A program made the position numbers and the translations under genes. A stretch of DNA of 64,000 nucleotides, from the IMG/VR virus record IMGVR_UViG_3300010935_000101, positions 1 through 64,000 of that record, one strand, 5' to 3'. The DNA is from a virus. Of this stretch, positions 1 through 64,000 are shown piece after piece (position 1 is the first letter of the stretch; each line of letters starts with the position of its first letter). The notes under the pieces were generated by a model, which saw nothing but the letters and a program-made list of their open reading frames with translations, was not told the origin of the DNA and searched no databases.

Positions 1-146
1 CTAAATATATAATATATTTATCTTACAATAAACTAACAACTAAAATCAAAATAGCAGACATAATTCACAACTTGGCGTGTAATCCCTCAGACCATGCTAA
101 GCAAAAGTATCTCAAAGCAATACCAATTTTATTGAAATCAATTTAA
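1..146 (+). CDS. HD-type phosphohydrolase, C-terminal end (5' truncated by window edge)
   Basis: The frame is open from base 3 to a TAA at 144-146, giving about 47 residues that continue off the left edge. The segment KIADIIHNLACNP followed by a KY-rich helix resembles the C-terminal part of HD-domain hydrolases such as (p)ppGpp hydrolases, where a K-(I/L)-A-D-x-x-H-N-L motif supplies metal and phosphate contacts. The metal-binding HD residues themselves would lie upstream and are not seen. The next gene starts 10 bases after the stop with a clear AAAGGA site. The family call rests on this one motif only; another hydrolase family remains possible. Confidence 0.5.
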   Translation, partial: KYIIYLSYNKLTTKIKIADIIHNLACNPSDHAKQKYLKAIPILLKSI

Positions 147-156
147 AGGAAAAAAC

Positions 157-588
157 ATGAACAAAACAGCAGTAATTTCTGGTCTTCATATAAGACTAGA
201 TGTACCAACAAAATGTCAACTTGTAGAACAAGTTTTAAACAAATCTTTCAAAACTAAGAAAGAACAAAATGGGTTTATTAATACTTTAGCTCAACAGAGT
301 TTCGTTAACCCAATAACAATTAAACTGTGGTGTGGTAAATACCAGAATACTTGGAAGCTTGGTAAAACATTACCAACAGGAACTATGTCATTTGCTTTTG
401 CAACAATCCCTGATGATAAGATACCATATGTCACTAGAGAATTGGAGAGTATGAGAAATACTTTAGCAAAATTCAAAACAAATGCTGAAACAGCGTATTA
501 TAAAAATCTCAAAGCAGGAGATACTCAATCAACAAAAACTCCAGGCACAATTCTGGATGATTTAGTACTTAACAAAAAGGCAAAGTAA
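157..588 (+). CDS. hypothetical protein, 143 aa
   Basis: The start at 157 follows AAAGGAAAAAAC, a good ribosome binding site. I do not recognise the protein. It is soluble and basic, with no signal peptide, membrane segment or cysteine motif. The C-terminal 30 residues are rich in Lys, Thr and Gly and look disordered. Its stop codon overlaps the start of the next gene by one base (TAATG), so it is likely translated together with the membrane protein and lipoprotein that follow. Confidence 0.6.
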   Translation: MNKTAVISGLHIRLDVPTKCQLVEQVLNKSFKTKKEQNGFINTLAQQSFVNPITIKLWCGKYQNTWKLGKTLPTGTMSFAFATIPDDKIPYVTRELESMRNTLAKFKTNAETAYYKNLKAGDTQSTKTPGTILDDLVLNKKAK

Positions 589-881
589 TGAAAAAAGAAA
601 TTACAGGATGGTGGTTTTTCTATCTAGTATTAGCAATTATTACAATTGGTGCATTATCAATACTAGGATATATGGGAAAATTTACTGGAGTAGTAGTGGA
701 ACGTAAAGTGTTTGAACAATCATACCAAAAACAAGCAGGTGACAGCAAACGTATAGCTGCTTATCGTGCACAATTGGCTACAATAAATAGTTTATTACCA
801 GGTGAAAAAGACCCAGCAATAAGAAGAGATTTAGCAGCTCAAAAATCAATGTTAGAAGTACAAATAAGGAGTACAAAATGA
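588..881 (+). CDS. small inner-membrane protein with coiled-coil tail, 97 aa
   Basis: One hydrophobic segment at about residues 7-29 (WWFFYLVLAIITIGALSIL) anchors the protein. Residues 35-95 are charged and helical, likely a coiled coil. With the overlapping lipoprotein gene (ATGA at 878-881) it forms a membrane/lipoprotein pair. A similar pair is familiar in other phages and prophages of proteobacteria, where the function is not known. A spanin (Rz/Rz1) reading was considered: the topology of this partner fits, but the lipoprotein partner is far longer than typical Rz1 and is not embedded in this gene. Confidence 0.65.
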   Translation: MKKEITGWWFFYLVLAIITIGALSILGYMGKFTGVVVERKVFEQSYQKQAGDSKRIAAYRAQLATINSLLPGEKDPAIRRDLAAQKSMLEVQIRSTK

Positions 882-1423
882 AAAAAGTTTTATCAATTTT
901 AATATTAGTTGCAATGACTATGTTTTTAATAGGATGTGGAAAAGCAAGTCAAGAAAAGAAAGATCAACAAGCAGCACAAAGTCAGCAATCTCAGTATGCT
1001 AAAGCACAACCAGTACCAACATATGACTGGTCATTAGAAAGAGATTTGCTAATCAAGTTATATGATTTAAGAAATGACAAAGTATCTACTCATTCAGTAT
1101 GGCGTAGTGATTATGGAATGATTGAAGGGGATTGCACATCTATTGGATATGGATTACCTTATGACACAAGTTTAACAAATCCTTTACAAGGAATGTATGT
1201 AAGCACATCTGGTGGAGCAGTAGCAGTAGGTCAAGCAGAACCTAATGGGGTATTTGCTTCAACTAACACAGCAGCAACTTGGGTTATGTGTTTAGGCACA
1301 TCTGGAAATATAGAGCCTCACTATGTTGAATCTAAAGTAACAGTTTATCCATACCCTGTAAAAGTTAACTATGATTTAAACAGAGTCAAAAAGTCTGGTC
1401 CAGCTACGGCCGTAATTAAGTAA
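878..1423 (+). CDS. phage lipoprotein, 181 aa
   Basis: A classical lipoprotein signal is visible: MKK, a hydrophobic stretch, then LIGC with the lipidated Cys at about residue 20. A Gln/Ala/Ser-rich linker leads to a globular domain beginning TYDWSLERDLLIKLY. That opening and the later sequences LTNPLQ and AEPNGVF belong, from memory, to a conserved phage/prophage lipoprotein family of unknown role. Such lipoproteins sit in the cell envelope and some exclude superinfecting phages; this is only a possibility here. It overlaps the upstream membrane-protein gene by 4 bases, suggesting that the two products act together. Confidence 0.7.
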   Translation: MKKVLSILILVAMTMFLIGCGKASQEKKDQQAAQSQQSQYAKAQPVPTYDWSLERDLLIKLYDLRNDKVSTHSVWRSDYGMIEGDCTSIGYGLPYDTSLTNPLQGMYVSTSGGAVAVGQAEPNGVFASTNTAATWVMCLGTSGNIEPHYVESKVTVYPYPVKVNYDLNRVKKSGPATAVIK

Positions 1424-1440
1424 TCTCATAAGGATAAACA

Positions 1441-3471
1441 ATGGACGATTTCAAAGTATTTGCAGATGCAATTAACAAAAAGTTCCTGGAACTTTCAGCT
1501 AATGGTACTCTATTAAGAGTTAATGTTCCTAAAGAACAATTATGGGCAACTTATCAAGCAGCATATTCTGCTAAGGATAACCCAATCTTCAGAGAACGCA
1601 AAGTTCATGAATGCAATACGTGCTATTCTTTTATAAAAAGACTTGGCGCATTAGTTGGTATCAACAAGGCAGGCAATTTGGACACAATTTGGAATGTATC
1701 TGGTTTACCAGCACCTTACCAAGGCGTAGCAAATACAATGCATGAACTTGTTTATGCTGCAAACATCACATCAATATTTTTAACTGACGAAGCATTAGTC
1801 GGTAAAGAATACAACATTGAAGAGAACGAAGCTGGTAACATCAAGTGGGAGCATTTCTACGCAGATGTAGACAAAGCATTTATCTCACAGGATGTAGCAG
1901 CAACTGTGGGTTCAGTTGAGTCTACTGTATCTGTATTCAAACGTGCTCTTGATGAATTCTCAGTAGAGACTCTTGAGTCAGTTATTGATTTGTGTGATAC
2001 AATATACAAAGGAATTGAATTCCAACCAACTGTTACTAAGTTCTTAGCAGCAAAGCAAGCTTATGAAGCAGGTGACAAGAACCTATTTATCTGGACTGAG
2101 TACAAGAACTATCCAGCTAAGATACGTAACTCTGCTATTGGTTCATTAATTATCAATATTCAGGAAGGGATGGAACTTGAATTAGCAGTTACTAAGTATG
2201 AACAAGTAGTTGCACCAAGCAATTACAAACGTACTTCTGCTATAGTTACTGAAGGAATGAAAAAACAAGCAGTTGCAACTATTGATGAATTAGGATTGCG
2301 TGACTCTTTACCAAGAAGACATGCTGAATTAGTTGATGTATCAGTTAACAATGTATTATTTGCAGATGCAAGTGCACAAGCAGTTATGCAGGACTCAATT
2401 GATGACCTTTTTGACTCAACTGTAAGTAAGTCTACTGAAGCACCTAAAAAAGCAGTTGAACTTACTATTGAACAATTTCTAGAAAAAGTACTACCTAATT
2501 CTAAATCTATTGAACTTTTACTCGAGAACAAGCATACACCAAACTTAGTATCTTTAGTAGCTCCTGTTAACCCTGAAGCACCAAACATGCTTAAGTGGAA
2601 CAACAACTTCTCATGGTCTTATGCTGGAGAAATGACTGATTCAGACTTAACTCAAAGAGTACAACAAGCTGGAGGCAGAGTTGATGGAGTATTTAGATTT
2701 ACTCATTCTTGGAATGAATTAGAACCAAACAAATCATTAATGGACTTACACGTGTTTATGCCTGGTTGTACTGTACCTTCTAGTGGAGGAGGTCCAAATG
2801 TAACTGGAAGAAGAGTTGGCTGGAATCAAAGAACTGATAGTGCTTCTGGTGGAACTCAAGATGTAGATTATATTGATGCTGCTCCTACAAATTATATTCC
2901 TGTAGAAAACATAACTTTTCCTGACATTAACAGAATGCCAAAAGGAACTTATACTTGTAAAATTCATAACTGGAGTTTTAGAGGTTCTGGAGGAAAAGGT
3001 AGAGCTGAAATTGCATTTGCAGGTCAAAAATTTGAATATGTGTACCCAGCTACTAAAGACCATGAATGGATTACAATAGCAGAAGTAACACTAAAAAATG
3101 GTGAATTTACTATTAACCACAAACTCCCTTGTTCAACTCCACAAAAGACTGAATGGAATCTGAATACTAAACAATACCATAGGGTATCAACTATTATGTT
3201 GTCACCAAACCATTGGGATGGACAAACAATTGGTAACAAGCATTACTTCTTTATGCTGGACGGCTGTAGCAATCCAGATCCAGTTAGAGGATTCTATAAT
3301 GAATTCTTATCTGAGGATCTAAGACCTCACCGTAAAGTGTTTGAAGTACTTTCATCTAAGATGAAGTGTACACCAGCTAAGGAGCAACTTAGTGGGTTGG
3401 GCTTCTCAAGCACACAACGCAATGAGTTATTTCTTAAGGTGGATAACAGACCTTACAAAATCACATTTTAA
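1441..3471 (+). CDS. large conserved phage protein, 676 aa, function unknown
   Basis: The start follows AAGGATAAACA. The N-terminal 120 residues contain FRERKVHECNTCYSFIKRLG, a motif I associate with a conserved phage protein family without a defined function; the CxxC could bind metal. Residues about 400-640 look like a separate beta-rich domain with many Gly, Ser, Asn and Trp residues. The following gene, 13 bases downstream, encodes a small partner that I recall as commonly adjacent in unrelated phages, so the two may work together. There is no signal peptide. An early role is inferred from position only. Confidence 0.6.
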   Translation: MDDFKVFADAINKKFLELSANGTLLRVNVPKEQLWATYQAAYSAKDNPIFRERKVHECNTCYSFIKRLGALVGINKAGNLDTIWNVSGLPAPYQGVANTMHELVYAANITSIFLTDEALVGKEYNIEENEAGNIKWEHFYADVDKAFISQDVAATVGSVESTVSVFKRALDEFSVETLESVIDLCDTIYKGIEFQPTVTKFLAAKQAYEAGDKNLFIWTEYKNYPAKIRNSAIGSLIINIQEGMELELAVTKYEQVVAPSNYKRTSAIVTEGMKKQAVATIDELGLRDSLPRRHAELVDVSVNNVLFADASAQAVMQDSIDDLFDSTVSKSTEAPKKAVELTIEQFLEKVLPNSKSIELLLENKHTPNLVSLVAPVNPEAPNMLKWNNNFSWSYAGEMTDSDLTQRVQQAGGRVDGVFRFTHSWNELEPNKSLMDLHVFMPGCTVPSSGGGPNVTGRRVGWNQRTDSASGGTQDVDYIDAAPTNYIPVENITFPDINRMPKGTYTCKIHNWSFRGSGGKGRAEIAFAGQKFEYVYPATKDHEWITIAEVTLKNGEFTINHKLPCSTPQKTEWNLNTKQYHRVSTIMLSPNHWDGQTIGNKHYFFMLDGCSNPDPVRGFYNEFLSEDLRPHRKVFEVLSSKMKCTPAKEQLSGLGFSSTQRNELFLKVDNRPYKITF

Positions 3472-3484
3472 TAAAGGAATAAGT

Positions 3485-3886
3485 ATGAACAACATATTTG
3501 AAAAAGCTGCAAGAACTAAGTTACGTTTTCAAACTGCTAGAGGTTCTCTATCAGTTGAACAGTTGTGGGATTTACCACTTGAATCAGGAGAGGTTAATCT
3601 CTACAAATTAGCAGAAGAACTTCTTGGCGAAGTATCTACTAAACCTGCAAAAAAACTTTCATTCTTTAAAAAGTCTGTATCAGCAGATGAAACAGCAGAA
3701 CTTAGGTTTGAAATTGTTAAGTACATTGTTGTAACAAGAGTTGCAGAGATTGAAGAGAAAACTAACAAAGCTGTTGTGGACTCTGAAAAAAGAGAACTTG
3801 ACCAACTGATTGCTGCAAAAGAGCAAGAAGCTAAAGGCAACTTATCTTTGGAAGAACTAAAAGCTGCAAGAGCCAAACTTAGTTAA
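3485..3886 (+). CDS. small conserved phage protein, 133 aa
   Basis: The start at 3485 is chosen because AAAGGAATAAGT lies directly upstream; the frame is open further upstream but inside the previous gene. The N-terminus (FEKAARTKLRFQT, then SVEQLWDLPL) matches a small conserved phage protein seen next to relatives of the 676-residue protein. The C-terminal half is a charged helix rich in Lys and Glu, likely a coiled coil. No catalytic motif is seen. A terminator-like hairpin follows at 3892. Confidence 0.6.
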   Translation: MNNIFEKAARTKLRFQTARGSLSVEQLWDLPLESGEVNLYKLAEELLGEVSTKPAKKLSFFKKSVSADETAELRFEIVKYIVVTRVAEIEEKTNKAVVDSEKRELDQLIAAKEQEAKGNLSLEELKAARAKLS

Positions 3887-3891
3887 TAGTT

Positions 3892-3914
3892 AGAGCACCA
3901 ATTTTTGGTGTTCT
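3892..3914 (+). terminator. hairpin after the 676-aa/133-aa gene pair
   Basis: Nine-base stem (AGAGCACCA with TGGTGTTCT, one G-T pair) around an ATTTT loop, five bases after a stop codon. No T-tract follows, so it may be a weak terminator or an RNA end-protecting hairpin. The outer sequence AGAGCAC...GTGTTCT recurs at 44719-44740. Confidence 0.55.
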
Positions 3915-3938
3915 ATAGTATTTAATAAAGGACCAACA

Positions 3939-4307
3939 ATGAAGAATGATTTTAAGGTGGGCGATTGGGTAAGGAATATACCTCTTAATAAATTATATAA
4001 AGTAACAGAGTTAACAGAATATTCGATAACTATAACTAAGTGGCAATTTAATCTAACTGACACCGCTTCTCTGAATAGCTTTGAACTTTGGAAACCTAAA
4101 CCATTAGAGTGGTGTTGGTTTAGTAATGGTAATGAGCCTTACTTAAGGCAATACTCACACGGAATTGACAACGGGTTTTATTTTGATATAAACAATGTAC
4201 CATTCAGATTTTGTGAACCTTATATAGGAGAATTGCCCACGTTTATAAAGGAACAACATGACACAAATGATAATCCCAGTAGGACAACAAGTCAACGTAG
4301 AAAATAA
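3939..4307 (+). CDS. hypothetical protein with WCWF motif, 122 aa
   Basis: The start follows AAAGGACCAACA. It opens with FKVGDWVRN, a typical start of small phage beta-barrel-like proteins. The centre reads LWKPKPLEWCWF, followed by an RQY strand, FRFCEPYIGELP and a short tail. The same arrangement (LWKPK..EWCWF, KQY, FIGTLP) occurs in the 195-residue protein at 21285, and a degenerate version in the protein at 20642, so this phage keeps at least two or three related copies. Function unknown. The gene is the last one before the 1.5 kb structured non-coding region. Confidence 0.6.
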   Translation: MKNDFKVGDWVRNIPLNKLYKVTELTEYSITITKWQFNLTDTASLNSFELWKPKPLEWCWFSNGNEPYLRQYSHGIDNGFYFDINNVPFRFCEPYIGELPTFIKEQHDTNDNPSRTTSQRRK

Positions 4308-4919
4308 ATATGCTTACAATAGGCTGGAGATTAGCAGATTAACAAATTTCTCATACTCACCTTGAGTATAACTGGCGTTCTAGTAATCACATCGTACGAT
4401 AACGAATCCTAAGCGTGGCTTGAGAACTACACAGCCTAACACTAGTAGATAACCCTGTGGATTTAAACTTGCAAAGGGAGAAGCTCGGAGAAAACCCAAG
4501 CACACATGGTTCAGCTTACAGGACCAACACAATATGTAAGTAGCTTGTTTATGGGCTTAAGCCACAATGTCAAATGGCAATTGCGTGGTATGTAAACTAG
4601 GGAACTACCTGAGCCAAAACTACGGGATAGTATCGGGTTTGGCCACTCGTTAGCCGAAGGGCAAATAAATACACAAAATCAGTATAGTTAACTGACGTAT
4701 ACCTATGTGTGAATTGTAGGCAGGTCTGGTATAAGCTACCCATCCTATAAAATGAACAAGCTAGCAGAGACTAACTACCTCTGTACAGTAAACTGCCGTA
4801 AGAAGTTTGCCAGCGATAGTATCAACGGATTTAAACCCGGCACCACACCTCCATGAAGTCAAGACATAAGTATCTTAGTATACTATAGCCAGTTATCTGA
4901 AAGAGGTGTGACTTTATAT

Positions 4920-4990
4920 GTCAAGGATGCATGTGTACACATGGTAGTAATAGGAACAGTCCCCTATGCGGTTCGAATCCGCTCCTTGAC
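4920..4990 (+). ncRNA. tRNA-like cloverleaf module 1
   Basis: Acceptor-like stem GTCAAGG (4920-4926) with CCTTGAC (4984-4990), a hairpin CATGT-GTAC-ACATG (4930-4943), a stem ATAGG/CCTAT (4950-4954 and 4963-4967) and a T-arm GCGG-TTCGAAT-CCGC (4968-4982), followed by CACCA. The four helices give a cloverleaf, but the D-arm has no GG, the anticodon-like loop has 8 bases and there is no variable loop. It is therefore tRNA-like rather than a normal tRNA gene. It may be a decayed tRNA or a domain of the larger RNA. Confidence 0.5.
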
Positions 4991-5327
4991 CACCATTTTA
5001 AGTCTTCGATGAGCACACATTGAAGACAGAGTTAAAACCACTCTGCAGGACTGAGGTTCTTAAAAGAAGTCCTTAATCCAGTTTTACTAGGAAGTGTAAC
5101 CGGACATGTGTGTTCTTCGAAGCTTATCACTTCAAATGGTTAGCCTAACCGCTAGCCTGCTCTGGTATTATGTAAGCAATACTCGTACCCCGATCCACGA
5201 GAGAGATCGGTACCTTGGTGGTACAAAGGCAATCAAACCACACCCTATGAAACCGATGGTCGAGACAGTTACAGGGTTACGAAACTGTGAACCAGCCCAG
5301 CGATGATAAGCTGGGATACTTATGTTG

Positions 5328-5384
5328 TAGTGTGGGCACATCTGGAGACCCCAGACGCCAGTTCGATTCTGGAATATGACACTA
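5328..5384 (+). ncRNA. tRNA-like T-arm module 2
   Basis: Outer stem TAGTGT/ACACTA encloses GTG-TGGG-CAC (sharing bases with the outer stem, so the two cannot fully coexist), TCTGG-AGACC-CCAGA and a T-arm CCAG-TTCGATT-CTGG (5358-5372). The T-loop fits the TTCRANY consensus, but no seven-pair acceptor stem or normal anticodon loop can be drawn. Read as a structural element of the surrounding RNA. Confidence 0.4.
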
Positions 5385-5424
5385 GGGTAGCTCCCTTGGA
5401 ACGGCTCTTTAGCGGGAGCCTTAT

Positions 5425-5505
5425 GAACTACCTATCTAGGTCGATAGAGCATCTCCTAACTGAACATTTGGAGTTAGCCTTCAGGTTCGAATCCTGAGTA
5501 GTTCA
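5425..5505 (+). ncRNA. tRNA-like cloverleaf module 3
   Basis: Acceptor-like stem GAACTAC (5425-5431) with GTAGTTC (5498-5504) stacks directly on a perfect T-arm TCAGG-TTCGAAT-CCTGA (5481-5497). A D-like hairpin CTATC-TAGGTC-GATAG (5432-5447) contains the expected GG. The anticodon-like stem CTAACT/AGTTAG closes a 10-base loop, and about 8 unpaired bases precede it. The fold is close to a tRNA but lacks a readable anticodon loop, so no amino acid can be assigned. No CCA is encoded. Confidence 0.5.
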
Positions 5506-5793
5506 TCATATATAGTTGATACCTAGCGAAGTAGGTATGAAGCAATCTGGCCAGATGGAGCAGACAATAACAATTTTACCGTCTGCTCTAGTGTGGCTAG
5601 TATGTTAGGTTTTGATGCCCACAGAACCATACTATATGCAAGGTGTAAGCTATTACCTATATCAAGTTTAGCAGTGCCTGGTGAGGTAACGTATAATAAT
5701 ACAGAAATGTACATATGGAGCCAGTATAACAAGCCACAGAGATGATAGTTGATATTGACTCTAGTATGTATATATTAATCAAAAGGAAACATT

Positions 5794-6012
5794 ATGAGTA
5801 AAACAACAATATCACAAGCACTTATGGAATTTGATAAGAAATACATAACTCCAGACACAGAGTTTATCCTCACTATACGAGATATAGCAAGAATGTATAA
5901 AACTGTACAGAGGAGAGAAAATGAGAACCTTGCTCTTAGAGCCAAGATTGCTATATTGGAACTAGAAGTTGAACATAATAAAACTAGACCTGAAAGGCTT
6001 ATTTATGGATAA
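5794..6012 (+). CDS. hypothetical protein, 72 aa
   Basis: First gene after the structured RNA region, starting after AAAAGGAAACATT. The second half (residues 37-65) is a charged heptad-like helix typical of a short coiled coil. It ends inside the next gene (8-base overlap). No known family recognised. Confidence 0.55.
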   Translation: MSKTTISQALMEFDKKYITPDTEFILTIRDIARMYKTVQRRENENLALRAKIAILELEVEHNKTRPERLIYG

Positions 6013-6202
6013 TTATATGAAGCCAAAAGAAATAGCATACTACTATGAACTAGGCACACTAGGTTCATTTAGTATGACACTAATGGATTTATTTGGAAAA
6101 GCAGATACTGGCAATCAATTTAGACTAGCATCAGCATTTCCAGAATACTATGAAGCGTATCTATTATGGTACAAAAAACCTAAAGGTTGGAAGGACTTTT
6201 AA
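6005..6202 (+). CDS. hypothetical protein, 65 aa
   Basis: An ATG at 6005 lies 9 bases after GAAAGG and is preferred to an earlier in-frame ATG at 5969 that sits deep inside the previous gene. The product is rich in Tyr, Leu and aromatic residues (PEYYEAYLLWYKKPKGW) but has no membrane segment. Stop and next start touch (TAA then ATG), so it is coupled to the following gene. Function unknown. Confidence 0.5.
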   Translation: MDNYMKPKEIAYYYELGTLGSFSMTLMDLFGKADTGNQFRLASAFPEYYEAYLLWYKKPKGWKDF

Positions 6203-6481
6203 ATGATTACAGCTAATGGGTATGTATATGGACGCAACTGGGAATTTGGATACAATATATACCCAGCAACTACTTTAATTGCTGATACATATACTGAACT
6301 AAAACAACAGATACTAGATGAAACTGATCTAGGTGTTTTTGACTCTGGAATGGGCTATGAAACAGTTATGGGTGTACACTATACAGACATTATAGAAAGT
6401 ATAAAAGAAAAGGGCTGGACAAAAACTCGTAATTTAAAATCTATTAAAGTCGGGAAACTTAAAGGTAAAAAGGATTTTTAA
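6203..6481 (+). CDS. hypothetical protein, 92 aa
   Basis: Starts immediately after the stop of the previous gene, whose last codons AAGGAC serve as its ribosome binding site. Soluble, mixed alpha/beta composition with a basic C-terminus (KVGKLKGKKDF). The last codons (AAAAAGGAT) again provide the ribosome binding site of the next gene. No family recognised. Confidence 0.5.
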   Translation: MITANGYVYGRNWEFGYNIYPATTLIADTYTELKQQILDETDLGVFDSGMGYETVMGVHYTDIIESIKEKGWTKTRNLKSIKVGKLKGKKDF

Positions 6482-6673
6482 ATGAACATAAAATTAATCA
6501 TATATACTATATTGGGGTTTATGTCTCCAGCATTTCTAATTGGATATGTGAACTGGGATATAACTATAATTACAACTATTGGTCAATGGTCTTCAGATGC
6601 AAGATTTGCATTTGCTATGGCATCAATAGCTGGTGGATTATTTGGTTCACTGCTTGGAGACATAAGGTCATGA
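6482..6673 (+). CDS. small membrane protein, 63 aa
   Basis: Two hydrophobic segments at about residues 3-24 and 42-60 suggest a two-pass inner-membrane protein. It overlaps the next tiny membrane protein gene by 4 bases (ATGA). A holin-like function is conceivable from size and topology, but no lysis enzyme lies nearby. No family recognised. Confidence 0.5.
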   Translation: MNIKLIIYTILGFMSPAFLIGYVNWDITIITTIGQWSSDARFAFAMASIAGGLFGSLLGDIRS

Positions 6674-6789
6674 AAATAGTAATAATTATTGGTTCATTCT
6701 TAGCAATTCTATTTGTTATGGGACTTATGTCACAATTTGACCCAGAGGTAGAGCCGATTAGTTATCATCAAATGATAAATAGTAAATAA
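6670..6789 (+). CDS. very small membrane protein, 39 aa
   Basis: The ATG at 6670 overlaps the previous stop as ATGA, with AAGG a few bases upstream. Residues 2-19 (KIVIIIGSFLAILFVMGL) form a single membrane span, followed by a short acidic tail. It is coupled to the two-pass membrane protein upstream, so the two may form a unit. Confidence 0.45.
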   Translation: MKIVIIIGSFLAILFVMGLMSQFDPEVEPISYHQMINSK

Positions 6790-6866
6790 AATAGAAAAGA
6801 GTATTTAAGTATTTAGAGGATTTTTACTTAATTGTAATTTAATAAAAATTAATTAAAGGAAATATT

Positions 6867-7196
6867 ATGAACCAAACTAAAAAACGAAACAGAGCAAAGA
6901 AACTTAGAATCAACGCAGCAAAACACGGATTTAATGGAAAACCCGGAATAACTAAAAATGACATAGTAATTATGGCAATGAATAAAACACCAAAAACACA
7001 GAGAGTTGCTAATTACTATACACAAACTAAAAACTTTGTGCAGGGAGAAATTGAAGGAGTTGGTAACGTTTATTATAAAACTGAATCTATTAACAAGATT
7101 ATATCTAGAAAACACCCGAAACCAATTGGTATATTTGACGTTATGGAAATGATTAAGAAACTGTTTAGTTTTGGTAACAAAACAGCAGCAGTATAG
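6867..7196 (+). CDS. basic hypothetical protein, 109 aa
   Basis: The start follows AAAGGAAATATT. The first 30 residues are strongly basic (KKRNRAKKLR), which suggests nucleic-acid binding. No defined domain is recognised. It lies just upstream of the MoxR-type ATPase gene, 9 bases away, and may be part of the same transcript. Confidence 0.55.
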   Translation: MNQTKKRNRAKKLRINAAKHGFNGKPGITKNDIVIMAMNKTPKTQRVANYYTQTKNFVQGEIEGVGNVYYKTESINKIISRKHPKPIGIFDVMEMIKKLFSFGNKTAAV

Positions 7197-7205
7197 GGAG
7201 CCCGT

Positions 7206-8384
7206 ATGACGTCAAATGAAAAACTAATCATACAACGAAACATTGAAGCACAAATCGATAAAGCACTCGTTGCTCCTATTTGTATTAGTGGACATCCTGG
7301 AACTGCAAAGTCAACCACAGTTGCATTACTCGCAAAAGAACTTAGTATGAATTTAGTAAGTTGTTCAGGCCCAACACTTTCGCATGAAGCTCTTTCGGGA
7401 CTACCAGATACAATTAATGCACATCAATTCAAAGCAAATTCAATTGATGGTAGTACTCCACAAGCAACTCAATGGTCAATACCAGAAATTATGGCCCAAG
7501 CAATAAGAGCTGCTGAAGATAAACCAACAGTACTATTAATTGATGACTTTCATATGGTGTCCCCACATCTACAGGCTTACTTTTATGGTCTTTTACTTGA
7601 GCGTAAACTTGGAAATTTCCGACTATCGGATAATACTGCAATTGTATTAACTATGAACGACTCTGACGCAGCAGGATTTACTGGAATAAACTCAGCTGTT
7701 CGTAACAGACTAGCAATTTTACAAGTCAAATTTGACTTTGACTATTGGTTGGAATCTTATGGTAATAGATTACACTATATGGTATCTTCATTTTTGAAAA
7801 CCAAGTCCCAGTATTGTATGGAAGAAGAAACTACTGGAATTGTTGGATATGCGACTGCCAGAGCCTGGACAGCAATCGCAGCTGAACTTGAGTACCATTC
7901 TGATGATTTTATTTTATCCCAAGCATCTACTATTGCTGGTATGCAAGTATCTTCAGAAGCGGCTAGAGCATTTCAAACACATGTTAATTACATCTCAGCA
8001 ATTGACTTTAGTAAAATAGTGAACAATCGAGAATTAATTAATCTGGCATCTAAAGACCCTCTTGATTCAATTATTTATTCGTATATAACTAATTTTATCA
8101 ACACAGTGGATCAAGGCAGGTATTTATTTGACTTAATGAACATCAACATCAAACAGGATTCATTTATTGGATTTGTACTTGGTGAATTGTACGTTAAGTA
8201 TACTAATCAAGATAGTAAACCTCTAACAGAGGGACTTCTGTTTGTTATTGATAGATTACTATCTAGTTCTATGGACATTACCAAGTACCCAAATACTTCC
8301 AAAGAAAAATTAACTAAAGCATTTGCTGAACCAATTAAGAACCTTGAACCTTTTATGCAACTTGCTTCGGAGTATTTGATTTAA
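7206..8384 (+). CDS. MoxR-type AAA+ ATPase, 392 aa (N4 gp24-like)
   Basis: An AAA+ ATPase fold is shown by Walker A GHPGTAKST at about residues 28-36, Walker B VLLIDDF near residue 110 and a sensor-1 type strand IVLTMND near residue 147. MoxR-family ATPases remodel proteins together with a VWA-domain partner. The partner is encoded two to three genes downstream (9440-10852), as in N4 gp24 and gp25 (gene numbers from memory). The substrate in phages is not established. The first ATG follows GGGAGCCCGT. The spacing to the nucleotidyltransferase-like gene is 9 bases. Confidence 0.85.
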   Translation: MTSNEKLIIQRNIEAQIDKALVAPICISGHPGTAKSTTVALLAKELSMNLVSCSGPTLSHEALSGLPDTINAHQFKANSIDGSTPQATQWSIPEIMAQAIRAAEDKPTVLLIDDFHMVSPHLQAYFYGLLLERKLGNFRLSDNTAIVLTMNDSDAAGFTGINSAVRNRLAILQVKFDFDYWLESYGNRLHYMVSSFLKTKSQYCMEEETTGIVGYATARAWTAIAAELEYHSDDFILSQASTIAGMQVSSEAARAFQTHVNYISAIDFSKIVNNRELINLASKDPLDSIIYSYITNFINTVDQGRYLFDLMNINIKQDSFIGFVLGELYVKYTNQDSKPLTEGLLFVIDRLLSSSMDITKYPNTSKEKLTKAFAEPIKNLEPFMQLASEYLI

Positions 8385-8393
8385 GGATTCCTT

Positions 8394-8876
8394 ATGCCCA
8401 ATTATAATCTTGAACAAGTCTTACCCCTTGGAGTCTTAACCGGCTCCCAAGCATTTAATTGTGCTGGACCTGAATCTGATTGGGATATTGTAATACTTGA
8501 AAAGGATTTACCTGATTGCAAGAATGCTGGTAAATACAAATGTACAGATTTTCAGAATGATACCTTAGAAGATGGTATTACTGGAGGTAAGCCCGGATTT
8601 AATACATCTGAGTTTCCAGCACTTAATCAGGATTTTATTGAGTACGATCAAGTAACTATTTGGGGACCACTTACACAAATAATAAAATACTGGGATGACA
8701 ATGATATTTGTATCAATTTATTTGTTTATGAGGACCATTATGGTATAATATTGGATAAGTTTGTACAACTTAACAACTTAATGAATTTTATTCATAACAT
8801 AAAACTAAAAGACAAGAATTATAGAATTCAAGCATTCACTGAAATAATTGCTAAAGTTGGCATAACTGATGCCTAA
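8394..8876 (+). CDS. nucleotidyltransferase-fold protein, 160 aa
   Basis: The N-terminus has the signature of the DNA polymerase beta-like nucleotidyltransferase fold: a TGS turn (residues 16-18) followed by SDWDIVI, whose two aspartates (about residues 29 and 31) would bind metal. This pattern is found in MNT-type and phage nucleotidyltransferases that transfer a nucleotide to a protein, RNA or small molecule. A third acidic residue may be in the QDFIEYD segment. The target is unknown. The gene is inserted between a MoxR ATPase and its VWA partner, so it may act on or with that complex. Confidence 0.7.
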   Translation: MPNYNLEQVLPLGVLTGSQAFNCAGPESDWDIVILEKDLPDCKNAGKYKCTDFQNDTLEDGITGGKPGFNTSEFPALNQDFIEYDQVTIWGPLTQIIKYWDDNDICINLFVYEDHYGIILDKFVQLNNLMNFIHNIKLKDKNYRIQAFTEIIAKVGITDA

Positions 8877-8895
8877 TCTAATACAAAGGAAGTAA

Positions 8896-9102
8896 ATGGA
8901 AACCTTAAATAATGACTTTATTAGAGAAATATACTATAAAAGTTTAATTTTAATACACATTCCCATAAAATATGCACAAATTAACTTTACTCTTAAAATT
9001 ATGAGCAAAAATGGAGATGAAAATGGAAGTGGATATGGATACGGAAATGGAAGTGGAGATAGAGATGGAAGTGGAGGTGGAAGTGGAAATGGAAATACAT
9101 AA
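8896..9102 (+). CDS. Gly/Ser/Asn-rich repeat protein, 68 aa
   Basis: The start follows AAAGGAAGTAA. The first 38 residues are ordinary; the remaining 30 are a low-complexity tail of Gly, Ser, Asn and Asp built from GGAAGTGGA/GGAAATGGA hexamer-like repeats (9010-9095). The antisense strand is also open only because of the repeat. The tail could be a flexible linker. Repeat length may vary between strains by slippage. Whether the protein is functional is uncertain. Confidence 0.45.
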   Translation: METLNNDFIREIYYKSLILIHIPIKYAQINFTLKIMSKNGDENGSGYGYGNGSGDRDGSGGGSGNGNT

Positions 9103-9120
9103 ACAATTAAAAGGGTAAAT

Positions 9121-9429
9121 ATGCAAATAAACACTTATGGAACTGGAAAGTATGCTATTATAAGAACTTACTCAGCAGGAGTTTGGTTTGGTAAGGTTGA
9201 AAAAAAATCTGAAACTGAAATAATTTTATCAGACGCCAGAAGAATGTACTCATGGAAATGTCTAGACGACGGAATAACTCTTTCACATGTAGCTTTACAT
9301 GGAATTAATAAGAGCAGTAAGATACAGGCAGCTGTACCAAGTGTTTTATTACAATGGATAGAAATTATACCTGTTTCAGAAAATGCTAAGTTAACATTTG
9401 ATGCTCAACCCTATGCGAAATCAAATTAA
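9121..9429 (+). CDS. DUF6948-like phage protein, 102 aa
   Basis: The sequence YAIIRTYSAGVWFG, then ARRMYSWKC and a later IEIIPVSENA, follows the layout of a small phage family that I recall as DUF6948 (pattern: V-R-T-x-S-A-G-V, R-R-x-W/Y-x-W, closing E-I-x-P). No enzyme motif is known for the family. The start follows AAAAGGGTAAAT. It ends 10 bases before the chosen start of the VWA gene. The family name is from memory and would need a profile search. Confidence 0.65.
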   Translation: MQINTYGTGKYAIIRTYSAGVWFGKVEKKSETEIILSDARRMYSWKCLDDGITLSHVALHGINKSSKIQAAVPSVLLQWIEIIPVSENAKLTFDAQPYAKSN

Positions 9430-9439
9430 AGGATATATT

Positions 9440-10852
9440 ATGAACAAAAAAGAATTTATACATGACAGTAGCCACTTTATATTTAAAGAGGTTGCTAAGT
9501 CTGTAAATATGTTATGTGGATTAAGTAAAACATCATCTATGATTGCTAACTTATTCACTAACTTACCAGTAAAAGTTGAAGCGAGATTTATTGAATCTCA
9601 ACCTAACCCATCAAAGAAACTTAATGCATTGAATGAATTTGTGCATGCTTACATTAAGCACGACGATTCATCTACTGTATACATAGCTTTCTTTTACAAT
9701 TCTGACAATCAATTGAACAGAATTAGCAAAGCAATTCATAAACACCCAGAATTCTTCACTTACTTGTATATGCGTGAAGCACTGAAGCTTGTACGTCTTA
9801 TGAACACAAAGACTCACTATATAATGATGTCAGGAATTATCAAACACAATAACCCCGGAATTCCAGTTGAGTCTTATTATAGACTCAGTCAATCAGCATG
9901 TAATTACACAGTGAATAATACAATTCACGAATTGTTCGCCGGTTCTAAAATGGCAAACAAGCTTGACAAAATCCTGGAAGGACAACAGTACAAGTCAGCT
10001 TACAAAGATAAGTCGGAAATGGACGTATTGAAGGATTTACTTGTAATTAACCATAATGCAACTCCTACAATTACCAAACTGGACGAACAATTCAGCTATG
10101 ATGAATGGACTAATCTAGTATTCGATACTACTGATGGAGCAATTGAAAACAATGAATCAATCCAAACCGATTTAGGTGAATCTATAGCAACTCAACTTGC
10201 ATCTATGGCTCGTGGGTCCGGTTCAGCCTCAATTTTTGCTGAATTCTTTAAAGCAAAGAAAGTCAAAACGGGTTGGTTTAAAAAGTTAGCTGCAAAGTTT
10301 AGTTGTGAAGTATTCCATATGACAAACACATTCACTTCGGAATGGTCATCATTAAACATTACTTATCGTAAGAAGTTCAAAGCTCCTAATACAAAATATG
10401 AGGATAACAAATTATCAGTTGTGCTATCTGTAGATCATTCTGGCTCAGTCTCAACAGATGGATTGCAGAAGCTACTGTATCTATTTGAGAAGCACTCAAA
10501 GAAGATCACTCAATTGTTTGTACTAGTGCATGACACTGAAGTAGTTAAACAGTTTCAACTTGAGTCTAACTATGACATCAAATCGAACCCACAATTTGTG
10601 GAAGCACTTTCACATAGATTTGCAGTTGGTGGAACATCACACTTTGATGTATTCTCTAAGATTGATGCTATGCTCAAAGACAAAACAATAGATCCTAAAA
10701 AGACTATTTATATCTCTTTCTCGGACAACTATTCGGATATTCCCAATAGTTGGAAAGCTTTCCCAAGACTTAAGAAGTTATCAACAACTTTCTTGAGTCC
10801 AGTTAACAACCCAGTTAACTTACCAAATACTACAAATATCACAATGCAGTAG
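9440..10852 (+). CDS. VWA-domain protein, MoxR partner, 470 aa (N4 gp25-like)
   Basis: The C-terminal third is a von Willebrand A-type domain with a metal-ion-dependent adhesion site: DHSGSVS near residue 334 and a conserved Thr in GGTSHFD near residue 398. The N-terminal region is helical and resembles the putative-metallopeptidase half of DUF2201-type proteins (SACNYTVNN segment), but no HExxH is visible, so peptidase activity is unlikely. VWA proteins of this kind work with MoxR ATPases, here encoded at 7206. The start at 9440 is chosen for its AAAGGATATATT site over an in-frame ATG at 9398 inside the previous gene. A terminator hairpin follows. Confidence 0.8.
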   Translation: MNKKEFIHDSSHFIFKEVAKSVNMLCGLSKTSSMIANLFTNLPVKVEARFIESQPNPSKKLNALNEFVHAYIKHDDSSTVYIAFFYNSDNQLNRISKAIHKHPEFFTYLYMREALKLVRLMNTKTHYIMMSGIIKHNNPGIPVESYYRLSQSACNYTVNNTIHELFAGSKMANKLDKILEGQQYKSAYKDKSEMDVLKDLLVINHNATPTITKLDEQFSYDEWTNLVFDTTDGAIENNESIQTDLGESIATQLASMARGSGSASIFAEFFKAKKVKTGWFKKLAAKFSCEVFHMTNTFTSEWSSLNITYRKKFKAPNTKYEDNKLSVVLSVDHSGSVSTDGLQKLLYLFEKHSKKITQLFVLVHDTEVVKQFQLESNYDIKSNPQFVEALSHRFAVGGTSHFDVFSKIDAMLKDKTIDPKKTIYISFSDNYSDIPNSWKAFPRLKKLSTTFLSPVNNPVNLPNTTNITMQ

Positions 10853-10861
10853 TCTAAACTT

Positions 10862-10881
10862 AGCCCACTTTGGTGGGTTTT
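10862..10881 (+). terminator. Rho-independent-type terminator after the VWA gene
   Basis: CCCAC-TTTG-GTGGG stem-loop followed by TTTTGTT, ten bases after the stop codon. It would end or reduce transcription of the MoxR-VWA unit. Confidence 0.7.
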
Positions 10882-10914
10882 GTTAAGATTAACTAAACAA
10901 TTTAAGGAACACCC

Positions 10915-11916
10915 ATGTATACAGTAAAACAAGTAGCAGCAGAAATTGACAAACTTAAACCCAACTTTAAAGAATTTATTGAACTTCTTAAAGATAACGA
11001 CAATAATCTAGAGTCTCATATTTTTAATACTTCAAATATATTCGAACGCTTATTCAAAGCTCAATTAGTGGCAATTACACATACAACACATAATCACTAC
11101 TATGGCAGAGGTGATTTATCAGATAAATTAAATCAATTCCTGATGGAAAATATAATAGATTCTCAAATTAGTAAACACCAATATGGATACAACACTCATA
11201 AACATATAATCACAAATTCATTTTTAGATAATCACATTGCAAAGTATGTAATTAATGTTAAACAATATCTAACACCGTATTTACGGAACAAGGTACGATC
11301 TAAAACAACCACTTTAGCAGAAAAGCAACTGCAACCTAACTTGATGTCTTTGAAGGCATTTGAAGCTTACCTAAAAACTCTTAAAAAAGACATTCCATCA
11401 ACAGTTGCAATTGGGTATTTCAAGCAATTAGAAGAAGCTTCTTTTAATGAATTAAGAGAACAATTTATAGATGCAATTTTTACTAAATGTACGCCTTCTA
11501 TATATCTTCAGAAGAAATTGTCTATATACTTTAATGATATCGTAACATTAACAACTCAAGAAGACAGTAAACTACACAAGTATATGACATTGAATAAATG
11601 CAGTATCAGATTCCTAGCGTATCGACTTAAAATACCTATATCAGAATCTGTACATAATGACAGAGATTCTGAATATAAACCCTTTATAACTAATATATCT
11701 CGCAAAGTTGACACAGATATGAAACAAGTTTCATATCTATTTGGAGCTTTGCTTGTATTAAAGACTTCTAGTGCAATTAAACCTAATCTAGTCTATGACT
11801 TTTTTGTAGAACAATTAACTGAACACTTGAGTCTACCAGAATACAAAACTGTATTGAATGAACTTAAGACTCATTACACAGCAGTGAGTAATGCATTTAA
11901 TACACTAACTATTTAG
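10915..11916 (+). CDS. hypothetical protein, 333 aa
   Basis: Starts after AAGGAACACCC. Lys-rich, mostly helical, with no membrane segment and no recognisable catalytic motif. It is followed after 8 bases by another unknown gene and then by a VRR-NUC nuclease gene, so it may belong to DNA metabolism. I do not recognise a family. Confidence 0.6.
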   Translation: MYTVKQVAAEIDKLKPNFKEFIELLKDNDNNLESHIFNTSNIFERLFKAQLVAITHTTHNHYYGRGDLSDKLNQFLMENIIDSQISKHQYGYNTHKHIITNSFLDNHIAKYVINVKQYLTPYLRNKVRSKTTTLAEKQLQPNLMSLKAFEAYLKTLKKDIPSTVAIGYFKQLEEASFNELREQFIDAIFTKCTPSIYLQKKLSIYFNDIVTLTTQEDSKLHKYMTLNKCSIRFLAYRLKIPISESVHNDRDSEYKPFITNISRKVDTDMKQVSYLFGALLVLKTSSAIKPNLVYDFFVEQLTEHLSLPEYKTVLNELKTHYTAVSNAFNTLTI

Positions 11917-11924
11917 GAGCAATC

Positions 11925-12635
11925 ATGGATTTATTTAAATACACAGCCTTAGTCAAAGAACTTGAACTGTGTAAAACTGTTACCAGACTTGAGCAATTAG
12001 TGAGACAGTACGAGGATAGATCTCAATCCACAATTTTAGGAAGTTACAGTTCATATAAGTCAAGGTATACTACTGAACAAGAAATACTTATTTACAAACT
12101 TTACACTTTAGCTATTAAATTATTTACTAAGAAGTCAAAACGAATTTTACCTGACTTTATATATTGCAATCAACGTAGGACACAATCTAATTTTTTAAAC
12201 TGTATTCTAAAATGTACAACTACTAGTGTACTCGAAAAGAACAGTCCATTCAAACATGTCCCAACTTATGCACAATTAATGAAGTGGTTTGAGTTTGATA
12301 CTATTTTAAAACTACCCTATTCTGAAGTATACGTGGAACGGCTAAATTCAATTATTGGAGACAACCCAATTCATTTTGAAGTAGATTTCAACAATCAGTT
12401 AGCTCATTTCGATAGATGCTCAACAGTCTTTAAATCAGTAAAACAGGAACTCATCTATGCTATTAGACATAAGCAAGTTAACTTTCCGAATAAACCACAA
12501 ACTATTTGGGATTTGTATATGAAAAATATATTGGAACGACTTGGTGCACCAACTAACGAATCTAATGATGCCCAAATACTCAAACTTGAACAGCAAATAG
12601 AGGCAATTAAGGCAATAGGAAAATACCATGTCTAA
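11925..12635 (+). CDS. hypothetical protein, 236 aa
   Basis: The start follows TAGGAGCAATC. The N-terminus (MDLFKYTALVKELEL) resembles that of the 203-residue protein at 16541 (IDFFKYKGLLAELES), so the two are possibly distant paralogues; the rest is helical and unrecognised. It overlaps the VRR-NUC gene by 8 bases, which suggests coupled translation with it. Confidence 0.55.
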   Translation: MDLFKYTALVKELELCKTVTRLEQLVRQYEDRSQSTILGSYSSYKSRYTTEQEILIYKLYTLAIKLFTKKSKRILPDFIYCNQRRTQSNFLNCILKCTTTSVLEKNSPFKHVPTYAQLMKWFEFDTILKLPYSEVYVERLNSIIGDNPIHFEVDFNNQLAHFDRCSTVFKSVKQELIYAIRHKQVNFPNKPQTIWDLYMKNILERLGAPTNESNDAQILKLEQQIEAIKAIGKYHV

Positions 12636-13077
12636 CAGCGAATCACTACTACAAATTACAACAGTTGCTATGATTCGTGAGCTTTACCCGGACTTGGTGA
12701 TGAATCTATCCCTTAATGGGATTTCCCTTAATGGTTTATCAATTGCTCAACGAGCACAACTTATTGCTCAAGCAAAGAAGGAAGGCATGGAGACCGGAGT
12801 TCAAGATTTATCTATTTACTTACCTAATTCCCAAGTACTTAACCTGGAATTCAAACGTCCTAAAGGTGGTTCACAATCACCTGACCAAGTTATTATTGAA
12901 GACAAACTCAAAGCAATGGGACATAACTACCACTTAATTAGGGACTCTTACCAAGTATTTTTCCTAATTGCACAACTAACACCCACTTATTATCGCTTAG
13001 CAGCGTTCAGCCAATTGGATAAAGCAATAATTACCAAATTTGGTAATGATTTATTATTCAAACTTTACAATTTATAA
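12628..13077 (+). CDS. VRR-NUC-type nuclease, 149 aa
   Basis: The core GVQDLSIYLPN...LNLEFKRPKGG...SPDQ matches the VRR-NUC branch of the PD-(D/E)XK nuclease superfamily: an Asp in GxxD (about residue 56), an E-F-K (about residues 72-74) and a following Gln helix that supplies the final conserved residue. Stand-alone VRR-NUC proteins of this size are common in phages and cut branched DNA, possibly as Holliday-junction or flap nucleases. Its place with helicases and a second nuclease fits recombination or genome processing. Confidence 0.85.
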   Translation: MSNSESLLQITTVAMIRELYPDLVMNLSLNGISLNGLSIAQRAQLIAQAKKEGMETGVQDLSIYLPNSQVLNLEFKRPKGGSQSPDQVIIEDKLKAMGHNYHLIRDSYQVFFLIAQLTPTYYRLAAFSQLDKAIITKFGNDLLFKLYNL

Positions 13078-13086
13078 GGAATTATT

Positions 13087-13266
13087 ATGTTAATAGGATT
13101 GTACCTTGGAATTGGATTTATTTTAAGTTTAACTTTATTGGATTTAAAAGACACCAACAACGCCCAAAAGTTGGGTGCTTTAGCAACTATTGTATGGATA
13201 ACATTATGTTGGCTTCCATTGGTATTACTTTTAGGCTACTTGGAACTTAGAAAAACATTTTTATAA
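13087..13266 (+). CDS. small two-pass membrane protein, 59 aa
   Basis: A 59-codon frame starts 9 bases after the nuclease stop, with AAGGAATTATT as ribosome binding site. Two hydrophobic segments (about residues 2-19 and 33-51) are separated by a short polar loop (KDTNNAQK), indicating a two-pass membrane protein. Nothing else is recognised. Confidence 0.5.
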   Translation: MLIGLYLGIGFILSLTLLDLKDTNNAQKLGALATIVWITLCWLPLVLLLGYLELRKTFL

Positions 13267-13269
13267 ACA

Positions 13270-13505
13270 AATCGTGCCCCTTGATTTGGGGCTAGTATGG
13301 TTGTTACACTCATATGAAGAAGCGGTTAATCACCGTACTAGAACACGAAACGAAGTATCGTCGGCAACTAGATGCCGTTAATTTCATACCATGAGGTGCG
13401 CCTTTGAACGGACTTGGATTATCTAGCGGAACTACCTATTACAAGCAATCAATTGATGGTAGGTATATACCAAATGTGCCTACTAGTGAATTGATTAACA
13501 AAGGA
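13270..13505 (+). ncRNA. structured intergenic RNA, about 235 nt
   Basis: No gene lies here. The stretch contains GCCCC-TTGATTT-GGGGC (13276-13292), then a ten-pair helix CTAGTATGGT/ACCGTACTAG starting right after it, ACGA-AGTA-TCGT, CGGCA-ACTAGA-TGCCG and a long hairpin ACCTA/TAGGT near 13435 and 13465. The first hairpin alone could be a terminator but lacks a T-tract. The dense folding suggests a structured RNA leader or small RNA. No match to a known class is visible by eye. Confidence 0.5.
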
Positions 13506-13510
13506 ACTTT

Positions 13511-13642
13511 ATGCATACTTATTTAATTACATTTCCACACATATTTGCACATGCCCGATTCAAAGAGAATCTAGGGAAGTATTTTTTAAATGAGTTCAGC
13601 ACTAATATAATCACATACAACATTATAGAGGAAACAATATGA
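13511..13642 (+). CDS. small protein downstream of structured RNA, 43 aa
   Basis: A 43-codon frame begins after AAAGGAACTTT and ends as ATGA overlapping the next gene. The ribosome binding site and coupling favour a real gene or a leader peptide. The composition is ordinary, with no membrane span. Its position right behind the structured RNA makes a regulatory leader role possible. Confidence 0.45.
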   Translation: MHTYLITFPHIFAHARFKENLGKYFLNEFSTNIITYNIIEETI

Positions 13643-14127
13643 AAAAATTTGCTAATAATGGACAAGTAATTAAAGCTTACATAGATCAATCATATGAATT
13701 TGTAAGTAATTATAGAAACTCTTTATGGTTCAAGGGAACTGAGCTGTACTCATATGATTCTTTATTAGCAATTATTGATGTACCAAACAGTGTGCTATTA
13801 ATTGACAGTGCTATTAAAAATTACTCAAATACCACAGCTAAACAGACTTATGCATTATTAGAACAGTCAGGTAGTTTCACCCTGTATATAATACCATTAA
13901 AAACTAAACCTAACAAAGTACTAGAATATTATTGGAATCGCATTGAAATGACCATTGCCAAATTTAACCGAGCTTATAAACATAAGGATTATTACAAAAC
14001 TTGCATTAAGCAATTACTTGACGAAATAGAATCTTATGCATCTTATGTTGGAATTGATAAACGAAGTAAAGCTTATCAATTTAAACACCAAATTATTCAA
14101 AAATTATTTAAACACCAAATATTATAA
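13639..14127 (+). CDS. hypothetical protein, 162 aa
   Basis: Starts as ATGA overlapping the small upstream frame, with AGAGGAAAC before it. The first half is beta-rich (ELYSYDSLLAII, NSVLLIDSAIKNYSNTTAKQ) and faintly recalls a small phage domain with a Y-S-x-T-T strand (DUF8033-like); the second half is helical and basic. Function unknown. Confidence 0.5.
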   Translation: MKKFANNGQVIKAYIDQSYEFVSNYRNSLWFKGTELYSYDSLLAIIDVPNSVLLIDSAIKNYSNTTAKQTYALLEQSGSFTLYIIPLKTKPNKVLEYYWNRIEMTIAKFNRAYKHKDYYKTCIKQLLDEIESYASYVGIDKRSKAYQFKHQIIQKLFKHQIL

Positions 14128-14137
14128 AGGAGCCACT

Positions 14138-14320
14138 ATGGGTACATTTACATGTGAAGTTTGTCAGCAAGAGTTAGCTCTTGAAGAACAAGCATTCATA
14201 TTGGAGGGAGCTTGTCACCAATGCGAACTTGAGGAACTAGGATTTCAATGTTACCCTTGTGGTAGTCAATTCAATGCAGATAAACAAGGCAGTTGTAATG
14301 ACATCTGTGAAGAAAACTAA
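14138..14320 (+). CDS. zinc-ribbon-like protein, 60 aa
   Basis: The ATG at 14138 follows AAAGGAGCCACT and is preferred over an upstream in-frame ATG that lies within the previous gene. Three CxxC pairs are visible (CEVC, CHQC, CYPC) plus two further Cys near the end, enough to bind one or two zinc ions. Such small zinc ribbons often mediate DNA, RNA or protein contacts. Confidence 0.6.
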   Translation: MGTFTCEVCQQELALEEQAFILEGACHQCELEELGFQCYPCGSQFNADKQGSCNDICEEN

Positions 14321-14322
14321 TT

Positions 14323-14610
14323 ATGGTAGAACCACTTAATGATTTAAGTAAGTTAATCGGACTTAAACGTAGAATTGAATTTTTACGCCATTCAATTTCT
14401 GAAGCAGAACTAATTCATGATATTGAACAGAAACTAACTGCATTTTGTGGATTTCAATGTACATTTAGTTTTTATTATAAGACTTGGAAGTACTCTATTA
14501 GAGTTTCAATACCAGATACCAACTCTTCAGATTCAAGAGAACCTCTTAGCAATAATAGACTTACAGCCCTTTATACATCTATAGAGACATTGATTAAAGG
14601 AATTTATTAG
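14323..14610 (+). CDS. hypothetical protein, 95 aa
   Basis: Starts two bases after the previous stop with only a weak GAAG site, so it probably depends on translation of the zinc-ribbon gene. Soluble and helical at its N-terminus (SKLIGLKRRIEFLRHS). No family recognised. About 100 bases without a gene follow before the helicase. Confidence 0.5.
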   Translation: MVEPLNDLSKLIGLKRRIEFLRHSISEAELIHDIEQKLTAFCGFQCTFSFYYKTWKYSIRVSIPDTNSSDSREPLSNNRLTALYTSIETLIKGIY

Positions 14611-14713
14611 AATAACTGAAAAACAACAAATACCAGGACAATTGTGTATTGACCAAATCAAAACATATTGAATTTATTTACGAAGTATTTGAACGACTTA
14701 ATGAGGATCACAC

Positions 14714-16537
14714 ATGCAACAAAGAGGATACCAAACCACAGCAATCAATGATATCAAGGTTAATAAAACTAATCTTTTAATATTGCCAATGCGTTCAGGA
14801 AAGAGCGCAATCATGAAGTTTGCTATTGATAAATATCAGTTTAACAGAGTGCTAATTATTGTTGGGTATCGAAAGATTGTTAAGCAACTTTCATCTTACT
14901 ACCCAACTGAGTTCACTTACATATTAGCTGGGGAGCCCTTTGATCACACTAAGCAAATTCATATTGCAACTCACCAGACATTTAATAATCGTGATATTGA
15001 CATAAACGAGTATGATTGCATAATTATTGATGAATTTCATTCTCGTATGTCAGCAGCAGTCTATGCATTACTGGACAACCACGCTACTCATTTGTTATTT
15101 ACTGGAACACCATTAACTAATAAGAATAAACTAATTACTAAGGGCATTGACCATTCAATCCAACCAGTTACTATTAAGGAACTCTTGGAATTGAGCTATT
15201 TAGCACCTACTCAATTTTTGTCCAACTCAGATATTATTGGGGAACATGCAAGTGAACTTATAACATCCAAGCAGGATTTTGACCAGTCAATTGTACGCCA
15301 ACTTATTAAGACTGAGGACTTACTTGGGAATATTAGGAAGCTTATTATTGATCAGCAATTAGACACCAAGCATAACACAGTGATTTATGTGAACTATATA
15401 GAAACTGCTGAGCAATTAGCTGCTTTATTAGCTGACCTGAATAACGTACAACTTGTGCATTCTAAGCTAACTGACAAACAGCAGGCTCAAGCACTTATTA
15501 ATTACGAATCCGGACCAGGCATTCTAATTAATGTTCGCGCACTTTCACTCGGCTGGGATTCGCCACGAACTGATTGCTTGATTTATGGGTTCTTTACGAA
15601 GATCCATTCATTAGCGCTACAAATCCTTTGGCGAGCATCAACTATTAACCCAACTAATCCTAACAAAGTAGCATATGTTTATGATATGACTGGACAGCTT
15701 CGTTTTGTGAATCCTTACACTGACTTTTCATCATACTCCAAGAAGCAATCCTGTAAAGACCAATGTCTAGCGCAGTATGGGCATGACCCATTACAGCTCT
15801 ACTTTTGTATGGAAGCCTGTAAAGGTGAGCCAATTGTAGTAACTTGTGATGGTAAACAACCATTTCACCATTTGGAGAATCCATTTGTATCTAATTACCG
15901 AGTTGTGGAAGGCACTCCTTGTAAGGAAGCTCACCCATCTTGGGAATTTAAATACAAGTCTGTTGACGCTGGACTTGGATTAGTTACCAAGTACCAGAAG
16001 TGCCCTTGTGGATGCGTTACTGGTTATGATGTGAAGACATTACACCAACCATCTGATATGATTCCAGTGTACAATGAAAATGCAATACTTAATACAGTAA
16101 CTGTGCTATTCTCTAAGGAACGTATGAAGGCTTTAGCATTGTTTGACGATGTATCCAAGCCAAAGTACAAGATTGTTCAATTTGACTCTTCTGAGCTCTT
16201 ATATACGGAAGCCTGTAAGTTTTTTGGATCTAAACCATTTCAAATTCTTAGTAGTGCTAAATTACCAAAATTGCCCAATGTTAGTGTGAATAACCAGCTT
16301 AATGCTGTTTTACCACTTATCAACTGGGATACCCCAAATTCTGGGTTTATTAAGAAACTTATCAAACACAAACTTGAACACATTTGCAATTGGCTAGGGA
16401 TTAAACCCGGAATGGTGTATTACCTCGGTAAACACATTATGCCACATAATGAAAAACAAATTTTACAAGACATTAGCAGAAACTCATTTGATAGACACGA
16501 ATTTATCAAGTACTGCAAAAAACTACAAGAGGATTAA
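14714..16537 (+). CDS. SF2 DNA helicase, 607 aa
   Basis: Superfamily 2 helicase motifs are visible in order: Q-motif-like RGYQ at residues 3-6, Walker A (I) PMRSGKS near residue 27, DEFH (II) near residue 107, TGTP (III) near residue 136, and a C-terminal RecA lobe with ALSLGWDSP (V-like) and QILWRA (VI) between residues about 275 and 310. Residues 325-440 carry several Cys (CKDQC, KCPCGC) that may form a zinc site. Such enzymes unwind DNA or RNA during replication or recombination; N4 has a helicase gene at the comparable place upstream of its DNA polymerase. The start follows GAGGATCACAC. Confidence 0.85.
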   Translation: MQQRGYQTTAINDIKVNKTNLLILPMRSGKSAIMKFAIDKYQFNRVLIIVGYRKIVKQLSSYYPTEFTYILAGEPFDHTKQIHIATHQTFNNRDIDINEYDCIIIDEFHSRMSAAVYALLDNHATHLLFTGTPLTNKNKLITKGIDHSIQPVTIKELLELSYLAPTQFLSNSDIIGEHASELITSKQDFDQSIVRQLIKTEDLLGNIRKLIIDQQLDTKHNTVIYVNYIETAEQLAALLADLNNVQLVHSKLTDKQQAQALINYESGPGILINVRALSLGWDSPRTDCLIYGFFTKIHSLALQILWRASTINPTNPNKVAYVYDMTGQLRFVNPYTDFSSYSKKQSCKDQCLAQYGHDPLQLYFCMEACKGEPIVVTCDGKQPFHHLENPFVSNYRVVEGTPCKEAHPSWEFKYKSVDAGLGLVTKYQKCPCGCVTGYDVKTLHQPSDMIPVYNENAILNTVTVLFSKERMKALALFDDVSKPKYKIVQFDSSELLYTEACKFFGSKPFQILSSAKLPKLPNVSVNNQLNAVLPLINWDTPNSGFIKKLIKHKLEHICNWLGIKPGMVYYLGKHIMPHNEKQILQDISRNSFDRHEFIKYCKKLQED

Positions 16538-16540
16538 TTA

Positions 16541-17152
16541 ATGAACGAAACAATCGACTTTTTCAAGTACAAAGGATTATTAGCTGAACTTGAATCAATT
16601 AAGGGCAAGAAGAAACCTGTACATGATTTTATCAAGAAATTATATAAGTTATTTGACGAATTTTATTTAAGTCCCAGCTGTAACCAAGAAACGGAACAAA
16701 CTGCACGATACATTTTTATGTTAGTTACCAAGGCCATAACTTATGACGGTTCTATTAATACAGTTAATAGTAAAATAATATGGAATTTAAAAAACTTAGC
16801 CAATCAGTTAACTAATTGTTCAATTTTAACTGCTGAGAATGTTTTAGAAACTTATGAACATTACCCTGACTGTATTGATTTTAGATCATTCAGTATTGAA
16901 GATTTATTAAAACACGATAAATTAATTGACAAATTAGGAACTAAAAGAACATATATGTCTTACTATAGTATAAAAGAGACTAAGTCTATATCCAAGGAGA
17001 AAGAAATTATCAAATTAGTCCTTTTAAGAAACAACCCTAAAAGTTTACTAGGAAATTCAATACTGAGTAATAGGACTCATGTAGAAGAGGCTTTGAAAGA
17101 AGTTCAAGACATAGTAAACGTACTACAACCAATTTTAAAGGAAACAAAATGA
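16541..17152 (+). CDS. hypothetical protein, 203 aa
   Basis: Starts four bases after the helicase stop, with AAGAGGATT as ribosome binding site. Helical, Lys-rich. The start (FFKYKGLLAELE) resembles the 236-residue protein at 11925. It overlaps the next gene by 4 bases (ATGA). No known domain. Confidence 0.5.
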   Translation: MNETIDFFKYKGLLAELESIKGKKKPVHDFIKKLYKLFDEFYLSPSCNQETEQTARYIFMLVTKAITYDGSINTVNSKIIWNLKNLANQLTNCSILTAENVLETYEHYPDCIDFRSFSIEDLLKHDKLIDKLGTKRTYMSYYSIKETKSISKEKEIIKLVLLRNNPKSLLGNSILSNRTHVEEALKEVQDIVNVLQPILKETK

Positions 17153-17436
17153 CACACATATACAGTAGGAAAGCATACAACTTGGATACAGAATTCGCAG
17201 ATGTAGTGGAATCAACAAGCAGAGAAGCAAATAACCTTGAGCACCACATGGAACTTATACAGGACTTCTATCCTGAACTTGAAGTAATTCAACTATGGAC
17301 TTATGACCATTCAGGAATGTCAATTGATCAATTCAAAAGGTGTCAGTGGGACTCAAGTGCAGATGCATTTGCAGTAACAGACAATCATACAGAACTAGAA
17401 GAAGTTCTATCAAATATTAATGAGGAATTACTATGA
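17149..17436 (+). CDS. acidic hypothetical protein, 95 aa
   Basis: ATGA overlaps at both ends place it in a tightly coupled run between the helicase and the Cas4-like nuclease gene. The product is acidic, rich in Glu and Asp, without a recognised domain. It may be an accessory factor of the downstream nuclease, but this rests on position alone. Confidence 0.5.
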   Translation: MTHIYSRKAYNLDTEFADVVESTSREANNLEHHMELIQDFYPELEVIQLWTYDHSGMSIDQFKRCQWDSSADAFAVTDNHTELEEVLSNINEELL

Positions 17437-18413
17437 GCACAATAGCAACAGCAGCAACTAACACTAAGGATATTACAATTAATGGGAAAACATTTACCAA
17501 TAATTCTAATTTATCTAAAGAACATGCAATTTTTGGAGCTTATCACAGTACATTATACAGTGGACATCCGCCAAGGGAAGGCAAACTTTCAACAACAACT
17601 ATTATTGGTCCTCTTAGAAAGGCAATTTTAGCAATTAAATTTCCAATTGTTGGATCTGAGGATGTAGCAAACCTTATGGCATCTGCCAAGGGAACCGTTA
17701 TGCATGAGGGTCTAACTAGAGCACTTCAAGCATATAATTCTGGGTACACTTGCGAAGATCGAGTTGAACGTGAAGTTAATGAATGGAAAATTTCTGGTGA
17801 ATTTGATGTATTAACACCTGATAAACAAATCAAGGATTTCAAACACGTATCAAATTACAACATTAAAATGTTAATTGAAGACAAGGAAAAACTACAACCT
17901 GAGTGGACTTTGGAACAGATGTACATTAATGTGCCAACTTATTTCAAGTTTGTTGCACAATTATCAATCTACAAATTTTTACTGAATGACCCAGAAGTCA
18001 AACCTTATGGCTCAATTCTATTCAGTCTTAGCAACGGTTCGGATATGGGCAAATATACAATTGACCAGGAAGTTACATTTTCTCTTAGACCAACTGAGGA
18101 AATTGAAGAATTCCTATTTAACCAAGTACAAGCAATTAAAGACCATTTAACAAATGGCACTATCCCATTATGTTCTAATGAGGAACGTGGATATCGTGAA
18201 GGTGAATGGAAACTCCAACGCATGGGAAGTACTGGGAAGATGGCAACTGTTCGTGGATCCAAGTGTACCTCAGCAGGTGATTTAGCAGCCTTCATTATGA
18301 GCAAGGGTAAACCCGGCGATGTAGAGATAATTGTACCACCTAAGTACATGCTTTGTGAGTATTGTAAATTCAAGACTGTTTGTGACCAATACATCCCACC
18401 AGTGGAGGACTGA
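17433..18413 (+). CDS. PD-(D/E)XK exonuclease, Cas4/RecB-like, 326 aa
   Basis: The motifs of RecB/Cas4-type nucleases are visible: an active-site His in VMHEGL near residue 90, Glu in a helix near 111, Asp in GEFDVL near 125, D-F-K in KDFKHVS near 134-136, a QLSIYKFLL helix (QxxxY) near 176-180, and a C-terminal cysteine cluster CEYCKFKTVC near 308-317. A further Cys near residue 107 could complete a four-Cys iron-sulfur cluster as in AddB/Cas4. These enzymes degrade DNA from ends. It lies between helicase and DNA polymerase genes, fitting replication-linked recombination. The gene ends with GTGGAGGACTGA, whose GGAGG serves the next gene. Confidence 0.8.
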   Translation: MSTIATAATNTKDITINGKTFTNNSNLSKEHAIFGAYHSTLYSGHPPREGKLSTTTIIGPLRKAILAIKFPIVGSEDVANLMASAKGTVMHEGLTRALQAYNSGYTCEDRVEREVNEWKISGEFDVLTPDKQIKDFKHVSNYNIKMLIEDKEKLQPEWTLEQMYINVPTYFKFVAQLSIYKFLLNDPEVKPYGSILFSLSNGSDMGKYTIDQEVTFSLRPTEEIEEFLFNQVQAIKDHLTNGTIPLCSNEERGYREGEWKLQRMGSTGKMATVRGSKCTSAGDLAAFIMSKGKPGDVEIIVPPKYMLCEYCKFKTVCDQYIPPVED

Positions 18414-18415
18414 TT

Positions 18416-18664
18416 ATGTACGCAATTGCTGGGATAGAACCAGGGTTTATTGAGTATAAACTTGAAGAATCAGATGGTCCGGAAATTGCAACACAGATTA
18501 TAGGGTATATGGAGGATTCTTTGGAATTGCCTCCTAATCCATTCACTGTGACATTAATAGAACCAATTTTTGAACTGGAAGTTGACCTTGATATTAATCC
18601 ATTTAAACATATAACTAAACGACACTGTAAAAAGTGTCTAAACCAATTAAGGAAATTGACATGA
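18416..18664 (+). CDS. acidic hypothetical protein, 82 aa
   Basis: Starts 7 bases after GGAGG, which is part of the last codons of the nuclease gene, so translation is coupled. Acidic for most of its length, with a short basic C-terminus that contains CxxC (KKCLNQ vicinity). Its stop overlaps the next start as ATGA. Function unknown. Confidence 0.5.
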   Translation: MYAIAGIEPGFIEYKLEESDGPEIATQIIGYMEDSLELPPNPFTVTLIEPIFELEVDLDINPFKHITKRHCKKCLNQLRKLT

Positions 18665-19164
18665 CTAAGAAAGAAGCAATACAAGCTATGCTCGATGGCA
18701 AGAAAGTAAGGCATGAGGATTTTAATGAAGACCAGTACTTTATGTTTAGTAAGGACTTTTGTAATTTAATAGATGAGCAAGGTGAAAAATATATCTTAAA
18801 AGATATGGAACAAGATAACTGGTTCATATATCAAGAACCACCTAAGTTTAAAGTAGGGGATAGGATAACACGATATGACACAACTGTTACTTACCTAATT
18901 ACAGATATTATTAAAGATTACTATAAAACATTAGTAGGAGCAATACCTATAGAACAAACACATTTATATTATAAAGTTAAAACAGAGTCATGGGCTAAAT
19001 TTAGATGTTGTAATTCAAGTAGAGATAAGAAATTTAAAACCTATTGGATAGAATCTCAAGCGTTATATAAAACACTAGAAGAATTTACAAAAGGATGGAA
19101 GGGGTACTCTCACCACCATGAAGTTGAAGGTTCAAGGGTTGATTTACCAGTAGTGGAGGATTAA
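18661..19164 (+). CDS. phage accessory protein, 167 aa
   Basis: The ATG at 18661 is chosen because AAGGAAATTGAC lies directly upstream and it gives the typical phage opening MTKKEAIQAMLDGKKVRH, a small N-terminal domain found in many phage accessory proteins. It is followed by FKVGDRITR, as in other small proteins here, and ends YSHHHEVEGS...PVVED. A 22-residue copy of that SHHHEV end is repeated at 20090. No activity is known. Confidence 0.6.
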   Translation: MTKKEAIQAMLDGKKVRHEDFNEDQYFMFSKDFCNLIDEQGEKYILKDMEQDNWFIYQEPPKFKVGDRITRYDTTVTYLITDIIKDYYKTLVGAIPIEQTHLYYKVKTESWAKFRCCNSSRDKKFKTYWIESQALYKTLEEFTKGWKGYSHHHEVEGSRVDLPVVED

Positions 19165-19167
19165 GTT

Positions 19168-19365
19168 ATGGATACAGAAACAAAATATTTATTATTCACA
19201 ATTGCTCCACTTTTATGGGGGTTAGTGGTGTTAACAACTCTTTTATCATATGATATATATTCAAACATAAAACAAAATGAGTTATATATAGAGAAAGGCT
19301 ACAAGAAACACAAAATATGTGTTGAATATCGTACTGAGTGGATACTACCAGTAGGGGAGGATTGA
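19168..19365 (+). CDS. small single-pass membrane protein, 65 aa
   Basis: A hydrophobic segment at about residues 7-29 (LLFTIAPLLWGLVVLTTLL) spans the membrane, and the remainder is basic. It begins after GTGGAGGATTAAGTT and ends in GGGGAGGATTGAG, the repeated end/ribosome-binding-site motif of this gene run. No family recognised. Confidence 0.5.
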   Translation: MDTETKYLLFTIAPLLWGLVVLTTLLSYDIYSNIKQNELYIEKGYKKHKICVEYRTEWILPVGED

Positions 19366-19366
19366 G

Positions 19367-19603
19367 ATGAAGTACATAATACCAATACAAGAGCAAATTT
19401 CTGTATGGCAAAACATAGACATTCAAATTGATACGGATGATAGTATAAAAGAGGTGTACAAGCATATAAAACAAGGGGACCTTGTACCATACTATGGTAT
19501 AGACGAATACTGTGGTACAAGTATAATATATGATACAGAAAAAAATTTGGAATATGATTATAGCAATACTAGTTTGTATGATATAGAAGTAGTGGAGAAT
19601 TGA
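19367..19603 (+). CDS. acidic hypothetical protein, 78 aa
   Basis: Starts one base after the previous stop, with GGGAGG of the preceding gene end as ribosome binding site. Acidic and Tyr-rich, no known motif. Its own end (GTGGAGAATTGAG) forms the ribosome binding site for the next gene. Confidence 0.45.
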   Translation: MKYIIPIQEQISVWQNIDIQIDTDDSIKEVYKHIKQGDLVPYYGIDEYCGTSIIYDTEKNLEYDYSNTSLYDIEVVEN

Positions 19604-19604
19604 G

Positions 19605-19838
19605 ATGAGTGTTCAATTCCAATTTAGTAGTGATGACATACATAGGCTACCATTTAAAGAAGGTGATGAGCTCATGTATAAAGGTAAAAAAGTAACTATT
19701 ACTAATATAGGTTTAAGAGAATTTAACGAGTCCGTAAATGATATTATAGTTTCTTTTACTAATACAGAAAGGTCTGATTATACCTTTCACGATGACCGGG
19801 AACTGACAAGACTTGATGGAACACACTTTAGGCTATAA
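19605..19838 (+). CDS. hypothetical protein, 77 aa
   Basis: Starts one base after the previous stop. The sequence PFKEGDELMYKGKKVTITNIG looks like a small SH3-like or KOW-like beta-barrel, a fold common in tiny phage proteins, but no named family is assigned. Followed by a 16-base gap with AAAGGAGT for the next gene. Confidence 0.5.
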   Translation: MSVQFQFSSDDIHRLPFKEGDELMYKGKKVTITNIGLREFNESVNDIIVSFTNTERSDYTFHDDRELTRLDGTHFRL

Positions 19839-19854
19839 AAATTAAAGGAGTACT

Positions 19855-20085
19855 ATGAAAGCAAAAGCTAAAACAATTAATGGAGATGTTATAGAAGGGC
19901 ATTATTTTTATGATGTAGTAAACGCAAGTGAATGTATATACTCTACAGAAGATATAACAATAGGAGCAGCTATAAAAATAGACCCTACAACACTAGAATA
20001 CCAAGTTGGTTCCGAATGGTATAGCGAATATAGACTCCTTAACCTAGTTGTTAAAGGATTAAAACTAGAATTTACAGAAGGATAA
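19855..20085 (+). CDS. hypothetical protein, 76 aa
   Basis: Starts after AAAGGAGTACT. Begins with a strand-turn-strand (KAKTINGDVIEGHYFYD) and continues beta-rich, typical of small phage beta-barrel proteins. No family recognised. Confidence 0.5.
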   Translation: MKAKAKTINGDVIEGHYFYDVVNASECIYSTEDITIGAAIKIDPTTLEYQVGSEWYSEYRLLNLVVKGLKLEFTEG

Positions 20086-20089
20086 ACAA

Positions 20090-20158
20090 ATGAAAGAGTT
20101 TAGAAAAGAGTGGAGTAGACACTCACACCATCATGAAGTTGATGGGAAAGGAATATAG
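20090..20158 (+). CDS. 22-aa frame copying the SHHHEV end of the 167-aa protein
   Basis: A 22-codon frame starts 8 bases after AAGGA. Its sequence, EFRKEWSRHSHHHEVDGK, is clearly related to the C-terminal EFTKGWKGYSHHHEVEGS of the protein at 18661. It looks like the remnant of a duplicated gene, although the ribosome binding site is intact and the peptide could still be made. Confidence 0.35.
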   Translation: MKEFRKEWSRHSHHHEVDGKGI

Positions 20159-20160
20159 TT

Positions 20161-20403
20161 ATGAATGATGAAGCAATAGCAGAACATATTATTTATTTAG
20201 TAAAACAATATGAAGAACACTTAAAAAATCAGGAACATATGTTATATCAGATGAGTATGATGGCTGCACAACTTTCTAGCCAAGATATGGTACACCCTGA
20301 TCTCTTAGACAAGACTCCCTCTAGTAAGTTAGAAGCAACAACTCTTGTTGACCGTGTTAAAGCAACTTTGGAAAATAGGAAGAAATCAAAGGATAAACAA
20401 TGA
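20161..20403 (+). CDS. hypothetical protein, 80 aa
   Basis: Starts after AAAGGAATATAGTT. Helical N-terminal half (possible coiled coil) and a basic C-terminus. ATGA overlap with the next gene. No family recognised. Confidence 0.5.
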   Translation: MNDEAIAEHIIYLVKQYEEHLKNQEHMLYQMSMMAAQLSSQDMVHPDLLDKTPSSKLEATTLVDRVKATLENRKKSKDKQ

Positions 20404-20645
20404 CTAGAGAATACATAGAAAGAGAATTAGAGAAGAACATCTACAACATTTGGATAGTTGATGATTTATTTGACGAAGTATTTGAGTATTTTGAAAAGCA
20501 AAAGCTATGTGAAGATTGTAAATATTGGAATAAAATACCTACTGTGGGGCATGGAAAATGTGCTAAACTTATAAGCTATTATTTTTCAGGAACAACTAGA
20601 AAAGACTTTGGTTGTAACAAATGGAAAGAAAAGGATACACAATGA
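20400..20645 (+). CDS. Cys-rich probable zinc-binding protein, 81 aa
   Basis: Residues about 39-75 contain CEDCKYWN, then HGKC and FGCNKW, a four-Cys arrangement likely to bind one zinc. A related pattern (CDNCQF...CGC...FGCN) ends the 76-residue protein at 29637, so these are probably paralogues. Both genes begin with a helical segment rich in Glu. ATGA overlap links it to both neighbours. Confidence 0.55.
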   Translation: MTREYIERELEKNIYNIWIVDDLFDEVFEYFEKQKLCEDCKYWNKIPTVGHGKCAKLISYYFSGTTRKDFGCNKWKEKDTQ

Positions 20646-21142
20646 TTAAAAATATAAGCATGAGAGTAAATCCAGACTTGTCAAGAAGAGTACAAGAAAT
20701 TGTATTTAAAAATGGTGGTAAATGGATGGGAGATTACACAGATATAAGGAACCTAAAAGAGAAAATTTTATTAGTAGATGAGTATGGAATGCTTGCTTAT
20801 TATTCTATTTTAGAGCTAGAGATGCTTAAATATGATATAGATGGTGAGGAAATATCAGCGTATGATTTTATAGCAAGTCAAGGAGAGCAGAAGTGGCTAC
20901 CTAAATACAATGAAATATGCGAATTTAGTGATGACAAAAATTTTCGTTATTATAAAGCATTACAATTCAAACGTTACAACCCAGAAGATACATACCCGTT
21001 TGAAGAGGCTGACGGAAATACCTTTAGATATTGCAGACCCCTAAAACAAACTAAAACAATAACGATTGACGGTAAAGATATAGAAGTATCTAGTGAAAGC
21101 TTTGAAGCTTTAAAGGAACAACTATGCAAGAAGCAACAATAA
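20642..21142 (+). CDS. phage accessory protein, 166 aa
   Basis: The ATG at 20642 overlaps the previous stop (ATGA) and has AAAAGGATACAC upstream; an earlier in-frame ATG at 20621 is inside the previous gene. The second half (KWLPKYNEICEF, YKALQFKRY, GNTFRYCRPL) is a degenerate version of the WKPK-EWCWF domain of the proteins at 3939 and 21285. No function known. Confidence 0.5.
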   Translation: MIKNISMRVNPDLSRRVQEIVFKNGGKWMGDYTDIRNLKEKILLVDEYGMLAYYSILELEMLKYDIDGEEISAYDFIASQGEQKWLPKYNEICEFSDDKNFRYYKALQFKRYNPEDTYPFEEADGNTFRYCRPLKQTKTITIDGKDIEVSSESFEALKEQLCKKQQ

Positions 21143-21288
21143 GCTATGAAGAATGGTTAGAAAGTCTTAACAAAGAACAGCTAGAAGAAGCTAAAATGTT
21201 AGGAGGTGGAGATAACGACATCGCTTTAATGAGAGCTTATTATCAAACATATCTTAAAGAAAAATCTAAATTTGAGGAAACAAAATGA
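21124..21288 (+). CDS. small acidic protein, 54 aa
   Basis: A 54-codon frame begins inside the end of the previous gene after AAAGGAACT and ends as ATGA on the next start. It is helical and acidic (SYEEWLESLNKEQLEEAK). The ribosome binding site and overlaps on both sides support a real gene. Confidence 0.5.
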   Translation: MQEATISYEEWLESLNKEQLEEAKMLGGGDNDIALMRAYYQTYLKEKSKFEETK

Positions 21289-21872
21289 ATAAAGAACTAA
21301 TTAGAAAATATAAAGCAGAATTTAATTGGTGGTTAGATGGTGGTGAAGTTTTAATAAGATTCTATAACCACAGTGAGTGGGAACTAATAAATGATGACAA
21401 CTTAGATGAAGACCACTTTTGGAGTAATGAAATTGGTTCATTTAAGGAATTAAAAGTAGTCATCAAAGATAAATATTATCCTTTCAGGAAAGCATTAGCT
21501 GAAGGGAAGACTATACAAGATGATACTGGGCTATACTGGAGCAAAAGCCTATGTAAATGGGATTTACCACCTGAACGTTATCGCATAAAGCCTGATGAGC
21601 CAACTTTCGAAGTAGGTGATTGGGTAGTACATCCTAGAATAGTGAGTCCATTTAGATGGACAAAGAATGATACTTGTCCAAAAACTGAACTATGGAAACC
21701 AAAAGTTGATGAATGGTGTTGGTTCTTAGATAATCAAAAAGAGCCTAGACTAAAACAATATGAATGTCTTGACCCTATTGGTAATTGCCATGTATCTAAA
21801 CAAGGGTTAATGAGTCATAAAGTAGAACCATTTATAGGTACTCTTCCAAGTTGTATAAAGGGGATAAAATGA
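21285..21872 (+). CDS. phage accessory protein with WCWF domain, 195 aa
   Basis: It opens with ELIRKYKAEFNWWLDGGEV, a segment I recall from other phage accessory proteins, and continues with FEVGDWVVHP and LWKPKVDEWCWF...RLKQY...FIGTLPS. The last part is a paralogue of the 122-residue protein at 3939. It therefore looks like a fusion of two small accessory domains. Neither domain has a known activity. Confidence 0.55.
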   Translation: MNKELIRKYKAEFNWWLDGGEVLIRFYNHSEWELINDDNLDEDHFWSNEIGSFKELKVVIKDKYYPFRKALAEGKTIQDDTGLYWSKSLCKWDLPPERYRIKPDEPTFEVGDWVVHPRIVSPFRWTKNDTCPKTELWKPKVDEWCWFLDNQKEPRLKQYECLDPIGNCHVSKQGLMSHKVEPFIGTLPSCIKGIK

Positions 21873-22060
21873 AAATGTCTATAATAGGTGGAATTGGTGG
21901 AATTGGTGGAATATTTTTCCTATATTTGTTAGGAGCATTTTATAATATATCATTTGATATATCTATGTGGTCTATGGTGAGCAGAGAACTAACAAGTATA
22001 ATGGCATTTATTATATTTATTTATACATCAATCATACTACTTATGTTGCAAGAAAAATAA
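21869..22060 (+). CDS. small two-pass membrane protein, 63 aa
   Basis: The ATG at 21869 overlaps the previous stop and follows AAAGGGGATAAA. Two hydrophobic segments flank a polar stretch; the first contains a Gly-Ile repeat (GGIGGIGGI) made by a triplicated 9-base unit GGTGGAATT at 21889-21911. The last A of the stop is the first base of the next ATG. A role in the envelope is inferred from the membrane spans. Confidence 0.5.
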   Translation: MKMSIIGGIGGIGGIFFLYLLGAFYNISFDISMWSMVSRELTSIMAFIIFIYTSIILLMLQEK

Positions 22061-22269
22061 TGAAAACCTATAACTACCTATATGATATAGATAAACCAAT
22101 ATGGACTTTAATGCAATATAATGTAGCCTTAGAGACAAAAGTAGACTTAGGTAAGACATTACTTAGAAAACTAAACAAAGTGTCATATATGGAAGCTGAT
22201 AACGCTAGAATCAACGAAGTGATGAAAGCTATTGAATTTAATAAAGCATTAATTTTGGAAGGAATATAA
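22060..22269 (+). CDS. hypothetical protein, 69 aa
   Basis: Starts at the ATG sharing one base with the previous stop (TAATG), typical of translational coupling. Soluble, helical, no recognised domain. Ends one base before the next start. Confidence 0.45.
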   Translation: MKTYNYLYDIDKPIWTLMQYNVALETKVDLGKTLLRKLNKVSYMEADNARINEVMKAIEFNKALILEGI

Positions 22270-22270
22270 A

Positions 22271-22456
22271 ATGTATGTATGTTTAATGATGAGAGATGAA
22301 ATTAGAGTAGAAGTACTTAACACTACCAATATTATACCATTAAGCTGGACGAACGGGATGATAGGAGCTTTACCAGTATTTAAAACAAGAGAAGATGCTT
22401 TAAGTTATGTAAATGGAGATGCTACTAAAATATTGCCAATAAAGGAAACTAAATGA
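22271..22456 (+). CDS. hypothetical protein, 61 aa
   Basis: Starts one base after the previous stop with GGAAGGAATATAAA upstream. Mixed alpha/beta; overlaps the dUTPase gene by 4 bases (ATGA). No family recognised. Confidence 0.45.
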   Translation: MYVCLMMRDEIRVEVLNTTNIIPLSWTNGMIGALPVFKTREDALSYVNGDATKILPIKETK

Positions 22457-22890
22457 AAATTAAACTATTAGACCCTAAGTGTTTACCAAGATATGAACAT
22501 GAAGATGATGCTGCTATGGATTGCAGAGCATCTAAAGACGTTAGTTGGATAAATGAGAATAATATACAAGTAGCATATGTTCCACTTGGATTTAAAGTTG
22601 AAGTACCAAGAGGTTATGTTCTTATGCTGTTCATTAGAAATGAATATGGATTTGACTATAATATATCATTAGCAAATGGAACAGAATTAGTTGATACCAA
22701 TTTCAGAGAAGAGATGATTGTTAAGCTAATAAGAGTTGGTATATCAACTGATAATCCAGATATGATAGAACAATATGATAAAGTGGTTCAATGTATCTTA
22801 ATTGAAAGACCTAAAGTTTATTGGAATATAGTTGATGAATTAAGTGAAATAAAAAGAGGAACTGGATTTAGTTCTAGTGGAATTAAATAA
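22453..22890 (+). CDS. dut: dUTPase-like protein, 145 aa
   Basis: The trimeric dUTPase motifs appear in the usual order: motif I DAAMDCRA near residue 19, the PLGFKVEVPRGY strand pair, motif II RNEYG near residue 60, motif III LANGTELVDTNFREE near 72-86 with the catalytic Asp in LVD and Phe in place of the uracil-stacking Tyr, motif IV around KVVQCILIE, and motif V RGTGFSSSG at the end. Motif V lacks one Gly of the usual RGxGGFGSTG. The enzyme would convert dUTP to dUMP, keeping uracil out of DNA and feeding ThyX (43270). With its altered motifs, substrate preference could differ. Confidence 0.75.
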   Translation: MKIKLLDPKCLPRYEHEDDAAMDCRASKDVSWINENNIQVAYVPLGFKVEVPRGYVLMLFIRNEYGFDYNISLANGTELVDTNFREEMIVKLIRVGISTDNPDMIEQYDKVVQCILIERPKVYWNIVDELSEIKRGTGFSSSGIK

Positions 22891-22903
22891 AAAAAGGTAG
22901 ATT

Positions 22904-23143
22904 ATGGGAATAAATATAAGAGAAATAGCTTTGCAGACAGCAATAGATGATTATTTTTCAAAATCACCAAGTGCAGAAGTATGGGACAGAATACAGGAGA
23001 GTACACTTATTAGAAGAATGAAGAGTGGAGAGTATAATATATGGGAACCATTTGAGTATTATGAAGAAAAAGATGTAATAGAATTTGTAGAGTCACTGGC
23101 TCAAAGCGTTGAAGCTGCAATTAAATATGTATCAAAAGGATAG
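22904..23143 (+). CDS. hypothetical protein, 79 aa
   Basis: Starts after AAAAAAGGTAGATT. Helical and acidic in its second half, no recognised motif. Three bases separate it from the next gene. One of the small accessory genes between dut and the DNA polymerase. Confidence 0.45.
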   Translation: MGINIREIALQTAIDDYFSKSPSAEVWDRIQESTLIRRMKSGEYNIWEPFEYYEEKDVIEFVESLAQSVEAAIKYVSKG

Positions 23144-23146
23144 ATT

Positions 23147-23512
23147 ATGGGAAGATATATAAGTGGAGATATTAAACATATGTTCTGGATTGGAACACAG
23201 AACTCTGATGCAGCAAGTCAATTTGGTGGAGAAGAAGAAAATAACTCTATTCCTTATCATTATGGCTCAATGGAAGATTTTGATGTAGAGCGACTCAATA
23301 AATTAATTAAACAATTAAATAAAAAGTATAATGATATAGTACACTTAGAAACAGAGCCAGGCTATTTATATGGCGAAGAGGATGAAGGATTTGATGAGGG
23401 ATGGTGGGAACTAGTACAAAATGATACATTAGTAGCAGATGTACAGTTGGGACTACGAATATATCAGTGCATAAAGAAAAATGGAAGTTGCTCATTTGAA
23501 GCAGAAATATAA
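23147..23512 (+). CDS. acidic hypothetical protein, 121 aa
   Basis: Starts 7 bases after AAAAGGATAG. Acidic with a Gly/Glu/Asp-rich centre (YGEEDEGFDEGWWELV). A start like GRYISGDIKHMFWIGTQNSDAASQFGG is reminiscent of conserved small phage proteins, but no named family is assigned. It is the last gene before the DNA polymerase. Confidence 0.5.
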   Translation: MGRYISGDIKHMFWIGTQNSDAASQFGGEEENNSIPYHYGSMEDFDVERLNKLIKQLNKKYNDIVHLETEPGYLYGEEDEGFDEGWWELVQNDTLVADVQLGLRIYQCIKKNGSCSFEAEI

Positions 23513-23564
23513 TAAAACCGTACTTAAGGGTCAAGTAAAAATAGAAGAATAAAAAAGGTTTAAT

Positions 23565-26228
23565 ATGACAATATTATTAACAGAATTACCAGAAAATTAT
23601 GAAACAGATATTCGAACTCAACTATTAGAACGATTTGGTTTGGATAAAGCCAAATTTAACTTGAAGCTAATTCACCAATTACCATATTCGGATCTCGGAT
23701 ACGAAATCAACCATTTACCAGCACCAATTCTAACAGATTATTGGGGAATCAAGGATTCCTCAGTAATTCGAGTCGACGACTGTGGTGATGTAGCAGTAGT
23801 TGCAGAAGTTATTGCATCTCAATACATTGAACCAGTAGTGCACTTTTGTGATGAATTGGAAGTTGCTAAGCGTTGGCTAGCCCGCTATGATGCAGACTTC
23901 CATACAGTAGCAGTTGACTTTGAATCAAGAGATTTAACTTTACCACAATTCAACAAACTCACAATGCTATCTATTGGTTGGAATTTACTTAAGTCTACTG
24001 TGATTGTATTTGCTAACCAGGAATTACAGGACTATGTGCTGAACTGGCTAGTGACTACTAAAGTCCGACAAATCTGGCATAATGCACTGTTTGACCTGAA
24101 GTTCGTGAAATACTACACTAACAAGTTACCATTGAATATTGAGGATTCCCAACTGTTAGCAGCAGTGTACAACAATAATGTGGACCCTCAAAAGCGTAAG
24201 TCTGGACTTAAGGCATTATCTGGCACACTCTATCAAGATTGGGCTAACGACAAAGGCTCCTTTGATTTATTTGACACTACACTGAATCACAAAGTGACTA
24301 ACTTGCATTATGTAGGAACTGGAGATTCATCTAAGTACAACCTATCTCTTATTAAGTATGCAGGTATTGATACACCAGCAACTAAGCTTGCTTGGGAACG
24401 CTTTGATACTGAACCAGCAAACCCCAACTATTGGGTGCCGGTAACTTCTGAGCCTAGATATAACATTGAACAATTTAACCAACGGTACTATTATGAATTT
24501 ATTCTTAAACCTGCAATACCAGTAATTATTGAGATGATTATGAATGGACAAGCAATTGACTTATCCAAGGTAGATAAACTCAAGTCCGAAGTTGATGCTT
24601 TTAACAAGCTGACTTTGGAAACTATTAGTGCTTTTCCTATGATTAAGCAATTTCAGGATCGAGTTGACCAACTACGGATTGATAAGTTTTTAGCACCTGT
24701 TCGCAAGGCTATGAAGGTCCCTAAGTATGCAGGTTACAAGAACAATATAGCAATGCGGACTTGGATTGTCAACTATTTTGATGGTACAACTTTCGACAAA
24801 ATAAGTGCTATTGATCTAAAGACTATTGAAACACCAATTGCTAAGTTATTATTTAACAAAGAATTTGATGACCCTTTAGTCAAGTCTGGAGCAGATGCTT
24901 ACGAAGTTGCTGAGTTCTTACGACAAAACACCAAAGCCAATCGCATTGATAAACTGGAACATCCAGAAAAGTACATCCAAATAGGGTTTAACCCTTGGAA
25001 TTACCAGCAATTAACACAGATGTGGCTTGAGTTTGGTTTAACTTCTTATAAGATATCCAAAGACACTGGGCAAATGTCATTTGACTCTAAAGTCCTTAAA
25101 GAACTATCTAAGACTACAACTGGTGAACCCCAACAAATAATCAAGCATTACCTGGAAGTAGCACAATCTAAAAATATGATTACACAGTACATTCCTAAAT
25201 ACTACGGATCAACTGTAGAAGGTAGACTACATTACTCACTTCGACTAATGGGAACTTTCACAGGTAGACTGTCTGGTAAAGCAAGCGGTGACAAACTGGA
25301 AGCCCCAATGAAGCACCAACTGGGGGCCAACGGTGTTACGCAGCCTGTTGGGCACAAAGTCTATGGTAAAACTGTTAAGTCTATGTTTATAGCACCACCA
25401 GGTCGTATCTTAATTGCAGTTGATTATAATGGCTTGGAAAACCATATTAACGCTTGTCTTACCAAAGATGCTACCACTATTAAGTTACTTAGCCCTGATC
25501 AAGAAACTGGACTTATGTGGGATATGCACACGTTGCATAGTACCATATTTTTCAAGGAAGACTGGGAAGTGATTACTGGACAACCTTTCGAGGATACTAT
25601 CCAGTATAACAAGATGTGTCATAAACTTACGGACACTAATTCTGATGCAAAAGCACTTAGGACTAAGTCTAAACCAATTACATTCAAGCTTGCTTATGGA
25701 GGGTTTCCAGACTCTCACAAAGGCGGTTCAATTACTCAAGAAATATTTGATCGCTATCATACTGAGTTGTACCCTGGAGTTGCTGCATTCCGTGAGGATT
25801 ATGTGGTACCTACTTCTCAAGACCAAAAATATTTACATCTCAATTGGGGACTACGAGTTTACTCTAGTAATCCAAAGGGGGATTTATTACCTCTGAATAA
25901 TGCAAACTTTCAGGGATATTCTGATATAACATTAATTGCAGCAACGAATTTTCGTAAGCAGTATTTAGCTGAAGGTAACCCGCATGGGATACTAGGACTA
26001 AACATAATTCATGATGCTCTTTATTACGAACTAGAGTGTAAAGCAGAAGCAATCAAGTGGGTTAATGACAATCTTATTGCAACCATGGTACCAGACTTTT
26101 TACAGAACCAAACTGTTCACCTCAGAGCTGAGTGTGACATTGGGTTTAACCAGAAGGATATGGTAACATTACCAAATAATGCTTCAATTGAGCAAATTAA
26201 TGAAGCACTAACTAAGTTGAATACTTAG
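23565..26228 (+). CDS. DNA polymerase, family A with 3'-5' exonuclease, 887 aa
   Basis: The exonuclease domain shows motif I VDFESRD near residue 117, motif II HNALFD near 172 and motif III YAGID near 265. The polymerase domain has motif A AVDYNGLEN near 618 (usual form DYSQIE), motif B RTKSKPITFKLAYGG near 699-713 and motif C IIHDALYYE near 815. All catalytic acids are present, so both proofreading and synthesis should work. No 5' nuclease domain is visible. This is the replicative polymerase, comparable to N4 gp39 in type and place. The start follows AAAAAAGGTTTAAT. Confidence 0.95.
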   Translation: MTILLTELPENYETDIRTQLLERFGLDKAKFNLKLIHQLPYSDLGYEINHLPAPILTDYWGIKDSSVIRVDDCGDVAVVAEVIASQYIEPVVHFCDELEVAKRWLARYDADFHTVAVDFESRDLTLPQFNKLTMLSIGWNLLKSTVIVFANQELQDYVLNWLVTTKVRQIWHNALFDLKFVKYYTNKLPLNIEDSQLLAAVYNNNVDPQKRKSGLKALSGTLYQDWANDKGSFDLFDTTLNHKVTNLHYVGTGDSSKYNLSLIKYAGIDTPATKLAWERFDTEPANPNYWVPVTSEPRYNIEQFNQRYYYEFILKPAIPVIIEMIMNGQAIDLSKVDKLKSEVDAFNKLTLETISAFPMIKQFQDRVDQLRIDKFLAPVRKAMKVPKYAGYKNNIAMRTWIVNYFDGTTFDKISAIDLKTIETPIAKLLFNKEFDDPLVKSGADAYEVAEFLRQNTKANRIDKLEHPEKYIQIGFNPWNYQQLTQMWLEFGLTSYKISKDTGQMSFDSKVLKELSKTTTGEPQQIIKHYLEVAQSKNMITQYIPKYYGSTVEGRLHYSLRLMGTFTGRLSGKASGDKLEAPMKHQLGANGVTQPVGHKVYGKTVKSMFIAPPGRILIAVDYNGLENHINACLTKDATTIKLLSPDQETGLMWDMHTLHSTIFFKEDWEVITGQPFEDTIQYNKMCHKLTDTNSDAKALRTKSKPITFKLAYGGFPDSHKGGSITQEIFDRYHTELYPGVAAFREDYVVPTSQDQKYLHLNWGLRVYSSNPKGDLLPLNNANFQGYSDITLIAATNFRKQYLAEGNPHGILGLNIIHDALYYELECKAEAIKWVNDNLIATMVPDFLQNQTVHLRAECDIGFNQKDMVTLPNNASIEQINEALTKLNT

Positions 26229-26369
26229 TAATTTTATAACACCAGATAATTTCTTATACGTGTATAAACTAACTGAACGTAATACAGTATAGAAATAACA
26301 TTAGGTCATCAACAATTGACAAGTTGACGGTAAGTAGCTTCTTAACTGGAGGTTCGCCTATTTTTACAT

Positions 26370-26458
26370 AGTGTGTTGGCTGAGTTGGCTTAAGGCAGCA
26401 GATTGCTAATTTGTCGAGTGTAACAGCTCCGAGGGTTCGAATCCCTCACACACTGCCA
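26370..26458 (+). tRNA. tRNA-Ser (anticodon GCU)
   Basis: Acceptor AGTGTGT (26370-26376) pairs with ACACACT (26448-26454), then discriminator G and an encoded CCA. The anticodon loop TTGCTAA gives GCT, reading AGC and AGU codons. A long variable arm (between the anticodon stem and T-arm) and G73 fit serine. The T-arm GAGGG-TTCGAAT-CCCTC is perfect. The preceding 140 bases (26229-26369) hold small hairpins such as TTATAC/GTATAA but no gene. A hairpin RNA follows 16 bases later. Confidence 0.92.
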
Positions 26459-26473
26459 TTTTTATTTAACTAG

Positions 26474-26541
26474 TGTCTTTACTAGTGGGACCACCTTTCA
26501 AGGTTTGGTATAAATTCGTGTGAGTCCCAGCAGTAAAGACA
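26474..26541 (+). ncRNA. 68-nt structured hairpin downstream of tRNA-Ser
   Basis: A perfect ten-pair stem TGTCTTTACT/AGTAAAGACA encloses a second six-pair stem TGGGAC/GTCCCA (26486-26491 and 26524-26529) and an apical ACCT-TTCA-AGGT. There is no T-tract, so it is not a standard terminator. It sits between the tRNA and a gene whose ribosome binding site begins 6 bases after it, suggesting a processing signal, stability element or regulatory leader. Confidence 0.55.
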
Positions 26542-26557
26542 TTAATAAAGGATTACT

Positions 26558-26818
26558 ATGCAAACATTACGAGTAAGTTATAGAATGCAAACAGAACAAG
26601 CAGTTCGAATGAAATTTGAAGGTACTTTGCGTAGTGATGTACTGTACAACTTATCCAACTTAATTGCTAAAGAATTAATCGCTAGTAGAAAAGTTAATAT
26701 TAGTCATATGGAATTACCAACAGATTATAACAACTGTTTTGAGAGTATCACAGAATTTATAGCCTCTATAAATATATCCCCAATACTCCATACTACTATA
26801 GGTCAACCATTTATTTAA
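26558..26818 (+). CDS. hypothetical protein, 86 aa
   Basis: Starts after AAAGGATTACT, right behind the hairpin RNA. Soluble, mixed alpha/beta. Nine bases separate it from the large P-loop protein gene, so the two are probably co-expressed. No family recognised. Confidence 0.5.
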   Translation: MQTLRVSYRMQTEQAVRMKFEGTLRSDVLYNLSNLIAKELIASRKVNISHMELPTDYNNCFESITEFIASINISPILHTTIGQPFI

Positions 26819-26827
26819 AGGAACAAC

Positions 26828-29107
26828 ATGAAAATAGAAGAACAAATTTTAAGCGATTTAAAATCATTAATAAATCAATATGAGTCAGAACTAACATTCC
26901 TACATGGACGTAACATGAATCAGTTTGATACCACACAGTTACCAAACATTATTTTAGATATGGTTAAAATAGCAAATGCTAAAACACCATCATTCTCGAA
27001 TATCTCTGCTATTGCAGTATCTAATTTTGTATTATCACATATGTTTGGTCAACTAAGACCTCGCATTAATGATCCAATTTACTCTGATGATGAGATAGGC
27101 ATTAACACCTATTCGATAATTATTAGCCGTTCTGGATCAGGTAAAGACAGTACCTACAAAGCATTAATGAAAGCAGTAGCACCTGCACATGAATTTATTC
27201 ACAAACAACAACTAATTGAACTGGAAGATAAAGCACTAGCAAAGTTTATTCGTGAAGCAAAGAAAACTCAACCTGACTTTGACGAGACAACAGTAACTAG
27301 ACAGCATTATGAACATCTAATCGATAAACCAGAAACACCAATAACTTCATTGGGTTCAACTCGTGGTGGTTTAACTACTTCACTGAACCGCATGGCTAGG
27401 ATGACATTTGGTACCAAGTCATTATTTGCTTCTGAGCTGGGACTTGCTATCCAATCTAACTCAGCTATTGTGGAAGTACTAGAACTATTTTCGATTCTAT
27501 ATGATATGGGTGAATCCGTAGCTCCTGAATTTAAAACTCAGGAATCTAAAGAAGAATCTGTCAATGGCATGTTTCCTAACCTACTGGGAATTAGTTCACC
27601 AGCACCATTCTATACAGAAGGCAACGTCCGTAAACTATTGGTACCAATGCTTACTACATCTTTAGCTCGTAGAGTTTCAGTTGTATTTAGCAATGCATCG
27701 GAAGAATTTGAGAATGAGCATATTCCAAAGTCACCAACTGAACGTAGAGAATTACAAGCAGCAGCTAGAGTTACTCTCACAAAATTAACTGAGTCACTCA
27801 ATACACATTTTGTAAAGTGCGTTAAACACACTATTGCAGATCCTGTAGTAATGTTTGACGAAGAAGCACAAGCAATTTATGATGATTACAAATCGTATAC
27901 TCAGGATCTTGGTAAGTACTTATTATTGAAGAACGGAGATTCTGTTGAGGGAATTGAGATGTCTGGTAGAGCATTCAAGATGGGTCGTATAGCAGCTACT
28001 TGGACTTTAGCACAGAACAAACGAATCGTTGACAAACAAACTTTAATCGCAGCAATTTACTTCTGTGATTACACTGCACAACACTTAATAAGGTTTTCAG
28101 AAACTTTGGAATTAAAAGATTACGAAATATTCATTAATGACTGGCAACAAGGCTTTATTGACGATATTTTACCTGTAGACCAGGCAATTACCAAAGGTTA
28201 TATAAGTACTAAACATCTTAACAAAATGTCTTTGGAGAATTTCCTTAAACCCGTTAACTCCAAATTGGAGGGTATCGCAACGGTATCGTATAACGACAAG
28301 ATTAATGCTTTTGTATTTGTCCCAGTAATCAAAATCGTCGATGGGGATTACTCATATCGAGCTGTTCCTGGGCATATCACAAATAAACCAATAACCAACC
28401 TGGCGAATAACAAACCTATGGAAGCTCTTGGTAAATTACTTACAGTGGATTCTACTGTCAATCCATTTGTTGAGGATACCACTAATTTTGTTGTATTGCA
28501 TGTAGAGAATTCATTCTTGTCTATGGATATGATTAGCAAGTATTTATCTGCGACACATCATTTCATAGCGACTAGCAAGGATCCAACTAATCACCAAGCA
28601 TTTACTTTGATTATCCCAACTAACTCTGCTATTAAACAAGCGGAGTACAAGTATGTGGCTTTATCAATTGCTAATCAACTGATGCTTAAGATAGCACCAG
28701 AACATTGTGAAAATGATATGCTTTACTATGGACATTCTGGAGCAACTATGTTACAAGCAACCGAATCAGCAAACTTATTTGATATTAGTGGGATTATTGG
28801 TAATCTTGCATCTGGAGCTGATGTTCCATTGCTTGCAACTAAGCCGGACAAACGCCCAAATATCAATCTAATCAACAAATATTTACAGGATGACATCATC
28901 CAACACAAACAATTGCTGATCGACATGTTGGACGCATCTTCTAATCCGTTACTTCTAATGGCAGGCATCGTATATGACATGCGGGTCCATTGGGTACCTG
29001 ATGAGCAAGTTATACCATTTCTAGATTCAGTTAACTCATCACTCATTAAGTCAATTGATGAACAAACTAAGCAGGTTTATTTAATTGAACCTTTTGTAAA
29101 CTTATAA
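26828..29107 (+). CDS. P-loop replication protein, DUF3987-like, 759 aa (N4 gp42 position)
   Basis: A Walker A motif SRSGSGKDS lies near residues 99-107, followed by a helicase-like ATPase region with an ASELGLAIQ segment near 201. The general layout (N-terminal helical region, P-loop near residue 100, then SPAPFY and a C-terminal region) resembles DUF3987 proteins, which replace classical helicases next to primases in phages and plasmids. N4 carries a similarly placed large protein in its replication cluster (gp42 by my recollection). It is followed shortly by the AEP-like primase candidate and the RecA-fold ATPase. Precise enzymatic role is inferred. Confidence 0.6.
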   Translation: MKIEEQILSDLKSLINQYESELTFLHGRNMNQFDTTQLPNIILDMVKIANAKTPSFSNISAIAVSNFVLSHMFGQLRPRINDPIYSDDEIGINTYSIIISRSGSGKDSTYKALMKAVAPAHEFIHKQQLIELEDKALAKFIREAKKTQPDFDETTVTRQHYEHLIDKPETPITSLGSTRGGLTTSLNRMARMTFGTKSLFASELGLAIQSNSAIVEVLELFSILYDMGESVAPEFKTQESKEESVNGMFPNLLGISSPAPFYTEGNVRKLLVPMLTTSLARRVSVVFSNASEEFENEHIPKSPTERRELQAAARVTLTKLTESLNTHFVKCVKHTIADPVVMFDEEAQAIYDDYKSYTQDLGKYLLLKNGDSVEGIEMSGRAFKMGRIAATWTLAQNKRIVDKQTLIAAIYFCDYTAQHLIRFSETLELKDYEIFINDWQQGFIDDILPVDQAITKGYISTKHLNKMSLENFLKPVNSKLEGIATVSYNDKINAFVFVPVIKIVDGDYSYRAVPGHITNKPITNLANNKPMEALGKLLTVDSTVNPFVEDTTNFVVLHVENSFLSMDMISKYLSATHHFIATSKDPTNHQAFTLIIPTNSAIKQAEYKYVALSIANQLMLKIAPEHCENDMLYYGHSGATMLQATESANLFDISGIIGNLASGADVPLLATKPDKRPNINLINKYLQDDIIQHKQLLIDMLDASSNPLLLMAGIVYDMRVHWVPDEQVIPFLDSVNSSLIKSIDEQTKQVYLIEPFVNL

Positions 29108-29116
29108 GGAGTCACT

Positions 29117-29584
29117 ATGGGATGTGATATACACACCAATATTGAATATAGAAAACCAGTAAACTCAAAGCCAGTCTGGACAGATGGAAATGAGTATGGG
29201 CCAAACGAGGATTTTGGGGCGTACCCTGAAGCTTCAGAATTTATGCAAATTAATGAAATATGTGGTAACAGAGATTACCAACTATTCGCAGTATTGGCAA
29301 ATGTTCGTAACTACTATGAGGATCAGATTACACCTTTATCTCAACCAAGAGGAATACCCACCGATTCATGTGAAGCTATTAAAGCGAAACATGAATGTTG
29401 GGATTGTGATGCACATTCAACAAGTTATTACACTTTAGCAGAACTTGTACAAGCACTACCGAATTACCCCATACTTCAAGAACTTGTGGATGCACTACTG
29501 GAACGGTACAAAGTACTATTACCTCAAGACGCTCCACTGATAACATATAATGATTTACGATTTGTTTTTTGGTTCGATAATTAA
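29117..29584 (+). CDS. conserved MGCDIH-type protein, 155 aa
   Basis: The opening MGCDIHTNIEYR, the NRDYQLFAVLANVRN stretch, PLSQPRGIP and CWDCDAHSTSYYTLAEL mark a conserved protein found in phages and bacteria, with no defined function that I know. The conserved Cys, His and Asp residues at the N-terminus and in the D-A-H-S segment suggest a metal site. The start follows AAGGAGTCACT. Confidence 0.65.
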   Translation: MGCDIHTNIEYRKPVNSKPVWTDGNEYGPNEDFGAYPEASEFMQINEICGNRDYQLFAVLANVRNYYEDQITPLSQPRGIPTDSCEAIKAKHECWDCDAHSTSYYTLAELVQALPNYPILQELVDALLERYKVLLPQDAPLITYNDLRFVFWFDN

Positions 29585-29636
29585 CCTAACTATCAGCTAA
29601 TTTATAGTATAATAATACCCTAATTGGAGGCTTTTA

Positions 29637-29867
29637 ATGACTACTCTCGAAGAGATGGAACAGTATATTAATGTTGAGGTTCATTCACGATGCGATTATG
29701 ACATATACTCAACTTTATTGGATTTTATACACCAACAACAGGACCTACTTTGTGATAACTGTCAATTTGACCACTGCGGATGTTCGGTGCAAAACAGCAT
29801 ATTACAAGTTAATTCAGAGGCAACTTTTACTACTTTTGGGTGTAATAGTTTTGAGTCATGCAAGTAA
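29637..29867 (+). CDS. Cys-rich probable zinc-binding protein, 76 aa
   Basis: Starts after TTGGAGGCTTTTA. Helical, acidic N-terminus, then CDNCQFDHCGC and FGCNSF, a likely zinc site resembling that of the protein at 20400. A possible sigma70-type -10 box TATAAT (29608-29613) lies upstream, without a convincing -35. The gene overlaps the following one by 10 bases. Confidence 0.5.
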   Translation: MTTLEEMEQYINVEVHSRCDYDIYSTLLDFIHQQQDLLCDNCQFDHCGCSVQNSILQVNSEATFTTFGCNSFESCK

Positions 29868-30643
29868 CTTTATCAATCCGACCACTTCCAGGCTTCACCA
29901 AGTCCGAACGGGAGGATATCAAGTTCTACACTAAATTTATCAAGTGCAATTTTATAGCTTTAGCTGACCTTTTAACCAAGGACTATATGTACTCCCCATT
30001 TCCGTATCTCGGAATGGAACAAGGGTTACATAACATTTGCGGAGAAGCTCAATTTATTATCCTTGATGTGGACTATACATCTATTAATATTCACCAACGA
30101 CTAATTCAGCTTGCTGATGAGGGACTTGAATGTATTTTAGGAACAACAAGTGACACCACGAATCTATCTAAGTATAGAGTACTTTTACCACTTGATCGCA
30201 CAGTAAACTATAAGGAATACCGTCGATTGGTAGCTGGAGTACGTGAACTCGGGTTGGTACATGATTTGGACCGAGCATCGGAGAAACCTTCTCAGAAGTT
30301 TTACTCTTATGCAGGGTCATTGGTGCTTACCAACAAGGGGTCACCATTAATTGTGGATGATTACATAATAGATGAGCCGGAAATTGTTGAATGTGACTTA
30401 ACTTGTTCGTACGATTTGCATGAGTTACTCACAGAGTTCAGTACTTACTCAACTGCTCCACCAGGTGATCGCACAAGATATTTATTATCAGCTGCTTTCA
30501 AACTGGTCGAGCGTGGAGCTGACAATAAACTATTGGAAGAGGTTATTTTACATTTAAATAACTCATTCTTAATCCCGAAGGATACTAATTCTGTTTATCG
30601 CAGAGTTATTAACTTTATTAAGCAACGAAGGAAGTATTTATGA
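29858..30643 (+). CDS. AEP-like primase candidate, 261 aa (N4 gp43 position)
   Basis: Residues about 70-80 read IILDVDYT, a D-x-D pair on a strand as in archaeo-eukaryotic primases, followed by KYRVLLPLDR near residue 110 and PSQKFYSYAG near residue 148, the order seen in primase N-terminal domains of phage replication proteins. A helical C-terminal region (about 190-260) resembles a PriCT-type extension. A primase is otherwise missing in this replication cluster, and the gene follows the P-loop protein, so priming DNA synthesis is a reasonable inference. The expected conserved His between the D-x-D and the third Asp is not obvious. Confidence 0.5.
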   Translation: MQVTLSIRPLPGFTKSEREDIKFYTKFIKCNFIALADLLTKDYMYSPFPYLGMEQGLHNICGEAQFIILDVDYTSINIHQRLIQLADEGLECILGTTSDTTNLSKYRVLLPLDRTVNYKEYRRLVAGVRELGLVHDLDRASEKPSQKFYSYAGSLVLTNKGSPLIVDDYIIDEPEIVECDLTCSYDLHELLTEFSTYSTAPPGDRTRYLLSAAFKLVERGADNKLLEEVILHLNNSFLIPKDTNSVYRRVINFIKQRRKYL

Positions 30644-31137
30644 AACAATACATAGGAACTAAGGTTATTAACGCAAAGCCAATGACTAAAGGAGCCTACA
30701 ATTTCTTAAGAGGATGGAAACAGCCAGATAACGAACATTCTGTAGAAAAAGGTTACTTAGTAGAATATCTAGATAGTGGAAAACCTTGTCATCCTGATTT
30801 TGACAATTATATCTCTTGGTCACCAAAAAATGTATTTGAAGAAGCTTACAAGCAATCTGGAGAGATAAGTTTTGGTGATGCAATTACTTATCTGAAACTC
30901 GGTAACAAGGTAGCTCGTAAAGGCTGGAATGGTAAAGGCATGTATTTATCATATAAGCCAGGGTACCCTGAAGGAGTGCCCATAAATGCAGTATATGCAA
31001 AAGTACACAATTGTAAAATTGGAGATATCATTAAGTATATGCCATATATTGAGATGAAAACAGCTAACAATTGCTTTATTCCCTGGTTAGCTTCACATAG
31101 TGACATGCTCGCAAATGATTGGGAAATTATTAAATAA
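30640..31137 (+). CDS. tad2: Tad2-family anti-defence protein (DUF2829) with N-terminal phage domain, 165 aa
   Basis: Residues about 75-165 match the DUF2829/Tad2 layout: ISFGDAITYLKLGNKVARKGW, NGKGMYLSY, then PYIEMKTANNCFIPWLAS and DMLANDWEII. Tad2 proteins are known to bind and sequester the signalling nucleotide of the Thoeris defence system (1''-3' gcADPR), and some also bind cyclic dinucleotides of CBASS. The first 70 residues (MKQYIGTKVINAKPMTKGAY, RGWKQP, YISWSPKNVFEEAY) form a separate domain that I recall fused to DUF2829 in other phages; its role is unknown. The start overlaps the primase-like gene by 4 bases. Confidence 0.8.
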   Translation: MKQYIGTKVINAKPMTKGAYNFLRGWKQPDNEHSVEKGYLVEYLDSGKPCHPDFDNYISWSPKNVFEEAYKQSGEISFGDAITYLKLGNKVARKGWNGKGMYLSYKPGYPEGVPINAVYAKVHNCKIGDIIKYMPYIEMKTANNCFIPWLASHSDMLANDWEIIK

Positions 31138-31150
31138 CAAGGAGTCTTAA

Positions 31151-31882
31151 ATGACATTAGAAGGTATCAAACTAGTAGACCGTAAACGACTTTGTAGTCA
31201 CTACCCGGTTTTACTAGCATCGGAAACAGGTTCTGGCAAATCATTTGCCTTTTCACAATTATCACTAGCTGATAAAAAGCGTACATACATACTCAACTTT
31301 GATGGCAAGTCAATCTCGGATGATGATTCTGAGTTCTTGAAAGTATTCCATGACTTTGATGTCAAGGATATTGACATGGTCGATAAAATTGAACAGCAAA
31401 TCATAACAGTTTTAGCTGATGATAGAGTTGACAGACTACTTCTTGACACATTCACTCTGATGACTAAATTATTCAACAGATGGGCAGCTCAGCATTTTAC
31501 TGGATTTGATATCTGGAATGGATATAATAATGCCATTACACAGATTCTTGAGTGTGTTAAATCTGCAACATTAACTTATGGCAAATTTACTTATGTGGCA
31601 GCCCATTACCCACCAAGACTTGGGATGGCACCAAACTCTAAACGCTATGTAACAACAAAGGGCAAAGAGCACACAAATGTCATTGAAGAATCATTCAGTA
31701 CTGTTGTAGAAACAGTTATGGAAGACCACGCATTCAAGTATTCTTGTGATGTATTTGATGAATCTAACACCACTAAAACTAAGCTAGTCGAGGGAGCATT
31801 CAAATTTGTAAGAAAATCAACAGATGATCTTGAACAAGTCTTAACTAGAACTAAAAAAGTGGTTGATGAGCAGTTGGTATAA
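31151..31882 (+). CDS. RecA-fold ATPase, Sak4-like recombination protein, 243 aa (N4 gp44 position)
   Basis: Walker A ASETGSGKSF lies near residues 22-31 and Walker B RLLLDTF near 96-102, with a following VAAHYPPR strand. Size and motif order fit the phage RecA-like ATPases (Sak4 type) that assist single-strand annealing together with a phage SSB. The probable SSB gene lies three genes downstream, which supports this reading. The start follows AAGGAGTCTTAA. Confidence 0.7.
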   Translation: MTLEGIKLVDRKRLCSHYPVLLASETGSGKSFAFSQLSLADKKRTYILNFDGKSISDDDSEFLKVFHDFDVKDIDMVDKIEQQIITVLADDRVDRLLLDTFTLMTKLFNRWAAQHFTGFDIWNGYNNAITQILECVKSATLTYGKFTYVAAHYPPRLGMAPNSKRYVTTKGKEHTNVIEESFSTVVETVMEDHAFKYSCDVFDESNTTKTKLVEGAFKFVRKSTDDLEQVLTRTKKVVDEQLV

Positions 31883-31884
31883 TC

Positions 31885-32091
31885 ATGGATACTTATGACA
31901 TACAAATAGTAGAGCATGTCAATTATGTAGCTAATATTGAAGCAGAATCTCAGGAGGCTGCTGAACAATTAGCTATTAAGGACATTAACAATCCAGCATT
32001 TGATTGGGTTCGTATGACAGGCGGAAGTCCTTGTGAAGTTTGCCTTGAAGACGGGGATTACGAATCAACTGACAATTTAAAGGCCGATTAA
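31885..32091 (+). CDS. acidic hypothetical protein, 68 aa
   Basis: Starts two bases after the ATPase stop. It opens with a beta-alpha pattern (YDIQIVEHVNYVANIEAESQEAAEQLA), a layout seen in many tiny phage proteins with an antiparallel sheet and a helix. No known function. One-base overlap with the next gene. Confidence 0.5.
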   Translation: MDTYDIQIVEHVNYVANIEAESQEAAEQLAIKDINNPAFDWVRMTGGSPCEVCLEDGDYESTDNLKAD

Positions 32092-32321
32092 TGAACTCAC
32101 TAACCAACAAGCAAATTAGGGAACTAATGACTGAGTTCTCACCATCTCCTGGTTTTGTTCTCAAACTAACTAGAGCAGAATTTGAAGAATTAGTTGAGGA
32201 TGCAACAGATATTGATATATCAGAGCGTCCTGAATCCAATGGCAAACGTCTTAAGTTCATATTGAAGGAAGCTTTTGATGAACAAGTAAATGCCTTAATT
32301 ACAGCTCTTAGGGCTGTTTGA
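32091..32321 (+). CDS. hypothetical protein, 76 aa
   Basis: Starts after AAAGGCCGATTA, coupled to the previous stop by one base (TAATG). Helical and acidic. No family recognised. About 75 bases follow before the SSB gene, without an obvious element. Confidence 0.45.
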   Translation: MNSLTNKQIRELMTEFSPSPGFVLKLTRAEFEELVEDATDIDISERPESNGKRLKFILKEAFDEQVNALITALRAV

Positions 32322-32398
32322 CCGCCTGTCAATAACTGTAGCAACTTTTAGTATAGGTGCAGCTTCGGCTGGAATCAATTAATAACAAAGGAGTAATA

Positions 32399-33154
32399 AT
32401 GTCAATTATTATGAACGCAATTAACAACATGTCTGAAAAAGACAGAGAAAAACTAGGTAAAGTTGGTACTAAAATCAACTTAGATGGAGAACATGCATTG
32501 ACAATCGTTGAAGCATACGAAATAGACAATCAGAGATTCTATCTTAAATGTGAAGATTCTGAAGGCAAAACTGTGGATTGGACTGGCTTTCTTAAGCAGA
32601 AAGTTGGCAAAGACAAAGATGGTGTCGTCAGAGCTGGGGAATACTCAGTGAATGGAGTGAAAACTCAACTTGATACTGAAGGTGCAGAATACGATAACCT
32701 TAGAGTTATTGGACAAATCAACAACCTTTGGAAGATTGCAGGACTTGATGCAGCACAATTTGGCGCAGGAATCACTCCTGGTACAGTAACATTTGCCAAA
32801 GCAGGCACTAAACAAATTGAAAGATGGACTGCATTTATTGGTAAAACATTTACGGGTATAACATCATTTCTTGTAACTCTTGATGCTGACGGAAAGAAAG
32901 CTTGGAGAAACCAAGAATTGAATATGGATGCATTGTTCACTGCAGCCAGACTATCTCAACCAGAGATTGATGGTGGCAAAACTGAACCAGTTGCTATTGA
33001 CGCAGCAGTTGTAGCAGCAAAAGCTAACGCAACTATTGAGTATAAAAACAGAACTAACAAAATCTGTATCCAGGAATTACAGCTTATCAAGGGTGCTGGA
33101 AAAGTACCTAAAATGGAAGATGCAACTAAAACTGTTGACGCAGGCATATTCTAG
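32399..33154 (+). CDS. probable single-stranded DNA binding protein, 251 aa (N4 gp45-like)
   Basis: The ATG at 32399 follows AAAGGAGTAATA and is preferred to an in-frame upstream ATG at 32357. The protein is acidic at its N-terminus and rich in beta strands between residues 30 and 190, without a catalytic motif. N4 SSB (gp45, about 265 residues) lies at the end of the replication cluster after a recombination ATPase, and this gene has matching size and position. Direct sequence similarity to N4 SSB cannot be judged by eye, so the call is mainly positional. Confidence 0.5.
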   Translation: MSIIMNAINNMSEKDREKLGKVGTKINLDGEHALTIVEAYEIDNQRFYLKCEDSEGKTVDWTGFLKQKVGKDKDGVVRAGEYSVNGVKTQLDTEGAEYDNLRVIGQINNLWKIAGLDAAQFGAGITPGTVTFAKAGTKQIERWTAFIGKTFTGITSFLVTLDADGKKAWRNQELNMDALFTAARLSQPEIDGGKTEPVAIDAAVVAAKANATIEYKNRTNKICIQELQLIKGAGKVPKMEDATKTVDAGIF

Positions 33155-33363
33155 TGGTGCAACCAGAGATCCTAAACAAGTACCAAGACATTCTTGAGGG
33201 AACTCTTGGTGCTATTGCAGCGCATTCTATATGCACTAGCAAGGCTTCTAGCAAAGTAATCAGAGACTGTTCTAAACAACTGGACAACATGTCAGTTGAA
33301 CTTAGAAAGACTTTACTTGAGCTGGATAAAACTATAGTGGTCCAGCATGACCAAACAAATTAA
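33154..33363 (+). CDS. hypothetical protein, 69 aa, GTG start
   Basis: A GTG at 33154 shares its G with the TAG stop of the previous gene, so the frame is likely read by reinitiation. Helical; no recognised domain. Lack of an independent ribosome binding site lowers confidence. Confidence 0.4.
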   Translation: MVQPEILNKYQDILEGTLGAIAAHSICTSKASSKVIRDCSKQLDNMSVELRKTLLELDKTIVVQHDQTN

Positions 33364-33385
33364 ACACATAAGGAAAGCACAACAA

Positions 33386-33772
33386 ATGGAATTAATTAAA
33401 TCACAAATTCAATTATCTCTCACTAAAACTGAACTAAACCAGCTTATTATGGAAGCATTAGCTGATCCAGAATCATCTGCAGCTATTAAGAAAGTTCTTA
33501 ATCCACTTCTAGCAGGGCAATTCTCACAATTTCCTGACTTTACCAATATTATGATTGGTGATACAGATGAAGTTTCTGGAGCAACTTTGGTTACTCTTAA
33601 ACAACCAGCAACACCAAGAACTGTAGCTACCAAAGTAGCTGAAGCAGTCGAGAAACCAGTAATGGATCCAGACGAAATGAGGAATGTAGAAGAAGCACTA
33701 GTGCCAGAGACTAAACCTGACTATGATGTACCTATAACATCTGGTACAGCGTACATTGATCCAATCTCTTAA
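33386..33772 (+). CDS. hypothetical protein, 128 aa
   Basis: The ATG at 33386 follows AAGGAAAGC and is preferred over an in-frame ATG at 33347, which lies in the previous gene and has no ribosome binding site. Helical N-terminal half, Pro/Glu-rich disordered C-terminus. It ends just before a strong terminator, closing the replication operon. Confidence 0.5.
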   Translation: MELIKSQIQLSLTKTELNQLIMEALADPESSAAIKKVLNPLLAGQFSQFPDFTNIMIGDTDEVSGATLVTLKQPATPRTVATKVAEAVEKPVMDPDEMRNVEEALVPETKPDYDVPITSGTAYIDPIS

Positions 33773-33777
33773 TCTGT

Positions 33778-33804
33778 GAACACTCTTTCGGGAGTGTTCC
33801 TTTT
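33778..33804 (+). terminator. Rho-independent terminator ending the replication operon
   Basis: GAACACTC (33778-33785) pairs with GAGTGTTC (33792-33799), loop TTTCGG, followed by CTTTT. Located six bases after the stop codon of the preceding gene. Confidence 0.85.
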
Positions 33805-33805
33805 A

Positions 33806-34098
33806 ACTCAGCAATGAGCGTATTTATGAAAGTCAGATTCTATTGAATGACTACATAATGTAGTGGAAATTTACAATACGTTCTTTGGTGAGTTAATTAC
33901 CACCAAGTCTAACTACAATTAAATAGACATAAAACTTTTAATGGGAAGCGCCAGTTATATAACGCAGTCTATTACTCAAGGAACACTATCTTGGGTATTA
34001 CGTGCCGGCATCGTGAAGGACTTTAACCGAATGTCACCCCAATTATTTTTAGTGTTTACTTCAACCTTGTTTTCATGTTCAAGGTTGTATTAAACACT
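33806..34098 (+). ncRNA. structured leader region with three hairpins
   Basis: The 300 bases after the terminator hold no gene but contain CTACA-TAA-TGTAG (33851), TTGGTG/CACCAA near 33882-33905, a CTCAAG/CTTGGG hairpin near 33977, and a long two-part hairpin at 34051-34098: AGTGTTTA/TAAACACT outside and CAACCTTG/CAAGGTTG inside. The last one ends four bases before the AAGGAA ribosome binding site of the next frame, so it may control its translation. No known RNA class is recognised. Confidence 0.45.
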
Positions 34099-34114
34099 TA
34101 TTAAGGAACACCAA

Positions 34115-34420
34115 ATGCAAGTTAATACTGTATCACGAATTGAGGTTATTTATCCCTGTGGCAGTTCGTTTACTGTGCGCTCATTATAACATCCTATGTA
34201 CATGCCTATGATAAGTGATAAACATCCAATAGCATTTATCTGGCACGATTCATATCTCTGCCCAGCAACACCAAAGCTAGTCAAGTGGATTGACAATGAG
34301 TTCAAGCCAATTTTTGATTATGACCCGCTTATGTGGTTAGCAAGTGTAGGCACTTGTTCACCAGAATTACGACCTTATTTAAAGGATTTTTATGGAACAC
34401 CAAGAGTTAGTACCTGTTAA
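34115..34420 (+). pseudogene. split paralogue of the 34392 gene (in-frame TAA)
   Basis: A 24-codon frame starts after AAGGAACACCAA and ends at TAA (34187-34189). The same frame continues after the stop and can restart at ATG 34196, giving 74 residues to 34420. Read across the stop, the sequence parallels the intact protein at 34392: TVRSL versus TIRPL, HPIAFIWHDS versus RPVGFKWVDS, TPKLVKWIDNEF versus TPELIKWIKTEF. It is therefore a gene interrupted by one stop codon, now possibly expressed as two pieces by reinitiation. Function unknown. Confidence 0.6.
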
Positions 34421-34694
34421 TATTTTTCAATATATAATTCTTAGTTGGGACGACGGCTACACAGAAACTATAAGACCTCTACTATCATGCAGAGGAATTA
34501 CACATAAACAGAAACGTCCTGTTGGATTCAAGTGGGTTGACTCTCATTTAGTTACAGTAACACCAGAACTTATTAAGTGGATTAAAACAGAATTTTTATA
34601 TATTTTTAGACACGACGCTTTCCTTTGGGAAGTAAGCAAACACACCGCACCAAAGGAACTTCAATGTCATTTAACTGGTCTAACCAACAACTAG
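34392..34694 (+). CDS. hypothetical protein, 100 aa, intact tandem paralogue
   Basis: Starts after AAAGGATTTTT within the end of the split copy. Contains SWDDGYTETIRPL, GFKWVDSHL and TPELIKWIKTEF, shared with the preceding interrupted gene, so the pair arose by tandem duplication. No known family. It overlaps the UvrD-like helicase gene by 31 bases. Confidence 0.55.
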   Translation: MEHQELVPVNIFQYIILSWDDGYTETIRPLLSCRGITHKQKRPVGFKWVDSHLVTVTPELIKWIKTEFLYIFRHDAFLWEVSKHTAPKELQCHLTGLTNN

Positions 34695-36133
34695 AGATAT
34701 TCACAGAAATTAATGAACCTACTAAGCCTGTACTTAAGGTTAAGGCAACTGCAGGTGCTGCTAAATCTAGCTCACTTGTGGAAGGTATTGCTCGTTACAA
34801 ACACCATAACCCAACAGCAAAAGTACGCTACATTGTGTTTGGTAACTTGGCATCAAAAGAAGCCAGAGCTGAATTTGGAACAACTGCTATAGTATCAACT
34901 TTACACGCTTATGCTTACTCACAAGTAGTTAGGCAGTATGGACTTGGTGAGGTTAAACCATTTATAACTTGGAAAGATATTCCTAAAACTGTTCGTAGAC
35001 CATTTGGAAAAGATTTTGATCTAGCAAAATTAGTTGACGACTATTGTCAATCATCATTCCTCAGTATGGACTCTTATGTGGACTCTGTTGACGAGGACTC
35101 ATTTCAATTTAATCTAATTCCAGCAGCAAAGCAAATACTTAACTTAATGGCAACTGGAAAAATGCCAGTAACCCATTCATTTTATCTCAAGCTTTACCAT
35201 ATATTAGTAATGCGTGGTAGCGAAACTCCTGATGCAGTTGATCGACTATTGATTGATGAAGCACAGGATATGTCAGCAATGGCATTGGATATAATTGAAC
35301 GAATCCCAGCTAAACAACTAGTACTTGTTGGTGATCCTAACCAACGTATTTTTAGCTTTATGAACCTAATTGATGGATTCACACGATTTCCTGATGCCCA
35401 AACTTTAGAGCTATCCCAGTCATTCCGAGTGGACCACAAGTACGCACCAGCTATTCAACATTTTTTACATAAACATTTGGATTCAACAGCAATCTTCGAG
35501 GGCATGGTATACCCTGATGATGTGGTATCAAAAACCAAAGCTTATTTAACTCGTACTAATGCATCACTTATTTCAAAGATGATTAAACTGAACAAATCCG
35601 CTACACCTTATCACTTGAGTCATAGCGCAAAAATTAAACAAATGTTTAAAATACCACTAGCAGTGATATACGCTAAACCAGGATTTATGCAAAGAGACCC
35701 TGATTTAAAAGCATTTCAAGAACTAGTCGATGAATGGGGTAAACAACCAATACATAAACAGGAAACTGGAATGTACAGTTACCTTATGAATCATACGAAT
35801 GTAGACCCAGCAACTGTTGCTGCTATTAAACTTATGATGAACTTTTCTAAAGAGGATATCATTGAAGCTTATGAACAAGCAGAAGCCCACAAAAATGTTG
35901 CCTGTAACTTGCAATTAATGACCGCACACACCAGTAAGGGTGTTACTAGGGACATAATTGAGCTTGACCCAGATATGGACAAAGCCCTAAGTGAGGCACT
36001 ATCCCCGAAGTTCAAAGGTTCTGAGGATGATCGCAGATCTGAACTATGTCTTTATTTTGTGAGTTGTACAAGGCATAGGCATCAATTAACTGGTGCAGGA
36101 CACTTAGAAAAAATTATGAAGGAATTATTATGA
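34664..36133 (+). CDS. UvrD/Rep-like SF1 helicase, 489 aa
   Basis: Superfamily 1 motifs are visible: TAGAAKSSS (motif I, Ala replacing the usual Gly of GTGKS) near residue 26, VSTLHAYAYS (Ia region) near 76, LLIDEAQD (II) near 197, LVGDPNQRIFSF (III) near 222, LSQSFRV (IV) near 251, TAHTSKG (V) near 424 and SCTRHRHQL (VI) near 475. The enzyme would unwind DNA 3' to 5' in replication, repair or recombination. The start at 34664 follows AAAGGAACTTCA. The gene overlaps the DNA ligase gene by 4 bases. Confidence 0.9.
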   Translation: MSFNWSNQQLEIFTEINEPTKPVLKVKATAGAAKSSSLVEGIARYKHHNPTAKVRYIVFGNLASKEARAEFGTTAIVSTLHAYAYSQVVRQYGLGEVKPFITWKDIPKTVRRPFGKDFDLAKLVDDYCQSSFLSMDSYVDSVDEDSFQFNLIPAAKQILNLMATGKMPVTHSFYLKLYHILVMRGSETPDAVDRLLIDEAQDMSAMALDIIERIPAKQLVLVGDPNQRIFSFMNLIDGFTRFPDAQTLELSQSFRVDHKYAPAIQHFLHKHLDSTAIFEGMVYPDDVVSKTKAYLTRTNASLISKMIKLNKSATPYHLSHSAKIKQMFKIPLAVIYAKPGFMQRDPDLKAFQELVDEWGKQPIHKQETGMYSYLMNHTNVDPATVAAIKLMMNFSKEDIIEAYEQAEAHKNVACNLQLMTAHTSKGVTRDIIELDPDMDKALSEALSPKFKGSEDDRRSELCLYFVSCTRHRHQLTGAGHLEKIMKELL

Positions 36134-37257
36134 CATTACCACTATTATACAAGAAAGCCAAGACTGGCAAAATTACTCAGTGTTTAATTTACACTGAAGG
36201 AGCAACTGTAATTACAGAAACTGGGTATATAGATGGAGTGCAAACTAAGCACACTTATGATGCATTACCAAAGAACCCTGGACGCAGCAATGCCACTACA
36301 GCTGAACAACAAGCAATTGTTGAAGCCCAAGCAAAGCATGTGAAGAACCTCAAGTCTAAGTATGTAACTGATCCATCTGGAGAAACTACTCAGCGTTTAC
36401 CACGCAAAGTAGGAACTTACCAGGACTTATTTGTATCCGACAAGACTATGGAGAAGTTGAACACAACTTTCTATGTGGAAAACAAGTACAACGGAGTCAA
36501 TGGGACTTATCGCGGAACTAGTCTGGAACTAACTTCTCGTGGAGGTGAACAATTCCCATTAATTGAACACCAAACATACAGCATTATTGATGTAATGGAA
36601 CACTTTGGATTACCTTCAATTAATGTAGAGCAGTACATTCATGGCATGCATCTGCAGGACATTCAATCAGCAGTTACCAAGACTAACTCTGATTCATCTA
36701 AACTTGTTGCAGTTATCTTTGCATTCCCAGACACCCCAGGTGACTATGAATCGCACATCGAACTGAAACATCAAGTCAAGGACTACTGTGTTTTACAAGG
36801 ATACCATCATATAGATGTTAGCCTGCCAGTCAAAGTCGAGGCATTACCAGATGGTTATAGGGATTTTGCTAGGGTGGATAAACTTCATGCCAATGCAATA
36901 TTACTAGGGTATGAAGGTATCATTGTTGCTAATGGAAGTGATGTATATGAGTACAATGAACGCTCATCAAACATTTGGAAGTACAAGATTGCAATGGACG
37001 CAGAATTCCTAATTGTTGGGTACGAACTTGACAAGAAAGGTAATCCAAAGCTTATTTGCTCCTCCAATGGAGGAAACTTTACAGTACGACCAACCGGGGA
37101 CCAAGCATCTCGCGATGTAATGAAGCTGGAACTAGACTCACTTATTGGGCAGTGGTACAAATGCCAATTTGAATGCTACAGTAAGTTAGGAAAACCCACA
37201 AAGCCCGTAGGAATCGGTGTGCGTAAGTGTGATTTTAATGGCAAACCATTAATTTAA
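36130..37257 (+). CDS. ATP-dependent DNA ligase, 375 aa
   Basis: The nucleotidyltransferase core contains the adenylation motif VENKYNGVNGTY near residue 118, where Tyr-Asn replace the common x-Asp of KxDG, then EGIIV (motif IV) near residue 264 and WKYKIAMDAEF (motif V) near 285. The C-terminal part (KLICSSNGGNFTVRP) fits an OB-fold. The N-terminal 100 residues (LYKKAKTGKITQCLIY, TETGYIDG, NPGRSN) form the WGR-like domain that I recall in some phage ligases. It would seal nicks at the replication fork. It is translationally coupled to the helicase by ATGA. Confidence 0.8.
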   Translation: MTLPLLYKKAKTGKITQCLIYTEGATVITETGYIDGVQTKHTYDALPKNPGRSNATTAEQQAIVEAQAKHVKNLKSKYVTDPSGETTQRLPRKVGTYQDLFVSDKTMEKLNTTFYVENKYNGVNGTYRGTSLELTSRGGEQFPLIEHQTYSIIDVMEHFGLPSINVEQYIHGMHLQDIQSAVTKTNSDSSKLVAVIFAFPDTPGDYESHIELKHQVKDYCVLQGYHHIDVSLPVKVEALPDGYRDFARVDKLHANAILLGYEGIIVANGSDVYEYNERSSNIWKYKIAMDAEFLIVGYELDKKGNPKLICSSNGGNFTVRPTGDQASRDVMKLELDSLIGQWYKCQFECYSKLGKPTKPVGIGVRKCDFNGKPLI

Positions 37258-37267
37258 GGAACTAATT

Positions 37268-37735
37268 ATGACAACTGAACAGATTAGCTCAATTATTACA
37301 CAATTTGACATGGGGCAAAAATACTTTGTATGGCAAATGTCTGAATGCAATTCTGATATGGATGAGGGAGACAGGCTTAACCAATTCTATGAGAATCAAC
37401 TTTTACCTCATCACATCATCTTTGAGGATGACGAAAAGGTATTAGCACTAATGGAGCACACTGGAGACAACTGGGATGATTGTGAATCTGAAATTGACAC
37501 CAAATACAATGTATACACAGATTCTGAAGCAGATGAATCAGTAGATAACCGACTCGAGGAATACTTGGATGACAACTTATTGTATGATATGGATAGTGCA
37601 ATTGCACAATACTTTGACAGGGACTCTTGGAAATCGGATAACGCTAATGACAGAGGATTTTGGCTTAGTATTTCCGATAGTGAAGAATATGAAGAAATAA
37701 TTAATAAAACAACTTATTATATCTATAAGATTTAA
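37268..37735 (+). CDS. very acidic hypothetical protein, 155 aa
   Basis: Starts after AAGGAACTAATT. Strongly acidic throughout (many Asp and Glu), which may mean DNA mimicry or binding to a basic partner. No known domain. DNA-mimic proteins often block host nucleases, but this is speculation from composition only. Confidence 0.5.
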   Translation: MTTEQISSIITQFDMGQKYFVWQMSECNSDMDEGDRLNQFYENQLLPHHIIFEDDEKVLALMEHTGDNWDDCESEIDTKYNVYTDSEADESVDNRLEEYLDDNLLYDMDSAIAQYFDRDSWKSDNANDRGFWLSISDSEEYEEIINKTTYYIYKI

Positions 37736-37789
37736 TTAGGTATAATTTCAATCTTCCACCAAACAAGTGGCTAAACTGAATCATTTAGT

Positions 37790-37816
37790 TTGTTTTAAAT
37801 AATAGTTTGCTATAAT
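37790..37816 (+). promoter_or_regulatory. possible sigma70-type promoter upstream of pseudoknot RNA
   Basis: A perfect TATAAT (37811-37816) is preceded by TTGTTT (37790-37795) with a 15-base spacer, shorter than the ideal 17. Transcription would begin at about 37823, within the first stem of the hairpin below. Moderate to weak evidence. Confidence 0.35.
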
Positions 37817-37818
37817 GT

Positions 37819-37898
37819 TTTTAGTACTTTAATCAAGCAGGTCTTCGTCCAGTTGCACCTGTTTAATTAAGGTACTAAAAGTACAGAAGCAACTGGAC
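37819..37898 (+). ncRNA. long hairpin with loop-to-tail pseudoknot
   Basis: A long stem forms from TTTTAGTAC (37819-37827) with GTACTAAAA (37872-37880), then TTTAAT/ATTAAG and AAGCAGGT/ACCTGTTT. The 14-base loop contains GTCCAGTTGC (37847-37856), which is perfectly complementary to GCAACTGGAC (37889-37898) eight bases after the stem. Together they make an H-type pseudoknot with a ten-pair second helix. It lies 44 bases upstream of the homing-type endonuclease gene, whose ribosome binding site is weak. Control of that gene or of readthrough into it is inferred. Confidence 0.65.
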
Positions 37899-37941
37899 AT
37901 TCTTCTCAACTTCCTTAAATTTATTAGTCTGAAAGTGTAGT

Positions 37942-38643
37942 ATGCCAAAGAAAGTAACTAATATAGATTTTGTTAAAAGGGCTATAAAAGTCCATAATAA
38001 CACTTATTGTTATGAACAAGTGAATTATGTACATTCCCATAAAAAAGTTATAATTGTATGCCCAGGACATGGAGAATTTTTACAAAGTCCTAACAATCAC
38101 TTAAAAGGTAGAGGATGTCCTATTTGTGCAGAAAGTAAAGTACCTCAAAAATCTACCAAAGAAGAATTTACTAAAAAGGCTTCTTTAGTGCATTCCAATA
38201 AGTATTCTTATGATAAAGTGAGTTATGACGGAAACAAAACTAAAGTGATAATTACATGCCCAACTTGTGGAGATTTTAAACAAAGGCCCGATCATCATTT
38301 AATTGGTAAAGGGTGCCCAAGTTGTGCTAAGTATGGATTTAATCCAAGTAAACCCGCAGTACTCTATTATTTATCAATAAATAATGGACAAGCTTATAAG
38401 ATAGGAATTACAAATAATACAGTAAAAAGAAGATTTGATAATGAGTCAGCTGATATTAGGATAATAAAACAATGGAAGTACCTTTTAGGAAAGCATGCTT
38501 ATGAAAAAGAGCAAGAACTTTTGAAAAAGTACAGTGAGTTTAGGTATAGTGGGGACCCTCTACTAGAAAATGGCAATACAGAGTTATTTAATGAAGATGT
38601 GTTGCATTTAAATATTTTTATAAAGGATATAAATTATGACTAG
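37942..38643 (+). CDS. free-standing homing-type endonuclease, GIY-YIG-like with two zinc modules, 233 aa
   Basis: Two repeats of a 55-residue module are visible (VHNNTYCYEQVNY...VCPGHGEF...GCPIC and VHSNKYSYDKVSY...TCPTCGDF...GCPSC), each with Cys/His pairs that likely bind zinc and DNA (DUF723-like). The C-terminal part, LYYLSINNGQAYKIGIT followed by RRF and a Glu/Lys helix, fits the GIY-YIG/T5orf172 nuclease fold. Such genes are selfish elements that cut and invade related phages. It has no strong ribosome binding site (GAAAG only), is preceded by a pseudoknot RNA, and overlaps the HU-like gene by 8 bases. Confidence 0.75.
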   Translation: MPKKVTNIDFVKRAIKVHNNTYCYEQVNYVHSHKKVIIVCPGHGEFLQSPNNHLKGRGCPICAESKVPQKSTKEEFTKKASLVHSNKYSYDKVSYDGNKTKVIITCPTCGDFKQRPDHHLIGKGCPSCAKYGFNPSKPAVLYYLSINNGQAYKIGITNNTVKRRFDNESADIRIIKQWKYLLGKHAYEKEQELLKKYSEFRYSGDPLLENGNTELFNEDVLHLNIFIKDINYD

Positions 38644-38893
38644 AAAAGAGTTTATCAAGGCATTAGCCGAAAAGCAGGAAATAAGTCCAGCCAAAGCTGA
38701 GTATGTACTAGATGATATAAAAAGCATCTTAAAAACTGAGCTACTAGCAGGTAACAAAGTTGTGTTAGGATCTGATTTCGGTACTTTTAAACCAACAAAC
38801 AGATCTGGTGTAGTCCCAACTACTGGAGCCAAATATAACAGCAAATCTGTCAAATTCGCAGTCAGTAAACCATTTAAGTGTGAGCTGAAGTAA
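38636..38893 (+). CDS. HU/IHF-family DNA-binding protein, 85 aa
   Basis: Length and layout fit HU-like proteins: an N-terminal helix pair (TRKEFIKALAEKQEISPAKAEYVLDDIKSIL), the LLAGNKVVLGSDFGTFKP turn-strand that matches the HU signature (G-x-x-V-x-L-x-x-F-G-x-F), then a short arm. The basic beta arm is shorter than in bacterial HU. The protein would bend and compact phage DNA. The start follows AAAGGATATAAATT. Confidence 0.85.
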   Translation: MTRKEFIKALAEKQEISPAKAEYVLDDIKSILKTELLAGNKVVLGSDFGTFKPTNRSGVVPTTGAKYNSKSVKFAVSKPFKCELK

Positions 38894-41118
38894 TGTCTAA
38901 GACAGCGCAATTAATGGCAGACGCCAAGTTTTACGAATCATACGCAAGGTATGATGATGTAGAGCATCGATATGAAACTTGGAACGAAGCAGTTGCTCGT
39001 GTTATGGATATGCACAGAGCTAAATACTCTGACAAACTATCTAATAGCATAATCATAACACCATTTGAAGAGATAACCAAAAGTCTCGATTTGAACTCAC
39101 TCGTAGATTTTGCACAGCAAGCTTACACAGACAAACTAACACTCGGAGCCCAAAGAGCTCTACAATTTGGGGGTAAGCAGTTACTGGCAAAAAATGCAAA
39201 AATGTACAATTGTACAGCATCTTACTGTGATCGTTCAGATTTCTTCAAAGAAGCTTTCTGGCTAATGCTATGTGGATGCGGAATTGGATTCTCTGTTCAG
39301 CACAGACATCTTGCAGGACTACCAGATATTAAACCCCGTACTAAACAAGCTAAAGCTTTCGTAGTTGACGATTCCATCGAAGGATGGGCAGATGCTATTG
39401 GAGCATTAATGTCATCGTTCTTTGATGAAAGCTCTGAATTTGCAGGACGTAAGCTATACTTTGATACCACAAACATTCGTAAGAAAGGCTCGGAAATTTC
39501 AGGAGGTTTTAAAGCACCTGGACCTGAACCCCTTGACAAAGCACTCAAACTGATTGAGAAACTTATCAAGGACGAACTAGCTAGTGGAGCTACTAGATTA
39601 CGTTCAATTGTAGCATACGATATTTGTATGCATATTGCAGATGCAGTAATTTCTGGAGGTGTCCGTAGAGCAGCAACTATTTGTCTATTCTCACACGATG
39701 ACTACGACATGATAACAGCCAAAACTGGTTCATGGTTTGTTGACAACCCACAACGTGGACGCAGTAACAACAGTGCTGTACTACTTCGTGATTCAACACA
39801 GTTTGAAGAGTTTCAAGCAATCATGCAATCTGTACAACATTCTGGTGAACCAGGATTCGTATGGACCGATGATTTAGATATTCTGTTCAATCCTTGTGTG
39901 GAAGTTGGTATGTACGCATACACAGCTGACGGACGTTCTGGATGGCAGATGTGTAATTTAACTGAATTAGCAGGAGCACGCTCCAATGATTTAGCAACTT
40001 TCTTAGCACAGTGTAAAGCCGGAGCAATACTTGGAACACTACAAGCTGGATATACAGATTTTAGCTATTTAGCACCAGCAACTAAAGAAATTGTGGACCG
40101 TGAAGCGCTTATTGGTGTTGGTATAACTGGATGGATGAACAATCCTGATGTGCTATTTAATAAAGCTAACCAAAAACTTGGAGCAGAGACTGTTAAGTAC
40201 TGGAACAAAGTTGTAGCTGAACTAATTGGTATTAACCAAGCAGCAAGAACTTGCGTTGTGAAGCCAAGCGGAAACGCTAGCGTCCTATTACAGTGTGCTT
40301 CTGGCATCCATGGAGAACACGCACCACGATACATCCGTCACGTTCAAATGAACAAAGAAGCAGAGGTCGGTAAGCTATTTTTAGAAACCAACCCAAGCAT
40401 GGTGGAGGATTCTGTATGGACTGATTTGGACTATGTGATTGGATTCCCAATTGAACCTAAAGAGGGCAGTATCTACAAAGCAGACTTACTTGGGGTCAAA
40501 CAACTTGAGTATGTGAAGAACGCACAGGACAATTGGATTGAACACGGTACTAACAAGCACTTGTGTGTCAAGCCATTCTTGAAGCACAATGTATCTAACA
40601 CCATAACAGTCGACGACTGGGACGAAGTTACTAAGTATATTTTTGAAAATCGCAATTCACTTTGTGGAATTTCACTACTATCCGCAGCTGGCGACAAAGC
40701 CTACCCACAAGCACCATTCACTGAAGTTCTCACACATAAACAGATAGTAAACTTGTACGGGGAAAAAGCATTATTCACCTCTGCACTTATCGAAGCTGGA
40801 TTAACAGCATTTAATAACGATTTGTGGACGGCAATTTCGACTGCACTTGGAGAAGGTGAGCAACTTACGGATGGTAGCAAAGACTTACATAAGAGGGACT
40901 TTGTTCGCAGATTTCACAAGTTTGCAACTAGTTTTAACTCTAATGAGCAATGTGCAAACTGTCTCAAGGATGTCTACAATCTTCACAAATGGTGGAAAAT
41001 CACATCATCTGCTAAAGATATTAACTGGACAACAGACCTAGGAAAGAAGGAATTTGTTGATGTTGATACACTTGGGAGTCAAGGCTGCAGTGGTGGCGCC
41101 TGTGAGATAACATTTTGA
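38893..41118 (+). CDS. nrdJ: class II (adenosylcobalamin-dependent) ribonucleotide reductase, 741 aa
   Basis: The length matches the monomeric B12-dependent ribonucleoside-triphosphate reductases (about 740 residues). Visible hallmarks are NCTASYCD near residue 99 (first redox Cys region), CGCGIGFSVQHRH near 120, KLYFDTTNIRKKGSEISGG near 187, FNPCVEVGMY near 335 with the radical-site Cys and Glu, and the C-terminal redox pair GCSGGACEITF. The enzyme makes deoxyribonucleotides for phage DNA and needs coenzyme B12 from the host, but no oxygen and no NrdB subunit. It starts the nucleotide-metabolism run and overlaps both neighbours. Confidence 0.92.
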   Translation: MSKTAQLMADAKFYESYARYDDVEHRYETWNEAVARVMDMHRAKYSDKLSNSIIITPFEEITKSLDLNSLVDFAQQAYTDKLTLGAQRALQFGGKQLLAKNAKMYNCTASYCDRSDFFKEAFWLMLCGCGIGFSVQHRHLAGLPDIKPRTKQAKAFVVDDSIEGWADAIGALMSSFFDESSEFAGRKLYFDTTNIRKKGSEISGGFKAPGPEPLDKALKLIEKLIKDELASGATRLRSIVAYDICMHIADAVISGGVRRAATICLFSHDDYDMITAKTGSWFVDNPQRGRSNNSAVLLRDSTQFEEFQAIMQSVQHSGEPGFVWTDDLDILFNPCVEVGMYAYTADGRSGWQMCNLTELAGARSNDLATFLAQCKAGAILGTLQAGYTDFSYLAPATKEIVDREALIGVGITGWMNNPDVLFNKANQKLGAETVKYWNKVVAELIGINQAARTCVVKPSGNASVLLQCASGIHGEHAPRYIRHVQMNKEAEVGKLFLETNPSMVEDSVWTDLDYVIGFPIEPKEGSIYKADLLGVKQLEYVKNAQDNWIEHGTNKHLCVKPFLKHNVSNTITVDDWDEVTKYIFENRNSLCGISLLSAAGDKAYPQAPFTEVLTHKQIVNLYGEKALFTSALIEAGLTAFNNDLWTAISTALGEGEQLTDGSKDLHKRDFVRRFHKFATSFNSNEQCANCLKDVYNLHKWWKITSSAKDINWTTDLGKKEFVDVDTLGSQGCSGGACEITF

Positions 41119-41609
41119 CTTTTGACAGATGGATATCAACACACACAAAGAAAAAAAATAAGATATTATTAAAACTAGTAGGTAAAACTGATGTAGAGAT
41201 AGTTGAGTATTTTAAGTGGGATAACATGGTTCTAACAGAACCTAAATACTGTGAATTATACGCAACTAAAAGTAAGTGCCACATAGTAGACAGCTTAAAC
41301 TGTCTACTATGTGGATGTCCTTTCTTCAAAGTAACACCAGAAGAAGATCTCAGTACAACAGGCATGCTAGTCATGAGTAGTTGCTCAATAAACTCCAAAT
41401 ATGTGGACATCTTCAATTTCACTAATGATGATGGACGTGTATGTAGTCAATGTGATTGTACTAATTGCTCAATTAACCATACCGATAGCTTTGCTCTCAA
41501 CTCATTAAGAGCAGATAACCCTGATTTCTGTAATGATACGTCCAGCTTTTTGGAACATTTAAGGGCATATCAATTTTCAGAAATATTAGGAAAGTACAAA
41601 TTATTTTGA
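41115..41609 (+). CDS. Cys-rich protein next to nrdJ, 164 aa
   Basis: Residues about 53-72 read YCELYATKSKCHIVDSLNCL followed by LCGCPFF; later CSQCDCTNC. This resembles the cysteine-rich small domain PF04071 (pattern N-C-L-x-C-x-C-P), which I recall near or fused to cobalamin biosynthesis proteins in bacteria. Coupled by ATGA to a B12-dependent reductase, it may serve B12 handling or metal binding. The family match is by eye and needs a profile search. Confidence 0.55.
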   Translation: MTFDRWISTHTKKKNKILLKLVGKTDVEIVEYFKWDNMVLTEPKYCELYATKSKCHIVDSLNCLLCGCPFFKVTPEEDLSTTGMLVMSSCSINSKYVDIFNFTNDDGRVCSQCDCTNCSINHTDSFALNSLRADNPDFCNDTSSFLEHLRAYQFSEILGKYKLF

Positions 41610-41674
41610 ATAATTACACAATGACATTCGCAGGCTTCGTGCCTACTGATGAACTTGAACAACAAGGAACTTTA

Positions 41675-42328
41675 ATGAGCACAAAAAAACTATATGATAT
41701 AGTCTATATAGATCCACCTTGGCAATTTAATGCCAGGAACAACACTGGAACATCATTTGGTGGAGGTGCAATGGCACATTACCCAACAATGCCAATGAAG
41801 GAAATTTCTAACTTGGATTTTACCAAAATTATGAAACCTAATGGACTTATGTACTGTTGGGTAACGTTAGCTAAATTAGACCAGTGCATAACAGCAATGG
41901 CTAAGAAGAACTTAGTCTATGTAACTACCGGATTTGTTTGGATTAAAACTAACAAGAAGGGTACTTTAGCACCCACATCAAACAAGTTGTCAGTTTTTGA
42001 CAAGAATGAATATAGAAATGTATTTTACGGAGTAGGCAACTATACAGCTTCCAATGCCGAGATTTGTTTAATATTCCGTAAAGGTAGAATGGTTAAGCAC
42101 AAAACCAAGGTTTCCCAAGTAATAATTTCACCACTTGATGTGCATAGTAAAAAACCACAAGAAGCTAGAGATTTACTAAACATTATGTATCCTTCACCAG
42201 AATTTGACAAGATAGAGATATTCGCTAGGACAGAAGCAACTGGATTTGACATTGTGGGTAACCAGTCTAACAACATAGATATAAGAGACTTTTTAGCATC
42301 TTATACTGAGGAGAACTTTAATGACTAA
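41675..42328 (+). CDS. MT-A70-type adenine N6-methyltransferase, 217 aa
   Basis: The catalytic motif DPPW stands in YDIVYIDPPWQF near residue 15, followed by the MT-A70 pattern (HYPTMPMKEI, LMYCWVTLAKLDQC, TGFVWIKTN, later HSKKPQEARDLLNIMYP and EIFART). The enzyme would methylate adenine at N6 in DNA (or RNA), possibly protecting phage DNA against restriction. The start at 41675 follows AACAAGGAACTTTA; upstream in-frame starts at 41606 (TTG) and 41621 (ATG) would add about 18-23 residues but have poorer sites. Confidence 0.85.
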   Translation: MSTKKLYDIVYIDPPWQFNARNNTGTSFGGGAMAHYPTMPMKEISNLDFTKIMKPNGLMYCWVTLAKLDQCITAMAKKNLVYVTTGFVWIKTNKKGTLAPTSNKLSVFDKNEYRNVFYGVGNYTASNAEICLIFRKGRMVKHKTKVSQVIISPLDVHSKKPQEARDLLNIMYPSPEFDKIEIFARTEATGFDIVGNQSNNIDIRDFLASYTEENFND

Positions 42329-42668
42329 GCAATTAACCATTAACCAATTTAGAGAATGGTATGATGAACTTCCAATATTAGCTTATGGGGAACTTAGCAA
42401 TGAAGATGTACTTTCAGCATTCAAGCAAATATTAATTTGGAAGTCTGAGGGCAGATTTATCTCAGGACCAGGAGCCAACCCAGAACATGACATACCTAAG
42501 TCAGCACATAACTTTACTGTTACTGAGTATTGGTTATATCTAGGATTGCTTACTGACTGTATTGAATACGGTTCATCTCCTCGTGGAGCTTGGTTAACTG
42601 ATTTTGGTAAACAACTACTTGAGTTTTTGAACTCAGGCAAACATTTAGAATATTTGGAGGAAAATTAA
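42321..42668 (+). CDS. hypothetical protein, 115 aa
   Basis: Starts after GAGGAGAACTTTA, overlapping the methyltransferase gene by 8 bases and the kinase gene by one. Soluble, helical. No known domain. Placed between a methyltransferase and a nucleotide kinase, but its role cannot be inferred. Confidence 0.5.
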   Translation: MTKQLTINQFREWYDELPILAYGELSNEDVLSAFKQILIWKSEGRFISGPGANPEHDIPKSAHNFTVTEYWLYLGLLTDCIEYGSSPRGAWLTDFGKQLLEFLNSGKHLEYLEEN

Positions 42669-43279
42669 TGAAACCCTTAGTTATTCAACTATTAGGCCAG
42701 GCTCGATCTGGCAAGGATTGGACAGCAATTCAACTTAAGCACTACTTTGAATCTCAAGGTAAGTCTGTTGAAATTATGTCCTACGCAGCCCCAATGAAAC
42801 GTATCACAGCGGCTTTATTTGGAATTTCCTTGGACAAATTGGATGATTTTAAAAATCGTTCTAATGATGTGATTATAGAAGCTCACGACTATACTGATAG
42901 AGCAAGAATGGGTGTAACAAAAGTAGTGAATACCAATTTCAGAACTTTTCTTCAACGCCTAGGCAATGAAGCAATGAAGCCTGAATTTGGAGATGCTGTT
43001 TGGGCCTCTTTAGCAAAAGCACAAATGGCTAAGTCTCCAGCAGATGTATTTATTATGCCTGACTGTAGATTTAATGTGGAACTAAGCACTTTTCCAGAAG
43101 CAGTTACTGTACGTGTAGTTAACGAATCGTTACCAGCACCAATGCAGCATGCTTCGGAACTTGAGTTGATGGACACCAAGACTGATTTTATACTAGACAA
43201 TACGAACCAATGCGCAACTAAAACTTGTGTTGCAAGTTTGGGATATTCAATTTTATTAAAGGAACAAGCATGCAAGTAG
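42668..43279 (+). CDS. deoxynucleoside monophosphate kinase, 203 aa
   Basis: Walker A in LLGQARSGKDW at residues 8-18 (G-x-x-x-x-G-K), a LID/substrate region with RTFLQRLGNEAMKPEFGDAVWA near 93-115 and a PDCRFNVE strand near 135 match the phage T4 gp1-type dNMP kinases. The enzyme phosphorylates dNMPs to dNDPs, linking ThyX and dUTPase products to the triphosphate pool. The gene follows GGAGGAAAATTA and overlaps thyX by 10 bases. Confidence 0.85.
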   Translation: MKPLVIQLLGQARSGKDWTAIQLKHYFESQGKSVEIMSYAAPMKRITAALFGISLDKLDDFKNRSNDVIIEAHDYTDRARMGVTKVVNTNFRTFLQRLGNEAMKPEFGDAVWASLAKAQMAKSPADVFIMPDCRFNVELSTFPEAVTVRVVNESLPAPMQHASELELMDTKTDFILDNTNQCATKTCVASLGYSILLKEQACK

Positions 43280-43863
43280 ACTTATTGTACAACACACCAT
43301 TGGATTTAATTAACTCTGGTATACGTATGTGCTGGAACTCCGAGTGCAAATCTGATGATAATGGACCAATAGATCAGGCTTTGAATGTGCGGATAGCAAA
43401 TAAGCTTAAACATTCCTCAGTACTGAGGCATTCTATGTATACATTTCGTATTACAGCCTCAACAAAGACTCTATTAGCATTTACCAGACACCATGCTGGA
43501 GTGGAATTTTCTGTGCAATCAACTAGGTACACAACAAAGAAACGTGCTGACCAACTTGAATTTACAGAAACACAAAACCCAACTATTAATGGGTATTTGA
43601 CTACTATTATGGAAATAATACAATTAGCTGTAGCTTCTGGGGCATCTAATGATGATATTGCTATGTTACTACCACAGGCATATAACTATACTTGGCAAGT
43701 TACTATGAATGCCCAATCCATTCAGCATTTTTTGAAACTTAGACTTTCTTCACATGCACACTATGACATACGGGCAGTAGCAAATGCTATTTACGAAGTT
43801 TTACCAGAATCCCATAAATATCTGTTTTCAGACTGCATTTCGCAGAATGTTCAACCAAATTAA
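43270..43863 (+). CDS. thyX: flavin-dependent thymidylate synthase, 197 aa
   Basis: The ThyX signature RHxxxxxFSVQSTRY is present (TRHHAGVEFSVQSTRY, near residues 76-91), preceded by SSVLRHSMYTF, the usual substrate-site helix (H-x-x-x-x-R-H), and followed near the end by NAQSIQHFLKLRLSSHAHYDIR, where the catalytic Arg lies. It methylates dUMP to dTMP using FAD and methylene-tetrahydrofolate. It is part of the pathway with dUTPase, dNMP kinase and NrdJ. The ATG at 43270 is chosen for AAAGGAACAAGC. Confidence 0.9.
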   Translation: MQVDLLYNTPLDLINSGIRMCWNSECKSDDNGPIDQALNVRIANKLKHSSVLRHSMYTFRITASTKTLLAFTRHHAGVEFSVQSTRYTTKKRADQLEFTETQNPTINGYLTTIMEIIQLAVASGASNDDIAMLLPQAYNYTWQVTMNAQSIQHFLKLRLSSHAHYDIRAVANAIYEVLPESHKYLFSDCISQNVQPN

Positions 43864-43877
43864 CTAAAGGAGTTTCT

Positions 43878-44327
43878 ATGAAACAACAAATTTACAAGTC
43901 AGTATTTACTACTGGACCAGAAGCAACAAAAAGACAGCAAATGTTATTTGCTGCAGACACACAGTTCGCTGTAGACGAGGGATATGGATTTATCACAGAT
44001 TCTGAAGGATGTACTTTTAAGATAATTAATGCTAAGAATTTAGTAGAAGTTGAACTCACTGAAGAAGAATTACTTCAGGAACCAACTGAAACTGCATTAG
44101 ATCCACAAGAGCTTATTGACGCAGCCAATGAGCTTATAAACCTGTGTAGATCTAGTGAACTGGAACCTGAGGATTGTGATGCCCCAGAATTCCTTGATAA
44201 TCAAGCAGCAATAGCAGAGATAATCAACAACACACTGAACCAAGTTGAGCCTTTAAGAGCTGATCAAATAAACTCTTTACTGAAACTAGCAGCTCTTGCT
44301 GGTGAATTGAAGGAATTAGGATTATGA
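43878..44327 (+). CDS. acidic hypothetical protein, 149 aa
   Basis: Starts after AAAGGAGTTTCT. The C-terminal half is strongly acidic and helical (ELTEEELLQEPTE, LEPEDCDAPEF). The first 50 residues look like a small beta domain. ATGA overlap couples it to the MazG-like gene. No family recognised. Confidence 0.5.
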   Translation: MKQQIYKSVFTTGPEATKRQQMLFAADTQFAVDEGYGFITDSEGCTFKIINAKNLVEVELTEEELLQEPTETALDPQELIDAANELINLCRSSELEPEDCDAPEFLDNQAAIAEIINNTLNQVEPLRADQINSLLKLAALAGELKELGL

Positions 44328-44713
44328 AACCATTAGTGGAAATTATGAAACTGAACCAGAATCGTTATGGAACTACATTCAATTACCCAAGAGCAGTTGA
44401 AAAACTGTCTGAAGAGATAGATGAATTTGCCTATGGATTTGAAAGAGCAGACACTCATGAAATGGTAGACGCACTTGCTGATTTAATCGTAATAGCAACT
44501 GGAGAACTAGTCAAGCTTGGGTTTAACCCAGAACTATGTTTGAAGCAAACTGTTAAGGAAATCTCTAGTAGAGAGCAATTACCTGCACAAGCTTTAGCCT
44601 GGGCAGCTAATGACAAAGTAGTTGGCGAGAAATGGTTGAAGAACCCTGATCAGAACCCAGCAACTTTATATCAAGCAGATTACTCAACTTGTAAACTAAA
44701 GGTTATTCAGTAA
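44324..44713 (+). CDS. MazG-like NTP pyrophosphohydrolase, 129 aa
   Basis: An EExxE helix (KLSEEIDEFAYGF, near residues 28-40) followed by EMVDALADLIVIATG (near 46-60), giving the E-x-x-x-D metal site, is typical of all-alpha NTP pyrophosphatases of the MazG family. The enzyme would hydrolyse non-canonical or excess dNTPs, or possibly (p)ppGpp-type alarmones. It closes the nucleotide-metabolism group; a terminator hairpin follows directly. Confidence 0.8.
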   Translation: MKPLVEIMKLNQNRYGTTFNYPRAVEKLSEEIDEFAYGFERADTHEMVDALADLIVIATGELVKLGFNPELCLKQTVKEISSREQLPAQALAWAANDKVVGEKWLKNPDQNPATLYQADYSTCKLKVIQ

Positions 44714-44718
44714 TTAAC

Positions 44719-44740
44719 AGAGCACTCTTCGGAGTGTTCT
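44719..44740 (+). terminator. hairpin terminator after the nucleotide-metabolism genes
   Basis: Nine-pair stem AGAGCACTC/GAGTGTTCT with a stable TTCG tetraloop, shortly after a stop. No T-tract; sequence related to the hairpin at 3892-3914. Probably a partial terminator or RNA-end stabiliser. Confidence 0.6.
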
Positions 44741-44772
44741 AACTAATTACCAAATTTTACGAAGGACTTATT

Positions 44773-45114
44773 ATGAACCCATTTATTGACCAATTTGAGG
44801 CTATGAATTCACATTCGGAAATCTCACAGGAAGAAGAAATAGAACTAGTTGAACATTTATTCGCTAGCTTTAAATACAATAGTAGTGATAACTATTGCAG
44901 AACTCACATTTCTACAGACGATGCTGCTGGAATAGCATTCGCTAACCCAACAGTTTGCAGCGATTATTTTGAATTGGAGGGAATTGAACCTGACCTAATC
45001 GCGGATTGTGTTTTACCAAAAGATTTAGCTCATTATTTAGCGTTTGAACAACCAGACAAAGCAACTGAACTATTCAACGAATTACTTTATTACCACAAAG
45101 TGGGACGTATATAA
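44773..45114 (+). CDS. acidic hypothetical protein, 113 aa
   Basis: Starts after CGAAGGACTTATT. Acidic and helical with no recognised domain. It shares one base with the next start, which leads into three small membrane protein genes. Confidence 0.5.
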   Translation: MNPFIDQFEAMNSHSEISQEEEIELVEHLFASFKYNSSDNYCRTHISTDDAAGIAFANPTVCSDYFELEGIEPDLIADCVLPKDLAHYLAFEQPDKATELFNELLYYHKVGRI

Positions 45115-45341
45115 TGTTAATGTTAGCCGCAGTAATTGCAACTGTATTCAACATAGTCATCTTAATAATCAAATTCAAGCGCAGGCGTTACGAAGATGCA
45201 ACATTGGACTCATTACTCCTTGTTGGTGTTTTCTACGTCCTGAGGGGCTCTGAACAAATGTTATTGATTGGCATATTCAGCTCACTTTGCATTTCAATTT
45301 ATCTGTGGTTTTCACCACCGAACTTTAGGAGTTTATTATGA
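45114..45341 (+). CDS. small membrane protein, 75 aa
   Basis: Two to three hydrophobic segments (about residues 2-18, 34-46 and 48-65) separated by a basic stretch (KFKRRRYED). Topology and size suit a holin, and the gene is at the end of the early block, but no endolysin is adjacent. Overlaps the next gene by 4 bases. Confidence 0.5.
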   Translation: MLMLAAVIATVFNIVILIIKFKRRRYEDATLDSLLLVGVFYVLRGSEQMLLIGIFSSLCISIYLWFSPPNFRSLL

Positions 45342-45493
45342 AAGACATATCAATTATAGCTTGCTGTTTAGTATTGATAGCAGCAGGCTTTTATGCATTT
45401 CAGTTTTTAATTCTAGGAATTGTAGGGTTAACCATCTATTGGAGCCTGCCCGTTATCCGATTTATTTTAATAAGGAGGCCCAAATGGAAATAG
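45338..45493 (+). CDS. small membrane protein, 51 aa
   Basis: A 51-codon frame starts after TTAGGAGTTTATT. Most of its length is hydrophobic (two spans) with a basic end (RRPKWK). It overlaps the next small gene by 10 bases. Part of a group of three membrane proteins. Confidence 0.45.
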   Translation: MKDISIIACCLVLIAAGFYAFQFLILGIVGLTIYWSLPVIRFILIRRPKWK

Positions 45494-45573
45494 TAGCACT
45501 GGTGGCATTAGTGATTTTTCTCTATTGGAGAGAGGAACAAACTGATCCATCTACAGATGAACTAGCCGAATAG
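45484..45573 (+). CDS. tiny membrane protein, 29 aa
   Basis: An ATG at 45484 follows AAGGAGGCCCAA, an unusually perfect ribosome binding site. Residues 2-14 are hydrophobic and the rest is acidic. The strong site supports real translation in spite of the small size. Its last codons form one arm of the convergent terminator. Confidence 0.5.
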   Translation: MEIVALVALVIFLYWREEQTDPSTDELAE

Positions 45574-45580
45574 CTAGTTC
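45559..45580. terminator. bidirectional terminator between converging gene blocks
   Basis: Perfect eight-pair palindrome GAACTAGC/GCTAGTTC with a CGAATA loop, overlapping the end of the rightward genes and ending 6 bases before the last codon of the leftward late genes. Downstream on the plus strand is CTCTTTAATT. It would separate early and late transcription. Confidence 0.75.
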
Positions 45581-45585
45581 ACTCT

Positions 45586-48500
45586 TTAATTGAACCTTAC
45601 AATACTTGATATATCTGGTATTAAATCAAGGATATTTGGCTGTAGGATCTCTCCTGGGGCATTATCCATCATCCAACGATAACTCACACCATCCACCCCA
45701 GTACGTAAATATGTATCGAATGGATCTTGAAAGTCAATACCTGTTAACTGTTGAGTTCCTTGCATTAATAGGGACTTAGTCGGATTTCTTTTTACCATTG
45801 AGGTTAATGCTTTAGCTTGGCTCAAGTAGTACTTCATAAAGAACAACCCACCAACTCTCTCAGCGTATTTCCACCATCTGTTCATGGTATATCCATAGTT
45901 CACCAACAACTGATCCAAATAATTTAGTATTTCTTTTTCAGTTTTGGATGTAATCTTACCATCTTTCTTAATTGCTTTCTCTTCTAACTCTTCTTTAATT
46001 ATCTGTCTAGTAATTGCATCTCCATAATGCACTGTTTTCAATAGAGTGCCATACAGCGCACTTGTTTTATTAATATACGCTACATTTCGGATATTATCTA
46101 TCGCACCTTTCCAATTCTTTTTCTCTATATATGTATTTACCATTGTTAATAGTTGCCCTTCACCTTGACCCTCTATGTTGATATCCTCAACCAGTGCGGT
46201 ATATTGACCATCCTTCACCAACTCATCCCATACATTACCCTCTAATTGTCTCTTTAACTGTTTTATTCTATTCTCAACTTCTTCACCAGCCATTCTTTTA
46301 ACTTCTAGCACAGCAAGTTGTTGTGACTTTTTGTTGTAGTCATCCAAATCATCCCATCTCTGTTTGAACTTCTTTGTATACTTTATTGGGTCTATCCCAT
46401 GTGTCATTGCAACTATTGCATTTGATGTCTGGTTACCAGCAAGGACATCGAAATTTAACACAACCATAGCATTCTTTACATACCTCAGGACCTCACTCAA
46501 ATATGACTCCAACGCCATTAATCTAGCTCTTGCTACTGGGTATTTTCTTATGTCCAACCCAAACTTTACAAAATTTCCAATTGTTACATCTTTTTCACCA
46601 GTCATTAATTCCACGTAATCTTTGTGAATCATTATGCCTTTAGCGCCAATCCTCTTGAATATGTAGTCCTTTGTATGGTCTGGCAAGTATTCCCATTTAT
46701 CATGTCTCTTCTCACGTTTAACCCCATTCTTTTTATCTTCATCCGTGTACTCTTCAACTAGCACATAATCTTCTGGTCTTTCTGATATTCCCTTTGCACT
46801 ATGTTCTATTATTGTGTCTACTACTCTTTTATTTTCTGTTGCTGTCAAGGTTGTTTTGATACTTCTACTGAATGTATTACTCATTACATCTGCCAACTCA
46901 GTTTTTCTATCTGGCAAGTGCAACTCTTTCTCCAATTTATTCAACTGTATTCTATAGTCAACTATTTCATTTTTGTGGTCGTACACTGGTATTAGTGTTT
47001 GTCCAACTCCTAGTGAGAATTTTTTTATTGTATCAGCATCATTATTGTTGATAGCATTAATTACATTTTTTGTTTTTCTTCTCAACTCACCATCTATTAA
47101 CCCTACTTTACCTTTTAGCTCATTATTTTTTCTTACCAGTGAACTCACCGGTATACCTTCAGCCGTATGACTAATTAACCCAATTGCACCCTCATTGAAC
47201 CCAACTGACTTCACCATTCCTGTCATTAAGAAGTATTTCTTACCCTCTACTATTGCGTAGGGTTCGATTTCTACCAAGTGCATTTTAATGCTCTGTTGAG
47301 CCTTTACCTCTTCTTCTGGTATCAACTCGTACTTTACCAATCCATCTTTTGGTCTTGTGTACCCTTTTGACACTGGATTATTAGCACCAATTGTTGCATC
47401 AGCAATCATATTATCCATATAACTTCTATACAAATGTATTGTTTTATCTAGCACATCCCTATCCAGCTTTGCAACTGCTTCTAGTTGTGTCTTATCACTT
47501 TTTTGCAGAACCTTCAAAGACACCAACTGATCAATCATCTTGACTAGTTCCTTATCTGGGCTCTTGTGTTTCTTAGACTGCACATGCAATCTTGCTGCTA
47601 TGTTGTGTGCATTGATTTGCTGGTTGTGTACTGTTGTCTTACCTGTCACCAAGTAATCAGCTAATCCGTCTATCTGCTCCATTAGTATTCTATTTTGCTC
47701 TGCTGCTTTTGGTGCATGTTTTTCATTTCTTTCTTCTGCGGTGTATTTAACTTCTGCACTAGTAACTTGTTTTATCAACTCTTTTACTTTTGCTTTTACT
47801 TTGTCACCATCATTGATGTATGCTTTTAACTCGTCCACTCCGAACTGGGCCAAGTCACCTTCTAGCACCACTCTAGTTACTGCTTTCTTAGTTGACTCAT
47901 CTACATCTTTGTACAATTCATCAGCAACTTGTTTAACCCCATCCCTAATTTTTCCGGTGTGCTTTTCTACTACCTGCTTTGCTTGGCGGAACACCATGTA
48001 CATGTCTGCGGCATCTACTGATGTTGTGTCCTGTGTTACCATTCTCCATAAGTACTGGCTAATTCCTGTTTCTACTAGGTCATTTAGTATTGGTATTTTC
48101 TTTATGTGATTTGCTAACCACTTGGCACTGTGCTTTGCACTTAGTTTTTGACTCCACTCTTCAGCTTTATCTATAGCAGGTTTTAGTGCTTCATCTAGTG
48201 CATTTATTTTCACCTTGGCGTAATCACTCATTCCCTCTGGGGCATTTTCTTTCTTATATTTAGCCTCTAGTGCTTCTGCATCTAATTTTGCTATGGTTTT
48301 TACCATATCAGCAATCATTTGACCACCAGTATCTCCTCTACCTGTTAATGTCCTCCACTGGTCATTAACTATCTTTATCAGTATGTTTAACACTTTCTTG
48401 AAAGGCTCTCGTTTATTTGGGTCCATCTTTAGTTGTCTTATTAGTGGTGTTGTTATTTTTACATCTTTTATTGCATTATACACTTGTTCATTTGTAGTTG

Positions 48501-49455
48501 CATATGCGTAGAACTCTTCTGGATCTGCTGTTTTATCGAATGTGTATTCAAACTTCATCTTAGCTATTGCTACTTCTTCGACTGTTGGGTTTTCAATTCC
48601 TTCCAAGAACAATTTATATGTAGCCCCACTATCTACTGCGCTATCTCGCAAATCTTCCATCAACTTTTTGAGTTTTCTATTTTTACTGAATACATGTGCT
48701 GACATCAAGTGGTTTATTTCATGTAGAAATATCTCACTAACTCTGCTCAATCTACTCATTTTATTCCATCTAATATGCATTTCTTTTGTTCGTAAGTCCA
48801 TTTGTCCAGCAGTTTGATCTTTTGCACTCTCAAACATTCGCAATTTTACGTTACCAGTTCCCAGGTTTTGCATAGTTTCTGTGTATGTGTCTATTATTGT
48901 ATTTTGTAGGTCAGCAAATTCTATGTTTGTTATCGTGTTGCCTTCCTGCACATCTAATCCGTAGTAGTTATTGAACTCATCTCTCAACACTTCACCCAGA
49001 CTTAGTTCTTCCTGTCCAAGGAACACGTCACTTTCTGTACTACCAATTCCAATGTCTGCTTCACTACCACGTATATTAACAGCTGCCATTGACGGCATTA
49101 ACACTGACTGTTTTAATTCTGTTTCTTGACTTCTTATTTCACCTTTGGTAAATGTGTAGTTTTTGCCATCCATTAAGTGAATCACATGTGAACCGCCAAT
49201 GTCTTTAACTAGCACCAATGGCTGATTTAGTTGCCCTGTTCCACCTAAGTTTATCCTAGCTACATTGTCTGTTTGTTCTACTAACTGTCTATACAACACT
49301 TTCTCAGTATCAGTCATTATGTTGTTCTTTAATCCCAACCAATATTCATTTATTGCTTTTTGCAATCGAACTGAATCCACTTTAAGATTCAATTCTTTTA
49401 ATTTTTTATCAATTGCTTTGTAACCTGCTATTTGGTCTTGTGCTGAACAACCCAT
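45586..49455 (-). CDS. giant putative virion protein with HExxH metalloprotease motif, 1,289 aa
   Basis: Begins two bases after the vRNAP stop, using AAGGAC in the last vRNAP codons as ribosome binding site, so the two are translated together. Residues about 228-245 contain IFLHEINHLMSAH, a gluzincin-type zinc site (H-E-x-x-H). A downstream Glu could complete the site, but it is not certain. The rest is long, helical and Lys/Glu-rich, as in phage internal proteins that are ejected with the DNA. It could be a second ejected protein with protease activity towards host proteins or a maturation protease. No N4 protein of this exact kind is known to me. Confidence 0.6.
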   Translation of the reverse strand: MGCSAQDQIAGYKAIDKKLKELNLKVDSVRLQKAINEYWLGLKNNIMTDTEKVLYRQLVEQTDNVARINLGGTGQLNQPLVLVKDIGGSHVIHLMDGKNYTFTKGEIRSQETELKQSVLMPSMAAVNIRGSEADIGIGSTESDVFLGQEELSLGEVLRDEFNNYYGLDVQEGNTITNIEFADLQNTIIDTYTETMQNLGTGNVKLRMFESAKDQTAGQMDLRTKEMHIRWNKMSRLSRVSEIFLHEINHLMSAHVFSKNRKLKKLMEDLRDSAVDSGATYKLFLEGIENPTVEEVAIAKMKFEYTFDKTADPEEFYAYATTNEQVYNAIKDVKITTPLIRQLKMDPNKREPFKKVLNILIKIVNDQWRTLTGRGDTGGQMIADMVKTIAKLDAEALEAKYKKENAPEGMSDYAKVKINALDEALKPAIDKAEEWSQKLSAKHSAKWLANHIKKIPILNDLVETGISQYLWRMVTQDTTSVDAADMYMVFRQAKQVVEKHTGKIRDGVKQVADELYKDVDESTKKAVTRVVLEGDLAQFGVDELKAYINDGDKVKAKVKELIKQVTSAEVKYTAEERNEKHAPKAAEQNRILMEQIDGLADYLVTGKTTVHNQQINAHNIAARLHVQSKKHKSPDKELVKMIDQLVSLKVLQKSDKTQLEAVAKLDRDVLDKTIHLYRSYMDNMIADATIGANNPVSKGYTRPKDGLVKYELIPEEEVKAQQSIKMHLVEIEPYAIVEGKKYFLMTGMVKSVGFNEGAIGLISHTAEGIPVSSLVRKNNELKGKVGLIDGELRRKTKNVINAINNNDADTIKKFSLGVGQTLIPVYDHKNEIVDYRIQLNKLEKELHLPDRKTELADVMSNTFSRSIKTTLTATENKRVVDTIIEHSAKGISERPEDYVLVEEYTDEDKKNGVKREKRHDKWEYLPDHTKDYIFKRIGAKGIMIHKDYVELMTGEKDVTIGNFVKFGLDIRKYPVARARLMALESYLSEVLRYVKNAMVVLNFDVLAGNQTSNAIVAMTHGIDPIKYTKKFKQRWDDLDDYNKKSQQLAVLEVKRMAGEEVENRIKQLKRQLEGNVWDELVKDGQYTALVEDINIEGQGEGQLLTMVNTYIEKKNWKGAIDNIRNVAYINKTSALYGTLLKTVHYGDAITRQIIKEELEEKAIKKDGKITSKTEKEILNYLDQLLVNYGYTMNRWWKYAERVGGLFFMKYYLSQAKALTSMVKRNPTKSLLMQGTQQLTGIDFQDPFDTYLRTGVDGVSYRWMMDNAPGEILQPNILDLIPDISSIVRFN

Positions 49456-49457
49456 AT

Positions 49458-52400
49458 TTAGTCCTTACATTCTATTTTTTTATTCACATTCTTATTAAAT
49501 ACTTCACTTGGAGCTATTATAACTTCTTCTTGCTTAGCAGTTTCTTTTGATTTATTAATTACTGCTTCTAACTGTTTTCTCCAATCTTTATCCATCATAT
49601 TAATTGTTGGTATTCCCTTTACTCTGGCCATTTCAACTGCTTGTCCAGTTCCACCTTTTGGTCTCATTGGATTTTTAGTCTCTTCTGAGTTGAATAGCAC
49701 AAAGTCAACTGGAGTGTCCAGATTTTTACCAAACACTTGATTAGTATTTCTAGCCATCAACTTTAATCCGCCTTCTCTCAAGTACTGTGGAGCGGGATGT
49801 AATTCTTTAGCAATTGCTTTTGTTTTCTCAGTAGCCATTTCTGGACCGAACAACTCTTTATTTGTTGTGCCATCACTGAATGCTTTATCTGCACCCTCTT
49901 CTTTGTTACCGAATGTTTTACCAGTTTGTAGTTTGTAACCTTTTTTCGCTAACCAAGCAGCAACTTTAGTCATCAGTATTAGTGTTTCTTTTGATGTTTG
50001 TCTACTACCAATCCCAGCATATGTCATTGTGTTTTGACCTTTTTGGTAACTTGGCAAACTATCGAATATTGGTCTATTTGAACTTTCTACAGCAGTCTCT
50101 TTTGTATCATTTGATATACTTTTTATGTCACTCTTAACCCACACCCCATTTACCAATTCTCTACCAAACTTTGTTAAGTCTATTTTTGTGACTATCTTAG
50201 CATCAGAGTTTGCTAATTTGTTTGTTATGTTGTTGTAGTGCCAGCTTTGGCTATCCTTCTTTTTTGACTCTGAATATTCACCAATTATCTCAACTGTATC
50301 ATTCGCACTTAGTAAATCCCATAACTTATTATCAACTTTCAGTTTACCGTCTGATTTTTCACTAATCTGCGCAATGTTTGCTTTGGACTCAACTTGTGTT
50401 TTCTTATTTGCTATATCACTCAAGTTGAACACATAATCAGTATTTGCATTTAATTTTATTCCCTTATTAGCAAACTCTTTTTTCGTTACTTTTCTGTCTG
50501 CTGCTAACTTATTCTGTAGCAATCTCTTAATTGTTTCAATTGCTGGGAATTCTTTAGCTCTAGTTTCACTAGCATCTATTTTAGCTATTCCTGAACCCAT
50601 CTGGAATAAGTGTCCTGAGTAGTAGCCCTTAGCACTATTTGCTAATCTCTCTTTATTCACTTCTTCTGCTGTTTCCAGGCTATCTAACATCTTACCAATT
50701 CCTAACCCAATTCTGTTTGTTTCGTTAGTGTAGTCCTCTCTTAACTCACCTTCTGGGCGTAATCCTATGTTAGCAAACATTCTTTTCTTTTGTTTTTCAT
50801 CCATTGTTGCAAGCATATTTTCTAGCATTCCTAGTTGGTCAGCAACTATTGATCTATTGAATCCTGTCTCAATCATGTTTGTATTGTAACTATCTGCTGT
50901 ATCTGTTAGCATTGCTTTGTCTAAGCTCAGCACTACTGCATCGTATACGTTTCCTCCAGCATATTTGCCACCTAACTCTCTATTTAGCACATCTAGCATC
51001 ATTCTGCCATCAATTGCGTGTATTGATATCGTTGGTGCTGCACCAGTATTTACTGCTGGCTTAAACTGCTTGATTTGACCACCAACTGATGTATTCCCAA
51101 CTGTAACCTTAGTTGAGTGAATTCCGCCTTTGTCACCAGTCTTGTTCAGTGATTGATTAACTCTTCCTTCAGTTTCATCCCATACTATATTGTGCCCATG
51201 TCCTTCTGCAGTTAATTTAGCATTTATGCTCTGCATATCTTCTTTACTTAATCTGTATGTCTCACCTTTGTGTCTACCTTTACCGTACTTAGCATCTAGG
51301 AACTTATTTACCTCATCTGCCAGTCTTATTTGATATGCTTCGAACACCAACATTTCTATTGCTTTAGCGGCATCTCTATTTTTATTAACGAATCCTAATC
51401 TGCTATCGAATGCAGTTTCTATTGCTGTACCGAAAGTTTCCTTAATTACTGAGTCTATTGTGTCGATTGCTGGCTGTATGTCTAGTGCAAGCAGTTGTTC
51501 CCATCTCTCAGAAGGCGTTTCAACTTTAGCACCGAACTCATTCACGTACTTCTCTTTTGGAATGAATGTTTTTACGAACTCTAACTCTTTATCAGCATTT
51601 TCACCAGCTTTTAATTTCTTACTAGCTGTCTTTATTGCTTTTACTAATGTATTAACACCTAGTGAATATGTCAATTTCTTTTTAATTGAACTGATACTAG
51701 CACCGTATATGTACACCATAACTGGACTTTTTGCTATTGAACGAATGTTCTTCAAGTTTAACTCACCAATTTGATTTAGCATTGCTAGTTGTTGTATTTC
51801 TAACTCACTTGGTTTATCCAATCCCTCTAACTTAGTTTTGTACGCTTGTACTTCACCAATCATTGCCACACCAATTGTTGAGTACAGATCTTTGAACGTA
51901 TCATCTGATTCTAATTCTTTCCTTAATTCTGCAAGTTTTTCGCCTGATAAACCTTTCATTTTCTCTTCAATTTCAGCAGCATGCTTCTTACCAGCTTCAA
52001 TTAGTGCTCCTGGTGTGAACTCAACTGTATCCCCCAACCATTTCTTAACATATGCCTCTAACTGTGGCTTTCTAGCCTCTGTGTATATACCACCTTTTTC
52101 TGCCAATCTTAGTGCTAAGTCACTACCAATCTGTAGTAGTGTAAGTATCATACCACTTGTTATCGCATCTATCTCTAAGTTCGCGTGTGTTTCTATTTTC
52201 GTGCCATCTTTTATTGCCTGGTCCCAGTCTACTAGCAACTCTATTGAGCTTATTCCGTGGTGCCCTTCTGAATCAGCAAACACTTCTGCCATTGCTTCAG
52301 CATCTATCTTACCATCTCTCAGTGCTTCGTATGCTTGTTTTATTGCTACTTGAGTTTTATTCGGATCCCCATCTTTATCTAGTTGTGGTTCAATCTCAAT

Positions 52401-55400
52401 TCCTTTGTCTGTTACTTTGAATACGTCATTGAAGTTAGCAGTAGCTGTTTCAGCACTTAGCTTGTCTGGATCCATATCTAACCCTTGCATGATGCTTGCC
52501 TCTAGCATTTGTCTGCTATCTGCATCATTTACGTCCACTGACTCTGTACTACCTTCAGCAACTACGAATTCTCTATGTAGTTTACTCTCTTGGTATTGTA
52601 TGTCATTCAGTATTGTGTATCTTCCACTTACTGTTTGGCCCCAATCTAAGTAAAACTCTTTACCTTTTGTTGCTTTAGCGAATGTCTTTAATATCTCCCA
52701 TTCCCTAACTAATTTGTCATTTCTAGCCCTTTGTGCATCTATTTCACTTACGTGCAATCCGGCAGTATCTACATCTACGTAACCCATTGCTTTTAGTGCT
52801 TCTTTTTCATCCATCTCTAACCATCTTTGTAATCTTGGACTAATTTTGTATGCAGTCTTTTCAGTGTTATTTAGGAATTCTACTGACTTTGCATCCATTG
52901 GATTCTTAGTATTCATCACTGTTCTATTAGCATTATCTTTTGGTGCTTTCAAACTTGGTAATGGCCTATTTCTATTTTCATTCAGGTATTGTAGTTTATT
53001 GATTGCTTTAGTTAATGCACCTCTTTCCACTCCAATATTTTCCCAATTTGTTTTTATTAAGTTTTGGTTTTTTCCACCAGCTTCTAGTGGTTTACCATCC
53101 ATTGAACCATTTTCAGTTGCTATCACCTGTACTAGTACACCCAACGTTGACTTGAATGACTCCTCTGTGAACTCTGGAGTAGTCTCATTTAGTCTGATTC
53201 CTAAGGCTTGATATACTTCACCACCAATGTCTTTTCTAATACTTGCTGAATTCACGTATCCTTGAGCAGCTTCTTGCTTTACTCGGATTTGCTCATCTGG
53301 ATCTGTAATTCCTAAGTACTGCGCCATTTCTGACTCATCAAAGCTTAGTATCTTACCAATCATTGCTTGTGAATCTGCAAGCATCTTAGCTGTGAAGAAC
53401 TTTAGTATATTTTTTGTTTGCTCATCAATCTGCAATTTGCCATCTTTTGTTGTACCAAGTAACTCTATTATGTCAACCGGAGCTGACGTTTCTTGTTGCT
53501 CTAGCACTCCTGTGAATTCACTAACTTGTTTTATTGACTTAACTGGATTTCTGCCTGATGTTTTAACGTGCACTTTGTCACCATCTGCTGATTCCACTAT
53601 GTATGCTTGTTTATCCGCATCTTGTAGTTTATCACCTTTTACCACTACTTTCTTGATTGGCACATACTTATTAATGTGTTTTATTACTAACCCATTATTA
53701 TCTATGTTTTTACTGAGGGTATTATTACCAACTATTATCGTGCCAATTTTGGTATTGTTTAAGTAATCGGCCATTGTCTTGAAGTTCTCTAGCAGCTCAA
53801 CTTTACTCTCAGCATCTGTTATGAAGAACTCTTTGAATCCTTTTGGAAGCACTTCTAGTAGTCTATCAGCCTTAGCGAACGGATTTCCAGTTAATTGTCC
53901 GAACACACTATCATTTGCTCTCTTAACTAGTCTGTGTATTGGGCTATTTGCTGGGTAGTTAATTAGCAATCTGCCTATTAATTTAGCACTTAAGCTTGTC
54001 TTACCAGCTTCTATTTCTTTTAGTTCATCTCTTAGTTCAGCTATTTTATCATTTTTAACTAATTCTAGTGCTCGATTCATTGCTGTTCCAGGAGCTTCTA
54101 GCTTACCGTCTTTCTTTAATTGTCTTTTAGCTATTACTCTTTCACCATTAACATCAACTACTGGTGTACCATACAATTCTTCATCTATTTTAGTAATCGT
54201 ACCAATTGTTGTCTTAACTGGCTCACTTGTAAACTCAGCTTCAATTGCATTGATAGCATCTAGTATTGTTTGTAGCTCAGCATTAACTTTACGGTATTGC
54301 TTGTTTGTTTTCTTTAGCATTTTATCTAATCTATTGATTTGCTTTATCATTTGCTTCACTAACTTATCAATCTGTGCAACCAATCCAGCAAGTATACTTT
54401 TTGCTTCTGTGTCGTACTTTCTGTTCATTCTTTTATCTAGGGCTGTCTCAAGTCTGTCAAGCATCTTACCAAGTCTTGTTCTATCCTCTTGTAAGTCCCC
54501 AAGCTTCTTAGCGTAGTACTCTTTCACATGCTTTTTAACATTCATATCTTTAACACCATCAATTAATGCACTTAACTCTTTATTAACAAATTCTATCTTT
54601 GCTCTAACTTCACTTAGCGGTCCATTATCTGATTCAACTTGTTCTGGGAGGACACCATCATCTATTGTTGCTTCGACTGGTTCTTGGATAAGTCTTTCCT
54701 CTTCCAGTCGAGTAAGCTCTGCTATGTCTTCTTCACTCATATTTTTGTAGTCTGAGTCGAACCCTTTTTCATTCATTATCTTTTTAACTTCTTGCTTAGG
54801 TTCATCTTCACTTTGACCCATCTTCACTTCTGAAGCTTCTTTCATTCTTTGTTGTTTTGTAGTACTTTCTAAGCTGCCTTTTGGCTTAGCAACTTTCTTT
54901 GGTTGTTTAGCTTTCTCTATTAACTCATTATATCTTTTAGTCTGGCCTGGAGTAAGTTTTAACTCACCAGCAGCGTATCTAGTCACGAACTCTTGTTGTT
55001 TCTTAGTTAAGTTACTTAGGTCTTGAGTTTCTTTTACCTCTGTCTTAGTAGGCTTCACAGGGACCCCAACATCAGCAGACTTCTGATTAGCTTTAAGTTT
55101 TTCTGAACGTGCAATCTCCGCTTCTCTTTTTTCTTTTTTAATACGTTCTACATCTTTTACATAAGTCGTATCTTTATACTTTTGATCATTTAACATAGTG
55201 GTTTCTCTATTAGTCACTGTAACATATATACTTCTAAGACGTTTTCGCTCTTTACCATTAGCATTTATGGCTGCTTCAGTCAGAGCATTTTTATATTCTT
55301 CCAATTCTTTTACAGTCATCTTTTTAACGTTTTTAATAACTTTAAATTTAACCTCTGTTTTTTCAGTAACTGATGCTACTTTTTCTGAGTTTTTGTACTC

Positions 55401-58361
55401 ATCCATCAGCACTGCTTTGTTATCTACTACATCGCCAATCTTTGTCTTATTTTCGCCTGCAACTAGTTGGATTGATTCTGAACCATCTGTTTCAACTTGG
55501 AATGCAAGTGCACCTTTTATTCCCTTTGGTTTTGTGGTTTCATTTAGTATTTTTTGTCTTCTTTCTAGTTCTTTATTAGCCTCTAGTGCAGCATTTCCAG
55601 CAGTTTCTAGCTCTGCTTCATACGATTTTCTATCAGTTTCACTAATACTTTTTAACCCTTTAGCAGTCTTCAGTAAGTTCTTAATAGTTACCAACATTGC
55701 GCCATTTTCTTTTGCCAGTGTACCGATAAGTACATCAGTCTGGTATGCTACTTTATTTTTGGTTGCTCGTAACTTTCTTAGTCTACTAGCAGCAAATCCA
55801 GTCAATCCTTTTAGCGTTACTGCAGTTGTACCCTTGGCCTCTATCACAGCAGCTGCTTTAGCTTTTGGGTTCAACATCTTCTTAGTTAATTCATTCTCAT
55901 ATACTGTCAATCCTGGTCTATTTGGGTCTGCATGCAGATTATTACCTGATTCGCTAACTATGAATCCCAGATCAGCAAACTCACTGTTTACTGCAGTTGA
56001 ATCTTTGTTTTCTAGGTAATTCTTTATTGTATTTTTTAACTTTGTTATTGATTCTGTTGTATCCCCAATATCTTCTGAACCTCTAATAGATTTAACTGCA
56101 GCTTCAGTAGCATCAATTGTGTCCTGTATTTCTTTTATTTGAGATACTATTGTTTCTTGAATACCTGTTTTTTCATTAACTGCTTCACCCAAGTCTTTTA
56201 GCTTCTCAGATGACACGTCTGTATTCTGGTTTATTGCTTCAACTAGTTTTCTAGAGCTCTCATACACAGTCTCATCAACCATATCTTTAAGGTTGAAATC
56301 TACTTTTTCATCTTTATCTAGTTTTGCTATTGTTTTGTACACATTATCAATTGCTGTTGCATCGCCAGATTTAGTTGCTTTATCTAGTGCTTCTTTAATT
56401 ATCACACCATATGTTGTCTTCTTACTAGCACTTGCATCCAAGTTGTCAACCATTTTACCGTGTATAGCTTCAACCTGTGACACAACATTCTCAGTATCAC
56501 CTGCTATTATTGTATCAATTGTTTTAACTTTTAGTGGTGTTACATATTCTCTATCTTCTCTCAGTCTTTTTTGTACTGGGGTTTCTGTTGCTCTCTCAAC
56601 AGCTGTCTTACCAGCATTGAATACTTTTGGGGCTGCGTTTATAACCACCCCTGGAGTTGAACCAGCAACTGATTGGCCTATACCTATTAACAGTCCTTGA
56701 TAACCAGCGTGGCGTATAGCTTTTTGAGATGCCTCATCCAATAGACCCCATACTTTTTTACCATCATATTTAGTAGTGCCAACCCTCTCAATTAACATTC
56801 CAAGAACCTCTTGAAAAGATTCAGTACTGAATTCTTCAGTACCTGCAGCAGCAAGTTTAGTAGAACTTTTAACTATTGCTCCAATGGTCTTAGCAACGAT
56901 ACTCTCTCCGGCCTTTATTGGAAGGGCTTTAAACATGATATCAATGACCTTCTTATTAACTCCACCCAAACCTTTACCAACACCAAAAGACAGTTTAGCT
57001 GCAACAAAATCTGCACCTAATTCTACTGCTGTACCACCAGCTACTGCTAAGGTAGTTTTTAAATCAGCCGCTTCCCCTGTCACTTTTAATCTTTCATCCA
57101 GATGTTGATTAGTAGCACCTGCTAACATTGCCATAGGCTGTTTACCTAATGCGTACATGTACGATAATGAATCTGCTATAGCTTGAGGTATAGCTTCTTT
57201 GTGGTTATATACTTCCTTGAGTGTGTTAGCTACTTTTGTATAGATTGGTTCATTACTACCCCATATTCCGTCCATGCTATTATTAAAGTCCTCTGTAATT
57301 TTTTGGTATTTAACATCATTAGCTCCGATCAGTGTATTGAATGCTTGTTTTGATGTCTTACCATCTTTTTCATAACCCCAGTAGTGTCTGACTTGTCCAT
57401 CACTATCTACTTGGAATCCTAATTTACTTAAATTTGGTAAATCTTCTTTGGTTATATCTCCACCAAAAGCTCTTGCAGTTTTTTGTGCTAAATTAGCTCC
57501 AGCATCAAAGAAACCATCTGCTACATCAGCAGCAGTAGCTCCTATTGTTGCAGCAACACTCTTAGCAGCATTTTCCCAGTATGGAGCATTAGCTTCTTGT
57601 TCTTGTATGTATTTAGCCAATGCTTCTTTAGTTGGTGTATTATTATCACTTCTGGAATTTTTTACTTTACCTGCAAAGGCATTTTGCAATGGATCTATTG
57701 TTGCTTGTACTGTTACTTCTTCACCATACAAGTTTCCTAATGCTGCTCCACCTCTTGAACCGATGTCTCCAAGCTTTTGACTAATTATTGGCACGTTTAA
57801 GGGTACTTGCTGTGTATTGCCAAATTCATCTTTGTACTTCCCAGTTAGATTAGTTTGTTCCACACCTCGAATTAGTGGAGCAACCCATCTATCTTCTCCA
57901 GGAGTTCTTGCTAAGTCAGCAAGTTTTTGTATTTGTTGTTGATTAGCTACATCTAACATATCTTGTTCTGTGACTGTGTCTACAGGCTTATTAAGTATCA
58001 TTCCAACTTGATTTCGTTGCATTTGCATGGAATACGTTGATTTACCAATCTCTCCAGCAGCTCTACGCTCTTTACTAATTCCTTGCATGTCATAAGGATT
58101 AGTGCCATGCTGTGTTTCAACAGCATCATACCTATTTCCATATGGATCTACTTCTCTAGAGTAGCCTAGGTTTTTAGTAATTGCTGTATCAGCATCGTAT
58201 AGACCTTGTAGTGTATCTTTAGAGTATTTGGAAGTGTCTCCTAGTTTAGCAACTTTTTCTGCTGTTCTTTGATTTAGTTTATCTATTTTCTCTTGGAGGG
58301 TATCTTTTTGAGCTGTTGGACTGTATCCTGCAATCAGTGTTGCGAATTCTTCATTAGTCAT
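49458..58361 (-). CDS. virion-packaged single-subunit RNA polymerase (N4 gp50-like), 2,967 aa
   Basis: The central part carries the T7/N4 RNA polymerase motifs in order: TVSGRY (TxxGR) near residue 1912, LEIDAITSG with the catalytic Asp (motif A) near 2065, RSIAKSPVMVYIYG (motif B, exactly the R-x3-K-x7-YG spacing of T7) near 2210, and ISIHAIDGR (motif C) near 2448. N4 injects such an enzyme (about 3,500 residues) with its genome to transcribe early genes. The first 1,700 residues are helical with coiled coils; a hydrophobic region (about 400-600) may aid membrane passage. Residues about 2777-2935 (TYAGIGSRQTS, GADKAFSDG) look like a DprA/SLOG nucleotide-binding domain. The ribosome binding site is buried in a hairpin. 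Confidence 0.9.
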   Translation of the reverse strand: MTNEEFATLIAGYSPTAQKDTLQEKIDKLNQRTAEKVAKLGDTSKYSKDTLQGLYDADTAITKNLGYSREVDPYGNRYDAVETQHGTNPYDMQGISKERRAAGEIGKSTYSMQMQRNQVGMILNKPVDTVTEQDMLDVANQQQIQKLADLARTPGEDRWVAPLIRGVEQTNLTGKYKDEFGNTQQVPLNVPIISQKLGDIGSRGGAALGNLYGEEVTVQATIDPLQNAFAGKVKNSRSDNNTPTKEALAKYIQEQEANAPYWENAAKSVAATIGATAADVADGFFDAGANLAQKTARAFGGDITKEDLPNLSKLGFQVDSDGQVRHYWGYEKDGKTSKQAFNTLIGANDVKYQKITEDFNNSMDGIWGSNEPIYTKVANTLKEVYNHKEAIPQAIADSLSYMYALGKQPMAMLAGATNQHLDERLKVTGEAADLKTTLAVAGGTAVELGADFVAAKLSFGVGKGLGGVNKKVIDIMFKALPIKAGESIVAKTIGAIVKSSTKLAAAGTEEFSTESFQEVLGMLIERVGTTKYDGKKVWGLLDEASQKAIRHAGYQGLLIGIGQSVAGSTPGVVINAAPKVFNAGKTAVERATETPVQKRLREDREYVTPLKVKTIDTIIAGDTENVVSQVEAIHGKMVDNLDASASKKTTYGVIIKEALDKATKSGDATAIDNVYKTIAKLDKDEKVDFNLKDMVDETVYESSRKLVEAINQNTDVSSEKLKDLGEAVNEKTGIQETIVSQIKEIQDTIDATEAAVKSIRGSEDIGDTTESITKLKNTIKNYLENKDSTAVNSEFADLGFIVSESGNNLHADPNRPGLTVYENELTKKMLNPKAKAAAVIEAKGTTAVTLKGLTGFAASRLRKLRATKNKVAYQTDVLIGTLAKENGAMLVTIKNLLKTAKGLKSISETDRKSYEAELETAGNAALEANKELERRQKILNETTKPKGIKGALAFQVETDGSESIQLVAGENKTKIGDVVDNKAVLMDEYKNSEKVASVTEKTEVKFKVIKNVKKMTVKELEEYKNALTEAAINANGKERKRLRSIYVTVTNRETTMLNDQKYKDTTYVKDVERIKKEKREAEIARSEKLKANQKSADVGVPVKPTKTEVKETQDLSNLTKKQQEFVTRYAAGELKLTPGQTKRYNELIEKAKQPKKVAKPKGSLESTTKQQRMKEASEVKMGQSEDEPKQEVKKIMNEKGFDSDYKNMSEEDIAELTRLEEERLIQEPVEATIDDGVLPEQVESDNGPLSEVRAKIEFVNKELSALIDGVKDMNVKKHVKEYYAKKLGDLQEDRTRLGKMLDRLETALDKRMNRKYDTEAKSILAGLVAQIDKLVKQMIKQINRLDKMLKKTNKQYRKVNAELQTILDAINAIEAEFTSEPVKTTIGTITKIDEELYGTPVVDVNGERVIAKRQLKKDGKLEAPGTAMNRALELVKNDKIAELRDELKEIEAGKTSLSAKLIGRLLINYPANSPIHRLVKRANDSVFGQLTGNPFAKADRLLEVLPKGFKEFFITDAESKVELLENFKTMADYLNNTKIGTIIVGNNTLSKNIDNNGLVIKHINKYVPIKKVVVKGDKLQDADKQAYIVESADGDKVHVKTSGRNPVKSIKQVSEFTGVLEQQETSAPVDIIELLGTTKDGKLQIDEQTKNILKFFTAKMLADSQAMIGKILSFDESEMAQYLGITDPDEQIRVKQEAAQGYVNSASIRKDIGGEVYQALGIRLNETTPEFTEESFKSTLGVLVQVIATENGSMDGKPLEAGGKNQNLIKTNWENIGVERGALTKAINKLQYLNENRNRPLPSLKAPKDNANRTVMNTKNPMDAKSVEFLNNTEKTAYKISPRLQRWLEMDEKEALKAMGYVDVDTAGLHVSEIDAQRARNDKLVREWEILKTFAKATKGKEFYLDWGQTVSGRYTILNDIQYQESKLHREFVVAEGSTESVDVNDADSRQMLEASIMQGLDMDPDKLSAETATANFNDVFKVTDKGIEIEPQLDKDGDPNKTQVAIKQAYEALRDGKIDAEAMAEVFADSEGHHGISSIELLVDWDQAIKDGTKIETHANLEIDAITSGMILTLLQIGSDLALRLAEKGGIYTEARKPQLEAYVKKWLGDTVEFTPGALIEAGKKHAAEIEEKMKGLSGEKLAELRKELESDDTFKDLYSTIGVAMIGEVQAYKTKLEGLDKPSELEIQQLAMLNQIGELNLKNIRSIAKSPVMVYIYGASISSIKKKLTYSLGVNTLVKAIKTASKKLKAGENADKELEFVKTFIPKEKYVNEFGAKVETPSERWEQLLALDIQPAIDTIDSVIKETFGTAIETAFDSRLGFVNKNRDAAKAIEMLVFEAYQIRLADEVNKFLDAKYGKGRHKGETYRLSKEDMQSINAKLTAEGHGHNIVWDETEGRVNQSLNKTGDKGGIHSTKVTVGNTSVGGQIKQFKPAVNTGAAPTISIHAIDGRMMLDVLNRELGGKYAGGNVYDAVVLSLDKAMLTDTADSYNTNMIETGFNRSIVADQLGMLENMLATMDEKQKKRMFANIGLRPEGELREDYTNETNRIGLGIGKMLDSLETAEEVNKERLANSAKGYYSGHLFQMGSGIAKIDASETRAKEFPAIETIKRLLQNKLAADRKVTKKEFANKGIKLNANTDYVFNLSDIANKKTQVESKANIAQISEKSDGKLKVDNKLWDLLSANDTVEIIGEYSESKKKDSQSWHYNNITNKLANSDAKIVTKIDLTKFGRELVNGVWVKSDIKSISNDTKETAVESSNRPIFDSLPSYQKGQNTMTYAGIGSRQTSKETLILMTKVAAWLAKKGYKLQTGKTFGNKEEGADKAFSDGTTNKELFGPEMATEKTKAIAKELHPAPQYLREGGLKLMARNTNQVFGKNLDTPVDFVLFNSEETKNPMRPKGGTGQAVEMARVKGIPTINMMDKDWRKQLEAVINKSKETAKQEEVIIAPSEVFNKNVNKKIECKD

Positions 58362-58364
58362 TTA

Positions 58365-58411
58365 TAAGCCTTCTTTTGGTATTTTTCTTTATTTTACCGC
58401 AAGAAGGCTTA
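58365..58411 (-). promoter_or_regulatory. hairpin sequestering the vRNAP ribosome binding site
   Basis: On the minus strand TAAGCCTTCTT pairs perfectly with AAGAAGGCTTA, with a further GGTA/TACC pair inside and an A-rich loop. The 3' arm contains AGAAGG seven bases before the vRNAP ATG, so folding hides the ribosome binding site. There is no T-tract after it. It likely regulates translation of the vRNAP or is an RNase processing site. Confidence 0.75.
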
Positions 58412-58419
58412 ATTATAAG

Positions 58420-59691
58420 TTATTTACTAATATTTCTTAGATTTTTTTCTACTGCTTTAATAAAACCTTTATGGTCAACACCAATTATGGAATTACCAAA
58501 CACACCTCTTGAAGCATTAATAGCCTTTTTCATTTGAGTATCTGAATAACCTTGACCTTGCAATCCTGCTAATTGATTTTCTATCCAAGGCCTATCATAT
58601 GAACCAGGATCACCAAAGTCGTCAAACATGCTCTTTAGTGCAGTTCTAATACCACTTCCATCCCCACTTTTTGGAGTAATTTTGTTACTCCAATAGTTGT
58701 TATCTATTTTATTATCAGTTTCTGATTGTTTTCTGGCTTGTTCAAGTTCTGCAATCTTCTCTGCATTTGTTTTTTTAACATTTATTTTATTGGAGATTTC
58801 AACAGCTGTTGTAGCAGATATTTTACCATCTTTATACAATTGTTTAAGCTCGTTGAGTTGATTTTGAACTGATTCCTCAGGACTTAACTTTTTAGATATT
58901 GATTTAGTAGTTCCTTTACTTAGTTTCTTAACATTTGCTTCATCAACTGTAATTTCTTTACCATCCATATATTCAGTTAATCCAGCCTTTTCCAATGCAA
59001 TTTTAGCGGCTTCTTCATTGGACATTTGTACTGGAGCAGGAGTCTTAACAAAGTCTTTTAAGTTTGGAGTTACTCCCATTAGCACATCAGTCTCATAACC
59101 ACTGCCCTTAGTAGTGGTAGGTGTCGGAGTAGCTATTAAATGATCATAAGTATCACTGAATATTTGCCCCATTTTTTCTAATTTAGCATCTAACAATCTT
59201 TGTCTATCAGCATCTACATCAGCTTGTGTGATCACACCTGTAGTTGTAGTAATGGTTTTATTAGTTGGCAGTCCTATAAAGGCTTCAGCAACCTTCTTTT
59301 GTTCAGCTCTGTTTCTAACGCCTTCGTTTATCAATCTCAGTTTTTCTTTCCATTCTGGATCAGCAGCTCTCTCTTTTTTTAATGTTTCCATAGCAAACTG
59401 TTGTTTAGCATTTTGAGCAGCATTCCATTCTGGTGTGCCTGGAGTGTTTCTTTTATCTATTCCTGCCTGTCTAGCATCTTGTGCAGCTTGTCTAGCATGA
59501 ATTAAGTCTTTCTCATTTAAGAGATCTTGCCTAAGAGCATCTTGTCTAATTGTTTTCTGTCTATTATCAATACCTGCAATAGCTTGTTTAGCCAAGTTCC
59601 CAATTAAATTGGGACCACTATTATACGGTGTGCTAGTAGGAAGTCTAGGCATACTTACTTGTTGTAATCTTATTGGATCATAGAATCCCAT
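58420..59691 (-). CDS. putative structural/ejected protein, 423 aa (N4 gp51 position)
   Basis: Long, helical and Lys/Gln-rich, with coiled-coil potential at residues 50-130 and 270-320, no signal or membrane segment. In N4, genes just upstream of the vRNAP encode virion proteins; this one is adjacent in the same order, so an internal or ejected protein is likely. The start follows AAGGAGAAATC. No sequence family recognised. Confidence 0.55.
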   Translation of the reverse strand: MGFYDPIRLQQVSMPRLPTSTPYNSGPNLIGNLAKQAIAGIDNRQKTIRQDALRQDLLNEKDLIHARQAAQDARQAGIDKRNTPGTPEWNAAQNAKQQFAMETLKKERAADPEWKEKLRLINEGVRNRAEQKKVAEAFIGLPTNKTITTTTGVITQADVDADRQRLLDAKLEKMGQIFSDTYDHLIATPTPTTTKGSGYETDVLMGVTPNLKDFVKTPAPVQMSNEEAAKIALEKAGLTEYMDGKEITVDEANVKKLSKGTTKSISKKLSPEESVQNQLNELKQLYKDGKISATTAVEISNKINVKKTNAEKIAELEQARKQSETDNKIDNNYWSNKITPKSGDGSGIRTALKSMFDDFGDPGSYDRPWIENQLAGLQGQGYSDTQMKKAINASRGVFGNSIIGVDHKGFIKAVEKNLRNISK

Positions 59692-59700
59692 GATTTCTCC

Positions 59701-60186
59701 TTATCTAGCGTATGGAAGCGCTTGGCTACCATTCACTGAACCACCAGATTGTTGGAATGCCAATTCTGCTTCTTTTCTTCTAGCTTCAGCAGCATCTGCA
59801 TCACTAAATTGTCTATCTTGGTATGCTTGTGATAATGCCATTTGTTGATTGAATCTATCGTTAGTAGAATCTTGTGCATCTTTTTGTAAACCGTAATCGG
59901 CTAATCCACCAAGTACACCAAGACCTAACTTAGCTGTTTCAGGATTACTCTCTAACCAATTACCAGCGGTACTCAACAATCCAGGAGTCGCTTCTGAGCC
60001 TACCCAATTACCACTTTTACTATCAAAAACTCTATTACCAGCTGTACCAGTTAACCAATCTCCAACACCACCAATAGCCCCACTTTCTCCACCAATGCCA
60101 TCAGATCCAAATGCCCAAGTTCCCAGATCACCTAATCCACCTACTGCCTTTGTACCAAAATCTGCTAATCCATCATACCATGCCAT
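59701..60186 (-). CDS. putative structural protein, 161 aa (N4 gp52 position)
   Basis: The first 70 residues are rich in Gly, Trp and Asp (GLADFGTKAVGGLGDLGTW, GGVGDWLTG), the rest is helical with a Gln/Ala-rich stretch. It sits between the 423- and 502-residue late proteins. Small Gly-rich proteins of this size occur in N4-like virions at this place. Assignment is positional. Confidence 0.5.
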   Translation of the reverse strand: MAWYDGLADFGTKAVGGLGDLGTWAFGSDGIGGESGAIGGVGDWLTGTAGNRVFDSKSGNWVGSEATPGLLSTAGNWLESNPETAKLGLGVLGGLADYGLQKDAQDSTNDRFNQQMALSQAYQDRQFSDADAAEARRKEAELAFQQSGGSVNGSQALPYAR

Positions 60187-60242
60187 ATCATTCTCCTATT
60201 ATCTATTTACTGCATCTTACCATAGTTTATATTAATTATTAC

Positions 60243-61751
60243 TTATAATTTTTCTGCTAATGCATTTGCTTTAGTAGTTGCATCTTCAATAGCCTTACCA
60301 GTAGAGTCTAAGAATAACTGAGCAGCCGTGTAATCGAATGCCGCTTTTTGTGCTGCCATCTTTGCAGTTGTTTCATTATAGCTAGCCTGTGTTTTATTAG
60401 TACTACTATTGTATGAGTCGGATATTGCATTTATTGCAGCATTATTGCCTTCCCATGCACTTAACTTCTCATTATAATCATCCATTAATGAATTTATTGT
60501 GCCTTGGAGCACTTGTATTTTTCTGTATATCGCTTTTTTTGTGGTAACTATTGCACTTGAGTTACTCCCATTTGCAGAACCCTTTGTGGTTTTTGTGTTG
60601 GACAGGAATACTCTTTCACTACCTAGTAATGCAGGCATTGCCGCTGCTTCGAATACAGTATCATATCCAACTGCTGCCATATTCTGCTCTTGTTGCTGTA
60701 AGGGGTGGAAAAATATACCACCACCAAAGAATGCATTGTATAACACTCCTCCTGCCATTTTATCAAAAACATCTTCAGCATCTAGAGGTGACTCTTTACC
60801 GGAAGTGATATTATGTAATGCTTTCCATTTAACAAGGTTTTGAAAGGATTGTTCAACACTCGGAAATTGATGTCCACTATCTCCTTCTCTATCCACACTC
60901 ATATCAAATCCTGCTAAATCACTAGCGTTAATATCACTAGTATTTATTCCCATGGCATTTGCCATTGCTTGTAATGTTGTGAATTGGTCATATACAGAAT
61001 ATAATGAAATAGCAGTGACCGCCACAGCTGCTAACTTGCCTGTGGAAGTTAAGTATCCTGACACACTTGCTAGCGTTTCTAGTGTCTGTATAGTAGTAAA
61101 CACTCCATAAGCAAACTGTAGTATAGCTACTGTAAATTCGATTTGTTGTTGCGCTTCAAAAGATATTACCCCTGTCAAGGCTGCTTGTTTAGATACAGCA
61201 ACCACTGCAGATGCTATAGTCGCAATTGCGGGGGCTCCAATTAATGCCCCAGCAGCTATAGTTGCGAGTGACTCTAGTCCTATAGCAACTGAGGCAGGAA
61301 CTCCTTGCGAGTACAGATGAGAAGCTAGTGAACCACTTGATAGAGAAGTGTAGGATTTAGTATTAGTGACTGTAAGTGAGTCAAAATCAAAATCTAAGTA
61401 CCCCGTAGTTACTCTATTACTCTCAATAGTAATATCATCTCCAACTTTACCAAAAGCATGAGTTGTAACTGATTTAAGATCCATATCATAGGAATATTCG
61501 TATTCTGTAGCAGGAGCAATATCGGTATTTAGAGTACTGTATTCTTTACTAAAACTCTCTTCTACAGTTCCCCAATCGTTATTCCCACCAGAGCCTCCAT
61601 CTGCTGCGTCACTAGCATTTGAGGAGCCCCCACCTGCAGATTGTCCACCAGCGTCACCGCCAGCGTTACCAACATCGTAAAACGTAGATAGCTGCTCTAG
61701 TGGGTTGTACTTGGCTCTTCTAACAAGGCCATCATTAAAGAGCTCAAACAT
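60243..61751 (-). CDS. putative virion protein with Gly/Ser-rich linker and hydrophobic segment, 502 aa
   Basis: Residues 29-60 form a Gly/Ser/Ala/Asn-rich linker (AGGDAGGQSAGGGSS). Residues about 155-190 are strongly hydrophobic (AIGLESLATIAAGALIGAPA), and further spans follow to about 260. The C-terminal 100 residues form a coiled coil. Such a layout suits a protein that enters or lines the membrane channel during DNA ejection. No family is recognised by sequence. Confidence 0.5.
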   Translation of the reverse strand: MFELFNDGLVRRAKYNPLEQLSTFYDVGNAGGDAGGQSAGGGSSNASDAADGGSGGNNDWGTVEESFSKEYSTLNTDIAPATEYEYSYDMDLKSVTTHAFGKVGDDITIESNRVTTGYLDFDFDSLTVTNTKSYTSLSSGSLASHLYSQGVPASVAIGLESLATIAAGALIGAPAIATIASAVVAVSKQAALTGVISFEAQQQIEFTVAILQFAYGVFTTIQTLETLASVSGYLTSTGKLAAVAVTAISLYSVYDQFTTLQAMANAMGINTSDINASDLAGFDMSVDREGDSGHQFPSVEQSFQNLVKWKALHNITSGKESPLDAEDVFDKMAGGVLYNAFFGGGIFFHPLQQQEQNMAAVGYDTVFEAAAMPALLGSERVFLSNTKTTKGSANGSNSSAIVTTKKAIYRKIQVLQGTINSLMDDYNEKLSAWEGNNAAINAISDSYNSSTNKTQASYNETTAKMAAQKAAFDYTAAQLFLDSTGKAIEDATTKANALAEKL

Positions 61752-61812
61752 TATTTATTTTTCTTAATATACTTTCGAATAGGGTAAACTCTCGTTAAAA
61801 AATGTACATGCA

Positions 61813-62226
61813 TTAGTTTACCCCTCCTGTAGTTCTCACTGTATCACCACTAGCACCACTACCATCTGCGGTATCAGTAATAGTAGCATCATTATAATTA
61901 TGTGTATGTGTAGCATACGCTGCAAGTGCTAACTCTAGTGCCGCTAGTCGTGTTTCTAAATCATCTATATGTGTATTTATAACTACAGTATAACTGGCAT
62001 TAGTTGCATCGAGAATAGCTTTATTTGTGTGTGTATGTGTATCATTCTCTAGAGAACCAATCCTAGTAGTAGTTGTATTATTGAGTATATTATTGTTTCC
62101 ATCATATGTCACCCCAAAACTTTGACTAAGTGGGCTTACTCGAGGATCACTAACTAAGGTGGATCCCCTTTCAATATTTCTCACATGGGCAATTGCAATT
62201 TTTGCAAGTTTAGAACCATCCGCCAT
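61813..62226 (-). CDS. putative tail/appendage protein, 137 aa
   Basis: Contains two His-rich segments (NDTHTHTNK, THTHNYND) of the type found in trimeric tail-fibre or appendage proteins where His residues bind metal, and a helical middle with heptads. The C-terminus is Thr/Gly-rich. Next to the 305-residue tail-like protein with only one base between. N4 relatives carry small structural proteins here. Confidence 0.5.
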   Translation of the reverse strand: MADGSKLAKIAIAHVRNIERGSTLVSDPRVSPLSQSFGVTYDGNNNILNNTTTTRIGSLENDTHTHTNKAILDATNASYTVVINTHIDDLETRLAALELALAAYATHTHNYNDATITDTADGSGASGDTVRTTGGVN

Positions 62227-62227
62227 A

Positions 62228-63145
62228 TTACACCACTACACTAACAGTAGTACTTGCTGGAGTACTATCTAGTTTCTTCCATTTAGCCCCATCGTAGTAC
62301 GTAATATCACCTGCTGTCCATACTTTAATACCATCTAACATTATACTACCACCAACAGAAACTACATAGAAATCACCAAGGACTCCATCAGCTGCTCCAG
62401 GGAATACACCAGTGGCATCCCATTCACCTTTGTAATCTCTCAAATCCTCTACTAATTCACCTATTAACGTATAGTATTTATTCCATTGATCACTACTAAC
62501 TGTAAGTCCACCAGCTCCAAATGTTCCATAAGTGCTAGATAAACTATCAATAGCTTTAATATATCTATTGTCTATAACTTGTTCTTCTAATGCAGTTTGT
62601 TGAGCACCAGTCATATTGACATCTGCTAATGCTTTATCACTTTGGTATTTTCCTAATGTTATTTTGTATGGTTCCACACCAAGAGTAACAGCTAATGCAC
62701 TTTTGGATGTGTCTATTTTATCTTGTTTAGAACTGTCATCTACGAGATTTGATATTCGTAGTTTATTAGTGTTCTCTTCAGCAGACTGTTTGCTCATTAT
62801 AAATCGCATAGATTCACTTAATGCAGCACTCATGGATCCTAAGTACACCTTAGCGTAATTAGCACCTGTCAATCTAGTACTCCTATGTTGAGCCTTTGTC
62901 TGAGCATTAATTGATTCCATCAATTTATCGAATACACCATCACCTGTTACAACATACTCTGCATCCGTTTGAACATTATCAGTTAGATCTGTTATTAGTA
63001 TTTCAGTAGGTACTAGCGCAGTACCAGTTTTATACTCAACCAGAGTAGTATCTATATATGGAGGTACATCTGTAGTCGTGGCCCAACTACCCCAAACATC
63101 TGTTATTAGTGCTCTTGTTCGTTTTTCTATTGTAATTGTAGACAT
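62228..63145 (-). CDS. putative structural protein with fibre-like C-terminal module, 305 aa
   Basis: The last 70 residues (YKGEWDATGVFP, GDFYVVSVGGS, WTAGDITYYDGAKWKKLD) form a small beta module well known from phage tail and appendage proteins. The first 220 residues are alpha-helical (an N-terminal virion-attachment part by inference). The gene lies two genes below the probable capsid gene. It may correspond to an N4 appendage or head-tail component; exact role unknown. Confidence 0.55.
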   Translation of the reverse strand: MSTITIEKRTRALITDVWGSWATTTDVPPYIDTTLVEYKTGTALVPTEILITDLTDNVQTDAEYVVTGDGVFDKLMESINAQTKAQHRSTRLTGANYAKVYLGSMSAALSESMRFIMSKQSAEENTNKLRISNLVDDSSKQDKIDTSKSALAVTLGVEPYKITLGKYQSDKALADVNMTGAQQTALEEQVIDNRYIKAIDSLSSTYGTFGAGGLTVSSDQWNKYYTLIGELVEDLRDYKGEWDATGVFPGAADGVLGDFYVVSVGGSIMLDGIKVWTAGDITYYDGAKWKKLDSTPASTTVSVVV

Positions 63146-63171
63146 TCAGCTATCCTTATATAATTCATTAT

Positions 63172-63193
63172 AGAATCCACCTTAGTGGACTCT
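63172..63193 (-). terminator. intergenic hairpin between late genes
   Basis: Stem AGAATCCAC/GTGGACTCT (eight of nine pairs) with a CTTA loop, between the stop of the 201-residue gene and the start of the 305-residue gene. On the transcribed strand no T-tract follows; processing signal or weak terminator. Confidence 0.45.
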
Positions 63194-63200
63194 AACTGAA

Positions 63201-63806
63201 TTAGTCCTTAAATTTTCTAGTATTTTGGGCTCTTTTCATTTCATCTATCTCATCTTGTGTCCATCCTTCAGTCTTAGTTACTCTGAATCTTGGCTGTGAC
63301 TTTACAACTGGTTCCCCTTTACCATTTTTAGTATGTACTGACATCATAATTGCAGCTAGTTTTTTAGCAACTGTAAATGGTAATGCTTGTTCGTTACCAT
63401 GCAATCCAACATTCCAGTTCTTTGGACCTGTTGTGAGGTTACCATACTGGATTGGGAATGTTCTTGTTTCATCATCATCATCAATTTGAATTGAATTCTG
63501 ATGATCTGTGACAATGTACTTAAATTTCACTTGTTTCAGTTTAGCTCTTTCATGTTGATCCACAACTTTCTTGAGTGACACTTCTTTTGTAGCCTCAGGA
63601 TTATTTTCAGGCTTAGCAAGTTCTTTTTTAGTCTCTTCGTTTATCTCATCTTGAGAAGCTTTGAATTCTTCTAATACTGTTACGTATTCAGCATTAGTAA
63701 TCTTTTCTTTGTCTTTAGCAGATTCCACTACTTTATCAGTTAGTTTTAAACTTTCCGCAGCTTTAATCAGCTCTTCTTTATTCATTTGTTTAAATGTCTT
63801 TTCCAT
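63201..63806 (-). CDS. putative late/structural protein, 201 aa
   Basis: Starts after AAGGAAAGACAAA. The N-terminal half is charged and helical (EELIKAAESLKLTDKVVESAKDKEK), the C-terminal half is a beta-rich domain (FPIQYGNLTTGPKNWNV, then a basic helix). It lies directly downstream of the probable capsid gene; in N4-like phages small structural genes follow the capsid gene. No recognised family. Confidence 0.5.
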   Translation of the reverse strand: MEKTFKQMNKEELIKAAESLKLTDKVVESAKDKEKITNAEYVTVLEEFKASQDEINEETKKELAKPENNPEATKEVSLKKVVDQHERAKLKQVKFKYIVTDHQNSIQIDDDDETRTFPIQYGNLTTGPKNWNVGLHGNEQALPFTVAKKLAAIMMSVHTKNGKGEPVVKSQPRFRVTKTEGWTQDEIDEMKRAQNTRKFKD

Positions 63807-63914
63807 TTTGTCTTTCCTTATTTTATAGTTAGCTATTACGCCATTGCTACGATCTCCAGATATCTCAATCTGTACATTTTGTATTCTATCTTAATTCATC
63901 TTAAGGGGAGCTAA

Positions 63915-63932
63915 GTGGGAAATTAATCCCAC
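63915..63932 (-). terminator. terminator-like hairpin after the probable capsid gene
   Basis: Perfect six-pair stem GTGGGA/TCCCAC around AATTAA, 16 bases after the stop of the capsid-like frame on the minus strand. No T-tract of length, so termination may be partial. The roughly 110 bases to the next gene show no clear promoter. Confidence 0.55.
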
Positions 63933-63947
63933 CTAACTATTTAGTAA

Positions 63948-64000
63948 CTACGCAGCAGCTACAATTGCAGGGTTTTTAGAAACCGAGAACTTCAATGAAG
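63948..64000 (-). CDS. probable major capsid protein, C-terminal end (truncated by window edge)
   Basis: The last 16 codons of a minus-strand gene, ending SVSKNPAIVAAA then TAG, run off the right edge. The call rests on position: in N4-like phages the capsid gene (gp56) lies upstream of small structural genes that precede the vRNAP gene, and is followed by a hairpin, as here. The visible residues are too few for a sequence-based assignment. Confidence 0.35.
   Translation of the reverse strand, partial: SLKFSVSKNPAIVAAA

Follow-up and report, generated by a model that had tools for sequence, protein, structure and literature searches.

A gene-free region of an N4-like phage genome as a probable island of discrete, non-canonical tRNA-like units

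Does the longest gene-free region of an N4-like phage genome specify a single giant structured RNA, or several small RNAs in a row? The region lies in a 96,760-bp IMG/VR virus record; the window analysed here is the first 64 kb of that record, and positions refer to the window unless otherwise stated. A preliminary description placed the gene-free stretch at 4308-5793 and read it as a giant ornate RNA of the GOLLD or ROOL kind in an N4-like phage, with several RNAs in a row as the fallback. GOLLD and ROOL are long noncoding phage RNAs that often occur near tRNA islands, and GOLLD linkers can hold tRNAs (PMC12286853). As judged from the sequence, the phage is N4-like and infects bacteria, which upholds this part of the description: the virion RNA polymerase family is matched by two neighbouring minus-strand proteins. 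The match (45586-58361, minus strand) is divided between two adjacent ORFs of 2967 and 1289 aa, and a DprA-like domain is present at the end of the first.

The noncoding gap proper extends from 4366 to 5522 (1157 nt), is flanked on both sides by plus-strand genes and is the longest in the whole 96.8-kb record, the second-longest being 616 nt. As a 35-codon ORF occupies the first 58 bases of the interval originally reported, the gene-free region starts at about 4366; absence of genes therefore stands for about 4366-5522, but not for those 58 bases. This ORF has a clear Shine-Dalgarno sequence (AAAGGAACAACATG; AAAGGAACAAC precedes the ATG) and a positive codon score, and no protein family match was found for it. 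Codon scoring detects phage-like codon usage in no frame over about 4370-5510, in agreement with the absence of coding potential noted before. The elevated GC content is likewise confirmed: at 0.44, the GC of 4366-5522 exceeds that of all other 1157-nt windows in the 64 kb (mean 0.36, runner-up 0.42). Further upstream, 1441-3471 encodes a 676-aa protein of unknown function (phrog_1735), whose relatives, covering at least 80% of its length, are present in 426 phage records of very diverse kinds. The features of the region and its borders are as follows.

4258-4365, plus strand: 35-codon ORF (start 4258, stop ends 4365), the left border of the island
4366-4900, plus strand: noncoding, GC-rich 5' part of the island
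4920-4995, plus strand: cloverleaf unit 1, with perfect acceptor and T-arm; found by the strict scan; z -2.7
5000-5320, plus strand: row of short perfect hairpins (5027-5045, 5138-5150, 5190-5210, 5210-5224 and 5296-5315); windows with z about -1 to -2
5323-5388, plus strand: third T-loop, CCAG-TTCGATT-CTGG (T-loop from 5361); weak candidate
5424-5508, plus strand: cloverleaf unit 2, tRNA-Phe(GAA)-like; found by the strict scan; z -2.5
5516-5665, plus strand: strongly folded 3' hairpin segment; z -4.5; overlaps the open frame 5527-5745
5527-5745: start-less open frame with a neutral codon score (about 0) and no protein family match found

Covariance-model searches do not bear out a giant RNA of the GOLLD or ROOL kind. 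The Infernal check proposed for it gave no match to the GOLLD model (RF02032) in the whole record and none to the ROOL model (RF03087), even at E = 10; the ROOL result is the weaker test because no control genome gave a match either. Neither family appeared in cmscan, which yielded no meaningful match to other Rfam families in the region. Group I (RF00028) and group II introns were without a match in the region, whereas the same library detects a group I intron in a related phage (G001, below), and ARAGORN -m found no tmRNA. A DNA search of phages and plasmids, and one of IMG/VR seeded from two reading-frame sets, yielded no homologue of the region.

Structure in nearly every 100 bases, as claimed, is borne out for the 3' part only. 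Folding energy of the first 535 nt (4366-4900) is near the shuffled level (z -1.0), and that of 4353-4500 is not lower than expected (z +0.3), whereas 4900-5522 (z -3.4 against shuffles) and about 4900-5745 (z -5.1) are more stable than shuffled sequence; coding controls range from z -0.8 to -3.2. Because folding energy is above chance there alone, special structure is limited to the 3' part, in which minimum-free-energy (MFE) pairs are short-range (median span 24-29). The abundance of hairpins is also only partly upheld: the region has 21 perfect stems of 5 bp or longer against 10.8 +/- 3.3 in dinucleotide shuffles (a count reached in 2 of 200), but the 6 perfect stems of 6 bp or longer are no excess, as windows of the same length elsewhere contain 0-11. 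One hairpin at about 5607-5627 has anticodon-arm geometry (7-bp stem, loop ATGCCCA) and is not significant alone. Promoter hairpins of the N4 virion polymerase were considered and rejected, as hairpins with three-base loops occur throughout the window, and the region contains only one whose stem is 6 bp or longer. Repeats within the region, both direct and inverted, were judged to be at chance level.

The only statistically strong features of the region are two compact, self-contained cloverleaves. A pattern scan of both strands of the 64 kb, which looked for acceptor stems adjoining a TTCRA T-arm, gave perfect acceptor stems at three places: 4920-4995 (unit 1), 5424 to about 5508/5510 (unit 2) and a canonical tRNA-Ser at 26370. 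A strict scan that was blind to the T-loop sequence (any 7-nt T-loop was allowed; the fold had to have three branches, the last of 4-5 bp, and a terminal stem of 7 bp or more) was applied to both strands of 223 kb of sequence from this phage and two related ones. It gave five low-energy loci (at or below -21.7 kcal/mol), namely units 1 and 2, two canonical tRNAs and one odd unit near the tRNA-Lys of a relative, together with three weak hits elsewhere (-12 to -16 kcal/mol). The same scan found nothing in 16,848 windows of the shuffled region, in the coding control or in the first 600 nt of the region, and in the remainder of the region units 1 and 2 are its sole hits. When each unit is folded alone and unconstrained, the cloverleaf is both the MFE and the centroid structure. 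In each, acceptor and T stem together have exactly 12 pairs, as is typical of elongator tRNAs, and the two units occupy about 160 of the 1157 nt of the gap.

Two of the three T-loops noticed previously are thus those of the cloverleaves at 4920-4995 and 5424-5508; the third (from 5361) was rejected as a full tRNA-like unit, having no convincing acceptor stem and z -0.2, and was missed by the strict scan. ARAGORN and the Rfam tRNA model accept neither unit 1 nor unit 2, their sole find being the tRNA-Ser at 26370, and the nearest canonical tRNA of this phage is 21 kb away. With relaxed settings, ARAGORN produces many overlapping hits on both strands, which were not counted as evidence.

The departures from a canonical tRNA lie in the lower half of the units. 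Both carry the 12-bp acceptor/T stack with a TTCRA T-loop that characterizes tRNAs, and neither has a normal anticodon arm (5 bp, 7-nt loop, U33, purine 37). In unit 1, an 8-bp acceptor and a 4-bp T stem with T-loop TTCGAAT form the upper half, followed by a CACCA 3' tail; a D-like arm is present, and the lower arm is a 5-bp stem with an 8-nt loop (AACAGTCC) in which U33 is absent. The perfect upper half is thus kept and the normal anticodon loop lost. Unit 2 has an acceptor of 7-8 bp (7 pairs, with 5 in the T stem), a T arm TCAGG-TTCGAAT-CCTGA, an ATCA tail and a D arm CTATC/GATAG with GG within the D loop. Its lower arm (5453-5473) has a stem of up to 7 bp that contains one U.U mismatch, and a 7-nt loop, CTGAACA, which reads as U33, anticodon GAA (Phe) and C37. 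In the folding model, unit 2 resembles a tRNA-Phe(GAA) whose anticodon stem is extended and whose position 37 is a pyrimidine; its stem probabilities are 0.99, 0.97, 0.62 and 0.98. Its cloverleaf score of 29.5, under rules that were drawn up after unit 2 had been seen and that use general tRNA features only, is the best in 223 kb, and 120 shuffles reach at most 22.8.

Among the readings considered, several RNAs in a row is the best fit, given two discrete cloverleaves: the region is most likely a series of small RNAs, of which at least two are cloverleaf-shaped, rather than one giant RNA. More specifically, the predicted structures suggest, with a probability of roughly 0.7, an island of discrete, non-canonical tRNA-like units. 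A plus-strand transcript would bear several small structured RNAs in series, including at least two free-standing non-canonical cloverleaves. Host RNase P and 3' tRNA-processing enzymes might cut the units from this precursor, possibly by reading the 12-bp acceptor/T stack present in both. Retention of a tRNA upper half with a lower half free to vary is known from tRNA-like processing signals such as MALAT1 mascRNA and plant-virus 3' ends, where the upper half is a handle for tRNA-processing enzymes. Those structures lie at the 3' terminus of longer RNAs, in eukaryotes or RNA viruses, whereas here two units are predicted inside the operon of a DNA phage.

The released products might be replacement tRNAs, poorly recognised by the tRNA-cutting defences of the host, or decoys for those enzymes. 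This is the most plausible role because an altered anticodon loop is predicted to let phage tRNAs escape the tRNA-cutting defences of the host (PMC10264068) and some phages evade retron defence by making tRNAs (PMC11555353); by analogy with these systems, an anti-tRNase function of the putative units is conceivable but doubtful. The tRNA clusters of cluster C1 mycobacteriophages are similar in that they are phage-encoded and gene-free, contain several tRNA-type units and concentrate their departures in the anticodon arm (PMC10264068). They differ in that their tRNAs are recognised by standard finders (PMC10264068), whereas the lower arms here depart too far from the norm for ARAGORN and Rfam to succeed, and a large part of the present island is not tRNA-like. 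If the units are expressed, standard annotation overlooks tRNA-type genes of phages and phage tRNA counts are too low for this lineage; kept upper halves combined with changing anticodon arms would be a direct sign of selection by the tRNA-cutting defences of the host. A more far-reaching proposal is rather unlikely: that this N4-like lineage carries islands of new tRNA-derived RNAs, with upper halves kept and anticodon halves remodelled, which are joined to other structured RNAs in a long functional transcript, serve as decoys against defence or as components of a single large RNA assembly, and go undetected in present tRNA and Rfam searches.

Relatives of the phage were found via the DNA polymerase and the MoxR-type ATPase: G001 (90 kb) and G002 (36 kb). 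Profiles of these two proteins gave only one further relative, a distant 11-kb fragment. Both G001 and G002 share the flanking genes and lack the region at the same place; as the flanks are kept without it, the region seems to belong to an insert specific to this phage, about 3 kb in length (about 3890-6866). Long gene-free stretches with tRNA-like arrays occur elsewhere in both relatives.

G002, L010 10241-11340: array consisting of a canonical tRNA-Lys, then aberrant units
G002, L010 10842-10939: unit with loop CTAGACA
G002, L010 10955-11047: GAU unit; anticodon stem of about 9 bp, loop CTGATTA
G002, L010 11054-11129: CAU unit
G002, L024 8003-8735: second gene-free array of aberrant tRNA-like units
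G001, L023 4100-4700 and 13430-13960, minus strand: gene-free arrays, read by eye
G001, L027 650-681 and 556-584 (minus strand), and G002, L026 4898-4929 and L029 786-814: loci of two shared noncoding motifs

The T-loop TGCAATT occurs among the GAU and CAU units of G002, and in G001 the array at 13430-13960, as read by eye, includes a tRNA-Leu-like unit that apparently carries inserts. In the arrays of the relatives, anticodon stems are lengthened, T-loops read TGCAATT or TGCAAAT, and inserts seem to be present in the tRNA-Leu-like and in a doubled unit. Short conserved pieces are common to the arrays of G001 and G002. The noncoding motifs CTGGACTANNNAGTGGTGTNGAGNACAACCAG and GAACGTAGTNAGTNCNAGGCTNACANGGC are common to the two phages and occur nowhere else in IMG/VR; in the GAACGTAGTNAGTNCNAGGCTNACANGGC motif, a T-stem pair changes from C-G to U-A between them. 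Pairwise alignment of the present region with the G002 array scores 99, which is no better than chance (shuffles: mean 87, maximum 132). The region thus resembles the relatives' arrays in kind, not in sequence. At two shorter gene-free stretches of the window, 13267-13512 and 26229-26369, the ends resemble the G002 arrays in sequence and position; the latter directly precedes the canonical tRNA-Ser.

These comparisons bear on whether the island is instead a single giant structured RNA, about 1.2-1.4 kb in length, that would represent a new class and contain the cloverleaves as integral domains, comparable to the tRNAs in some GOLLD linkers. Such an RNA would be consistent with the length, GC of 0.44 and gene-free status of the region, and with z -5.1 across 4900-5745, but it is unlikely, as the first 535 nt are not significantly stabler than shuffles, pairing in the 3' part is short-range, and the relatives carry discrete units, not one conserved long RNA. 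Here, unlike in GOLLD and ROOL (PMC12286853), there is no covariance-model match, and excess structure is confined to the 3' part. Long GC-rich gene-free phage regions with T-loops thus need not be GOLLD-like giant RNAs.

Aberrant lower arms would also be expected if former tRNA genes and their spacers were no longer working and were drifting, and a decaying cluster of this kind would fit the failure to find a homologue, the lack of the region at the same place in the relatives and the half of the region without excess structure. Drift would not, however, maintain perfect acceptor and T-stem pairing in both units; in addition, phage genomes seldom retain 1.2 kb of dead DNA, and the GC of the region is above that of the genome, not below it, which makes decay quite improbable. 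A split gene, with the ORF at 4258 as the 5' part and the open frame 5527-5745 as the 3' part of a gene interrupted by an intron-like insertion, would account for a start with a Shine-Dalgarno sequence at the left and a start-less frame at the right, and a group I intron does divide the MoxR-type ATPase gene of G001, but it is highly improbable, since the library that detects that intron gives no group I or II match here, the right-hand frame is codon-neutral and without a family, and the joined protein has no significant homologue. A KTSC domain in this joined product, suggested by a chance-level hit, was discarded, as a search gave no KTSC match. Discrete tRNA-like units in series are accordingly the preferred reading of the island.

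The intron of G001 (L011 5397-5690, minus strand), assigned to group I by Rfam, is accompanied by an endonuclease-like ORF within the ATPase gene. Strong local folds also occur elsewhere in the window. A 15-bp perfect hairpin at 41279-41314 (CCACATAGTAGACAG / CTGTCTACTATGTGG) lies within an ORF and, with z -5.6, is the top local fold in the sampled background. The stretch 33773-33900 is gene-free and strongly folded (z -4.4), and consists of a hairpin and then a long compound stem.
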